Source: Begonia masoniana
Lineage: Eukaryota; Streptophyta; Magnoliopsida; Cucurbitales; Begoniaceae
Assembly (NCBI GenBank): GCA_022432975.1
Contig: CM039509.1
Location: forward strand, 24,335,432 to 24,399,431
Direction of reading: 5' to 3'
Length of the DNA stretch: 64,000 bases
Of the stretch, positions 1 to 64,000 are shown piece by piece. The notes beneath the pieces are model-generated. The model was not told the DNA's origin. It was given only the letters and a program-made list of their open reading frames with translations, and did no database searches. Within the stretch, counting starts at the first letter, position 1. The number at the start of each line of letters is the position of its first letter. Both the position numbers and the translations under genes were made by a program.

Positions 1-1250
1 AAGGCATGAACGACCTGATCAAATTTAAGATTTTTTGCTCAAGAATACGACATATACACATTTACTCTATTTAATAAGCAACGATCAAATGTGTAATGAA
101 ATAAGATTGTAACGCCTCCGAACCCACCCCGGCTCGGTGCGCTACTTGGCTCACTCTACCCCGATGAAAACGACGTTTAAAATAATTTTTATAAACCCCA
201 AACTATACAAATCGGACACAGCGAAATTTAAAGCTAAGTCTCCTGAAGCTCTCTTATGTCATACCTAGCTGCCTAGACTCACTAATTTCCCTTAATCCTA
301 ACCGTTAAGTACCACGGCGTCCTCCTCGAAAATTTTGACAAAGTAACGCCTGAAAATGGCGCTTCCAAAATGCTAGGTACCTGCAAATGAATCAATTCTC
401 AACCAGATCTAGAATACTCTTACTCCATTATCCACTTAATTATTCAGCATACGAAATCTCCAAATAGTAGAAAAGAGAGAAACTATAATACTAACATCCC
501 TAAGTGAAGAAAGTCCATAGTATAGGGCGGCACATCACCCTTAACTATGACTACATACAACAAATACAAATAGCTATACTATAACTGTCAAAAACATCAA
601 CAAAAAAGAGTTACGCATTCCCATCATTTCCACAAACAGACATCTACAATAAACTACCAAAATACAAAGCCCCACATCCCTTGAAGACTATGGTCGAGGC
701 GCCCCGAAAACTGCCCACACCGGCGTTCCCCGTGTGCCACCGACTGCCGCCTAATCCTGGCTCCTCATCAAGCTCACCTGTATACCTCGTCACCTACACC
801 ATAAAACACAAAACATAAGCTTAATGCTTAGCAAGTAGGGAATAACAAATGAGACCACATAATGCAATCAAACCTAACACATGCAGTTTCTAACACTCAG
901 TTGTGCTTGTTTGCTGTTCGTTGCTTTAATCATTTCATAAGCCGTGTGGATCGGGTAGCTCACATCCTATAATCGTACAGGACGGCCATTCCCAGAACCA
1001 CCATTACATATTTTAGTCGGTCATTTCATAAGTTGTGTGGATCAAGTAGGCACATATCTCATAACTGTCTAAGACGGCCACGCCTTGATTCACCAAATCA
1101 AAACGGGTTAGCTCACGTCGCATGACTGTCTAGGACGGCCAAGCACGGTTGCCATAACAACACCTGTAACGACCCCGTTCCCAGCAAGATATTGTCCGCT
1201 CCGGGGATTGGGCCGCAGCCCAATATCCTCCCCTCACGGCTTTGTTTGGC

Positions 1251-1331
1251 GAGAGCACTTCCCGGGAGGTCACCCAACCTGGAATTACTCTCGCCGAAGC
1301 CCTCTTAACTTCGGAGTTCTTATGGGATCCG
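1251..1331 (-). promoter_or_regulatory. 5S-rRNA-derived Pol III promoter segment in left Cassandra LTR
   Basis: The minus strand reads CGGATCCCAT, then AACTCCGAAGTTAAG (A-box region), GGCGAGAGTA, then GGTTGGGTGACC (C-box region) and GGGAAGTGCTC, in the order and spacing of the plant 5S rRNA internal control region. The 5' third of 5S is not recognisable, so this is a promoter derivative and not a 5S gene. Confidence 0.9.
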
Positions 1332-1919
1332 TTGTCAATTGAGCTCCAAAACGCGTCTTGCTATGTTGGGAGGGTCTCTTTACATATGTTTCATTTCCAT
1401 GTACTTCCCCAAGCGCTGTGGGATTGTGACGACCTCTCTTTACGACCTGTCACCTTCCGGCTCGCCCGCGCGGACGTACCGCCATCCGGGTTCCGGTTCG
1501 TGCAGCCATCGTACCAGTACAGATTCGGGACTTACAGATTCGGGTCATCACAATCACCCCCCCTTGGGGGCCCAACGTCCTCGTTGGCCACAATTCCGGT
1601 TGGGTACAGGCTTTGATACCATTTGTAACGACCCCATTCCCAGCAAGATATTGTCCGCTCCGGGGATTGGGCCGCAGCTCAATATCCTCCCCTCACGGCT
1701 TTGTTTGGCGAGAGCACTTCCCGGGAGGTCACCCAACCTGGAATTACTCTCGCCGAATGTAACGACCCGAGGAGGATCGTCACGTGTCATGACTTTCCTT
1801 TAAACTTATCCGTACTTTTATACCTCTGTAATCATAGTATACTTCTTTTTTTTTTTCTCAGACTTATATCATATCTCATCTTAACTTAAATTCACTGAAT
1901 AACCGCGTTTAGCTTTCAC

Positions 1920-2760
1920 TCCTGCCGATCGCTAAACGACAAACATCTAGTTGTTCTACCGGTCAGCACGTGCATCTCACATGATTCATTAAACATCTAT
2001 CGGCAGGCACACATATTTGCATCTGCCGACAGTCACGTGCAACTCGTGTGACCAATTAAAACACCGTTCAATTATACAACGGAAGCCACCTACATCTGCC
2101 GATGAGAGAACAATAGACGATGCTCTCATCTGCCGATGGCAAATACTCTATATCTGCCGATGACGTGGCATCACATCTTCCGGTAACTTAACTCACTACT
2201 CATACCGATCGCCAGATAACAGACATTGTCGTCATCTGCCGATGGCTTAAGACAACTACATCTTCCGACAGATTAACTCACCATCTGCCGATGATACGTC
2301 CCATGTCTGCCGATGAGGGAACCATAAGCGAGGCTCTCATCTGCCGATGGCAAATACCCCTTATCTGCCGGTGACGTCAGCCGGAAGACAAATACTCTTC
2401 CTCTTCCGATGACGTCCTCCGGAAGTCAAACTTACCCGACTCCCATCACAACTCTCCTGCCGATGACGTCAGCCGGAAGACAAATACTTTTCCTCTTCCG
2501 ATGACGTCCTCCGGAAGTCAAACTTACCCGACTCCCATCACAATCCTCCTGTCGATTTCTACACTTCAAAATAACACATCTCCTGCCGATAGACAAGTAC
2601 TTTCATCTACCGACTACTAAACATTAACCTAACATCTTCTTCTTCCGGTAGACAAGCAAACTTCATCTACCGATTTCTAAACTCCATAATAACACTCACA
2701 CCTTCCGATAGACAAATACATTTCGTCTACCGGCAGCACAAACATCATAACTTCAAACTT
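1920..2760. repeat. Cluster of about 20 CTGCCGAT-type motifs in the LTR of A
   Basis: Imperfect copies of (C/T)(T/A)NCCGAT occur every 20-60 bp, mostly CATCTGCCGATGG or CTTCCGATGACGTC, with several TGACGTC(A) bZIP-type cores. The same cluster is in the other LTR at about 9138-9980. It lies in the element-3' half of the LTR, downstream of the intron-like module. Function is unknown; a protein-binding array is plausible. Confidence 0.75.
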
Positions 2761-3074
2761 AATACCGGGACACCAACAGAATAAACCACAGATTCATTAA
2801 AACTCATACAGCGGAAGACTTAGTTAAAATCACTCATTCTATATTCTTATAATATACTCATAATCAGTATTCAAGCTAGACAAGTTCAAGCTCCATAATC
2901 ATAAGTAACATCATCCTACTTAAACTTTTATGTTCATAGTTATCATTAAAACCTTAAGAGTAAAACCAGAGGGTCATAATCGCCATCCAGCCACAGATTT
3001 CACACTGATCACCTCCAGCAACCGAGCTTAGACATTTTCATCAACTTTGAATTCCTCACCTGATATTTCTTCAC

Positions 3075-3696
3075 CTACATCATAAGGTGTAACTGTAAGC
3101 CTAAGGCTTAGTAAGGAATGCAAACTATTATGAGTTCATGAATGCATAACTTGGAGAAAAACATGCTCATAAGTCTTTTCTTTTCATGTACTTATCTTAA
3201 TCATCATTCATAATCGTATCTCGTATTCATTGTTCATAATCATCATTCGTAGACATGCTCATATTCATCATTCCTTTCATCATTCATATTCTTCATTACA
3301 TTATGTGGTTTAAGGGAGGATTTGTGCCGGTAAAGGGGGTTCGACAGTGAGTTTGATCATGGTCCCTACTGCGGGTCGTATTCATATGTCCTACTGCGGA
3401 CTGTGACATACGCCGAACCACCCCCAACCCTCACTTAACCACGTTGCATAAGTTTTATCTTCTTACCTTATTCATGAGAAAACATATTTCAAAACATTTT
3501 CATATGCTTGAGAAGTAAAACATGATGCATAACATAAATGCACTTAATCATCGAACTAAGACAGGGGAGTACATGAGAATAACAGAACCATATCCATCGA
3601 CATTTCATCAAACATATAGCAGACAATGTTCACTAAATCTAACTTAATCCTTTGATGTAGGGCCCTATTGGCCGGAAACTTAATACATTCACTTAC
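3075..3696 (-). promoter_or_regulatory. LTR intron-like module, 3' LTR copy of A
   Basis: Element-sense features: CCAG/GTAAGT (3691-3700); hairpin GGCCaatagGGCC (3661-3673); CCTACATCA (complement of 3653-3661); then CTTAC, hairpin TAAGCC-TTA-GGCTTA (3096-3110) and TGATGTAG/GTG (3072-3082), complementary to CCTACATCA over 9 bp. The interval is 622 nt. It also holds two CCTACTGCGG repeats (on the plus strand) and GATGCAT motifs shared with C. Confidence 0.6.
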
Positions 3697-4352
3697 CTGG
3701 ATCCTTAGCAACTTGAATCACTTTCTCTTCAACTTCTTCACCTAAAACATTCCACATTATAGTAGTTAAAATCAAGTCCTAAAAGTTCTAATCGAAAGTC
3801 ATCCTAGAATCTAGCAGCTAAGGTTCTCTGTGCAGTCTGAAATCCAAAACCGAAACAGCTAGATATAGCTATCGATTAAACGGGGTCGGTTATATAAAAG
3901 GTCCAGAATCGATTTAAGGGTGACATTACCAAATGAAGATAAAGAACGATAACCAACTGACTCAGCCATTGAAGAGCCCGAAAGTACAAGTTCAACTGAA
4001 AACAGAGTTCTAAATGACTACCCGGCATCTACATTGTCAAAATCTTACCTAGAATGCGGGTTATCGGAGTGGAGGCTGAAAAACCAGTTGCTGGGGAGGA
4101 AGAAGGCTCCAGAGAAGAAGGGAGTCGCCGAGAGGAAATGTCGGCTGCAGTGAGGTTTTAAATGAGATTTAAGGTTTCCATTTTCTATTTATACCTAATC
4201 CTTCAATCTTTATTACAAAATTGCCACTCAACCTAGTTTTACTCAACTTGTACTGAATTTGCCTCAACGTTAAATTTAATCATAAAGGTTAAATAAGGGT
4301 AACAATTAGAATGGTCAGAAAAATTCACCTGGCCGAAATGTCGGGTGTTACA

Positions 4353-4391
4353 TCCACCCCTCCTCAGACAAAATTTTCGTCCTCGAAAATT
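4353..4391 (-). promoter_or_regulatory. Polypurine tract and adjacent stem-loop of A
   Basis: Minus strand GAGGAGGGGTGGA directly abuts the 3' LTR: the plus-strand primer. Just before it, 4372-4391 is a perfect inverted repeat AATTTTCG-AGGA-CGAAAATT, immediately after the pol stop. D, E and F have the same hairpin with altered but still paired arms. Confidence 0.85.
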
Positions 4392-4393
4392 GG

Positions 4394-7300
4394 TCAAGCA
4401 AAGAGTTTTGGATACTTGTCCAACATATCCTGCTGTAGTTCCCATGTAGCTTCTTCAATACCATGATTCTTCCACAAAACCTTAACCAACAAGATCTCCT
4501 TATTCCTTAGAGTCTTCACTGTAGAATCCAAAATTTGTACTGGTTTCTCTTCATACACCAAATTAGGTTCAATTTCGATTTCTGTTGGTTCAACAACCTG
4601 AGTCGGATCACGTATGCATTTCCTTAGCATAGACACATGAAAGACATTGTGAACCTTTTCCAAAGATGGAGGCAAAAGTAATCTATAGGCTGTGCTACCA
4701 ATCTTAGCTAAGACAGGGAATGGTCCAATGAACCGTGGGTTAAGCTTTCCCTTCTTACCAAATCTTAAGACTCCTCTAAATGGTGAAATCTTCAGGAAAA
4801 CTTCATCGCCAACAGAAAATTCAAGATCTCTTCTTCTTTGGTCCGCATAACTCTTCTGCCGGCTTTGTGCAGTTAACATCCTTTTCCTAATGACTGTAAT
4901 CTTGTCTGACATCTGTTGTAAAATCTCTGGGCCCAATAACTTCGCTTCACCAACCTCATCCCAGTACAAAGGTGACCTACATTTCCTGCCATACAAAGCT
5001 TCATAGGGTGCCATACCAATGGTGGACTGGTAACTATTGTTGTAAGAAAACTCAATCAGAGGTAGGTGTCTACTCCATGTAGTCTGAAAGTCAAGCACAC
5101 ATGCTCTCAACATATCCTCGAGTATCTGAATGGTCCTCTCGGATTGTCCATCCGTCTGCGGGTGAAAAGCAGTGCTGAAGGATAACTTTGTGCCTAAGGT
5201 ACCTTGTAAACTTTTCCAGAATCGAGAGGTGAATCTAGGGTCACGATCAGAGACTATGGATACGGGAATCCCATGCAACCTGATAATTTCTTGGACATAA
5301 AGGTTAGCAAGTTGGTCCATCGTGTAGGTTGTCTTTACAGGTAAGAAATGAGCTGACTTTGTCATCCTATCAATCACAACCCAAATACTGTCATGTCCTT
5401 TAGTTGTTTTAGGTAAGCCTACAACAAAATCCATGGCAATGTTTTCCCACTTCCATTCGGGAATAGGTAGAGGTTGAAGGGTACCTCCTGGTCGTTGGTG
5501 CTCGGCTTTAACTTGCTGGCATACCAAGCATGATTCTACGTACTTGGCGACATCCCTCTTCATATTAGGCCACCAATAAAGTAATTTCAAGTCTCGATAC
5601 ATCTTGGTGCTACCGGGATGTATAGAAAAGGAAGACGAGTGAGCCTCGGCCAAAATCAACTTACGTAATTCTTCATCACAAGGGACATACCATCGATTCC
5701 TAAATCTCAGGATTCCATCATTGGAAAGACTAAACTCGGAGGTGGCGTCCTTCAACTTATTCATCATACTGTTATTCTCCTCGGAATCCTTCTGTTGTGA
5801 CTCTTTGATCTTTTCCAAAACCGTTGGTTGAATGGTCAAATCGGTAAGTAAGGCTGACAACTCTGGAACTAGTTCCAATTCAAACTTCTGAACTTCAGTC
5901 CTCAAGGGTGCGGACAAAACTGACACTGCGGGTTGCATTGTCTTTGACATTCTGCTCAAGGCATCGGCTACAGCATTAGCCTTACCCGGGTGGTACTTGA
6001 TTTCAAAGTCATAGTCCTTAACAAATTCTAACCAACGTCTTTGTCTCATGTTTAATTCCTTTTGGGTGAAAAGATACTTTAAACTCTTGTGGTCAGAAAA
6101 CACATCGCACTGCTGTCCATACAAATAGTGCCTCCAAATTTTTAAAGCAAAAACAACTGCAGCTAGCTCTAAATCATGAGTGGGGTAATTCTGTTCATAA
6201 CCTTTTAGCTGCCTAGAGGCATACGCCACAACTTTACCTTCTTGCATCAAAACACACCCCAAACCAATCTTGGATGCGTCACAATAAACACTAAATTTTC
6301 CTTCTTCAGTTGGGAGAGTCAATAATGGGGCTGTCGTTAACTTCTGTTTCAGTGATTGGAAGCTGTCTTCACAAGCTTCGGTCCAAGAGTACTTGAGGTC
6401 CTTCTTGGTTAAGTTGGTTAAAGGTTTAGCTATCATAGAAAATCCCTTAATGAACTTCCTATAATAACCAGCCAGACCAAGGAAACTTCGAACTTCACTG
6501 ACATTCTTTGGCTGCGGCCAGTCCTTAACGGCCTGAACCTTAGTTGGGTCTACTGATATGCCCTCAGCAGAAATGACATGACCTAAAAAGTTGACTTTAT
6601 CCAGCCAAAATTCACATTTGGACAGTTTGGCATAGAGTTGTTGCTGTTTTAAGGTTGATAACACTATTCTCAAATGTTCTGCATGGTCGGTTTCAGTCTG
6701 TGAGTATATTAAAATGTCATCTATAAACACAATTACAAACTTATCCAGGTACTCACGAAATACTCGGTTCATCAAGTCCATGAAAGCTGCAGGCGCGTTA
6801 GTCAGTCCAAATGACATCACAAGAAATTCATAATGTCCGTAGCGGGTTCTGAAGGCTGTCTTTGGTATATCTCCTTCCTTAACCTTCAGTTGGTAATAAC
6901 CCGAACGTAAGTCAATCTTTGAGAATACCTTAGCTCCTTGTAGTTGGTCAAACAGGTCATCAATCCGGGGTAAAGGATATTTATTCTTGACTGTCAGCTT
7001 ATTCAGTTCTCTGTAGTCTATACACATTCTAAGAGAACCATCTTTCTTCTTAACGAAAAGGACAGGTGCGCCCCAGGGAGAACTACTAGAACGTATAAAT
7101 CCCTTGTCAACTAATTCCTGTAGTTGGACCTTTAATTCTTTCAACTCAACAGGTGCCATTCGATAAGGGTTCTTAGACACAGGTAATGCCTCGGGGTATG
7201 TATCAATCACAAATTCTATCTCTCTATCGGGTGGTAGTCCCGGTAAATCGTCCAAGAATGCTTCAGGAAACTCTCGTACCGTAGGAATATCTTGTAGTTC

Positions 7301-8815
7301 CGCCTTATTCTTCACTCGGACATCCATTATGTTGGCTAGATAACTCAAGCAACCATTCTTCAGTAACCGTTGAGTCACTAGTGAGGATATGATTGGTATC
7401 TTACTCATCTTTGGAATAGCTTGGAAGTTATACCGATCTCCATTTGGGGGTCGGAAATCAACTAGGCCAGACCTACAACTAATCGTGGCATAATGCCTAA
7501 ATAACCAATCCATTCCTAAAATAATCTCATATCCTTTCATGTCAATCATAATCAGTTCTACATATAGCTCCTTATCTCCTAAGGACAAAACATCACCCTT
7601 CAACATTTGCTCAGAATGTAAAGACTTCCCTGATGGTAACATAACTCTATACGGTTTATCAACTGGCGAAAGTTCTAACTTATGTTTACGCACAAACAGG
7701 GTTGCTATGAATGAGTGTGTGGCTCCCGTATCAATAAGTGTATAAGCAGAAAAACCACAAACCATAATGGTACCTGATATGACCGTGTGTGGTTCAACAT
7801 CTTCATCCTCCATCATAGCATAGACTCTTGGTGCAACTCTAATTCGATTCGGGTCTGATGGCATCGGGCAGTCTCTGGCTATGTGTCCAACCTTGTCGCA
7901 TCTATAGCAACGGCCAGAGTGCAGCTTGCACTCCCCATGGTGATTCTTCTGACAGTTGGAACATAGGGGAGCCGAAGGTCGCTTTCCTCTTCCTTGGTCA
8001 TCACTTGGATTGAAGGATCTCTTAACACCTTGCTGTTGTTGTTGCTGGTTTCTGTTCTGCTGGGGTTGCCATCCCTTGTTCTGCCGTGGTGGTGGTTGAG
8101 TCTCCTTAGTGAACTTCCTTGGCTGTTCACGCTGTGCATAAGCTGTCATCTCAGCCTCCTCCAATTCCAGGGCCTTAGCCGTCACTTCGCCATAAGGTAT
8201 ATTGTGTATCCCAGAAGTCTTTACCTTCACATACAAACTCGGCTTCAGTCCTTGAACAAATTGGTAAATCTTGTCTTCATCATTCTCAACCAGTCGGGGA
8301 GCAAACCGTGACAAAGCATCGAATTTGCATATATAATCCGTCACAGAGCCAGCTTGCCGCAGGTTCATGAATTCTTTCTTCTTGCTGGCCTGAACGGTCC
8401 TATTGAAGTACTTGTCAAAGAAGGCAGTCTTAAACATATCCCAAGTCATAGTCTCTGCATTAACAGTGCTCTGAAGAGAATCCCACCAATGCCTTGCATT
8501 CAGCTCCAAATGATAGACAGCATAGGTGACTCTATCTCCTTCATCAACTTTCGCATACTTAAACATGTCCTCTACTTTTCGGATCCATTCCTCAGCATAA
8601 ATAGGGTCAGAAACTTGGCCATTGAATGTCGGGGGTCTGAGCCTGTGGAAGCGCTCACCCCCATGATCATGAGTTACATTAGAGCTGGAGTTCCCAAGCT
8701 CTTCTCTAGTAATCACTAGTTGCTCTATTTGTCGTGATTGGCGATTAACTAATTCTATTAGCTGAGCAACGGTGGTACTATCCACGTTGTCTTCCCTCTG
8801 TTGACCTCTTACCAT
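4394..8815 (-). CDS. gag-pol: Gag-Pol polyprotein of element A, intact
   Basis: One uninterrupted frame; I place the start at 8815 (MVRGQQ, conserved in C and E as MVRG) and not at the in-frame ATG at 8845, which lies within the putative leader intron. Approximate positions counted from 8845: Gag capsid region with RHWWDSL near residue 120; zinc knuckle [14 protein letters not shown] near 312; aspartic protease [10 protein letters not shown] near 370; reverse transcriptase with FIDDILIYS near 708; RNase H with YCDAS near 855; integrase HHCC zinc region near 1075 and catalytic D, D, E in DFVVGLP, SDRDPRF and SERTIQ; C-terminal chromodomain-like [14 protein letters not shown] near 1460. Length near 1470 residues is normal for a chromovirus. 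The chromodomain is expected to steer integration to heterochromatin, consistent with the nested setting. No frameshift or missing catalytic residue was seen. Confidence 0.97.
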
Positions 8816-8825
8816 CTTGAGATTC

Positions 8826-8885
8826 CTAAACAATAATAGAAACACATCTTAACATAATGACATCACTAGAATCGTAAACACTTAC
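8826..8885 (-). promoter_or_regulatory. Short leader intron-like segment before gag of A
   Basis: Minus strand: CAACAACT/GTAAGTGTTTACG at the upstream end and TTTCTATTATTGTTTAG/G at the downstream end, 60 nt, ending 10 nt before the gag ATG. B, C, D and E have the same arrangement at the same place. It is shorter than typical plant introns, so splicing is only a hypothesis. Confidence 0.55.
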
Positions 8886-8959
8886 AGTTGTTGGAGAGTA
8901 CTCAGGTGGCAATCTGTGCTGGAAGGCAGTCTACAGAACCGATTTTAGAACCTGGTTTA

Positions 8960-8971
8960 GCTCTGATACCA
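8960..8971 (-). promoter_or_regulatory. Primer binding site of A
   Basis: Minus strand TGGTATCAGAGC, complementary to the 3' end of initiator-Met tRNA, starts 4 nt after the end of the 5' LTR. Confidence 0.95.
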
Positions 8972-10298
8972 TAATTGTAACGACCCGAGGAGGATCGTCA
9001 CGTGTCATGACTTTCCTTTAAACTTATCCGTACTTTTATACCTCTGTAATCATAGTATACTTCTTTTTTTTTTTTTCTCAGACTTATATCATATCTCATC
9101 TTAACTTAAATTCACTGAATAACCGCGTTTAGCTTTCACTCCTGCCGATCGCTAAACGACAAACATCTAGTTGTTCTACCGGTCAGCACGTGCATCTCAC
9201 ATGATTCATTAAACATCTATCGGCAGGCACACATATTTGCATCTGCCGACAGTCACGTGCAACTCGTGTGACCAATTAAAACACCGTTCAATTATACAAC
9301 GGAAGCCACCTACATCTGCCGATGAGAGAACAATAGACGATGCTCTCATCTGCCGATGGCAAATACTCTATATCTGCCGATGACGTGGCATCACATCTTC
9401 TGGTAACTTAACTCACTACTCATACCGATCGCCAGATAACAGACATTGTCGTCATCTGCCGATGGCTTAAGACAACTACATCTTCCGACAGATTAACTCA
9501 CCATCTGCCGATGATACGTCCCATGTCTGCCGATGAGGGAACCATAAGCGAGGCTCTCATCTGCCGATGGCAAATACCCCTTATCTGCCGGTGACGTCAG
9601 CCGGAAGACAAATACTCTTCCTCTTCCGATGACGTCCTCCGGAAGTCAAACTTACCCGACTCCCATCACAACTCTCCTGTCCTGCCGATGACGTCAGCCG
9701 GAAGACAAATACTTTTCCTCTTCCGATGACGTCCTCCGGAAGTCAAACTTACCCGACTCCCATCACAATCCTCCTGTCGATTTCTACACTTCAAAATAAC
9801 ACATCTCCTGCCGATAGACAAGTACTTTCATCTACCGACTACTAAACATTAACCTAACATCTTCTTCTTCCGGTAGACAAGCAAACTTCATCTACCGATT
9901 TCTAAACTCCATAATAACACTCACACCTTCCGATAGACAAATACATTTCGTCTACCGGCAGCACAAACATCATAACTTCAAACTTAATACCGGGACACCA
10001 ACAGAATAAACCACAGATTCATTAAAACTCATACAGCGGAAGACTTAGTTAAAATCACTCATTCTATATTCTTATAATATACTCATAATCAGTATTCAAG
10101 CTAGACAAGTTCAAGCTCCATAATCATAAGTAACATCATCCTACTTAACTTTTATGTTCATAGTTATCATTAAAACCTTAAGAGTAAAACCATAGGGTCA
10201 TAATCGCCATCCAGCCACAGATTTCACACTGATCACCTCCAGCAACCGAGCTTAGACATTTTCATCAACTTTGAATTCCTCACCTGATATTTCTTCAC

Positions 10299-10920
10299 CT
10301 ACATCATAAGGTGTAACTGTAAGCCTAAGGCTTAGTAAGGAATGCAAACTATTATGAGTTCATGAATGCATAACTTGGAGAAAAACATGCTCATAAGTCT
10401 TTTCTTTTCATGTACTTATCTTAATCATCATTCATAATCGTATCTCGTATTCATTGTTCATAATCATCATTCGTAGACATGCTCATATTCATCATTCCTT
10501 TCATCATTCATATTCTTCATTACATTATGTGGTTTAAGGGAGGATTTGTGCCGGTAAAGGGGGTTCGACAGTGAGTTTGATCATGGTCCCTACTGCGGGT
10601 CGTATTCATATGTCCTACTGCGGACTGTGACATACGCCGAACCACCCCCAACCCTCACTTAACCACGTTGCATAAGTTTTATCTTCTTACCTTATTCATG
10701 AGAAAACATATTTCAAAACATTTTCATATGCTTGAGAAGTAAAACATGATGCATAACATAAATGCACTTAATCATCGAACTAAGACAGGGGAGTACATGA
10801 GAATAACAGAACCATATCCATCGACATTTCATCAAACATATAGCAGACAATGTTCACTAAATCTAACTTAATCCTTTGATGTAGGGCCCTATTGGCCGGA
10901 AACTTAATACATTCACTTAC
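10299..10920 (-). promoter_or_regulatory. LTR intron-like module, 5' LTR copy of A
   Basis: This is the copy that would be transcribed into the leader: donor CCAG/GTAAGT at 10915-10924, CCTACATCA strand (10877-10885), hairpin at 10320-10334, acceptor TGATGTAG/GTG at 10296-10306; 622 nt. The inherited LTR still carries the segment, so genomic RNA used for reverse transcription must be unspliced. Confidence 0.6.
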
Positions 10921-11408
10921 CTGGATCCTTAGCAACTTGAATCACTTTCTCTTCAACTTCTTCACCTAAAACATTCCACATTATAGTAGTTAAAATCAAG
11001 TCCTAAAAGTTCTAATCGAAAGTCATCCTAGAATCTAGCAGCTAAGGTTCTCTGTGCAGTCTGAAATCCAAAACCGAAACAGCTAGATATAGCTATCGAT
11101 TAAACGGGGTCGGTTATATAAAAGGTCCAGAATCGATTTAAGGGTGACATTACCAAATGAAGATAAAGAACGATAACCAACTGACTCAGCCATTGAAGAG
11201 CCCGAAAGTACAAGTTCAACTGAAAACAGAGTTCTAAATGACTACCTGGCATCTACATTGTCAAAATCTTACCTAGAATGCGGGTTATCGGAGTGGAGGC
11301 TGAAAGACCAGTTGCTGGGGAGGAAGAAGGCTCCAGAGAAGAAGGGAGTCGCCGAGAGGAAATGTCGGCTGCAGTGAGGTTTTAAATGAGATTTAAGGTT
11401 TCCATTTT

Positions 11409-11419
11409 CTATTTATACC
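11409..11419 (-). promoter_or_regulatory. TATA box of element A
   Basis: Minus strand GGTATAAATAG about 160 bp inside the 5' LTR. This implies a short U3 and a long R-U5 that includes the intron-like module. Confidence 0.7.
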
Positions 11420-13020
11420 TAATCCTTCAATCTTTATTACAAAATTGCCACTCAACCTAGTTTTACTCAACTTGTAATGAATTTGCCTCAACGTTAAATT
11501 TAATCATAAAGGTTAAATAAGGGTAACAATTAGAATGGTCAGAAAAATTCACCTGGCCGAAATGTCGGGTGTTACACCGAAGCCCTCTTAACTTCGGAGT
11601 TCTTATGGGATCCGTTGTCAATTGAGCTCCAAAACGCGTCTTGCTATGTTGGGAGGGTCTCTTTACATATGTTTCATTTCCATGTACTTCCCCAAGCGCT
11701 GTGGGATTGTGACGACCCCTCTTTACGACCTGTCACCTTCCGGCTCGCCCGCTCGGACGTACTGCCATCCGGGTTCCGGTTCGTGCAGCCATCGTACCAG
11801 TACAGATTCGGGACTTACAGATTCGGGTCATCACAACACCGATTGTAGAACCCTATGACTGTCTAGGAGTTCATACTCACGATGTTTGCCAAACCGATTC
11901 CTCGTAAAATTTCCCTTCGGGGTGCTACACACCAGCACTTCTTCCCGACAAGGACAAATTACGAGAAACTAATGCTTACAATTCTTTTATCTTATTACAA
12001 TTCACACTCACAATGCAAAACAGTGCACAACTCATATCTAGCGTAGCGTAATGTAACTCACAATGCATGTTTCAAAGATATGCAACCCAACACGAAACAA
12101 AACAAGACAACACAACACGAAACAAAACAACACAACGCAACACGAAATAAATAACCGACCGTTGACCCTACCGTTCCATGGTGTAGGCCTAAGGCAACAA
12201 AAAGGATTCCTCTACTTACCTGGCGTCCTAGCTCGTTGGGTTTGGCACATCACGTCACCTATGGCTCGACCTACGACAAATATTCAAACTTCATTAAAAT
12301 CAAGCGTCCATTCACTAATTACTCTCAAACTACTATTTCTAGCCTAATCCAATTAAAATCTAACTAAACGGGCCACTAATTTGGGTTCGGTAAAAACCGA
12401 TCCAAAACTTCGAACGCTCATAACTTTTGCGTTGGTTATCAGAATTGAACAATTCTAGCGGCCACGTACTCCTCTAATAACCTAGTTTAACCTGCCAAAA
12501 GGAAATTTAAAACAAACAGTTGTAGCTAGGTCAAATACAGTAAAACCCGAATCTACCCTAAACTGGAAATTTTTCCTTTTTCGGTTTTCCATCAATTCTC
12601 ACCCGTTTCATCACCAATCAACAACATTTATCTTCAATTAGCATAACCTAATCAAAATCCCAAGGCTACGCACAGCAAAAATCAAAACGCCCAAATCGGG
12701 CTTGCTGGTTTTTGCCCACATAGGGCTCTTCACGGCCAGGCGACCAAAGCCTGTCCAAGGGTCGACAAACCCACGCCAGAGGTGACCAAATCTGGCCAGT
12801 GATCGGAGCTCAAACCCGCTCATCACCTCGGCCATGAACAGAACTGAAACAGGGGAACAGGAAGACTTACTGTTCGGTCTTATACGCGAAGACGGTCGGA
12901 AATGGCAGCCCTGGAAGCGCCGCCGTCATCTGGCCTGAAAATGGCAAGGAATCGTCGGCGCTCATCGCCCCTCTCCCTCCTTCTCCGATCGGGTCTTCGG
13001 CACTCGAGCGCTCGAACCCA

Positions 13021-13053
13021 AACAACAGAATGGCTTCGAGCCATTCTGTTGTT
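13021..13053. repeat. Perfect 15-bp inverted repeat (hairpin)
   Basis: Arms of 15 bp (13021-13035 and 13039-13053) are exact reverse complements around a 3-bp loop TCG. The hairpin lies in the 5' part (in element sense) of the solo LTR and directly abuts the AAT microsatellite. Confidence 0.9.

Positions 13054-13054
<1 letters not shown>

Positions 13055-13121
<67 letters not shown>
13055..13121. repeat. (AAT)n microsatellite
   Basis: An uninterrupted run of about 22 AAT units directly follows the inverted repeat, inside the solo LTR. Confidence 0.97.
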
Positions 13122-13295
13122 CTATCTATGCTATTAAAACATTACTAACTTCCGTACATTCAGCCATATCAAAACCTCGTTAAATCTCTCACCTCACCCT
13201 CGGTCTAACTCCTCCACCGAAACTCCTGAGCATAATTTAATTAACCCACACCTACCACTTTACGTACGTTAGAGGAATATTTCTCGGGTGTTACA

Positions 13296-14980
13296 AAGAT
13301 CCTTACATGGATCAATCTAATTTGGTTCATATAACTAAGATGATCAATAAAATAATGTGCATGTTAAAAGAAAACATATACAATGAAAATTAGATAAATA
13401 ATATAAAAAAGAACGAGACATAAAAACAACTATGTCATTTTATATTGGAATACGTTTCAAAATAACCTTTATGAAACAATGCATGATATGTTGGACAAAA
13501 AAATAAACCCCTACTTTGAACCGATGTACCATCTCAAATGGGTGTAATCCAAATCCAACACTCAAATAATCCAATTAATACAACTTGTGAATCTCAATAC
13601 CTGACATTGTACTATCATAAGAAGTCTTATCCAATTTCCAAAATAAATGTTGGAATCCATAATGGGGATAGGAACCAACTCCATATATTATGAAAACAAT
13701 CCCATGAAAATTCAGTTAAAACTTGACCTCAAAATATGCCACAATCATCCTCCAAAAAGTGTTCAGTTGACCGAATTGGTCGACCATAAAAGCCCTCAAT
13801 CAATCGAATGGTAATTTGACTTCTGGTTTTCCGAAAATACACCATTGTTGACCTCTGCATCACAAAACTGTCACGAGCTTTATGAGAACTTTGATTTCTT
13901 GACTTAAATGAAACCAATCCATCCCAAATGTCCATTTTGTGAAAATCAATATTTTTATAATTAACTAAATTCCACGAGTCAGATTTTACTATGACTAAGA
14001 TTTAGAATAAATTTTCCTTATGGAGTTTAGAGTAATGTTCGGGTTTGTGAAGGAGAGAACTTGGAGGATTTTTGGTGTAATTTTAAATATGGTTGTATTA
14101 AGTAAATTAATGAAGTTGAAGGGTTGAAGTGTAAATAGGGAGATAAGTTTTGTAAGAGTTTGGAAACCCTCCTTTGGGCATAGGAGGGAGGGAGAGATTC
14201 TCCATTTGTGCAAACCGACATGGTTGAAGGCTGAAATTTTTTTCTTTGGGAACTTTGGTATTGGATAAGTTTTTCCTTTCAGTTTTAAGCTTTTAAAGTT
14301 AGAGTTTTAGTGGATTTGGATTCGAGCTTGGAAACTCGAATCCATGAGTTATTTTTGGTCTATCTGAGTAGGTTTAGGTTTTATATAAGTTTTTTTTTAT
14401 TTGAAATGAGAAACAGCGAGGGAGGATGTTTTTTACGACTTCCTATCACTGGAAATTGCCTAAGTGTCGACTACTGTGGAAGCTAATTGACACTTCAAAC
14501 TCTACTAGAAACAGAAACGTATCAAGTTTCGACCGCTTGAAGGAAGTGTTAACCACGTACTTTTTTATTTTCAAAAGGTGTCGACCCTTCAGAAGGAAGT
14601 GTCAATTGCTAGTGCATTTGGGTTGAAACCTGAAAGGTATGAAGTGTCGACCTCTTGGAGTAGGTGTCAACTGCGGGTTAACCGAGAGGTGGGAAGTGTC
14701 GACCTATGGCTTAAGTGTCAACCGAACAATGTTAATTTTTGGAAAATTTTGTTACCTCTGCGCTACGCACTTCAATGAAGTCCGCGACCGTTTATAGTGT
14801 TACTGATTGAGTCTCCTGTTCTAGTTTAAGATCCATATAGTCTTTTCCCTTAGTGTTAAGAGGGATAATCATAATGTTGGTTTTGTTTTAAGCTTAGACT
14901 ACTGTGAGGATTTTGAGCCAGTTGCTGAGGTCGCGCCTCCTGTTGGAAGGAGCGCTTGGCGTAAAGATATAGTTTTATAT
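13296..14980. other. Unclassified AT-rich sequence between nests
   Basis: No protein family is recognisable; reading frames are short and look incidental. Between 14440 and 14730 the motifs GTGTCGAC and GTGTCAAC (and variants) recur in loose alternation, at least nine times. A stretch near 14905-14965 weakly resembles the segment just after the acceptor-like site in E, so part may be an old LTR. Copia begins at 14981. Confidence 0.5.
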
Positions 14981-15634
14981 TGTTGCGAAAAATGGTCTAT
15001 AAAATTGGATTACGTAGCGAATAAATTCTTTTTTTCCCTATTTTTGTGATTAAAATAGATTATTATACTAATCGATAATATGCCACAAAATAAATAAAAA
15101 AATAATGAGACATCAAATTTAACATGGTTCGACAATGTGCCTACGTCCACAAGACCAATATTTGATATGATCTTTCACTATCAAATAATGGGTACACAAT
15201 AATATTTTCTAGAATAAACTAGAAGAAATAACAACAAGAACTATTAATCTCGAGAATCAATATTCTCGGCCAATAAGAGAAGATTAGAACGATCTCACCA
15301 ACCAACTGGCGACAGAACTTGAGTGACTTTTTCTCTTCAATAATCGAAACCAGTAGAATTATAGATCTCGTCGACACGAAGAACACTTTGAAATATTGGC
15401 TGAAACTGAGATGAATTGACCGTTCGATTTTTCACAAAAAGATCAAAAACCCGAAGAGAAATCTTTTTTTCCTTATCTCTCTCTAGCCAAATCTCACTCT
15501 TCAAATTATCTCTCTATCTAATTTTCTCTCTCTTGAATTCCCTTTTAAAAACCACTTATCTCTATCTCTCTTTTATTTTATTATTATTTTTTTCATTATG
15601 TGGGCCCACCTTATAATAGAGGAGGAATCTAACA
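14981..15634 (-). repeat. 3' LTR of the copia element
   Basis: Starts TGTTGCGAAAAATGG and ends AATCTAACA on the plus strand (654 bp). Its first ~380 bp align with 45381-45763, including the shared stretch GGTCTATAAAATTGGATTAC. A purine-rich tract (complement of 15635-15655) abuts it. Confidence 0.9.
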
Positions 15635-16485
15635 AATCTCTCCCTCCGCCTCATGCGAATGGCTCCATCATTCCTGCTTTCCGCTTGCAACTCTCAAGCT
15701 TATTCTTAAGTAATGATTTCGTCATCATATATATTCATTCTCATCTATGTGAATCTTCTCAACAAACAACTCTTGTGCTTGTACTTTATCTCGCATCCAA
15801 TGGTATCGAACATCAATATATTTGGATCTTTCATGGAATATTAGATTTTGCAAAGGTAAATAGCACTCTGATTGTCACAACAGAGAACATATTTTTCTTG
15901 TAAAAGTCTCAACTCTTATAGGAACCTCTTCATCCACAAAACTTCCTTGCAAGCTTTAGTAATAGCTAAATATTCTGCTTCTGAAGTCGATAGAGCAACA
16001 CATTTTTGCAATCTAGACTGCCAACATAAAACTCCCCCTGCAAAAATAATCATATACCCAAAAGACGATTTTCTTGAATTAACGTCGTCTACCAAATCAG
16101 AATCCGTATAACCATACATCACAAGCTCCTTATTACCATATCATAAATGTTTTTTGGTAGTACCTCTGAAATATCTCAAAATCCATTTAACTGATGCCCA
16201 ATGTTCTTTCCCTGGATCAAAGAGAAATCGATTAACTACTCCGACGACATGAGCAATATCTGGTCAAGTGCACATTATAGCATACATAAAACTACTCACT
16301 ATTGAGCATAAGATACTTTACTCGTAGCTTCTTTCTCTTTATCACTTGTAGGACTATGTTTCAAGCCCAACTTAAAATGATTTGTGAGTGGAGAAGAAAT
16401 TATTTTTGCATTGCTCATATTGAATCTCTCAACTACTTTTTCAATGTACTTTTCCTGAGATAACCATAATCTTATATTCTATCTG
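15635..16485 (-). pseudogene. Copia pol 3' end: RT tail and RNase H remnant
   Basis: The minus strand encodes YGYTDSDLVDD...KSSFGYMI, then ALSTSEAEYLAI and a tryptophan-rich WMKRFL, the copia RNase H signature, at 16122-15916. Downstream (15640-15900) a degraded tail still resembles the SKHIDVRYHW region that closes copia pol. Upstream, 16126-16485 holds the RT-RNase H connection. Element C interrupts at 16486. Confidence 0.88.
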
Positions 16486-16879
16486 TGTAACAACCCCAGA
16501 AGGATCGTCACATAATCCGTATCTTTCTTAATCATCTAATCCTTGTTACTCACACATGATTCATTATCAGTAGTGTATTTCTTTTTTTTCTTGAAACATA
16601 ATTCAACTCGAGATGTCATATGCGATTCGCTAAGCCTCAATCGGCAAAGGAAAACATTACATATCTGCCGGCGGGCAGTACAATGTGTATCGGCTAGTGA
16701 AGGGAGAACTTTAAGCCACAGACTGCATCTACCGGTAGAATAATGAACCACATCTACCGGTCACTAGACGACAAGACCGTGTTTATACCATCCGGTGGAG
16801 AAACTCTCTACATCAACCGATGAAATAAGGGTACATCATCCGGTGGTCATGTGCATCTCACGTGAATAATTAAAACATG

Positions 16880-17290
16880 ACCCGGACACTAAACGACAAA
16901 TAACATTCTCATCATCCGGTGACTTATTACACTACATCTGCCGATCACTAGACGACAAAATAACACTCTCATCATCCGATGGCTTACACACTCTACATCT
17001 GCCAATCGCTAGACGACAAAATAATACTTTCATCACCCGATGGCTTACACACTCTACATCTGCCGATCGCTAGACGACAAATAATACTTTCATCATCTGA
17101 TGTCTTATTACACTACATCTGTCGACCACTAGACGACAAAATAACACTCTCATCATCCGATGGCTTACACACTCTACATCTGCCGATCGCTAGACGACAA
17201 AATAATACTTTCATCATCCGATGGCTTATTACACTACAACACTACATCTGCCGATCACTAGACGACAAAATAACACTATAATCATCAAGC
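16880..17290. repeat. Tandem repeat of about 60 bp in the LTR of C
   Basis: About six imperfect units with the core CATCTGCCGATC(A/G)CTAGACGAC followed by TCATCATCCGATGGC. The matching array in the other LTR is at about 33590-33985. Core GCCGAT is shared with arrays in A and D. Unit periodicity near 60 bp gives short incidental reading frames, which I do not call genes. Confidence 0.85.
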
Positions 17291-17659
17291 ATCTTCATCT
17301 GATAGAACATATCACAAGTCACCCGATTATTAACTTAGTAACTATAAACCTCAAAGAGTAACAATCATAAACTCATCTACAATACGCATAGCGGAAGACT
17401 CAAACAAAACAAACCATTCATTAATCCTTAAAATCGTATTCAGACTCTAAAGACAAGCTCTTCAAATCCAATTCCCATTGTTATAAGAAATTCTGTTCTA
17501 TTTTAGTCATCTGTTCATGGTAAACTTTTCTGACTTACTATGAGCATAACCAGGGAGTTTAGTTGCCTATCCAGCCTTCACTGTCACACTGAGCATCCCC
17601 CAGCAACCAAGCTTAGACATCCTCATTAACCTTGAGTTCCTCACCTGAAAACTCGTCAC

Positions 17660-18397
17660 CTACATCATAAGGTTTAAACTATAAGCCTAATGCTTAGTAA
17701 GGAATGCAACACTAACATGGATGCATGAATGCATAATTTGGGAAAATCACATGCTCATAAGTCTTTTCTTGTTCATGTCTTTGCCCGTAATCATCATTCA
17801 TAGTCATTGATCATAATCATCATTCATGATCATTGTTCATATTCATCATTCACAGTCTTTGATCATATTCATCATTCATAGTCTTTGATCATATTCATCA
17901 TTCATAGTTTTTGATCATATTCTTTGTTTAGGTTGTGTGGATCAAGAGAAGATTTGTGCCGGTAAAGGGGGTTCGACAGTGAGTTTGATCTTGTTCCCTA
18001 CTGCGGGTCGTATTCATATGTCCTTCTTTGGACTGTGGCATACGCCAAACCGCCCCCAACCCTCACTTAATCCACGTTGCATAAATCTTATATATATACA
18101 TATATACATTCATATCTTGTTCATAGAAAACATGTGTTAAAACATTTTCTTATGTTTGAGAAACATTCGTGATGCATGAACATGAGAACTTTTAACTCAT
18201 CAAACTATGACAAGGATCACACCATAGCAGACAACTTCACATTTACTAGCAGATCATCACATAGTATAACTCACAACATACATAAATCCTTCAAGTGAAG
18301 ACAAACTCATTATCGTAAGGTAAACATTAGACATCTCAACCTAGTACTCCCACGATGTAGGGCTCCATTAGCCGGAAATCTTAATACATTCACTTAC
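17660..18397 (-). promoter_or_regulatory. LTR intron-like module, 3' LTR of C
   Basis: Donor CCAG/GTAAGT at 18392-18401; hairpin GGCT-loop-AGCC, a compensated variant of GGCC-GGCC; CCTACATCGTGGG pairing with CTTATGATGTAGG over 13 positions with three G-U pairs; second hairpin TAAGC-loop-GCTTA (17682-17696); acceptor TGATGTAG/GTG at 17657-17667. Length 738 nt. Confidence 0.6.
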
Positions 18398-20964
18398 CTG
18401 GTCTCCTTAGCACTTGAGCTCTTTTCTCTTCAAACTTCTTCACCTAAAACATTTACATTGCAGTAGTTAAAACAAAATTCTAATAGTTCCAATCTCAAGT
18501 TATCCTAAGATTTAATAGTTAAAGTCATTCCCGAATCCTTAGTCTAATACCCTATGCAGTTTGAAATCCAAAACCAAAACAGACTGATTCGATTATCATA
18601 ACTCAGAGATGGTTATTCTAAATGTCCAGAATCGATTTGATAAGAGCATTTCCACTCACAGATTCCAAATGTTCTTATTATTAGTCGGCCACTGGAAAAT
18701 CCAAAACTCCAATACCGAGTAGAAAACAAGGCTAACAAGCTAACAGATAGCTACATTGACTATTGCATACCTCGGCACAGAGTAGTCGAGTGGTGGCAGA
18801 GAGACCGATCGTCGAAGAGGATATGCTGGAAGCAGGGAGTAAGAGCTTAGGAGAGAAGAAATCGTCGAAAAGGAAGGTGTCGGCTACAAGGGTTCAAGTG
18901 AGGTTTAAATCATTTCCTTTTTCTTTATATATCGGTCATCACCCTCCATTATTACAACTTTGCCACCCAACCTAGTTTAAATCCACATGAAATTAATTAT
19001 TCTTGGTATAAGTCCTAAACTGTAAAGATTAAATATCCATGACCGTTAATACAGTTAGGAAAATCACCTGGCCGTCATCTCGGGTGTTACATCCACCCCT
19101 CCTTAAACAAAATTTTCGTCCCAAAAAATTGATCAAACAAATAACTCTGGATACTTGTCTAACATGTCCTGTCGTCGCTCCCAAGTGGCTTCTTCAATGC
19201 CATGATTCTTCCATAAGACTTTGACCAACGGAATCTCTTTGTTCCTCAGAGTCTTAACTGCGGATTCCAATATCTGCACTGGCTTCTCTTCATATGTTAG
19301 CGTCGGCTCAATCTCAAAATCCACTGGTTTAACAACTTGTGTAGGGTTCCGTATACATTTTCTTAAAATTGACACATGGAAAACATTATGAACTTTATCC
19401 AATGATGGAGGCAACTGCAGTCTGTAAGCTGCACTACCGATTCTAGCCAAAACAGGGAATGGTCCGATAAATCGTGGATTAAGCTTTCCCCTCCTGCCAA
19501 ATCTTAGTACTTCTTTAAATGGTGAAACCTTCAGGAAAACTTCATCACCAACAGCAAATTTAAGATCTCTCCTCCTTTGGTCTGCATAACTTTTCTGTCG
19601 GCTTTGTGCCGTAATCATCCTCCTCTTAATAATGGCAATCTTGTCTGACATCTGCTGCAACATCTCGGGACCTATGAGTTTTGCCTCACCAACTTCATCC
19701 CAATATAGAGGTGATCTACATTTCCTACCATACAATGCCTCATAAGGTGCCATACCTATGGTGGACTGGTAACTATTGTTGTAAGAGAACTCAACCAAGG
19801 GTAGGTATCTGCTCCAAGATGTTTGGAACTCTAGCACACAAGCCCTCAACATATCCTCAAGTATTTGGATAGTCCTTTTTGATTGACCATCTGTCTGCGG
19901 GTGGAAAGCAGTGCTGAAAGACAACTTTGTACCTAATGTGCCCTGTAAGCTTTGCCAAAACCTCGAGGTGAATCTAGGATCGCGATCAGAGACAATAGAT
20001 GCAGGAATTCCATGCAACCTAATAACTTCTTGTACATAAAGATCAGCAAGCTGGTCCATCGAGTAGGTTGTCCTTACTGGTAAGAAATGGGCCGATTTCA
20101 TCAGTCTATCAATCACAACCCAGATACTATCATGTCCCTTAGTTGTCTTAGATAATCCTACAACGAAATCCATAGCTATGTGTTTCCACTTCCACTCGGG
20201 AATAGGTAGAGGTTGAAGGGTACCTCCTGGACGTTGGTGCTCGGCTTTAACTTGTTGGCAAACAAAACATGACTCTACATACTTAGCAACATCTCTCTTT
20301 AAGTTTGGCCACCAGTAGAGTGACTTCAGGTCTCGATACATCTTGGTGCTTCCAGGATGCACAGAAAAAGGGAGACGAATGGGCCTCAGCCAAGATTAGG
20401 TTACGTAATCCTTCATCATTAGGGACATACCATCTATTTCTAAACTTCAGAATCCCATCCTTGGAAAGACTAAACTCGGAGGTGGTGTCCTTCACCCTGT
20501 TCACCATACTGCTATTCTCCTCTGAGTCCTTCTGATGTGCCTCTTTGATCTTTTCTAAAACCGTTGGTTGAATAGTCAAATCGGCAAGTAAGGTTGATAA
20601 CTCTGGAACTATCTCCAATTCAAACCTCTGAACTTCTGTCCTCAAAGGTATAGACATTGTTGACACAACGGGTTGCATAGTTGTTGACATCCTGCTCAAT
20701 GCGTCAGCTACAGAGTTAGCCTTGCCCGGGTGATACTTGATCTCAAAGTCGTAATCCTTAACAAATTCTAACCAACGCCTTTGCCTCATGTTCAATTCCT
20801 TTTGTGTAAAGAGGTACTTCAGACTCTTATGGTCAGAAAACACTTCACACTGCTGTCCATATAAATAGTGTCTCCATATTTTCAAAGCAAAAACAACAGC
20901 GGCTAATTCTAAATCATGGGTGGGGTAGTTCTGTTCGTAACTCTTTAACTGTCTAGAGGGATAC

Positions 20965-23960
20965 TGTGACGACCCCGACCTAACGTCGGTGCCGCCACGA
21001 CCTGTGTCATGCGTGCATACCTACATACGTACGTGTTACCCTCGCCCGTTCTCACTTAAATTTTTTTTCTTTTCTTTCATCATTTCTCTTTTCCTTTTCA
21101 TTAATTCATTTTCCTTCATCTTTGTTCATTCGTTCGTCGGAGAACGGACTCGGGCATTTAATCCACATCTATCGACATTTTGGCTAACTTAAAACATACC
21201 CAAAATAACTCCTCTAGGGTCGGGAATCATCAAAAGAGGCTTTAACAAGTTAGACATAATGTTCGTCAACGTTTTACATCATTAAAACGAGCTTAAAACC
21301 ATTTTTCGAAAAAGTGTCGGCTCGGTTTTCGGGTCTTTAAAACCCTCTAAAATACTTGGGGACCGCTCGTAAAATACGTTTAAAAAGTATCGTAAAAGGT
21401 CGGGTCGAATCGTGTTTCGAAAAGTCAAAAATTCGAAAAAAAGTAATTCGGGGTCGCCGCTGTGCGCCTCCCATGCGGCCCGGCCGCGATCGGTCGCGCC
21501 CTGGGCTCGACCGATCAGGCCGGCTCTGGCCATTTTCAACCAAAAACATCCCGGCCACAACCGATCGTGCCCCGGGCCCGATCGGTCGGGCCGGCTCGGG
21601 TTTTTCTCGCCCAAAAACATTTAAAAACGCCCATTTTGACCCTTTTTGACTTTTCTCCATATTTCTTCCCATTTTCCCTAACAAAAAACCTCCAAATCAC
21701 TTGAAAACCTACCCATGCATTCCCGACATCCTCAACGCTACCTCCCGTAAAAATCTTTAAAAATCGACTTAAAATGGAGCGTAAAAACGTATCCGAAAGC
21801 GTACCTAAAATTCACGAAAGCAACCCGCGTGGTTCGTTCTAAAAACCGAACGTTCCACCTAAAATCATCCAAATCAAATACCAAACTCCAATTCTAACTT
21901 AAATCCTCAAACTACCTTCAAAACATCAAAACTCACCCAATCTACAATTTTCATTTCTATTTCACCAAAAATTCATTTAAAAAATCAAAACATTCTATTC
22001 AGTCAATGTTTACTATACGTGGCGGAAACTAATCAAAATATCGATTTACAACATATCCAGATACCAAGCATCCTATTAGGGGTTCTATACAAACATTTAA
22101 AACATCCTCCCCAATAAACCATAGCAACCCAAAATCCCAAAATACATAACCTATGCTCCGTACGGGTTGTGCTCGCATCGACTACGCCGGCCACCCTCAC
22201 GAACATCCTTCGTCAAGCCGTAGGCTCGTCTGGTGGAGGGACATCGTCCTCACCTTGCTCGTAATCACCTACACCATAAAGACACCTATGAGATAAAAAT
22301 CTCAGCAAGTTCTACGTTAATGCATATGCATGGTCATGCGTGCAATGAAAATTGTCCATGTCAGTACATGTCAGTCTATGGTTAACGAGCCCTAAATGCA
22401 GTCAGATGGGTAGGGCACATCAAGCGGGTAGACAGCCCGCACCATCTGAAAGGAGGAAGACCCGCTCACCACGGAACGACAGGTCTGAACCTCACCCGAA
22501 TAACCACCATACGTTGTTTATTAGATACTTACTTAGCACGTGCATGTAATTCTTTCTCTTTGAAACAAATGCGTAAATTCATTTTTTTTTTCATGGCATT
22601 TTGAAAACTGTGATGCATGAACAGTTCAATACATAATATAAACATGCATAACGAGAATACCATCAAACCTCTCACTATATCAAAACATCATAACACGTAT
22701 CCTATAAAACATTCAAACCTAATCTACCCAACCAAAGTAAAGCAATTAAACAAGCAAAACTCCAACAATCCTCAACAACAAATTCCGACATACGATGTAG
22801 GCCAATCGGCCACAGTAAGTCACGAGAACTTACCTGTCGTCCTTAGCACACCGAGCACCGTCCAAAAGCCTTGTCAACCTAAGGCATTTAACAATGTCCT
22901 TTGTTAAAACCGAACCCAAACATTGAAATTTCATAAACTAACGAAACTCCTAACTGAAGGAAATTTACTAAAATTCTAATAAACCTCTATCGGGCATTTC
23001 ATCGAGCAATTTATGCTCACCAATTTCTAAACTCCATTAATGGAGATTTCCTTAAGCTCCATTTCCGATTTTTCAAACAAAACGCTCACATCATCCATTA
23101 TTTTGCCCCACGACGCTAAACAATCGTCAATACGGCAATATTTAACATTTCCTAACATAACCCGGTTATTTTCAACAAAATCCTACAAAACCCTAACGAT
23201 CGAACGAACTAAAAATCGAAGATAAACTTCCCAAAACCGTAGAGCCTTACCTAGGGAGTGTTTTTGGTGAAGCAACACGAAGAAAACGTCAAAGATCGGA
23301 AGGCAACCGTTGAAGTGAATGATGGATCCGTTGAGAAGGGGAGAGCGCCGTTGGAGAGAAAAGAGGGGAAGAAGAGAAAAGCGTGAAGTGTAGGGGAAAT
23401 GGGGCTTTTTGTGATTTTAATTCCATTGGCTTGGCAATTTACGAAATTGCCCTTCGTCTTAAATCTTCGTTTGTCCTATGGTTCGACTATCAAATCGGCT
23501 TCTCCAAAATTTTCTTATTTCTCCAATAGTTCCAACTTATCATTAAGGCTCTAATAAAACTCTCCGTTCGTCAAACGAATTTAATTTGCTATTTCTACGA
23601 CTTAAATCGCCATAAGGTTAAAATCGGAAACTAAGCACTATATCTCGGTTAGACTTCCTTAAATTCTCATAATTCTCTCAAAATTCATATTAATTATGAG
23701 GATCCCGTTACAACTCTTAATTCGCAAAACGGACATATTTCAACTATTTACGAAATTACCCCATATAACGGAAACCGAACACTTGGGCGTTATACTGTCA
23801 ATTTGGATTTCTGAAATTTCCTTATTCTTCTAAAAATCCTCATTAATTACTAGGGCTCTAACGAAACTTCCCGTTCGTAATACGGGCTCAATTTGACATA
23901 TTTACCAAAATAACATTCATATGCGGAAAATTGAAAACCCGGCGAAAACCGGGTGTTACA
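20965..23960 (-). repeat. 3' LTR of element B
   Basis: Element sense begins TGTAACACCCGG and ends GGGGTCGTCACA. A GC-rich stretch near 21455-21600 is rich in GATCGG/CCGATC palindromic motifs. No gene is seen; reading frames over the GC-rich part are compositional. Confidence 0.93.
22269..22833 (-). promoter_or_regulatory. LTR intron-like module, 3' LTR of B
   Basis: Donor ACAG/GTAAGT (22828-22836), hairpin GGCC-GATT-GGCC (22800-22811), second hairpin TGAGAT-TTTT-ATCTCA (22289-22304), acceptor GGTGTAG/GTG (22266-22276); 565 nt. The second hairpin has a different sequence from other families but stays perfectly paired. CCTACATCGTA pairs with TATGGTGTAGG over 11 positions with two G-U pairs. 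Confidence 0.6.
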
Positions 23961-26640
23961 TTCTACCCACCTTAATTGAAATTTTATCCCCAAAATTTGA
24001 CTTAGCTTATAGTCCTTGTTATTATTGTATTTTGTCTTGCGGTCTCATTCTTCAACTTACTAGCGTCCCGTTCCTCTCGAGCCTCTTCCTTCTATCTCTC
24101 CAAAACTTGTATCTCTCTTTAAGAACTCTAATCATATCACACTAAGGGTCAATCTCTATAGTTCTGAACTAAATCTCTTAAACCAAATGACTCAACATTA
24201 GTCTTCTGATCACATCCTTGGTTAGGCATCGCACGTCAATAAACTCCTAAATCTCCATTTTGAACAAACCAACTGCATTAATATGCACAAACCAATTCAC
24301 CTATACGTTGGCTTCTACTTAATCATCCATAAGTTAAACTTCCCTTCCTTTCTGACTTGGTCTTCAATGTTTTCTTCCATCGAAGTCTCACTTAGCCATT
24401 TCACCAGATCACATCTATGCACGAACTTACTAATGTCAATTAGATCGAATACTGTCTAAAATTATTCCAACCTCTGGGCTGTAGCCCAAGCCTCAACATA
24501 ATTTCTTCAACTCCGTCTGCAGTCGGAATGCACACCGATTCCATTCCTACACTAACCTCGTAATCGTGTTCCTTACTCATAATTGGCCTAAACACGTACT
24601 CGTTTACGCATCGAGTCTTACCAAACTTCCTAGGTTTTCAATCAAACGACCTCTAACTGTGTAGTCGACACTTGACGACTCGTGCACGCGTTAGTCTATA
24701 CTTTATCATAAAAACGTTAAGCTCTTTAACTTTTCTAATAATCTTATGTTCGGGTTTTCTCTAGTTACTTCATTAGGCAGTAGCCATACCCAAGTTTCCC
24801 ATCTCCTTTTGAATTTACTAACATCTAAAGGTTTCCGTAACCCTTGGATTGCAAACAAACATTTTTTTAAATTTATCTACGTCCACCGCAGCCAAAATAT
24901 TCATCTACTAATTTCCCGCATTTCCTCCCATGATGATTCCTCCTAAACCATTTCATTAGCATTACACCAAGTCATACTCTCTCTTGGGCAACTCACCAAT
25001 CCCGTTAGTTATTTCAGGGTGGTTTTACAACTAAATTAACGCTGTTATACTTCTCAAATTATAACATCATAATTCCTCAAAGTTTTACTGAGTTCAACTG
25101 GGTGTTAACGTTGCTACCCACTTAAGACTTTTGTTCCACTATAAATAAGACCCTATAACATCACCTATCATTTTAAGCCACTTAATGAGCTCACTTGCTA
25201 TGCCCTTAACTGAGATCTCCATTTCATCTACGTTATGCTTATTGCCTAATTTAAATCTTTATTAACTTTTGGCACAATCAAGTCCCAAGTTGCGTCGTTG
25301 ATATGCTCCAAACTATTCCTTTTTAACCTTAGGTCACCTACATAATCATTGGTCTCAACTTAATTGAAAACTTGTCGTAGATAAGTTTACGCCCTCGATA
25401 TCCATCTCTTCAAATTCCCGAACTTAGCCTGTAAGGTTAATCTTCCTAGTTTTCCGAAACACTAATACCCCTACCTCTGTGCCAGAGCATTTAAGATTCT
25501 AAGTTAGTCCAACTCTTATGTTTTAGCCTCACACTTCTGAGTCGAGCAATATCGCAAGCCTGATATGTCTACTACTCCTTGATTATTCCATTAAGTCCCC
25601 CTTATAGCGCGTCAGTCGAAATCTCTTGCTAATAGGGAATCGTCATTTATTGACTAGTCTTAGCCGACGATGCACATCACTGGGAAATCAGCCGATTCTC
25701 GTAACTCAAGTATTACCGTTTGTATAACCTGGATCATCTATTGTGTCAGAATCTCTTAACCTTTCAATCCCGAATAATTCCCTTACCTTCTCCATCAATA
25801 TCGGTTGATGCGAACACCCCTACGTAATCGCTCAGATCTTACACCTACAATGTTGCATTAAACGCATCCTTATTAAGGTTTACCCTCCTAATTCCAGGAA
25901 CATTGATTTTCCTACTTCCTTCTTGGAGGTAAGTCCCAGGCTGTGATCCTTAGCTTGAACTATATTAACTTTTGGCTCATAACAAAACCTGTTACTTTTA
26001 AGCCCAATAGAATTTTGCAATTTCTTTCCTCGTCATATTAACCTCTAAACATGATTCTAAATTTAAGGCGTTAAACCTTTCTTTGACTAGCCAAAGTGCT
26101 TGGGTTTCTAGAATAGTCCAACCCTTGTCTACGCTTTACTCGTGCCTTAATGCCCTCGAAATTTATCTACGTTGTCATTCCGATTTGATCCCTTTAGTTC
26201 CTTCACGGGCATGGGCTAGTGCGAACACGCCTAAGCTGCGCCTAAACCTTTTGTTTTCAACTCTGTATTAATCAATCACCTTCTCTAACATTCCTAAGTA
26301 AAAGTCACTTCTTCTTCAAACATTATTTTCGTAATACCATTAACCTCACGCGCATCTAAATTATGCTAATCCTCACTAGGTCCTCTATTCACTTAGACGT
26401 ATTATTGTACTATGACAAGGTATTCTTCAATAAGTTTTATATCCAAGCTTCAAATTTCTCCCTAATTGGCCATATTCTAAAACCTAAGGGTTTGTTAATT
26501 AGGGTCCAGTTCTATCTATTTAAATCTTATATTCATAATTCATACCCTTCTAAAGTGTATAACTTCCTATGGTTGAGTCGGGTTAATCCTATTAGCATAT
26601 AACTCTCTTTCTAATAAGCCTTCATCGTTCCAACCACCCC
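23961..26640 (-). other. Non-coding filler of element B
   Basis: About 2.7 kb between the gag-like frame and the 3' LTR where pol would lie. I found no pol motifs in it, and stops are frequent in all frames. Next to the LTR are a polypurine-like AAGGTGGGTAGAA and a weak AATTTTG-GGGA-TAAAATT hairpin (23979-23998). It may be long-decayed pol or captured sequence. Confidence 0.75.
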
Positions 26641-26644
26641 ATTT

Positions 26645-27208
26645 CTATTCTATTATCATTCGTTTCATTAATTGGGGAGCTAAAAGCCTACCTGAAACGT
26701 CCGACGGTAGAGCAGCTTCTTCGTCTCTGTTTAAGGCAAATGATTTTGGTGCAACCTCTTTCTGCTGGTCAGTAATCTTCCTCGGGCAATGTAGGGCATA
26801 GTGGCCCGCTTCTCCGCATCTATAGCATTTGTCCGTACCCAACCTGCAGGCACAATAATGAGGCTTTAAGCATTTTGGGCAAATAGGCTTCTGAGTAGAC
26901 TCATGAGCTTGCTTTCCCTTTTCTAGACAATTCCTTCCTTCGTACGGCCTCTTAACTCCTCTTTGCTGCTTTTCCTCTACCGGGTGCATTTGTAACCCTA
27001 GGAGGAACCTATCCATACCGCGGTTATTGGGGGTAATCACCACATGGGCTCTAGGGCTCTCTCGGTTTATCAACGTCTCGAGTTGGCGAGATAGCCTACT
27101 TATATGTTGTGCATGTCGGTCTAGTTGTTGAGCTTGTTGGGCAATGACACCCCTCAATAGATCTATGGTGTCGTCTTGTTCGTCTCTATCAATCTCTCTA
27201 CGCACCAT
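26645..27208 (-). CDS. Gag-like protein of element B with nucleocapsid but no capsid domain
   Basis: 187 residues from MVRRE at 27208, the position where gag starts in A and C. Residues 10-50 form a Q-rich, probably coiled N-terminal region (HISRLSRQLETLI). The capsid segment with its tryptophan motif is missing; a basic linker (GVKRPYEG) leads directly to CPKC...CRLGTDKCYRCGEAGHYALHC near 115-147, a CCHC zinc knuckle. The frame ends near where the protease would begin. It could bind element RNA but not form a capsid alone, so I infer dependence on Gag from an autonomous relative. The frame is open despite the absence of pol, which may mean selection or chance. Confidence 0.75.
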   Translation of the reverse strand: MVRREIDRDEQDDTIDLLRGVIAQQAQQLDRHAQHISRLSRQLETLINRESPRAHVVITPNNRGMDRFLLGLQMHPVEEKQQRGVKRPYEGRNCLEKGKQAHESTQKPICPKCLKPHYCACRLGTDKCYRCGEAGHYALHCPRKITDQQKEVAPKSFALNRDEEAALPSDVSGRLLAPQLMKRMIIE

Positions 27209-27217
27209 TTTATAAAC

Positions 27218-27278
27218 CTATACATTTAAGACAACAATTCTAAGAAATCAAAACCAAGAAAGCATATAACGTACTTAC
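27218..27278 (-). promoter_or_regulatory. Short leader intron-like segment of B
   Basis: Minus strand AAACT/GTAAGTACG ... AATGTATAG/G, 61 nt, ending shortly before the gag-like ATG, as in A, C, D and E. Confidence 0.5.
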
Positions 27279-27351
27279 AGTTTGAAGAAGTATGTCTGTG
27301 AAGTAGCTTGCGTAGTCGAGCAGTCTGCAGAACCGATTTTAAAACCCGAGA

Positions 27352-27363
27352 GCTTTGATACCA
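27352..27363 (-). promoter_or_regulatory. Primer binding site of B
   Basis: Minus strand TGGTATCAAAGC, an initiator-Met tRNA type site with one change (AAAGC for AGAGC), 5 nt from the LTR. Confidence 0.88.
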
Positions 27364-27862
27364 ACTGTTGTGACGACCCCGACCCCACGTCGGTGCCGCC
27401 ACGACCTGTGTCGTGCATGCATACCTACATACGTACGTGTTACCCTCGCCCGTTCTCACTTAAATTTTTTTTTTCTTTTCTTTCATCATTTCTCTTTTCC
27501 TTTTCATTCATTCATTTTCCTTCATCTTTGTTCATTCGTTCGTCGGAGAACGGACTCAGGCATTTAATCCACATCTATCGACATTTTGGCTAACTTAAAA
27601 CATACCCAAAATAACTCCTCTAGGGTCGGGAATCATCAAAAGAGGCTTTAACAAGTTAGACATAATGTTCGTCAACGTTTTACATCATTAAAACGAGCTT
27701 AAAACCATTTTTCGGAAAAGTGTCTGCTCGGTTTTCGGGTCTTTAAAACCCTCTAAAATACTTGGGGACCGCTCGTAAAATACGTTTAAAAAGTATCGTA
27801 AAAGGTCGGGTCGATTCGTGTTTCGAAAAGTCAAAAATTCGAAAAAAAGTAATTCGGGGTCG

Positions 27863-27938
27863 GAGGGGCGCGCTGGGCGCAGCGCGCTGCGCGCGCGCCC
27901 CTGCGCTGCGCGCCCGCGCGCGCCCCTGCACTGCGCGC
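27863..27938. repeat. 76-bp GCGC-rich block present in only one LTR of B
   Basis: The right LTR has about 76 extra bases of GCGCGC/CTGCGC-type sequence between shared flanks GGGGTCG and GCTGTGCGCC. It accounts for the whole LTR length difference. It is highly self-complementary and internally repetitive. Confidence 0.9.
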
Positions 27939-28748
27939 GCTGTGCGCCTCCCATGCGGCCCGGCCGCGATCGGTCGCGCCCCGGGCCCGACCGATCGGGC
28001 CGGCTCGGGCCATTTTCAACCAAAAACATCCCGGCCACGACCGATCGTGCCCCGGGCCCGATCGGTTGGGCCGGCTCGGGTTTTTCTCGCCCAAAAACAT
28101 TTAAAAACGCCCATTTTGACCCTTTTTGACTTTTCTCCATATTTCTTCCCATTTTCCCTAACAAAATACCTCCAAATCACTTGAAAACCTACCCATGCAT
28201 TCCCGACATCCTCAACGCTACCTCCCGTAAAAATCTTTAAAAACCGACTTAAAACGGAGCGTAAAAACGTATCCGAAAGCGTACCTAAAATTCACGAAAG
28301 CAACCCGCGAGGTTCGTTCTAAAAACCGAACGTTCCACCTAAAATCATCCAAATCAAATACCAAACTTCAATTCTAACTTAAATCCTCAAACTACCTTCA
28401 AAACATCAAAACTCACCCAATCTACAATTTTCATTTCTATTTCACCAAAAATTCATTTAAAACATCAAAACATTCTATTCCGTCAATGTTTACTATACGT
28501 GGCGGAAACTAATCAAAATATCGATTTACAACCTATCCAGATACCAAGCATCCTATTAAGGGTTCTATACAAACATTTAAAACATCCTCCCCCATAAACC
28601 ATAGCAACCCAAAATCCCAAAATACATAACCTTTGCTCCGTACGGGTTGTGCTCGCATCGACTACGCCGGCCACCCTCACGAACATCCTTCGTCAAGCCG
28701 TAGGCTCGTCTGGTGGAGGGACATCGTCCTCACCTTGCTCGTAATCAC

Positions 28749-29313
28749 CTACACCATAAAGACACCTATGAGATAAAAATCTCAGCAAGTTCTACGTTAA
28801 TGCATATGCATGGTCATGCGTGCAATGAAAACCGTCCATGTCAGTACATGTCAGTCTATGGTTAACGAGCCCTAAATGCAGTCAGATGGGTAGGGCACAT
28901 CAAGCGGGTAGACAGCCCGCACCATCTGAAAGGAGGAAGACCCGCTCACCACGGAACGCCAGGTCTGAACCTCACTCGAATAACCACCATACGTTGTTTA
29001 TTAGATACTTACTTAGCACGTGCCTGCAATTCTTTCTCTTTGAAACAAATGCGTAAATTCATTTTTTTTTTCATGGCATTTTGAAAACTGTGATGCATGA
29101 ACAGTTCAATACATAATATAAACATGCATAACGAGAATACCATCAAACCTCTCACTATATCAAAACATCATAACACGTATCCTATAAAACATTCAAACCT
29201 AATCTACCCAACCAAAGTAAAGCAATTAAACAAGCAAAACTCCAACAATCCTCAACAACAAATTCCGACATACGGTGTAGGCCAATCGGCCACAGTAAGT
29301 CACGAGAACTTAC
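28749..29313 (-). promoter_or_regulatory. LTR intron-like module, 5' LTR of B
   Basis: Same layout and length (565 nt) as in the left LTR: donor at 29308-29316, GGCC-GATT-GGCC hairpin, second hairpin TGAGAT-TTTT-ATCTCA near 28769-28784, acceptor GGTGTAG/GTG near 28746-28756. Confidence 0.6.
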
Positions 29314-32300
29314 CTGTCGTCCTTAGCACACCGAGCACCGTCCAAAAGCCGTGTCCACCTAAGGCATTTAACAATGTCCTTTGTTAAAACCGAACCCAAA
29401 CATTGAAATTTCATAAACTAACGAAACTCCTAACTGAAGGAAATTTCCTAAAATTCTAATAAACCTCTCTCGGGCATTTCATCGAGCAATTTATGCTCAC
29501 CAATTTCTAAACTCCATTAATGGAGATTTCCTTAAGCTCCATTTCTGATTTTTCAAACAAAACGCTCACATCATCCATTATTTTGCCCCACGACGCTAAA
29601 CAATCGTCAATACGGTAATATTTAACATTTCCTAACATAACTGGGTTATTTTCAACGAAATCCTACAAAACCCTAACGATCGAACGACCTAAAAATCGAA
29701 GATAAACTTCCCAAAACCGTAGAGCCTTACCTAGGGAGTGTTTTTGGTGAAGCAACACGAAGAAAACGTCAAAGATCGGAAGGCAACCGTTGAAGAGAAT
29801 GATGGATCCGTGGAGAAGAGGAGAGCGCCGTTGGAGAGAAAAGAGGGGAAGAAGAGAAAAACGTGAAGTGTAGGGGAAATGGGGCTTTTTGTGATTTTAA
29901 TTCCATTGGCTTGGCAATTTACGAAATTGCCCTTCGTCTTAAATCTTCGTTTGTCCTATGGTTTGACTATCAAATCGGCTTCTCCAAAATTTTCTTATTT
30001 CTCCAATAGTTCCAACTTATCATTAAGGCTCTAATAAAACTCTCCGTTCGTCAAACGAATTTAATTTGCTATTTCTACGACTTAAATCGCCATAAGGTTA
30101 AAATCGGAAACTACGCACTATATCTCGGTTAGACTTCCTTAAATTCTCATAATTCTCCCAAAATTCATATTAATTATGAGGATCCCGTTACAACTCTTAA
30201 TTCGCAAAACGGACATATTTCAACTATTTACGAAATTACCCCATATAACGGAAACCGAACACTTGGGCGTTATACTGTCAATTTGGATTTCTGAAATTTC
30301 CTTATTCTTCTAAAAATCCTCATTAATTACTAGGGCTCTAACGAAACTTCCCGTTCGTAATACGGGCTCAATTTGACATATTTACCAAAATGCCATTCAT
30401 ATGCGGAAAATTGAAAACCCGGCGAAAATCAGGTGTTACACATACGCTACAACCTTGCCTTCTTGCATCAAAACATAGCCCAAACCAACTTTTGATGCAT
30501 CACAAAATACGCTAAACTTTCCTTCTTCGGTTGGGAGGGTCAATACCGGAGCTGTTGTTAACTTCACCTTCAACGACTGGAAGCTATCCTCACAAGCGTC
30601 GATCCAAGAATACTTATTGTCCTTCTTTGTCAAATTCGTCAGGGTCTTAGCTATCATAGAAAATCCTTTGATGAACTTTCTGTAATAGCCTACCAATCCA
30701 AGGAAATTACGGATTTCACTGGCATTCTTTGGTTGTGGCCAATCCTTTACTGCCTAAATTTTGGTCAGGTCCACTGAAATGCCATTTGCAGAAACTACAT
30801 GACCAAGAAAATTAACCCTGTCCAACAAAAATTCACACTTGGACAATTTGGCATAAAGCTGGTGCTCCTTCAATGTTGTCAAAACTATTCTTAAATGCTC
30901 TGCATGGTCAGATTCTGTCCGTGAGTATATCAGGATATCATCTATGAACACAATCACAAATTTTTCCAAATACTCACAAAACACACGATTCATTAAGTCC
31001 ATAAAGGCTGCAGGTGCATTGGTCAGTCCAAATGACATGACCAAGAATTCGTAGTGTCCATAACGGGTTCTGAAGGTTGTCTTTGGTATATCTCCTTCCT
31101 TAACTTTCAGTTGGTAATAACCCGAACGTAAATCTATTTTTGAAAACACCTTTGCTCCTTACAATTGGTCAAACAAATCATCAATTCGGGGTAAGGGGTA
31201 CTTATTCTTGATTGTCAACTTATTTAGTTCTTTGTAGTCTATGCACATTCTAAGGGAACCATCCTTCTTCTTGACAAATAAGACAGGTGCACCCCAAGGG
31301 GAACTGCTAGGGCGTATAAATCCTTTGTCTACTAATTCCTGTAGTTGGACCTTCAACTCCTTTAGTTCAACAGGTGCCATACGGTAAGGGTTCTTAGATA
31401 CCGGTAATACCTCGGGATATGTATCAATTACAAACTCTATTTCTCTATCAAGTGGTAATCCTGGCATGTCATCCAAAAATGCCTCAGGGAACTCTCTAAC
31501 TACGGGGATATCTTGTAACTCTATCTTATTCTTCACCCGAACATCTATTATGCTAGCTAAGTAACTCTCACAACCATTTTTCAGTAACCGGTAAATTTCT
31601 AGTGAGGATATAATCGGTATTTTGCTTATCTTAGGAATAGCTTGGAAGGAATAATGATCACCATTTGGGGGTCGAAAATCAACCATCCCAGATCTACAAC
31701 TTATTGTGACATAATGCCTAAATAACCAATCCATTCCTAATATCATCTCGTATCCTTTCATGTTAATTACAATCAGTTCTACATATAGTCTCTTACTTCC
31801 TAAGGACACAACATCACCTTTAACAATCTGTTTAGAATGTAGGGACTTCCCTGATGGTAACATAACATCATATGGCCTTTCGGCTGGTAAAAGTTATAAG
31901 TTGTGTTGGCACACAAACAGAGTTGATATAAACTAGTGTGTGGCTCCCGTATCTATAAGTGTGTAAGCAGCAAAACCACAGATCATAATGGTACCTGTTA
32001 TGACTGTATGCTACACGGCTTCCGCATTCTCCATCATTGCATAGACTCTAGGTGCTACCCTTACACGGTTCGGATCTGGCGGCATGGAGCAGTCTCTGAC
32101 TATATGTCCAACCTTGTCACATCTGAAACAACGGCCAGAACGCAACTTGCATTCGCCGGGGTGGTTCTTCTGACAGGTGGGGCATAAGGGTGCAAGAGGC
32201 CTCTTCCTTCTTCCTTGGTCATCATTTTGGTTGAGGGGTCTCTTTATTCCTTGTTGTTGTTGCTGTGGTCCCCTGTTCTGTTGCGGCTGCAAACCTTTGT

Positions 32301-33035
32301 TCTGACGTGGTGGCGGTTGAGTGTCCTTCGTGAGTTTCCTTGGCTGCTCACGCTGTGCATATGCTGTCATTTCTGCCTCTTCCAGCTCCAAGGCCTTAGC
32401 CGTCACTTCACCATAAGGTACATTGTGTATCCTAGCAGTCTTCACTTTCATATACAGACTCGGCTTCAGTCCTTGAACAAATTGGTAAATCTTGTCCTCA
32501 TCATGCTCTATCATACGGGGAGCAAACCGTGATAAGGCATCAACTTTGCATATGTAATCCGTCACAGAGCCAGTTTGTCGCAGATTCATGAACTCCTTCT
32601 TCTTGTTGGCCCGAACAGTCCTATTGAAGTACTTGTCAAAGAAAGCAGTCTTGAACATCTCCCAGGTCATAGCTTCGGCATTGGATCGAGTCCCACCAAT
32701 GCCTTGCACTTAACTCCAAATGAAAGACAGCATTGGTGACCTTATCCCCTTCATCAACCTTTGCATACTTAAACATGTCTTCTATCTTTCGAATCCACTC
32801 CTCAGCATAAATAGGATCTGAAACATGTCCATTAAACACCGGGGGTCGAAGCCGGTGAAAACGCTCACCCCCATGATCATGAGTTGCATTAGTACTGGAG
32901 TTGCCTTGTTCCTCTCTAGCAGTCATCAGTCGTTCGATCTGGTGAGATTGGCGCATGACCAACTCTGTCAACTGAGCAATAGCATTGCTATCCTCATTGG
33001 TCTCTCTCTGCTGACCTCTAACCATTTTGGGATTC

Positions 33036-33098
33036 CTAGACAAATCATTACAGATATATCTTAACTTAATGACATATACTGAAATCATAAATACTTAC
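33036..33098 (-). promoter_or_regulatory. Short leader intron-like segment of C
   Basis: Minus strand CAACT/GTAAGTATTTATG ... GATTTGTCTAG/G, 63 nt, ending 10 nt before the gag ATG at 33025. Confidence 0.55.
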
Positions 33099-33172
33099 AG
33101 TTGTTGGAGTGTGCTCATGTGACAGTCAGTGCTGGAAGGCAGTCTGCAGAATCGGTTTTAGAACCCAGTTTT

Positions 33173-33184
33173 GCTCTGATACCA
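33173..33184 (-). promoter_or_regulatory. Primer binding site of C
   Basis: Minus strand TGGTATCAGAGC, initiator-Met tRNA type, 4 nt from the 5' LTR. Confidence 0.94.
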
Positions 33185-33188
33185 TAAT

Positions 33189-35817
33189 TGTAACAACCCC
33201 AGAAGGATCGTCACATAATCCGTATCTTTCTTAATCATCTAATCCTTGTTACTCACACATGATTCATTATCAGTAGTGTATTTCTTTTTTTTTTCTTGAA
33301 ACATAATTCAACTCGAGATGTCATATGCGATTCGCTAAGCCTCAATCGGCAAAGGAAAACATTACATATCTGCCGGCGGGCAGTACAATGTGTATCGGCT
33401 AGTGAAGGGAGAACTTTAAGCCATAGACTGCATCTACTGGCAGAATAATGAACCACATCTACCGGTCACTAGACGACAAGACCATGTTTATACCATCCGG
33501 TGGAGAAACTCTCTACATCAACCGATGAAATAAGGGTACATCATCCGGTGGTCATGTGCATCTCACGTGAATAATTAAAACATGACCCGGACACTAAACG
33601 ACAAATAACATTCTCATCATCCGGTGACTTATTACACTACATCTGCCGATCACTAGACGACAAAATAATACTCTCATCATCCGATGGCTTACACACTCTA
33701 CATCTGCCGATCGCTAGACGACAAAATAATACTTTCATCACCCGATGGCTTACACACTCTACATCTGCCAATCGCTAGACGACAAATAATACTTTCATCA
33801 TCTGATGGCTTATTACACTACATCTGCCGATCACTAGACGACAAAATAACACTCTCATCATCTGATGGCTTACACTCTCTACATCTGCCGATCGCTAGAC
33901 AACAAAATAATAATTTCATCATCCAATGGCTTATTACACTACATCTGCCGATCACTAGACGACAAAATAACACTATAATCATCAAGCATCTTCATCCGAT
34001 AGAACATATCACAATTCACCCGATTATTAACTTAGTAACTATAAACCTCAAAGAGTAACAATCATAAACTCATCTACAATATGCATAGCGGAAGACAAAC
34101 AAAACAAACCATTCATTAATCCTTAAAATCGTATTCAGACTCTAAAGACAAGCTCTTCAAATCCAATTCCCATTGTTATAAGAAATTCTGTTTTATTTTA
34201 GTCATCTGTTCATGGTAAACTTTTCTGACTTACTATGAGCATAACCAGGGAGTTTAGTTGCCTATCCAGCCTTCACTGTCACACTGAGCATCCTCCAGCA
34301 ACCAAGCTTAGACATCCTCATTAACCTTGAGTTCCTCACCTAAAAAACTCGTCACCTACATCATAAGGTTTAAACTATAAGCCTAATGCTTAGTAAAGAA
34401 TGCAACACTAACATGGATGCATGAATGCATAATTTGGGAAAATCACATGTTCATAAGTCTTTTCTTGTTCATGTCTTTGCCCGTAATCATCATTCATAGT
34501 CATGGATCATATTCATCATTCATAGTCATTGATCATAATCATCATTCATGATCATTTTTCATATCCATCATTGACAGTCTTTGATCATATTCATCATTCA
34601 TAGTCTTTGATCATATTCATCATTCATAGTTTTTTATCATATTCTTTGTTTAGGTTGTGTGGATCAAGAGAGGATTTGTGCCGGTAAAGGGGGTTCGACA
34701 GTGAGTTTGATCTTGTTCCCTACTGCGGGTCGTATTCATATGTCCTTCTTTGGACTGTGACATACGCCGAACCGCCCCCAACCCTCACTTAATCCACGTT
34801 GCATAAATCTTATATATATACATATATACATTCATATCTTGTTCATGAAAACATGTGTTAAAACATTTTCTTATGCTTGAGAAACATTCGTGATGCATGA
34901 ACATGAGAACTTTTAACTCATCAAACTATGACAAGGATCACACCAGAGGAGACAACTTCACATTTACTAGCAGATCATCACATAGTATAACTCACAACAT
35001 ACATAAATCCTTCAAGTGCAGACAAACTCATTATCGTAAGGTAAACATTAGACATCTCAACCTAGTACTCCCACGATGTAGGGCTCTATTAGCCGGAAAT
35101 CTTAATACATTCACTTACCTGGTCTCCTTAGCACTTGAGCTCTTTTCTCTTCAAACTTCTTCACCTAAAACATATACATTGCAGTAGTTAAAACAAAATC
35201 CTAATAGTTCCAATCTCAACTCAAGTTATCCTAAGATTTAATAGCTAAAGTCATTCCCGAATCCTTAGTCTAATACCCTGTGTAGTTTAAAATCCAAAAC
35301 CAAAACAGACTGATTCAATTATCGATAACTCAGAGATGGTTGTTCTAAATGTCCAGAATCGATTTGATAAGAGCATTTCCACTCACAGATTCCAAATGTT
35401 CTTATTATTAGTCGGCCACTGGAAAATCCAAAACTCCAATGCCGAGTAGAAAACAAGGCTAACAAGCTAACAGATAGCTACATTGACTATTGCATACCTC
35501 GGCACAGAGTAGTCGAGTGGTGGCAGAGAAACCGATCATCAAAGAGGGTATGCTGGAAGCAGGGAGTAAGAGCTTGGGAGAGAAGAAATCGCTGAAAAGG
35601 AAGGTGTCGGCTATAGGGGTTCAAGTGAGGTTTAAATCATTTCTTTTTCTTTATATATCGATCATCACCCTCCATTATTACAACTTTACCACCCAACCTA
35701 GTTTAAATCCACATGAAATTAATTATTCTTGGAATAAATCCTAAACTGTAAAGATTAAATATTCATGACCGTTAATACAGTTAAGAAAATCACCTGGCCA
35801 TCATCTCGGGTGTTACA
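33189..35817 (-). repeat. 5' LTR of element C
   Basis: 2629 bp; TATA-like TATATAAAG at 35649-35657. Tandem repeat at about 33590-33985, with some units altered compared with the left LTR. Confidence 0.93.
34356..35118 (-). promoter_or_regulatory. LTR intron-like module, 5' LTR of C
   Basis: Donor at 35113-35122, first hairpin GGCT-loop-AGCC, acceptor TGATGTAG/GTG at 34353-34363; 763 nt. It is longer than the left copy mainly through extra TTCATCATTCATAGTC-type repeats near 34500-34630. Confidence 0.6.
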
Positions 35818-36183
35818 GTCTGTCGCAAGTAATTTTCATACCCAGAATTTGTTTTGTAGGTCCCAAGTCTTTCATCGTAAAAGACTTACTGAGCTCTCTC
35901 TTCAACATGTCAATCTTCTTGACGTCTTGACTCACAATTAACATTTCATCTACGTACAATAATAGAATGATGAAATCATCACTAGCGTCTCTTTTCGTAA
36001 ATACACAGTGGTCATAATTAGTTATATTGAATCCTTGGCTTTTCATGAAAGAATGAAATTTTACCACTATCTCAGTTCTTGTTTCAAGCTGTATAAGCTT
36101 TTCTTTAGTCTATAAACAAGATGCCTTTTATCTTTGACTTTAAATCCCTTGGGTTGTTTCATGTATATTTCTTCTTCCAAATT
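35818..36183 (-). pseudogene. Copia reverse transcriptase fragment (second part)
   Basis: Minus strand encodes MKSQGF...DHCVFTKR and ILLLYVDEMLIV, the copia YVDD-box region with E in place of the second D, then KSFTMKDLGP. The upstream edge (36120-36180) gives EEEIYMKQPKGF. It continues at 37444 after a Cassandra insertion and into 16485 after element C. Confidence 0.9.
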
Positions 36184-37443
36184 TGTAACGACCCCTTTTC
36201 CCAGCAAGATATTGTTCGCTCGTCGTAGCCCAATATCCTCCCCTTACGGCTTTGTTTGGAGAGGACTTCCCAGTCGGTCACCCAACCTGATACTACTCTC
36301 GCCGAAGCACTTTTAACTTCGGAGTTCTTATGGGATCTGTTGTCAATTGTGCTCCAAAACACGTCTTACTATCTTGGGAGGGTCTCTTTACATATTTTTC
36401 ATTTCCACATACTTCCCCAAGTGATGTGGGATTGTGACGACCCCATTTTTACGACCCGTCACCTTTCGATTTGCCCGCGTGGACGTACCGCCATCTGCGT
36501 TTTGTTTCGTGCAGCTATCATACACATACATATACATCCGGGTCCTCACAATCACCCCTCTCGGGGGCCCAACATCCTCGTTGGCCACATTTCTGGTTGG
36601 GTATAGGCTCTGATACCATTTGTAACGACCTATTTTTCCAGTAAGATATTGTCCGCTCTGGGATTGGGCCGTAGCCCAAAATCATCCCCTCACGGCTTTG
36701 TTTTGCGAGGACTTCCCAGTCGGTCACCCAACCTGGTACTACTCTTGCCGAATCACTTTTAACTTCGGAGTTCTTATGGGATCTGTTGTCAATTGTGCTC
36801 CAAAACGCGTATTGCTATATTGGGAGGACTCTTTATATATGTTTCATTTCCACATATTTCCCCAAGCGATGTGGGATGGTGACGACCTCCTTTTTACGAC
36901 CCGTCACCTTTTGGTTCGCCCGTGTGGACGTACTGCCATCCGAGTTCCGATTTGTGCAGCCATCGTACACATACTTACATATCTGGGTCATCACAATCAC
37001 CCTCCCTCGGGGGCCCAACGTCCTCGTTGGCCACATTTTTGATTGGGTACAGGCTCTGATACCATTTGTAACGACCCATTTTCCCAGCAAGAAATTGTCC
37101 GCTCTAGAGATTGGGCCGTAGCCCAATATCCTCCCCTCACGACTTTGTTTGGCGAGGACTTCCCATTCGGTCACCCAACCTGATACTACTCTCGCCGAAG
37201 CACTTTTAACTTCGAAGTTCTTATGAGATCCGTTGTCAATTGTGCTCCAAAATGCGTCTTACTATCTCGGGAGGGTCTCTTTACATATGTTTCATTTCTA
37301 CATACTTCCCCAAGCGATGTGGGATTGTGACGAACCCCTTTTTATGACCCGTCACCTTCCGGTTCGCCTGCTTGGATGTAATGCCATCTGGATTCTGGTT
37401 CGTGCAGCCATCGTACACATACTTACACAACCGGATCATCATA
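36184..37443 (-). mobile_element. Cassandra: Tandem Cassandra: three LTRs, two internal domains
   Basis: LTRs 36184-36550, 36621-36995 and 37067-37443 are separated by two 70-71-bp internal domains, each with a purine-rich tract and a TGGTATCAGAGCC-type primer site. Each LTR has a 5S-like promoter block (about 36261-36338, 36706-36785, 37153-37232). Flanks AAATT and AAATC are the TSD with one change; they interrupt the copia residues GDLEEEIYM. The LTR-int-LTR-int-LTR form is expected from unequal recombination between LTRs. The three LTRs differ from one another, so this is not recent. Confidence 0.92.
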
Positions 37444-37687
37444 AAATCTCCATGAAAGAGTGCAGTTTTTACATCAAATTATTGAATCTAGAGATTTAAA
37501 CAAGCAACCAAACCCAAAATTGTTCCGAGAGATGTCATCTTCACAAGTGGAGAGAAAATTTCATCAAAATCAACAATTTTCTTCTTACTGTATTCTTTCA
37601 CAACTAATCTAACTTTATGTCTTAGCTGTGAGCAACTGTCGTCATATTTCAAATTGTAGACTCATTTATTTTTCAGAGCTCGCTTGC
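37444..37687 (-). pseudogene. Copia reverse transcriptase fragment (first part)
   Basis: Minus strand encodes the start of the copia RT domain, including DVKTAFLHGD just before the Cassandra insertion. Element E interrupts upstream at 37688. Confidence 0.85.
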
Positions 37688-39793
37688 TGTAACACCCGGC
37701 ATCTTTGGCCAGGAAATTATCCCTCGAATTATCGAACGGGATTAGATTTATATTAATATAATGAATGTTTTGGCTAGATTTGTTGGGATGTTTAGTGGAA
37801 AACTAAACAAAAGTGTAACCAAAACAAATCATTTAGTTAGAAAACCAATGGAGTGACAATTTAGGTAGGAATTAAGATTGGTAGGAGGAAGCCAATGGAT
37901 GAGAGCCAAGTGTCCAGGCTTGTTGAAGAAGCCAAGCCCTCCCTTTCTCTTTCTCTTCTCTACGTGAAACCCTCCTAATTTCTCTTCTCTGTTTCTCTTC
38001 ACTCCTCTCTAAATTCTCTCTCCCAGACGACGAACGACCATCGAAGCTCCTCCGATCTCCCTAGTTTCTTTCTATTTCGCTGCCTAAGGTAGTCATCTAC
38101 TAAAGTTAATGAGTTTGGACAAGTTAAACGTTAGTTTTCTTGAAGTTTTAGGGTTAATGTCCGATCGTGCATGATGTAGATCCGTGGATCGCTGAGGACT
38201 TACGATCAACATTGCAACTCACAGACAACAGGTAAGTTCATGCGTATAAGTTGGCCCTTACTAGGTTTTGGTTCGGGTAGTTAGGTCATAGGTTATGTTT
38301 TAAGTCAAACGTGATCTGTTTCACGTCTTGCTTTTATTCTGTCGCCTGTATATGTTAAGTTTAAGCACCGTGTCTATTCATGCATACACGTTTTTCTTGA
38401 AAGTCATGTAAATGTTTTAAGCACGAGATTTGAAGTTATGAAAGTTAAAAATGTGAATGTAATGTGCGGTTAAGTGTGGAATGAGGACTGACATCCTGTC
38501 ATGTACTCCTGTTGCGCCAGCTCCTCTACCCACTTATACCTTCCTGTCCAGTGAAACGTAATGTAATGTAATGTTCATGTATTTCAAAAGTTCATGCATA
38601 GCATATGCATCACAGTATTTCATGTTCTTACTGAGCTCTAGGCTTATAGTTTAACTCCTTGTTGTAGGTATGGATCCTCTAGATGAGGATTTTGTGCCTC
38701 AGGCCAATGAATAGGTGGTTGGTGGCACGAGCTTTCAGGGGTGGTTGCGGCAGCCAGACACATTTCTGACCAGAGAGAGTGAAGTGTTTATGTTTTTACA
38801 ATTTCTGTTTGGTGAATTCTTAAAGTTTATGTCAAGTTCTGTACAGCTTCTGAGATTTTAAAACTGTGTACAGACTTTGTGTTGATATTTTAAAACTATG
38901 TTTTGAATCGAGTTTTTGAAGTTTGAAGCTTTTTGTGTCAAGTGATGTAAACTGTCAAACAGAGAGGTAGCCGATCGATCGGCTGTGGTAGCAGATTGAT
39001 CAGTGAGGTGTTTCTCTTTTAAAACTGTCGTCCATTCTGCCGTTTAAATTCAAACGTCCAACGTTCATTCTGCCTTCAAAAATTGTTGCCCATTTTGTTC
39101 TGTAAAATAGTCGTCCACGTCCATTCTGCCTTCAAAAAAATAGTTGCCCATTTTGTTCTGTAAAATGTTTGTCCACGCTGTTCTTTAAAACAGTCATCCA
39201 TGCTGCCCTTTTAAAATAGTTGTCCACTCTGTTCCTTAAAACAGTAGTCCAGTTCTGCAGTTGTCCACAGTACTCGCCCATCGAGTAATTGTTTCAAGTA
39301 TTTGGCTAAGTGTTAGTCTTCCATTCTGTCTTTCAATTCTGTCGTCCATTCCGCTTGTTATTTTTAAATGTCCAAAGTCCATTCTGTCTTTCAATTCTGT
39401 CTTCCATTCTGTCTTTCAATTCTGTCGTCCATTCTGCCGTCTATTTTAAACGTCCAAGGTCCATTCTGCCTTTTATTTGAAACGTCCATGGCTTCTGTTG
39501 TCCACAGATTTTGCCTTTCATTTCAAACGTCCACAGTTACTGCCTTTTATTTTAAACGTCCACAGGCTTCTGTTGTCTACTGGTTTTTTTTGCCTTTGAT
39601 TTCAAATGTCCACAGCTTCTGCATTTCTGTCGTCCACGACTTCTGGACTTCTGTCGTCCACAACTTCTGCATTTCTGTTTTCGATTTTATGCCTTTGATT
39701 TTATGTCTGGCCATTAAAAAAAAAAAATAATCCACGTTTTAAAAATGTCCGGAGTGAGGCCCTTCGACCCCGATCAGGTTTGGGGGCGTCACA
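37688..39793 (+). repeat. 5' LTR of element E
   Basis: Begins TGTAACACCCGGC and ends GGGGGCGTCACA. It carries a palindromic GCCGATCGATCGGC near 38969-38982 and a (T/C)GTCCA-rich segment to 39700. In this copy the first hairpin after the donor is deleted (GGCCCTTACTAGG). Confidence 0.93.
38232..38667 (+). promoter_or_regulatory. LTR intron-like module, 5' LTR of E
   Basis: CAACAG/GTAAGT at 38226-38237; CTTACTGAGC-TCTAG-GCTTA hairpin; TTGTTGTAG/GTATGG acceptor-like site at 38659-38673; 436 nt, the shortest example. The first hairpin and the CCTACA strand are missing here but present in the 3' LTR. Confidence 0.55.
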
Positions 39794-39797
39794 GTAA

Positions 39798-39810
39798 TGG
39801 TATCAAAGCC
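39798..39810 (+). promoter_or_regulatory. Primer binding site of E
   Basis: TGGTATCAAAGCC, 4 nt after the LTR end; initiator-Met tRNA type with one difference. Confidence 0.92.
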
Positions 39811-39882
39811 GCCAGGTTTTAAAAGTGGTTCTAGAGAACTGTCTGGTTGTGCAACCCGCCACGTGAGATCGCTCCACCAACT

Positions 39883-39939
39883 GTAAGTGTTTAAATTCTT
39901 GAAAAAGTTCTGTTTATTAAATTTAATTATTGTTTATAG
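39883..39939 (+). promoter_or_regulatory. Short leader intron-like segment of E
   Basis: CAACT/GTAAGTGTTTAAA to TTATTGTTTATAG/G, 57 nt, ending 13 nt before the gag ATG. Confidence 0.55.
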
Positions 39940-39952
39940 GATTTTCTTAGAA

Positions 39953-40999
39953 ATGGTGAGAGGACATCAGGATGAAGCAAACAATAGTGCCAGTGCCATC
40001 GACCGTTTAACCGAACTGGTGGGTGTACAATCTCGCATGATAGAACGCATGATGGCGAGAGAGGATAATAGGAATAACAATAATCATGGGAGTGCTCCAC
40101 GTGACACCAGTTGAGGCAAATTTTAACGGCTTCAACCACCAACGTTCGATCGGCAATCAACAGACCCAGCTCACGCTGAGGAATGGATCTGGCATATCGA
40201 ACGAATGTTCAACTACGCAGAGGTGGAAGAAAGCAAGAAAGTGATATGTGCCACGTTCCATCTTACCAAGAATGTAGGATTTTGGTGGGACACTATCCAG
40301 ACAACAACAGTAGCATTAAGCTGGGAAGGATTCAAAAAGATCTTCTACGAGAAGTACTTCGACCGCAGTGTGAGGAAGGAGAAGATAATCGAATTCTCCC
40401 AACTATGCCAATTTGGATCGGTGGCTGAGTATGTTCAAAAGTTCGAGTCACTGTCTCGCTACGCACCTCATCTGGTGTCCACCAACGAAAACAAGTTACA
40501 CCAGTTCATCTAGGGTCTAAAGATGGACCTTTTACGGGGAATCACGACTGGGGGTTTTGACGAGGCACCATATACAAAGGTGGTGGCCAAAGCTTATCAG
40601 TTGGAAACCTTAGAGACGAAGTTCCAGAGACAGAGGGATTCATCAGAAAGGTTCTATCAGGATGTTCTTCAGCAACAGCAAGGTCGTGATTGGCAACCAC
40701 AGCAGCAAGTAAATTGGGGCGTGAAGCGGCCCAATGAGATTGCTGCTTATCAGGATAAGGGGAAAAGACCAATGAGGGATCCTCAACTTCCTGCATGCCC
40801 GCGTTGCTAGAAAAGTCACAGAGGTGAATGCAGACTCCTTACCGGCCATTGCTTTCGATGCGGCAAAGAGGGCCATCACGTCCGGGATTGTCCAATGCCT
40901 GACACGAGACCGAATCATGCTGTGCCAAGGGTTTTTTCATTAACAGAGAACGACGATGATGCCCAGCACACAGCGATCGCAGGTACGGTCCCATTGTAG
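39953..40999 (+). pseudogene. gag: Gag of element E with in-frame stops
   Basis: MVRGHQDE at 39953 opens a frame that stays in register to TAG at 40997. It shows the capsid region (WWDTIQT, FYEKYFDRSV, FESLSRYAP), a Q-rich linker and the zinc knuckle CFRCGKEGHHVRDC near 40855-40896. Four nonsense codons interrupt it (40112, near 40124, 40511, 40808) with no frameshift, so decay is by point mutation. The frame ends where the protease starts in A; the next bases already belong to the pre-LTR end, so pol was removed cleanly. Confidence 0.9.
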
Positions 41000-41064
41000 A
41001 AGTTCATAAAATAGAGAACCTTAGGATGAGGGAAAAAGGGACTAAGAGACCCTTAAGTCTAAGC

Positions 41065-41102
41065 GAATTTTGGGGACAAAATTTCCATTAAGGTGGGTGG
41101 AA
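41065..41102 (+). promoter_or_regulatory. Polypurine tract and stem-loop of E
   Basis: AATTTTG-GGGA-CAAAATT (41066-41083) followed by AAGGTGGGTGGAA abutting the 3' LTR. Same hairpin-plus-tract arrangement as A, D and F. Confidence 0.85.
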
Positions 41103-43652
41103 TGTAACATCCGGCATTTTTGGCCATGAAATTATCCCTCGAATTATCGAACGGGATTAGATTTATATTAATATAATGAATGTTTTGGTGAAATTTGTTG
41201 GGATGTTTAGTGGAAAACTAAACAAAACTGTAACAAAAAAAAATCATTTAGTTAGAAAATCAATGGAAGGGCAGTTTAGGTAGGAATTAAGGTTGGTGGG
41301 AGGAAGGCAATGGATGAGAGCCAAGTGTCCAGGCTTGTTGAAGAAGCCAAGCCCCCCTCTCTCTTTCTCTTCTCTACATGAAACCCTCCTCATTTCTCTT
41401 CTCTGTTTCTCTCCACTCCTCTCTGCATTCTCTCTCCCAGACGACGAACGACCATCGAAGATCCTCCGATCTCCCTAGTTTCTTTCTATTTCACTGCCTA
41501 AGGTAGTTATCTACTAAAGTTAACGAGTTTGGACAAGTTAAATGTTAGTTTTCTTGAAGTTTTAGGGTTAATGTCTGATTGTGCATGATGTAGATCCGTG
41601 GATCGCTGAGGACTTAGGATCAAAGCTCCAACTCACAGACAACATGTAAGTTCATGCGTATAAGTTGGCCCTTAAGGCCCTACAGCATGGAGATACTAGG
41701 TTTTGGTTTAGGTAGTTAGGTCATAGGTTATGTTTTAAGTTAAACGTGTTCTGTTTCACGTCTTGCTTTTATTCTGTTACCTGTATATGTTAAGTTTAAG
41801 CATCGTATCTGCTCATGCATACACGTTTTTCTTGAAAGTCATGTAAATGTTATAAGCACAAGATTTGAAGTTATGAAAGTTAAAAATGTGACTGTAATGT
41901 TTGGTTAAGTGTGGAATGGGGACTGACATCCTGTCATGTACTCCTGTTGTGGCATGTACTCCTGTTGCGCCAGCTCCTCTACCCACTTATACCTTCCTGT
42001 CCCATGAAACGTAATGTAATATAATGTTCATGTATTTCAAAAGTTCATGCATAGCATATATATCACTGCATTTCATGTTCTTACTGAGCTCTAGGCTCAT
42101 AGTTGAACTCCCTGTTGTAGGTATGGATCCTCTAGATGAGGATTTTGTGCCTCAGGCCGACGAATAGGTGGTTGGTGGCACGAGCTTTCAGGGGTTGTTG
42201 CGGCAGCCAGACACATTTCTGACCAGAGAGAGTGAAGTGTTTATGTTTTTACAATTTCTGTTTGGTGAATTCTTAAAGTTTATGTCAAGTTCTGTACAGC
42301 TTCTGAGATTTTAAAACTGTGTACAGACTTTGTGTTGATATTTTAAAACTATGTTTTGAATCGAGTTTTTGAAGTTTGAAGCTTTTTGTGTCAAGTGATG
42401 TAAACTGTCAAACAGAGAGGTAGCCGATCGATCGGCTGTGGTAGCAGATTGATCGGTGAGGTGTTTCTCTTTTAAAACTGTCGTCCATTCTGCCGTTTAA
42501 ATTCAAACGTCCAACGTTCATTCTGCCTTCAAAAATTGTTGCCCATTTTGTTCTGTAAAATAGTCGTCCACGTCCATTCTGCCTTCAAAAAAATAGTTGC
42601 CCATTTTGTTCTGTAAAACGTTTGTCCACGCTGTTCTTTAAAACAGTCGTCCACGCTGCCCTTTGAAAATAGTCTTCCACACTGTTCCTTAAAACAGTAG
42701 TCCAATTCTACAGTTGTCCACAGTATTCGCCCGTCGAGTAATTGTTTCAAGTATTTGGCTAAGTGTTAGTCGTCCATTCTGTCGTCTATTCTGCCTGTTA
42801 TTTTTAAATGTCCAAAGTCCATTCTGTCTTTCAATTATGTCGTCAATTCTGCCGTCTATTTTAAACGTCCAAAGTCCATTCTGTCTTTTATTTCAAACGT
42901 CCACAGCTTCTGTTGTCCACAGATTTTGCCTTTCATTTCAAACTTCCACGGTTACTGCCTTTTATTTTAAACGTTCTCAGGCTTCTGTTGTCTACTGTTT
43001 TGTTTTGCCTTTGATTTCAAACGTCAACAGCTTCTGCATTTCTGTCGTCCACGGCTTCTGGACTTCTGTCGTCCACAGCTTTTGGACTTCTGTCGTCCAC
43101 AACTTCTGCATTTTTGTCGTCCACGGCTTTTGGACTTCTGTCGTCCATAGATTCTTCATTTCTGTCGTCCACAGCTCCTGGACTTCTGTCGTCCACAGAT
43201 TCTACATTTTTGTTGTCCACAGCTTCTGCATTTCTGTTGTCCATAGCTTCTGTCATCCACTGTAGCTTCCCACTGTGTGACTTCCAGTTTACGTTTCCCA
43301 TTTTATTAAGTCTTCCACTGCATGTCTGTCGTCTATTCTGCCCTCGGTTTCTGTTGTCCACTCTGCCTTTTATTTAAAACCTCCAAATGCCAGAATCCTG
43401 TTTAAGTCGAAGTCAAGTCCTAGTGAAAATCCCAGAACTGTTTTCATTTCTCCCTGCCTTCTGTCTTTCTGTTTTACTTATGCCATCTATTTCTGTTGAC
43501 TATTTTAATTGTCTTCTAGTCTTCAATTTCAGGGGAGGTTTTCTCTGTCAAGGTTTTAAAAGTAAAAGTTCAAAAAAAAAAAAAAATAGTCCACGTTTTA
43601 AAAATGTCCGGAGTGAGGCCTTTTGACCCTGATCGGGTTTGGGGGCGTCACA
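41103..43652 (+). repeat. 3' LTR of element E
   Basis: 2550 bp, 444 bp longer than the 5' LTR. The intron-like module is at 41646-42120, with the donor changed to AACAT/GTAAGT, hairpin GGCCcttaaGGCC, CCTACAGCA pairing with TGTTGTAGG (one G-U), and second hairpin TGAGC-TCTAG-GCTCA. The rest of the extra length is a 24-bp repeat array and sequence near 43260-43600. Confidence 0.93.
43023..43257. repeat. 24-bp minisatellite in 3' LTR of E
   Basis: About nine to ten units of TTCTGTCGTCCACAGCTTNTGGAC type; the 5' LTR has about three at 39610-39680. The period is a multiple of three, so long incidental frames arise on both strands here. Confidence 0.88.
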
Positions 43653-45000
43653 CTTGCACTTAGGCAACTTTACCAATTCATATGTATGATCCTCATGCAA
43701 TGAATTTATTTCCTCTTGCATGACTTTTTGCCTTTGTGTCTTTTGTTCATGACACATAACAAAATAGTATGCACCACCGAATGTCTCATGTTGCATACTA
43801 TAGATATCTGTATGAACAAATCAAGAATCTGATGTCTCATGGAGGAGGTAGATACTCCGAAACTCAACCTTGTGAGATTTTCATGACAAACAATGCACAC
43901 AAGTCCTCAAATTCAAGTAGCTAAAACTTGGCAAAAATTGCTTCTTGACAAGTGTATGAAATCGCTTCTCACTAATGTGACCAAGTCTCTTATGCCAAAA
44001 TTCAATATCATTTGACTTCTCGGTGATATTTATTTCTTCTTTCCATAACTTTGTTTGTATGTAGTAAAGAGTATGTATTTTCTTTCCTCTGTCTATAACT
44101 AGAAACCAGTGGTGAGCTTCCATTTACTACCGCCAAAATAGTTAACAAAACTTTTATCATCTAGCTTACCAGTAGATATCAAATTCAGCCAGATACCTGG
44201 AACATGTTTAACATATTTCAATGTCAACTCACAGCCTGAATTGGTTTCCAGATTATTATCACCAATTCCAACAATGTTTGATGCACCATTGTTTCTTATC
44301 TTTACTCGACCATAATCACCACTAGTGTAGGATGAGAAGTATTCACCATGTGACGTAACATGATACGAAGCATCAGAATCAATAATCTAAGTACATGGTT
44401 AAAGTGTAAAATTCACACTACCTTCATCATAAGCAGTAATCACATCACCATCAACAGCAATTGCAGTAGTCTCTGTGTCACTGTTCTGCTCACTATCTTT
44501 CCCTCTGCATTGTTCTTTGTTCCATACTCTGCAATTCCTTTTCATATATCCTGGTTTTCCACAATGAAAAACATTTAATTATTTTTCCTTTCGACTTAGA
44601 TCTCCCTCTAGATGAACCCTTTTTATGTTGATCTTTACTTTGGCTTCGACCATGTCTTTTTTGTTTCTCACTAACAAAAGCACATCCACTAGAAGAATGA
44701 CTCTAATCCTTTCTTCTAACTTCCTCATTAAGTATACGATCTTTAACTATATCCAGAATTAATTTACCATTTGGCGCTGAGTTGCTAACTGTAACCACAA
44801 GTGTTCCCCAACTATCTGGCATAGAACTAAACAAAAGCAAAGCATGTAATTCATCATCTAATGTGATACCCATACCCAGCAGCTGATTCACTGAACCTTG
44901 AAACTTGCTCATGTGCTCCTTGATACTACGTCCATCCACAAATTTCAAATTCACTAGCCTTTTAATTAAAAGCTTTATTCTAAATACTTCAACTTTCAAA
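43653..45000 (-). pseudogene. Copia gag, protease and pre-integrase remnant
   Basis: Minus strand, from upstream: Gag segment with KFVDGRSIKEHMSKFQ (about 44999-44703); a zinc-knuckle remnant HCGKPGYMKRNC near 44570 with a frameshift at its first cysteine; protease segment DSDASYHVT near 44385, where family members have DSGAS; pre-integrase WHKRLGHISEKRF...CVHC near 44000; then a jump from an integrase-start remnant (FGGAYYFV) to the RT start (EEINSLHEDHTYELVKLPK) near 43770, so the integrase catalytic core is deleted. Multiple frame breaks; not functional. Confidence 0.88.
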
Positions 45001-45365
45001 CAGTGACTCTAATTTCTTCCACATTTGATCAGCTCTAGTCTGTGTAGCAATACGGTGAAACACACTTGCATCAACCCAACATCTGATATAAGTAACACAT
45101 TTTTGATGCATCAATTCCCAATCTCCAATTGTCTTGCATTTCGATCTCGTTGCATCCCCATCAATTGGCTCATGAAGATCTTTACAAAAAAAACATATCT
45201 TCCATCATAGGTTTCCACATATGATAATTGTCAGACTTCAATTTTATCATGGAGCACAAATCCTCAGCTATTTTAATTCACACAAGAAATCAAAAAAAAA
45301 AAAATTAAAATCACAAAGTTTATTGACCGTGGTGAAATCTGAACAAACTTGACATCTAGCAATTT

Positions 45366-45378
45366 GGCTCTAATACCA
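45366..45378 (-). promoter_or_regulatory. Primer binding site of the copia element
   Basis: Minus strand TGGTATTAGAGCC, 2 nt from the LTR; initiator-Met tRNA type. Confidence 0.88.
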
Positions 45379-45380
45379 CT

Positions 45381-45763
45381 TGTTAGGGGAAACGGTCTAT
45401 AAAATTGGATTACGCAGCAGATAAATTTATTTTTTCCTCTTTGTGTGATTAAAATAGATTATTATATCAATTGATAATACACCACAAAATAAATCAAAAA
45501 ATAATGAGACACTGAATTTAACGTGATTCAACTATGTGCCTACGTCTACAGGACTAAAATCTGATTTGATCTTCCACTATTAAATAATGGGTACACAATA
45601 ATCATTTCTAAAATAAACTAGAAGAAACAATAGTAAGAGCAATTAATCTCGAGAATCAATATTCTCAGCAAACAAGAGAAAAATAGAGTTATATCACCAA
45701 CCGACTGACAACACAATTTGTGTGACTTTTACTTTTCCCCAATAATTGGAATCGTTGAAATTA
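45381..45763 (-). repeat. Truncated 5' LTR of the copia element
   Basis: Aligns with 14981-15360 with many differences and stops at about 45763, where gypsy-type sequence begins. No TSD or LTR terminus marks the junction, so it is a deletion junction rather than an insertion edge. Confidence 0.88.
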
Positions 45764-46758
45764 AACTCGAATGTTAGGGTCATGCGAATAAGATTAAATT
45801 AGGAAATCTCAAAGGTTCGACCTGTATGTAATGAAGTCGAAGCCATTGATTTCGTAAATAGCTAAGGTTAAGGTTGATGAACGTAAGTGTGTGAAGTAAA
45901 TCACAACTAGAGGAAATAGAGACTATGTGGTGTAGGATAAAATGGGCGGTTAGGTAGACTTTTGAGCTTAGAAGTGAAGTTAGAACAGGAGGTACTGGGG
46001 ATGTTGCGACTCGTAAGTTACGTCGATTTGTTAGTATACCCTTTAAGGTGTTGGATGAATAATTTAAAGAATTAGTTTAGACTTAAGAATTTGTTTGTGA
46101 TTGATAAAGACCGAGATAAAAACAGGACAAAACGAGCGTCGTGGACGTAATTATAGAAACTTCGAGGATATCGTGAAAGCGTCCAGGGGTAGATTTAAGC
46201 GTTTAAAGCCCTGTGTATAAGAATAGCATTAGGGTGACTAAGGAGACGTTGTGATTGCCCAAGCTACATAGGTATAAGAGATAAGAGTGTTAAATAGGAA
46301 ATAAGATAGTAGTGTAAAGAAGAGTTCAAAATGGAGGATTAGGATGAGAGATCTATGTATCAGATTCTTAGTGTCACGAAGTTGAAGAAGCTTTGAGGGT
46401 TTGAAGTGATTAAGTACGAATTGTTGTCACGAAATTTGAAGAGTTAAAAACTGAATGAACTTAGCTCGAGGGACAAACTAGAGTTGAAGTTAAGTTAAAT
46501 GAAATTCGAAGGTCTAGGTGACGAAGGGTTAAGTTGAAGTCCATGGATGTATGAGTAATTGAGTTACGAAGCGCGTAGTTAGATGGATTGAAAGCTTTGG
46601 AGATATAGAAAACTATCAAGACCCGAAGGGTGAGAGAGATCTTAGGAGTGTCGAGGCTAGTGTTACAGCATCATTTCTTAGGCAAGGTGAGTAGGAGTAA
46701 TTAGAAGTTTAATCAAGTAATAATTTTGAGGACAAAATTCCAATTAAGGAGGGAAGGA
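45764..46758 (+). other. Internal remnant of element F
   Basis: About 1 kb of stop-rich sequence ending in AATTTTG-AGGA-CAAAATT (46722-46739) and the polypurine tract AAGGAGGGAAGGA directly before an LTR start. No protein motif is seen. In texture it resembles the filler of B, whose LTR is related to the F LTR. Confidence 0.75.
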
Positions 46759-47761
46759 TGTAACACCCGGATTTTTTGGGTTTCCGCTCTAGGGGTACTT
46801 TCGTAAATAAGAAATATAAGCTCGTTTTGTGAGCGGATAGTTTTATTAGGGCCCTAGGAATTTATGGGGATTTTTAGAAGAATAAGTAAATTTTTAGAAA
46901 TTTAAATCGATAGTGTAACGCCGAGTTACAGTTTTTCGCCTATAGTATTTTAAGTCGTAAAAATAGTAAATTAGGTCCATTTTGCGAACGGAGAGTTTCG
47001 TTAGAACCCTAGGATTAAATCGAAATATTCGGAGGTTTAAGGAAAATTTTGGAAAGCCAAATCGATTGACGAAATAGAGAATTAAGAGGAAAATTCATGG
47101 AGGGGCAAACTTGTAATTTGTTAAGCCAATTTTTATAATCTACAAATACCCCCCCCCCCCCCCTCTTCATTTTCCTTCTCCAGATCGTGAACCCCTTTTT
47201 CCCTTTCTCCCTTGGCGACATTTTCTCCCCCACGGCCATTTCCTTCAACGATCGATCAACGCCTTCTCCTCCGGCGTTTTCTCTTCCGGTTTTCCTACTC
47301 CAATCGACGTTCTAGGTAAGCTCCCATCTTTAGGCAAGTTTTGTTTAGTTTTTAACGATGGATTTTCGGTTAGGGTTTGTTGTTTAAAGTGGAGATTTTC
47401 GGCTTTGTTGTAGATAGATAATGTTATCGTGTTTGTGGTTGTTATTGGAGCCTTTGAGATGGGTTTTGATTGTTAGGATGAAAGATTTATGAGTTGGAGG
47501 GTTTGTGGAGGAATTAGAGTTAATTTTGGGTTGTTGGAGTTGAAGGAAAAGCCATTAATGGAATTTGGTTGATGGTGAGCACTACATGTTCGATGAAATG
47601 CCTAAATGGAGAAAATAGAAGTTTAGGAGAAATTGCCTTAGATAGAAGTTTAGTTTAAGTTTGGAAATTGTTTATATAGGATCGATTTTAATGCTCCTAT
47701 TTGTGAAATGCTTTAGGTGGAGACGACTTTTGGATGGTGCTTGGCTTGCTACGGACGCCAA

Positions 47762-48318
47762 GTAAGTGGGTGCTGGGTTTCCGGCCCTTAAGGCCCTACA
47801 TCGTGTCAACGTTAGGCTTTTGTTGTTTTGATGATGATTTTCTGATTGTGGGGTTTAATGAGTCGGGTAGCCTAGGATGTTAGTTATTGCTTGTTAGTTT
47901 CCTTGTGAGTATTGTATGCTCATGTACGTTGTGAATTGTTTGGTGATATGTTTTGATGATATGTTATACGTAGATTCCTCATGCATCATGTTTTCTCAAA
48001 TGCATAAGAAACGTTTCATGCATGAATGATGTAAAGGAAAAGTAATGATTAAGTGTGGGTTGGGATAGTATGGCCAGAACAACAAAACCAATGTCACTTC
48101 CATGCGATGGACTATGAATACGGCCGAAAGGACTATGTACAAGCACTTGGCCTACTCCCTGGAACATCCCCACCTTAATCCATGTCAACCAAAAGAAAAA
48201 GAATAAGAACAAGTAAATGAACATGTTTTATGAAAAGAATCATGCATTCATGCATATGTAAAGTATAGTGCATCCCCTTACTAAGCATTAAGCTTAATGT
48301 TTATGTTGCATGATGTAG
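47762..48318 (+). promoter_or_regulatory. LTR intron-like module of F
   Basis: Donor-like GCCAA/GTAAGT at 47757-47767; hairpin GGCC-cttaa-GGCC (47783-47795); CCTACATCGTGT pairs with GCATGATGTAGG over 12 positions including two G-U; second hairpin TAAGC-ATTAA-GCTTA; acceptor TGATGTAG/GTG at 48311-48321; 557 nt. Confidence 0.6.
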
Positions 48319-49313
48319 GTGGCAGGTGTGAAGGAGAGAGTTCTCTCGATGTCAAGGAATAGGTGGTCGACGGATGGTGCTCGTGGAGACGGGGTGTGTT
48401 TTGGTTTGGCTTGATGGTTCGATGGTGCGCCCCGAACTGTTTTGTGGCGATGGGATGTGAGATAGTTTTGTTGGTTAAAAAGATTATGGATTTTAGGGTG
48501 TATAGTTAGGTTTATTATTTAGAAAATTTATAGTGGATGTAGGTTTGAAGTAGTGCTATTTGAATGATTTGATAATGTATGTCTTTGGTGATGTTTTAAG
48601 AAAATTTCATGTTTATGTTCGATGTTTGTTTTGAGGATTTGATTGGATTTTAGGTGATTGACGACTGCATGGATACGCACGGTTTTAGAGCGATCCATGC
48701 AGTTAGTTTTCGTGAAATTTGGAAGTGTATAGACTAAGTTAGAGTTGTGTTGAGTAATGAATAATGTCGAGTGATGCGTGTTGTTGGATGAGTTTGATGT
48801 GGAATCTGGGTAGTAGATAGGTTTATATTTTGATGTTTTAAACGTTTTGAAATCTGTTACAACTATTTTTATAAACGTCCTTTTGAGTCAGTTTTTGAAT
48901 GATTGTGGAGTGAAAGTGGTATATGTGTGTAGTGATAATACGTTGGGGAGTGGTTATGAAAATGAAAGAAAAGTGGTGAAGTTTTAAGTGTGTTTTGCAA
49001 GAAATTGAAAGGAGAAGGAAGAAATGTAACGCCCCGAGTTATCTGAACCCGGTTCGTTACCACTAACGCAAACATCACCAAGAACTCTCGGAGCGATTTA
49101 CAATTTCACTCGAGGATCAAGATTTGATGCTTATTAAAACCTAAAAATGTTTAAAACTTGCAGCGGAAAATCATTTAGACAAGATGTGAATTAATAAAAA
49201 CTGTAAAATAATGTTTGAAAAGAATGCAGTTTGAAGTGTCAAGGAATAATTAGTTGAAGGAAGTAAAAGTTTAAAATCGTTAAATACCGATGGGGTGACA
49301 GAGGTCAAACTCC

Positions 49314-51323
49314 CTGCCGATGACGTCACGACTCAAACACAGCTGCCGACGACTAGTCAACGGAATAGGCCATATATAAATAACAGGCTTCTGCCGATGA
49401 CGTCACGACTCAAACACAGCTGCCGACGACTAGTCAACGGAATAGGCCATATATAAATAACAGGCTTCTGCCGATGACGTCACGACTCAAACACAGCTGC
49501 CGACGACTAGTCAACGGAATAGGCCATATATAAATAACAGGCTTCTGCCGATGACGTCACGACTCAAACACAGCTGCCGACGACTAGTCAACGGAATAGG
49601 CCATATATAAATAACAGGCTTCTGCCGATGACGTCACGACTCAAACACAGCTGCCGACGACTAGTCAACGGAATAGGCCATATATAAATAACAGGCTTCT
49701 GCCGATGACGTCACGACTCAAACACAGCTGCCGACGACTAGTCAACGGAATAGGCCATATATAAATAACAGGCTTCTGCCGATGACGTCACGACTCAAAC
49801 ACAGCTGCCGACGACTAGTCAACGGAATAGGCCATATATAAATAACAGGCTTCTGCCGATGACGTCACGACTCAAACACAGCTGCCGACGACTAGTCAAC
49901 GGAATAGGCCATATATAAATAACAGGCTTCTGCCGATGACGTCACGACTCAAACACAGCTGCCGACGACTAGTCAACGGAATAGGCCATATATAAATAAC
50001 AGGCTTCTGCCGATGACGTCACGACTCAAACACAGCTGCCGACGACTAGTCAACGGAATAGGCCATATATAAATAACAGGCTTCTGCCGATGACGTCACG
50101 ACTCAAACACAGCTGCCGACGACTAGTCAACGGAATAGGCCATATATAAATAACAGGCTTCTGCCGATGACGTCACGACTCAAACACAGCTGCCGACGAC
50201 TAGTCAACGGAATAGGCCATATATAAATAACAGGCTTCTGCCGATGACGTCACGACTCAAACACAGCTGCCGACGACTAGTCAACGGAATAGGCCATATA
50301 TAAATAACAGGCTTCTGCCGATGACGTCACGACTCAAACACAGCTGCCGACGACTAGTCAACGGAATAGGCCATATATAAATAACAGGCTTCTGCCGATG
50401 ACGTCACGACTCAAACACAGCTGCCGACGACTAGTCAACGGAATAGGCCATATATAAATAACAGGCTTCTGCCGATGACGTCACGACTCAAACACAGCTG
50501 CCGACGACTAGTCAACGGAATAGGCCATATATAAATAACAGGCTTCTGCCGATGACGTCACGACTCAAACACAGCTGCCGACGACTAGTCAACGGAATAG
50601 GCCATATATAAATAACAGGCTTCTGCCGATGACGTCACGACTCAAACACAGCTGCCGACGACTAGTCAACGGAATAGGCCATATATAAATAACAGGCTTC
50701 TGCCGATGACGTCACGACTCAAACACAGCTGCCGACGACTAGTCAACGGAATAGGCCATATATAAATAACAGGCTTCTGCCGATGACGTCACGACTCAAA
50801 CACAGCTGCCGACGACTAGTCAACGGAATAGGCCATATATAAATAACAGGCTTCTGCCGATGACGTCACGACTCAAACACAGCTGCCGACGACTAGTCAA
50901 CGGAATAGGCCATATATAAATAACAGGCTTCTGCCGATGACGTCACGACTCAAACACAGCTGCCGACGACTAGTCAACGGAATAGGCCATATATAAATAA
51001 CAGGCTTCTGCCGATGACGTCACGACTCAAACACAGCTGCCGACGACTAGTCAACGGAATAGGCCATATATAAATAACAGGCTTCTGCCGATGACGTCAC
51101 GACTCAAACACAGCTGCCGACGACTAGTCAACGGAATAGGCCATATATAAATAACAGGCTTCTGCCGATGACGTCAGCAGGATAACTTAATTATCCAGCT
51201 TCTGCCGATGACGTCACGACTCAAACACAGCTGCCGACGACTAGTCAACGGAATAGGCCATATATAAATAACAGGCTTCTGCCGATGACGTCACGACTCA
51301 AACACAGCTGCCGAGAATGTCCT
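49314..51323. repeat. 77-bp tandem array, about 25 units, in 3' LTR of D
   Basis: TGACGTCACG recurs at exactly 77-bp steps from 49321 to 51092 (24 units with no difference noticed by eye), then a variant junction at 51169, one more unit at 51209 and a partial at 51286. Each unit holds TGACGTCA (bZIP/C-box palindrome), GCTGCCGACGAC (with GCCGAC, the DRE/CRT core) and CATATATAAATA. I count 27 TGACGTCA here against 5 in the 5' LTR. Confidence 0.97.
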
Positions 51324-51805
51324 ACTTATGCCGATAGAAGGCAAGTTTACTGCTTATCAACTACCGGTAGGACAACAAAACAACTACTCTTCTCCTGCCG
51401 ATAGACTTTACCAAACAACATCAAATAGACGTATTACTCAACTTCATATCGATGGACTGAACAATTTGACAGTAAACTTGACTAACAATTGGACTCAACA
51501 TTTTACCAAAACTCATTCTAAAACACCTCAATTCATTGTATTACTCAAATTCCGTAAAATCAGCATTCTAGAAATTCAACAGGACACTAACATCAAAAAT
51601 TCTAAAATGTATTCAAAAGGTTGCAATCTCTACTGTTATAAAAATTCAACATACTCAGACTAAATCATTGTCAATTAATTTCTCATATCTGCAGACATCA
51701 GTTAATCCGCCTCAACAGTTTGCCGAATCAGAACATGAGAGTACTCCTCCAACCACATCTATTCATTTGCACGATCAAGGAAATCACCTGCTATATTCTC
51801 AACAC

Positions 51806-52306
51806 CTACATCACAAAACTCATCTATTAGCCTAATGCTAAGTAAGCAGAGCAAGAAATGATGGAAGTACAGAGATATGCAAATCCTAAATATGCAATTT
51901 CTACATTCCTCTTCCTCAGTTATATTGCATTCATTCAACCGGTCTGATGATCCCTGATACAATGGGAGGTGGATCAGCTTTTCCAGGGTATGAATCCACA
52001 TATATGTCACTTAAGGGGTGGATTAGTTCCCTTAACAGATGATTGATCCCTGATACAATGGGAGGTGGATCGGTTTTTCCCAAGGTATGAATCCAGTTAT
52101 GTTCGATTAAGGGGCGGATTAATTCCCTTAAAAATGTATTGTCCCAATCTGTTCACAACTCACCATGCTACTTCATGTAAATTCATTTTCGTTTTTCTTT
52201 CCAAAATATGATGCATGGCAATTGAAATGAAACATACTTTCATGCATACAAGAAAATCCTAGTGTTTTGTGATGTAGGCCCGAAGGCAAATACAAACTCT
52301 ACTTAC
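51806..52306 (-). promoter_or_regulatory. LTR intron-like module, 3' LTR of D
   Basis: Donor CCAG/GTAAGT (52301-52310); hairpin GCC-TTCG-GGC; CCTACATCACAAAAC (complement of 52264-52278) perfectly complementary over 15 bp to the acceptor strand (complement of 51805-51819); second hairpin TTAGC-ATTAG-GCTAA; acceptor TGATGTAG/GTG. 501 nt. Inside is a direct duplication of a block containing GATCCCTGATACAATGGGAG, about 100 bp apart. Confidence 0.65.
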
Positions 52307-52834
52307 CTGGCCCTCCTGGAATTACTTGGTTGCTAGCTACTTCGGTTTAGCTCAAACCTAAAATCGTAGGCAGTATGTTAGTTATACTTCATTCTAAACA
52401 ATCCAGGAGTTTAAGGAAATAAATTATGGAGTTCGGATCTTCGTGCATTCCCATTTCACAGAAACCCGAATCTATACCAAATCATAGCGTTTTCCTCGAA
52501 ACTTCATACATTGTATTCCCTCAGCTTTCTAACTACTAAAATCACAAGAAGACGAGGAGAGTTCACCTAGGTTGAAGGAGAATCGAACAGGGGAATCGCC
52601 TGGAGAATCCTGCTGCTCGAGCTGAAAAACCGAGAGGAAATGAGGGAAAGGGTGGCGGCTACCGTGAAATAACTCAAAACCTCTTTCCTTAAATACGTTA
52701 TCCACTTTTAAATTTCCAATTACTCATATGCCCTTGTCTAGTCATCCACCAACCCTACATTTAATATTGCCATATAAAATGCACCATTAGCTACAAGAGA
52801 TAGAGAATTGGTCTATATAAAAACCGGGTATTAC

Positions 52835-52872
52835 AATCTACCCTCCTTAAAAGAATTTTGTCCTCAAAATTC
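52835..52872 (-). promoter_or_regulatory. Polypurine tract and stem-loop of D
   Basis: Minus strand TTAAGGAGGGTAGAT next to the LTR, preceded by a perfect GAATTTTG-AGGA-CAAAATTC hairpin (52853-52872) that overlaps the pol stop codon. Confidence 0.86.
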
Positions 52873-55800
52873 AGTACCTGAACAATTCGGGATATTGATC
52901 CATCATGTCTTGTTGGCGTTCCCAAGTTGTCTCTTCAAGGTTTTGATTGTGCCACAAGACTTTAACTAGTGGGATTTCTTTGTTCCGCAATACTTTTACA
53001 GCAAAGTCTAGGATCTTTGCTGGTTTCTCTTCATAAGAAAGGGTTGGTTGAACTTCAATACTCTGCTGTTCCACAATCTGAGACGGATCCCGCACACACT
53101 TCTTCAACATGGAAACATGAAACACATTATGGACTCCATCCATAGAGACTGGCAGCTGTAACTGATAGGCTGTTTTCCCAAACTTCTTCGAGATTATGAA
53201 TGGTCCAATAAATCTAGGATTCAACTTCCCTCTCTTTCCGAATCTTACAACTCCCTTGAAAGGTGACACCTTAAGGAAAACTTCATCTCCAACTTCAAAC
53301 TCCAATTCTCTGCGTCTCTTATCGGCATAACACTTCTGTCGGCTTTGAGCTGTCAAGATTCTTTGTCGGATAAGAGCAACTTTCTCCACAGTTCGTTGCA
53401 CAATATCAGGACCAAGCAACTGCGCTTCACCAACTTCATTCCAGTACAAAGGTGATCTGCATTTTCGTCCATACAGTGCTTCATACGGTGCCATTCTTAT
53501 TGTTGCCTGAAAACTGTTATTGTAAGAAAATTCTACTAAAGCTAGGTACTTACTCCAGGAACCTTGGAAATCTAAAACACAAGCACGAAGCATATCTTCT
53601 AAAATCTGAATAGTCCTTTCGGATTGTCCATCTGTTTGAGGGTGGAAAGCTGTACTGAAACTAAGCTGAGTCCCCATTGCCTTATGCAAACTCTTCCAAA
53701 ACTTAGATGTGAATCTAGCATCTCGGTCTGAGACTATAATACTTGGAACTCCATGCAATCTGACAATTTCGTGCACATACAACTCAGCAAGTTGATCCAT
53801 TGAGTATGTCATCTTCATAGGCAGGAAGTGGGCGGATTTGGTCAAACGATCAACTATTACCCAAATTGCATCGTGTCCTTTTGCTGTTCTAGGCAATCCT
53901 GTAACAAAATCCATTGTCACTTGTTCCCACTTCCATTCCGGAACTGGTAGGGGTTGCAATGTTCCTGCAGGCCTCTGATGTTCGGCTTTAACCTGTTGAC
54001 AACATAAACATGATCCTACATATTCTGCCACACTTCTTTTCATTCCAGGCCACCAAAAATGCTGCTTGAGATCTCTTTACATCTTAGTACTTCCAGGATG
54101 AATAGAGAGTCTAGAAGAATGAGCCTCGGATAGAATTTCCTTTCGAAGCTCGACATTAGCTGGAACAAACCATCTGTTTCTAAACTTAAGGATTCCATCG
54201 GAAGAATAGTTGAAATCCGATTTGTCCGTGGAGTCTATGCTTGACTTGAACTTGTTACAGTCATCATCGTTCGACTGAGCTTCCTTTATCTTCTCAAGAA
54301 TAGTAGGTCTTAAGGTTATGGCCGAAAGTATAGCTGATACGCTAGATACTGCTTCTAGATTAAACCTTCGAAATTCAGATTCTAAGGCTAACGGCATACT
54401 GAAACTCATAGTCGGGGCTGATGTTGCTACCCTGCTCAAGGCATCTGCCACAACATTTGCTTTTCCGGGATGGTACTTGATCTCAAAGTCATAATCTTTT
54501 ACAAATTCTAACCATCTACGTTGCCTCATATTTAATTCTTTTTGAGTGAAAATATATTTCAGACTTTTATGGTCTGAGAATATTTCACAAGATTGTCCAT
54601 ACAGATAATGTCTCCAAATCTTAAGTGCAAACACCACTGCAGCTAATTCTAAGTCATGCGTGGGGTAATTCTTCTCATGCGTTTTCAACTGCCTGGAAGC
54701 GTAAGCTATAACTTTCCCGTCCTGCATCAAGACACAGCCCAGTCCAATCTTGGATGCATCACAGTAAATACTATACTTACCACCTTCAACTGGAAGGGTT
54801 AAAATAGGAGCATTGGTCAGTTTCTGTTTCAAAGTTTGGAAACTAAGTTCACATTCATCGGTCCATGTGTACTTTACATTCTTCCTAGTCAACTTAGTGA
54901 GAGGTGTAGCAATCTTTGAAAATCCTTCAATGAACTTTCTATAGTATCCTGCTAGTCCAAGAAAACTTCTGATATCGGTGGCATTCTTCGGTTGGGGCCA
55001 TTCCCTAACTGCTTGAACCTTAGCTGGATCAACAGATAATCCATTTCCAGAAATGACATGTCCTAAAAAGTGAACTTGGTCCAACCAAAATTCACACTTA
55101 GAAAACTTGGCGTATAATTGGTGCTGTTTCAGTAATCCTAACACTAAGTTTAAGTGTTCTGCATGCTCCTCCTTGGTTTTGGAATAGATTAGAATGTCAT
55201 CTATAAATACAATGACAAACTTGTCCAAATACTCATGAAACACTCTGTTCATAAGATCCATAAAGGCTGCTGGTGCGTTTGTCAAACCAAAAGACATGAC
55301 CAGAAACTCATAATGTCCATACCTAGTATGAAAGGCAGTCTTCGGGATATCTTCAGTTTTAACCTTAAGCTGGTAATAACCGGATCTAAGGTCAATTTTT
55401 GAGAAAACTCTCGCACCTCTAAGCTGGTCAAATAAGTCATCAATTCTCGGCAAAGGGTATTTGTTCTTGACTGTAAGCTTATTCAATTCTCTGTAATCAA
55501 TGCACATGCGCATTGATCCATCCTTCTTCTTGACAAAAAGGACAGGTGCACCCCATGGTGAAAAGCTAGGGCGTATGAATCCCTTCTCCAACAAGTCCTC
55601 CAACTGTTTCTTTAACTCTTTAAGTTCTGTTGGTGCTAGTCTATATGGATTTTTAGACACAGGCTCGGCTCCGGGGTATACATCTACAACAAATTCAATT
55701 TCTCTATCTGGCGGTAAGCCAGGAAGGTCATCTAGGAATACCTCAGGAAAATCTTGGACGGCTAAAACATCTCGAGGACTCGATTTTCCTATATGCTGTG

Positions 55801-57355
55801 TGTCTAAAACACTAGCTAAGAAGCACGAATACTCCCTACACAGGGAAGGTCTAGTGGCAATAGAAGTCATCACAGACATTTCCTTACTCTTCTTCGAAGC
55901 TTGAAAGGTATGTTTCAACTTACCAGGGGGTTGAAAACTAACTACTCCGGTTCTACAATCAATTGTGGTGTGGTGTTTAAACAACCAGTCCATACCTAGG
56001 ATTACATCAAATCCTATTATATCCATAATTATAAGATCAGCAGGTAGACTTACATTCCCTACTAACACATTGCTATCTAGCATCACTTGGTCAGAGTGCA
56101 TGTTTTCCCCAGAGGGTAAGGCAACATTAAACACATGCATGGAAGGGGTAAACTGTACATCTAATTTATTGGCAAAAGTAGATGCTATAAATGAGTGCGT
56201 TGCACCAGAGTCTAATAAAGTGAAAGCAGGTACTGAATTGATCAATATAGTACCTGACACTACAGCAGGCTGTTCCTCTTCTCCTGACTCTACCATTGAG
56301 AATATCCTCGGTTTAACCATAGCAGGGCCACTCTTAGGGATTGGACAGTCTCTAACCATGTGTCCTGTCTTGTTACAGTTGAAGCATCGAAGGACTCTGG
56401 GCTTGGTGCAGTCCTTGAACGAATGCCCGACCTCCTCACAATTGAAACACCTTCTAGAAGTCCACCTACACTCCCCCGGGTGATTCTTCAAACACGTTGG
56501 ACATTGGGGAAAATTCTTGACCTTCTGTATTTTTCTTCCTGCTTCCTTGCTATTTTGGCCTTCACTTGGCCTCTTCATTCCCTTCTGCTGGTGTGGCTGG
56601 TTAAACCTTTGCGGGGTCTCCTTTGGTCCAGCACACTTCCTTTCAGCCTCTTCCACTTCCAGAGCAGTGGACACTACTTCACTTAATGTCAAACCCTTTA
56701 TACCGCAGAATTTTACTCCTCGGTAAATTTCTGGCTTCAATCCATGCACAAACTTAAACACCTTATCTTCATCCCTGGGGGCAAAATGTCCAGCAAATCT
56801 GGACAGAGACTCAAACTGCTTACTGTACTCGGCCACAGACCCTGTCTGCTTCAAGTTGAGGAACTCCAATTTTTTTGCGGTTTGGACAGTACTGTTAAAA
56901 TATTTCTCATAGAAAGCATCCTTGAATTGTGACCAAGGCATGGTCAGAACATCTGTGGTGGTCTCTATTGTCTCCCACCAGAGTTGAGCTTCACCAGCAA
57001 GATGGAAGGTTGCCAACGTGACCTTGTCTTCTTCTCCTATGCTGGCACACCTAAACATACTTTCAATCTTTCTAAGCCATCCTTCAGCTATGACTGGATC
57101 CGTTGACTGTCCATCAAATGTGGGTGGTCTAAGTCTCCTAAACCTTTCTCCAGAATGCTCACCACCAGGACCCGAGTTGGCACTTCCTTGTGCTTCTCGA
57201 TTCAACAGCACCCCTAATTGATCGGATTGTTGACGCACTATGTCAGTCTGTTGGCGCATCAACTCAGTCAGTTGTCTGATCACACTAGAGTCCTCCTCAC
57301 GTCTTGGACTTGGTACCTCTCTTGGTATCCTCGGTCTTCCTGGTCGTCTAGCCAT
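52871..57355 (-). pseudogene. gag-pol: Gag-Pol of element D with one in-frame stop
   Basis: Starts [13 protein letters not shown] at 57355 and runs 1092 codons to TAA at 54077-54079, then resumes in the same frame to TGA at 52871. Domains: capsid region ([10 protein letters not shown]) near residue 125; two zinc knuckles, [14 protein letters not shown] near 300 and [14 protein letters not shown] near 323; protease [10 protein letters not shown] near 377; RT with [10 protein letters not shown] near 713; RNase H YCDAS near 862; integrase zinc region, where the stop replaces the tyrosine seen in A after STKM; integrase core with DFVTGLP, SDRDARF and SERTIQ; chromodomain-like [14 protein letters not shown]. 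With the stop the product would lack integrase, so D probably needs help or is a fresh null. A sequencing error is possible. Confidence 0.95.
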
Positions 57356-57366
57356 ATGCTAAATTC

Positions 57367-57426
57367 CTGGACAGGGTTAAGTATGCTCGTAAATATCTAA
57401 TAACTAAGGTCAAGGTAAACACTTAC
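57367..57426 (-). promoter_or_regulatory. Short leader intron-like segment of D
   Basis: Minus strand CAACAACT/GTAAGTGTTTACC ... AACCCTGTCCAG/G, 60 nt, just before gag ATG 57355. Confidence 0.55.
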
Positions 57427-57493
57427 AGTTGTTGGAGCACTTCCATGCAATGATTGGCACTGATGAGTAATCTTTTGAACGGTTTAACTGAAT

Positions 57494-57506
57494 GTCTCTG
57501 ATACCA
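57494..57506 (-). promoter_or_regulatory. Primer binding site of D
   Basis: Minus strand TGGTATCAGAGAC, initiator-Met tRNA type, 3 nt from the 5' LTR. Confidence 0.93.
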
Positions 57507-57509
57507 ACC

Positions 57510-59704
57510 TGTAACGCCCCGAGTTATCTGAACCCGGTTCGTTACCACTAACGCAAACATCACCAAGAACTCTCGGAGCGATTTACAATTTCACTCGAGG
57601 ATCAAGATTTGATGCTTATTAAAACCTAAAAATGTTTAAAACTTGCAGCGGAAAATCATTTAGACAAGATGTGAATTAATAAAAACTGTAAAATAATGTT
57701 TGAAAGAATCAGTTGAAGTGTCAAGGAATAATTAGTTGAAGGAAGTAAAAGTTTAAATCGTTAAATACCGATGGGGTGACAGAGGTCAAACGCCCCTGCC
57801 GACGACTAGTCAACGGAATAGGCCATATATAAATAACATGCTTCTGCCGATGACGTCACGACTCAAACACAGCTGCCGACGACTAGTCAACGGAATAGGC
57901 CATATATAAATAACAGGCTTCTGCCGATGACGTCACGACTCAAACACAGCTGCCGACGACTAGTCAACGGAATAGGCCATATATAAATAACAGGCTTCTG
58001 CCGATGACGTCACGACTCAAACACAGCTGCCGACGACTAGTCAACGGAATAGGCCATATATAAATAACAGGCTTCTGCCGATGACGTCAGCAGGATAACT
58101 TAATTATCCAGCTTCTCCTGCCGGTGACGTCAGCCAGATAAACCCATTATCTAACTTCTGCCGATTACTAAACGGCTAAGCAGAATGTCCTACTTATGCC
58201 GATAGAAGGCAAGTTTACTGCTTATCAACTACCGGTAGGACAACAAAACAACTACTCTTCTCCTGCCGATAGACTTTACCAAACAACATCAAATAGACGT
58301 ATTACTCAACTTCATATCGATGGACTGAACAATTTGACAGTAAACTTGACTAACAATTGGACTCAACATTTTACCAAAACTCATTCTAAAACACCTCAAT
58401 TCATTGTATTACTCAAATTCCGTAAAATCAGCATTCTAGAAATTCAACAGGACACTAACATCAAAAATTCTAAAATGTATTCAAAAGGTTGCAATCTCTA
58501 CTGTTATAAAAATTCAACATACTCAGACTAAATCATTGTCAATTAATTTCTCATATCTGCAGACATCAGTTAATCCGCCTCAACAGTTTGCCGAATCAGA
58601 ACATGAGAGTACTCCTCCAACCACATCTATTCATTTGCACGATCAAGGAAATCACCTGCTATATTCTCAACACCTACATCACAAAACTCATCTATTAGCC
58701 TAATGCTAAGTAAGCAGAGCAAGAAATGATGGAAGTACAGAGATATGCAAATCCTAAATATGCAATTTCTACATTCCTCTTCCTCAGTTATATTGCATTC
58801 ATTCAACCGGTCTGATGATCCCTGATACAATGGGAGGTGGATCAGCTTTTCCAGGGTATGAATCCACATATATGTCACTTAAGGGGTGGATTAGTTCCCT
58901 TAACAGATGATTGATCCCTGATACAATGGGAGGTGGATCGGTTTTTCCCAAGGTATGAATCCAGTTATGTTCGATTAAGGGGCGGATTAATTCCCTTAAA
59001 AATGTATTGTCCCAATCTGTTCACAACTCACCATGCTACTTCATGTAAATTCATTTTCGTTTTTCTTTCCAAAATATGATGCATGGCAATTGAAATGAAA
59101 CATACTTTCATGCATACAAGAAAATCCTAGTGTTTTGTGATGTAGGCCCGAAGGCAAATACAAACTCTACTTACCTGGCCCTCCTGGAATTACTTGGTTG
59201 CTAGCTACTTCGGTTTAGCTCAAACCTAAAATCGTAGGCAGTATGTTAGTTATACTTCATTCTAAACAATCCAGGAGTTTAAGGAAATAAATTATGGAGT
59301 TCGGATCTTCGTGCATTCCCATTTCACAGAAACCCGAATCTATACCAAATCATAGCGTTTTCCTCGAAACTTCATACATTGTATTCCCTCAGCTTTCTAA
59401 CTACTAAAATCACAAGAAGACGAGGAGAGTTCACCTAGGTTGAAGGAGAATCGAACAGGGGAATCGCCTGGAGAATCCTGCTGCTCGAGCTGAAAAACCG
59501 AGAGGAAATGAGGGAAAGGGTGGCGGCTACCGTGAAATAACTCAAAACCTCTTTCCTTAAATACGTTATCCACTTTTTAAATTTCCAATTACTCATATGC
59601 CCTTGTCTAGTCATCCACCAACCCTACATTTAATATTGCCATATAAAATGCACCATTAGCTACAAGAGATAGAGAATTGGTCTATATAAAAACCGGGTAT
59701 TACA
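57510..59704 (-). repeat. 5' LTR of element D
   Basis: 2195 bp. Its array has three full 77-bp steps (TGACGTCA at 57851, 57928, 58005, 58082) plus one at 58125, and a 70-bp segment (about 58111-58180) missing from the 3' LTR. The intron-like module is at 58674-59174 with the same 15-bp pairing. Confidence 0.95.
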
Positions 59705-60231
59705 AGAAAGAAAGAAGAGGTGGTGGGGCGAGCTCTCTGAAAAACGATTCCAGAGAGGTTGCCGAACAATAGCCATGGAGGGTGATCGTTCGCCCCTCAT
59801 CTTGTCGCGCTCTGGAAGAAATTCCAGAGCGCTTGCCAAATGATCGCTGGCGGAGGCGATTAGAAGGCAAAAATGAGCGATCGCGTAGGGCGATTGATCG
59901 CCGGTTTTGGGCGATCGATCGCCCCTCGTGTTTTGGTGTGCGGTGATCGATCGCCAGTTTTGGGCGATCGATCGCCACTGGCTTTTGGTTGTCAAAAAGC
60001 CGATTCTGCCCTCCCATGCTTGGCCGACGTTTTAAATGATTTAAATGTTTGTTTTAATTGTTTATTTAAATTGTTTTAAGATTTGTTTTAAACTAACTTC
60101 GATCTCAATTTCGATTGAGATTCCGCCTTAGGATCACTTAAAGTTTATAAAGTTTATTAAGGATACATAAAAAAAAAATGATTACGTCACGGCAAGTTCG
60201 TGGCGGCCCTGATCGGGTTGGGGTCGTCACA

Positions 60232-60680
60232 AGAAATGTGGCCAACGAGGACGTTGGGCCCCCGAGGGGGGTGATTGTGATGACCTGAATATGTAAGTAT
60301 GAGCACGATTGCGGGACAAACCTCGGGTTGCGGGGCAAACCTCAGGACCTAAGATGAGTGTAGGCGAATCCTAGACTCGAGTATAGGCGAATCCCAGGTC
60401 ATAAGGGAGGTGGTCATCACAATCCCACATTGCTTGGGGAAGTATATGGAAATGAAACATATGTAAAGAAACCTTCCCAAGATAGTAAGATGCGTTTTGG
60501 AACACAATTGGCAACGGATCCCATAAGAATTCCAAAGTTAAAAGTGCTTCGGCAAGAGTAGTACCAGGTTGGGTGATCGACTGGGAAGTCCTCGCCAAAC
60601 AAAGCTGTGAGAGGAGGATATTGAGTTACAGCCCAATCCCTAGAGCGGACAATATCTTACAGGGAAAATGGGTCGTTATA
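60232..60680 (+). mobile_element. Cassandra: Cassandra remnant: partial internal domain and one LTR
   Basis: 60232-60275 is the right part of a Cassandra internal domain (AGAAATGTGGCC to the GGGCCCCCGAGGGGGG tract), followed by an LTR 60276-60680 with terminus GGTCGTTATA (normally TTACA). A 5S-like block lies at 60515-60596: CGGATCCCATAAG, AAAGTTAAAAGTGCTT, GGTTGGGTGATC, GGGAAGTCCTCG. The left part was lost with the left end of F. Opposite orientation to the other two Cassandra insertions. Confidence 0.9.
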
Positions 60681-61853
60681 GAAACCATCTTTTCTACCAT
60701 CTATTTTATATTTGATGCTTCCATGGTAATTAGAATATATGGCTTTTTCCCTTTCTTTGTTCAAGTTTTTTGAGAAAAGAGGTTATTCTATTTTTTGAGA
60801 ATTAAGTTTCTAAACTTTTTTTGTGTGATTAAAATTTTCCTTTTTGGTTGCTATCTCCATATATAAATTTCTCTCTTGATTAAAAAAATTAATTTTAATA
60901 TAGTAACAAATCAATAATGTAAAGAGAGAATATAAAGAGATTGCAAACGATATGTTAATATGGTTTGACCAAACTACCTACGTCCGTACTCCAAAGTTAC
61001 TTTTTGAAGATTCTTTTACCAATAACCCTTTAGTTACAAATGATTGACCTTCGAGGTGTCAACTCAACCTTCATAACTATTTCAAGGCGATATCTATCAC
61101 ACTCGGAGGTAGGTTGTTGAGACAAAAACGCCGGGTTGAGCGACTCGATCTTTGGAAAAGACTCGACTGCCCAACCAAGGCTAGGTTTCTTAGTGGAAGA
61201 CTGAATTTACTTCACCCACAAAAAATAAGCTGAAATCCAAATAGTGATTATAAAATAATAAGATAATGGAATACTTGAATGAATCTATTAAAAACATGCA
61301 AAAAATAAAATATCAAACACTAAATAATTTTAAACAAATGACAATTAAAGAGAATAACAACAAAGAATTCCTCACTAAGACAAAGAAAATGCTCAAGAAT
61401 ATAAAGAGGAGCATGAAGAAGGGGATCTACTCTTCAATGAGCAATAACAATATCAGCTTCCATGATCCTAACTTGGGAAATGGAGGGAGTCTTTGGGGTG
61501 AATGACTAACTAAGTAGAGATCAAATGCATGTAAAAATTCATTTTATCATTTTATTTCAAAAACCATGAATAGTTATAAAAATCCAGTGCATGGATTTAA
61601 AATGAAATCATTTCCCTTTCGTTTCAAAATAGGCTTAACGAGCAAAAGATTTTTATACCATTTTAAAACAGCCTCAACAAGCCATTAGTGAAGCAAGTTT
61701 AAAAACATTGTTACATACTTAGGTATCTTAAATAAAGTAAACCCTACTGTTTTAATTAGAAAACTTCCCAGTGAAAAAGAAGAATCACTCAATGATCCCT
61801 CTGGCACATCATCAGAGAAAAGTGACAAATTGTAGATCCGGTCCCACCTCATG
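60681..61853. other. Unclassified AT-rich sequence, possible copia LTR remnant
   Basis: 60880-61120 has an order of motifs reminiscent of the copia LTR at 14981 (AATATGGTTTGACC, then CCTACGTCCGTAC, then a late GAAGATTC), suggesting an old copia LTR. A 79-codon frame at 61266-61505, lysine- and asparagine-rich, has no recognisable family and I do not call it a gene. Nothing else is supported. Confidence 0.45.
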
Positions 61854-62055
61854 TGTAACACCCGACATTTTCGGTCATTTAATTGTCCCTAAAATTCACT
61901 GAACGGAATAAATTCGCTATAAGTGCTATGTTTAATTTTTTTGGAATTTGGACGCCGCCAATGTATTGGTTTAAGAAAATAGGGCGAAACTGAGGGAGTT
62001 AAGATGTACGAGGTTTTAAACGGGAATCCGAAACAAAACCCGACACTTCTTTAAT

Positions 62056-62092
<37 letters not shown>

Positions 62093-64000
62093 CCTCTCTC
62101 TCTGCATAAAACAGCAGAGCACCCCCTCCCCCTTTAATTTTTTTCCCCTTTCATTTTCTTCTTCCCTCCCTTCCCTCTCTGTGTTTCTCTCAAGGCAACA
62201 AACCGTGACGACGCCGACAACGAACGGAAGCCCTCCTCTCCTCCATTTCTTCCGATTTCTTCATTTAAGGTAACCCCGTACGTTAGTTAATGAGATTAGG
62301 CTAGTAATTCATTGATTTCGTTGGATGTATTTAGGGTTTGGGTCAATTTTATTCCAAAGCATGTTAGAACGATATTTAAGGGTTCCAATGGATAAACTAA
62401 GGAAAAACTAAGCTCATTCGATGAAAAACAGGAATTCGATTGAAAATCAGGTTTTTGCTAGGCAGCCTACAAATTTGAATTCTGCGGTTGTTACCGGCTT
62501 GATTTTTAAAAATTAATGATTCCATGTTAAACTAGATGTAACGAGATTTCCGAAACATGTTGAATTGTCGAAAACGAATAAAAATCGAGAGAGTTACGAC
62601 CGTTTGAATTTTAGCCTAAAAATAGGAGAAATTCGAGATTTTTGAATGAAAACTTGTTTGAATTCGAAATTCGGTTATTTTAGGCTATTTGAATGAGCTT
62701 GGGTCATATTTTACCTAGTTTATTAGTTAGCATTTTTGTAACGTGGTTTATGGTTCGATTATACGTGTTATAGGTTCGTGACTCGCCGAAGAAATACGTT
62801 CAAGGCTTGCAAACTCTACGGACCTCAGGTAAGTTCATATGCATGTGTTGGCCCTTAAGGCTCTACATCACGGAAGTACTAGGCTTTTATGTTGTCGGGT
62901 AGATAGGTCGTAGATTACGTCTTAAGTTAAGTGTGTTTATTTTATGTATTGTCTTGATGACCTGTCGTTTATTTTATGCTTCGAGAACTTCTTTTTTAAT
63001 TATGTTATGTTTATGCACAATGTATGTTCATGCATCACGTTTTTTAGGAAAATCAAGTAAAATGTTTTACGCACGTGATTTGAAGTTAAGAAAGATGAAA
63101 ATGTAAATGTAAAGTACGGTTAAGTGTGAGACAGAGACTGGCATATGTTCTTGTCCTTCCCTGGGACTATGTAAAACCGTTCTCGCCAAGGACAACATGT
63201 ATTTTATCCCTCTCTGGGACCCGACAAAACCACTAACCAAGTCATGTATGTATCTGCGCCTGTTTCTCTATAAGCCTCACTTATACCACATGTCCACTTG
63301 AATGTAAATGTAAAGTAATATTCATGTTTTTGAAACGTTCATGCATAGCATGTGCATCATTTGCATTATATGATCTTATTGAGCTTTAGGCTCATTAGTT
63401 GAACTCTATGACGTAGGTACGGATCTTACGGATCGTACGAATGAGGACTCAGAGCCTCAGGCCGATGTGTAGGTGCAGTTGGTTGGACGAGCTTGCGGGG
63501 GTTGGTTGCCACAGTCATGCGTATTTTGACTCGTAGGTGACGTTTTGAGGTGTATGCCACATTTGTGTAGTCTTAGTTATTATCCTTTTGAAAAAATATT
63601 GGAACTTTTTGGGCTATTAGGTTGTGCATGGATACATTTGGTTTTTAGATCGATCCATGCAGTTTGATTTCTTAGATTCCGCCACGTTTTCTAACACGTT
63701 TTGAGCTACATTTTTTATTCATGTTTTTGAAGTATTTTACGTTTAGAAAGGTAGGGAAAGGTTTTAGGTAAGTTTAATGTGAAGTGTAGGTGGATAAAAT
63801 GTGGAAAATGTTGAAGTGTGAGAAAAAGGGGCGAAGTGGGCGCATTGGGGGCGTTGTGCGCGTACGGGGGTCGCGCTGGGTGTACAGGATGCGCGCACAA
63901 GGTGCGCACAATCGATCAATCATAGCCAAGGGCCGATCGATCGGCGTTATGTCTAATTTTAGTCTGGGAACCAGAGCGCTCGCCGATCGATTTCGCGTGG
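61854..64000 (+). mobile_element. Element G: 5' part of a gypsy-type LTR, open at window end
   Basis: Begins TGTAACACCCGACATTTTCGG, very like the LTR start of A, in plus orientation, and continues past 64000. A (CT)n microsatellite lies at 62060-62089. Near the window end GGGCCGATCGATCGGCG recalls the palindromes in E and F. Whether it is a full element or a solo LTR cannot be told. Confidence 0.88.
62829..63416 (+). promoter_or_regulatory. LTR intron-like module of G
   Basis: CTCAG/GTAAGT at 62824-62834; hairpin GGCC-cttaa-GGCT (one G-U); CTACATCA against TGACGTAG with one mismatch, the weakest pairing of the set; CTTATTGAGC-TTTAG-GCTCA hairpin; GACGTAG/GTAC acceptor-like site; 588 nt. Confidence 0.55.

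What the first reader, a model, noticed from the sequence alone, without database searches (positions are those of the whole stretch)
10299..10920. Conserved, covarying intron-like RNA module in all gypsy-type LTR families of the window
Seen directly: A, B, C, D, F, G, the solo LTR and the 3' LTR of E have, in element sense, CAG/GTAAGT (or close), a short GGCC-type hairpin, CCTACATCA, a 440-760-nt interval, CTTAC, a second hairpin, and TGATGTAG/GTG. The CCTACATCA strand and the acceptor strand are complementary: 15 bp in D, 10 in the solo LTR, 9 in A, 11-13 with G-U pairs in B, C and F. Where one strand changes (ACATC to ACACC in the solo LTR and B), the other changes to match (GATGT to GGTGT). 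Inferred: a leader intron whose ends are brought together, or whose acceptor is masked, by RNA structure. Genomic RNA must stay unspliced to preserve the LTR, so regulated splicing would separate mRNA from genome. A packaging or dimerisation structure is an alternative. I know of no earlier description.
Basis: partly seen in the sequence, partly recalled or inferred. Interest (0 to 1): 0.93.

Follow-up and report, generated by a model that had tools for sequence, protein, structure and literature searches.

The report
Structured leader intron in plant retrotransposons
Many related jumping genes in this plant carry, inside their end repeats, an intron-like stretch whose two ends are complementary and keep changing together, which points to a folded RNA that may decide whether a transcript becomes messenger or genome.

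Summary
The eight Ty3/gypsy chromovirus-type LTR families I recognised in the window carry the module, and the same plant genome has many more copies (38 acceptor hits in 200 kb, 11 in 60 kb). In element sense: a short exon, CAG|GTAAGT, hairpin P1, a CTACATC-type arm P, the intron body, hairpin P4 over a branch-point-like A, and arm P' ending at the acceptor AG|G. P and P' covary: of 40,320 re-pairings of eight families only the true one and an equivalent swap reach the score. In 42 copies 332 of 336 core cells pair, above all 3,000 tree-based simulations. The helix is tied to a 5' splice site: 48 of 52 P1+P motifs have GTAAGT just upstream, background 1%. The spliced junction has 0 DNA copies against 3,607 unspliced acceptors, so spliced RNA, if made, is not copied back. 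Best reading: a leader intron whose acceptor and branch point are masked by RNA structure, separating mRNA from genomic RNA. Structure is near certain, splicing likely, the regulatory role unproven; no RNA data were available and no other plant was tested.

The parts
10299..10920 (-). A 5' LTR, leader intron 2 (622 nt), CCAG|GTAAGT ... TGATGTAG|GTG
10871..10884 (-). A5 arm P (CTACATCAAAGGAT) of long-range helix P2
10299..10312 (-). A5 arm P' of helix P2, ending at the acceptor AG
10885..10897 (-). A5 hairpin P1, GGCC AATAG GGCC, flush against P
10320..10334 (-). A5 hairpin P4, TAAGC CTTAG GCTTA, holding the putative branch-point A
   Evidence: branch point inferred
10335..10339 (-). A5 CTTAC, complementary to donor GTAAG (possible D1-A1 pairing, weak evidence)
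10921..10965 (-). A5 exon 2 (45 nt), TTTTAG|GTGAAGAAG...CCAG|
   Evidence: borders inferred
10966..11272 (-). A5 putative leader intron 1, CTAG|GTAAGA ... TTTTAG|GTG
   Evidence: inferred
11410..11417 (-). A5 TATA-like box upstream of CT-rich exon 1
   Evidence: role inferred
8826..8885 (-). A: further intron-like stretch between PBS and gag ATG (60 nt), CAACT|GTAAGT ... TTTAG|GAATCTCAAGATG
3075..3696 (-). A 3' LTR, intron 2 (622 nt)
17660..18397 (-). B 3' LTR, intron 2 (738 nt)
34356..35118 (-). B 5' LTR, intron 2 (763 nt)
22269..22833 (-). C 3' LTR, intron 2 (565 nt)
28749..29313 (-). C 5' LTR, intron 2 (565 nt); CTACACC pairs GGTGTAG
38232..38667 (+). F 5' LTR, intron 2 (436 nt); P arm lost to a deletion
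41646..42120 (+). F 3' LTR, intron 2 (475 nt); donor CAT|GTAAGT; CTACAGC pairs GTTGTAG with one G.U
47762..48318 (+). Solo LTR S, intron 2 (557 nt); donor CAA|GTAAGT
51806..52306 (-). G 3' LTR, intron 2 (501 nt); 14-bp perfect P2, UUCG-looped P1
58674..59174 (-). G 5' LTR, intron 2 (501 nt)
62829..63416 (+). H LTR, intron 2 (588 nt); one A.C mismatch in P2 core
12173..12219 (-). E, donor GTAAGT through arm P (CTACACCATGGAAC), split from its acceptor
794..848 (-). E, P4 hairpin and P' arm with acceptor AG at 794

Best explanation
This is a spliceosomal-type intron in the transcribed leader, inside the LTR, of chromovirus-type Ty3/gypsy retrotransposons. Its ends are held by a conserved long-range helix P2 between a site 29-37 nt after the 5' splice site and the last 8-14 nt of the intron. 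P2, together with hairpin P4 around the putative branch-point A, buries the acceptor and branch point while the donor keeps a maximal consensus. Splicing is therefore partial or regulated: spliced RNA serves as gag-pol mRNA, and unspliced RNA keeps the whole LTR and is the only template for reverse transcription. Shown: the sequences, the covariation, the coupling to a 5' splice site, and the absence of spliced DNA copies for the A/B-type families probed. Inferred: that splicing occurs, that the structure reduces it, and that the two RNA pools have different fates.
For: Covariation of P and P': 2 of 40,320 re-pairings reach the true score for 8 families. On 42 copies with a tree-aware null of independent substitution, P2 core pairs in 332/336 cells (null mean 303, maximum 331; 0 of 3,000 reach it) and the extension in 197/252 (null mean 130, maximum 188; 0 of 3,000); P4 covariation is reached by 0 of 3,000. 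Core position 6 takes T-A 23, C-G 15, A-T 2, T.G 1, G.T 1. Tie to splicing: GTAAGT lies within 34 nt upstream of 48 of 52 unique P1+P motifs, background 1.06%. P' ends at the AG|G. CAG|GTAAGT is the top donor in 6 of 7 LTRs scanned with an approximate, recalled matrix. 46 of 48 donors have an AG|G 30-65 nt upstream, a loose criterion without control. Folds of 28 representative introns: P2 probability >0.5 in 21, mean 0.75 against 0.37 with a foreign P'; acceptor AG paired 0.89 on average. Template: spliced junction 0, unspliced acceptor 3,607; A-type junction with up to 3 mismatches 0. Out of sample on three other contigs: 11 acceptor hits in 60 kb, 8 with GTAAGT donor and P arm, all 8 with a complete core.
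Against: No RNA evidence of any kind. Zero spliced DNA copies is also what no splicing would give. In 7 of 28 folds P2 is not predicted (A, S, H, L026, L020, L020b, L014), including the A copy of the finding; P4 averages only 0.55; no baseline for other positions was run; and for some introns a foreign P' does about as well or better (L014, L016, L019a). The acceptor passes the recalled matrix in 5 of 7 LTRs, not in S and H. Six of 37 acceptor hits in the 200 kb stretch and 3 of 11 in the 60 kb lack a partner under my search, and L032_396 joins a C-type donor to a B-type acceptor and is mismatched at core position 6. The first five letters of P were required by my search pattern, and P' is part of the acceptor model, so core pairs 1-4 could hardly vary; the test rests on positions 5-14. 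Exon 3 in A holds ATGs upstream of gag, so removing intron 2 alone does not clear the leader. The helix could equally help splicing.
Confidence: 0.6

Rival explanations
1. The helix promotes splicing: it loops out a leader intron of several hundred nt and brings donor and acceptor together, as an ordinary enhancer of leader-intron splicing and expression.
For: P starts 29-37 nt after the donor in the 42 rows, and a hairpin P1 flush against it can form in 41 of 42 (permissive criterion, no control), so P2 places exon 2 and exon 3 ends close together. Long-range pairings within introns are catalogued widely in human genes (PMC8052449, abstract).
Against: The acceptor AG and the putative branch point lie inside helices, which must be opened for splicing. 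The element needs unspliced RNA for its genome.
Confidence: 0.2
2. The structure is a packaging or dimerisation signal placed in the intron so that only unspliced RNA is packaged, like retroviral psi downstream of the major donor (recalled). Its effect on splicing would be incidental.
For: It is present only in unspliced RNA, and only unspliced sequence is found as DNA. P1 is a compact GC hairpin, with a UUCG loop in several families.
Against: It does not explain why P' ends at the acceptor AG in the copies examined.
Confidence: 0.15
3. A conserved RNA structure unrelated to splicing; donor- and acceptor-like sequences are part of the RNA motif.
For: No junction reads were available; zero spliced DNA copies.
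Against: GTAAGT upstream is near-constant though it is outside the covarying helices. An AG|G precedes 46 of 48 donors at exon-like distance, and a separate GTAAGT...AG stretch precedes gag.
Confidence: 0.08
4. A DNA-level artefact: terminal inverted repeats of a nested insertion, or quasi-palindrome correction between two inverted words.
For: P and P' are inverted copies.
Against: G.U pairs persist (17 of 332 paired core cells), which DNA correction would remove; position 9 is unpaired in several families; the module has the same order of parts in every family seen; paired cells exceed the tree-based null.
Confidence: 0.02

Closest known systems
BARE1 (Ty1/copia, barley): spliced subgenomic gag RNA and distinct RNA pools (PMC3735527, passages read)
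   Same: A plant LTR retrotransposon with an optional intron; [quoted passage not shown]
   Different: The BARE1 intron (104 nt) lies just after gag in the single ORF, not in the LTR leader. The passages read mention no long-range covarying structure. Ty1/copia, not Ty3/gypsy.
EVADE shGAG (Ty1/copia, Arabidopsis) and Ogre introns (named in PMC12786077, passages read)
   Same: Functional introns in plant LTR retrotransposons, giving subgenomic RNAs by alternative splicing.
   Different: In EVADE splicing removes the protease domain according to the passage. The position of the Ogre intron was not in the passages. No leader intron in an LTR is mentioned there.
Diaspora (Ty3/gypsy, soybean), predicted donors in the LTR (PMC1142308, passages read)
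   Same: Predicted splice donors in the LTR and acceptors around the gag start.
   Different: Donor predictions of medium confidence, no structure in the passages. [quoted passage not shown]
Plant structured splice-site motifs (DEAD, 45ABC, GRP7&8; PMC12218528, passages read)
   Same: RNA structure with signs of covariation that contains a conserved splice site and is proposed to control it.
   Different: Motifs mainly of host protein-coding genes. The words transpos- and LTR do not occur in the main text.
Euglenid nonconventional and intermediate introns (PMC4770533, passages read)
   Same: Intron ends brought together by pairing; complementarity kept rather than sequence in the nonconventional type.
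   Different: [quoted passage not shown] here there is a consensus spliceosomal donor and an AG acceptor.

Membership tests
Chromovirus-type Ty3/gypsy LTR retrotransposon | Gag-protease-RT-RNaseH-integrase order with an integrase C-terminal SH3/chromodomain | tested here: met
   A in three pieces: gag, protease, RT, RNase H, integrase, Tf2-1 SH3. A Chromo match below the Pfam cut-off lies at the C terminus in 3 of 3 elements (A, G, B; E 0.0004-0.001).
Tekay lineage | Phylogenetic placement of RT among plant chromoviruses | not tested
Spliceosomal intron | Conserved GT donor, branch point and AG acceptor | tested here: met
   GTAAGT in all 42 paired rows (the search required GT[AG]AG) and AG in all. 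Branch A inferred, invariant in the 12 window rows aligned.
Spliceosomal intron | Removed from RNA in cells | not testable with these tools
   No RNA data; only genomic DNA is held.
Conserved structured RNA | Covariation beyond what relatedness gives | tested here: met
   paired cells of P2 core and extension 0 of 3,000; covariation 1 (core), 0 (extension), 0 (P4) of 3,000; P4 paired cells 5 of 3,000; 2 of 40,320 permutations.
Any described Rfam family | Match to a covariance model | tested here: not met
   No match in 10200-11100 at E<=1; only 5S rRNA elsewhere in the window at gathering threshold.
Retroviral-type packaging signal | Needed for packaging of unspliced RNA | not testable with these tools
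   Only its location inside the intron is compatible.

The most novel reading that the evidence does not exclude
The module is an RNA switch common to a whole group of plant chromoviruses. When P2 and P4 form, and possibly donor GTAAG pairs with CTTAC upstream of P4 as a pseudoknot, the intron is retained and the RNA becomes packaged genome. When they are open, the leader is spliced into translatable mRNA. It would be a conserved structural gate that splits one retrotransposon transcript into messenger and genome at an intron inside the LTR; none was found in the searches.
Probability: 0.35. Interest if true: 0.88.

Novelty: new variant of a known kind. Interest (0 to 1): 0.77.

Why it matters
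How LTR retrotransposons divide one transcript between translation and replication is a standing question, and the plant cases that I found in print concern mainly Ty1/copia elements. Here an intron sits inside the LTR, where splicing must spare the genome copy, yet the copies examined keep near-perfect splice signals and a covarying helix over the acceptor, and one acceptor type alone occurs 3,607 times in this genome. That makes the question testable by mapping RNA reads to a named junction, and gives a structure to mutate in a reporter.

Tried and rejected
A small spliced ORF through exon 2 and exon 3 looked open in several families by eye (sequences), but A and B exon 2 differ by single-base indels and exon 2 mostly lacks an ATG, so it was dropped without a formal test. 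IMG/VR pattern scan for outside relatives: 4 hits, none followed by the module. Rfam: nothing. A central intron stem GGTTAAGTG/CACTTA was seen by eye and not tested. The D1-A1 pairing (donor GTAAG with CTTAC) keeps 209/210 cells, but 35 of 3,000 simulations reach that and the donor never varies in these rows, so it is only a suggestion. The rank test favours the own P' over all 42 earlier ones only for L037_7547; for the other seven, 5 to 17 of 42 earlier P' score as well or better, so it adds little on covariation. Duplex energy is a weaker locator than ungapped pairing: by score P is the best site of its own intron in 6 of 7 and 4th in H, by energy it ranks 1, 1, 2, 2, 4, 6 and 23. The control for the PBS-gag junction never came back, so the zero has no denominator. 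Papers opened and not used in the argument: PMC7730604, PMC7010299, PMC10578108 (passages).

Rows dropped: of 38 model hits at E<=1 in 200 kb, the partial at the edge of L022 was not carried on. Of 37, six gave no partner under my pattern: in L013_5005 the donor reads GATAAGT though P is intact; in L015_3788 P is present but the donor is missing; L027_2542 has a donor and an arm CTATGCCA outside my pattern that can still pair with G.U; in L031_1927, L014_9114 and L016_6963 none was seen. L032_396 was left out as a chimera (with it the core would be 339 of 344). Thirty remain. From the window 12 of 13 copies were used (F5 lost its arm). Near-identical LTR pairs were kept as separate rows; the tree gives them short branches.

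Full report
What is there. The window is a nest of LTR retrotransposons in a genome of 795 Mb in 308 contigs, a plant by its content; I did not identify the species. Element A encodes gag, protease, RT, RNase H, integrase with a Tf2-1-type SH3 domain and a weak, sub-threshold chromodomain, with a PBS reading TGGTATCAGAGC (tRNA-Met type recalled). The stretch 10920 to 10299 on the minus strand is exactly CCAG|GTAAGT ... TGATGTAG|GTG, 622 nt. The same unit is in both LTRs of A, B, C and G, in F, S and H, and in E, whose donor lies at 12219 and acceptor at 794, I infer because other elements are nested between them. I did not check whether the window holds further LTR families without it.

Anatomy, element sense. 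Exon 2 is 44-58 nt in most copies by inferred borders. Then come GTAAGT; hairpin P1 (GGCC/GGCC, GGTC/GACC, GGCT/AGCC, or GCC with a UUCG loop) flush against arm P, formable in 41 of 42 rows under a permissive criterion; arm P (CTACATC type) 29-37 nt after the donor; CTTAC; hairpin P4 with an A that is invariant in the 12 window rows aligned, about 33 nt before the AG, as a branch point would be (branch assignment inferred); and arm P' ending at AG|G. The 42 paired introns are 309-908 nt long, E apart, which is split. RNAalifold on seven family representatives found P1, P2 and P4 unaided.

Is it chance? With eight families from the window (E added after the first seven), pairing each P with its own P' scores 203 against a mean of 169 over all 40,320 re-pairings; two reach it, the truth and the swap of A and B, which share P' (for seven families 2 of 5,040). 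A covariance model of the acceptor side only (9 window rows, C held out) found both C copies at E 0.016, among 14 hits at E<=1 in the window of which one looks like chance, and 38 hits at E<=1 in 200 kb next to the window. The donor side, not in the model, was then read off. On 42 pairs, with a tree from flanking sequence that excludes the tested arms P, P', P4 and A1, and a null that scatters the same number of substitutions independently along the tree, P2 core pairs in 332/336 cells and the extension in 197/252; none of 3,000 simulations reaches either. For covariation, 1 of 3,000 reaches the core and 0 of 3,000 the extension and P4; P4 paired cells (207/210) are reached by 5 of 3,000. My search pattern fixed the first letters of P, and columns that do not vary are held constant in the null too, so the test rests on positions 5-14. 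Core position 6 alone shows T-A 23, C-G 15, A-T 2, T.G 1, G.T 1. Stretches from three other contigs gave 11 hits at E<=0.1 in 60 kb; 8 have a GTAAGT donor and P arm within 1.3 kb, all 8 with a complete core, and L037_7547 appears to be a further family; one of the other three sits below a GATAAGT.

Why an intron. Scanning 324 kb for P1+P alone, in the forms seen before and without using the donor, gave 52 unique sites, 48 with GTAAGT within 34 nt upstream (background 1.06% of such windows); the four others are two GATAAGT, one GTAATT and one without a donor. Most of these sites are the same copies as above, so this is not a second sample. The donor lies outside the covarying helices, so RNA structure alone does not explain its constancy. 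CAG|GTAAGT is the top-scoring donor in 6 of 7 LTRs scanned; the acceptor passes the same threshold in 5 of 7, not in S and H (approximate recalled matrix). 46 of 48 donors have an AG|G 30-65 nt upstream (loose, no control), mostly of the form TTAG|GT. Exon 1, upstream of a TAG|GTAAG-type donor in A, C and S and less standard ones in B, F and G, is CT-rich and, by my inferred borders, free of ATG in A, C, F, G and S but not B; a TATA-like word was found by the pattern in A and B only, and exon 1 was not recognised in H. Between PBS and gag ATG a further stretch reads CAACT|GTAAGT (AAACT in C) ... AG|G ... ATGG in A, B, C, F and G. Of 22 PBS-like matches in window and 200 kb, 13 have this kind of donor and in 10 the script also recognised the acceptor, giving 54-65 nt; 9 of 22 do not, some of them 5S-bearing repeats. 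So the leader looks like a multi-exon plant 5' UTR.

What is copied back. The spliced junction CCAG|GTGANGANNTNTCAGGTGAGG occurs 0 times in the genome; the unspliced acceptor with the same exon letters occurs 3,607 times (1,780 + 1,827). An A-type junction allowing three mismatches gives 0, and the PBS-gag junction allowing two gives 0 (no denominator). The first pattern covers only A/B-type copies whose exon 2 ends in CCAG. Either spliced RNA never serves as template or no splicing occurs. The same absence was used for BARE1 (PMC3735527, passages).

How it may work. Folding 28 representative introns whole gives P2 a probability above 0.5 in 21, mean 0.75, against 0.37 when P' comes from another row; the AG is paired 0.89 on average, the branch A 0.89, the donor 0.62, P4 as such 0.55 (no baseline for other positions). 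So the acceptor and branch point look more buried than the donor. A maximal donor with a buried acceptor suits partial, regulated splicing; this is inference. Bridging and packaging are the live rivals. A variant worth testing is that masking the near acceptor sends the donor to the acceptor just upstream of the gag ATG. Against: in 7 of 28 folds, among them the A copy of the finding, P2 is not predicted.

Known or new. Searches of the held library (listings, with passages of eight papers and the abstract of one) showed no leader intron in an LTR and no covarying intron structure in a plant retrotransposon. [quoted passage not shown] A 2025 review names Ogre and EVADE as the notable intron-containing plant elements (PMC12786077, passages). 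Structured splice sites in plant genes are known (PMC12218528, passages). The library misses most subscription papers, so novelty is likely, not certain. I rate it a new variant of a known kind: retroelement splicing, in a new place and with a new conserved structure.

Noticed in passing
window 8826-8885 (-) and PBS sites in L013-L032: A further intron-like stretch between PBS and gag ATG, CAACT|GTAAGT...AG|G...ATGG, 54-65 nt where both ends were recognised, in A, B, C, F, G and others; its spliced DNA junction was not found for A/B-type letters.
   Followed up: partly
window 1164-1757, 36184-37416, 60233-60681: Repeats carrying 5S rRNA-like sequence (5 Rfam hits), resembling Cassandra-type LTRs (recalled); A and one such copy seem to be nested inside the E LTR.
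   Followed up: no
window 49314-51314 (G 3' LTR side): An array of about 77-bp units in one G LTR, apparently far shorter in the other (about 57786-58089), seen in self-BLAST.
   Followed up: no
middle of intron 2 in the 7 families aligned: ATGCAT followed by CA is conserved mid-intron in all 7 rows, and a CATGCAT-like word recurs upstream of P4 in most; RNAalifold pairs the two. Meaning unknown.
   Followed up: no
L032 396-456 (-): A C-type donor is followed 537 nt on by a B-type acceptor: a chimeric or rearranged LTR, with the P2 core mismatched at position 6.
   Followed up: partly
C-type introns, e.g. window 29295-29313 (-): In C, L018_8733 and L027_2542 the donor GTAAGT has a perfect complement ACTTAC seven bases on, a possible donor-masking hairpin.
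   Followed up: no
L037 7547-7607 (-): A divergent copy with P arm CTACGTCACAAAAT and matching acceptor, donor CAA|GTAAGT and a longer donor-to-P spacing.
   Followed up: partly
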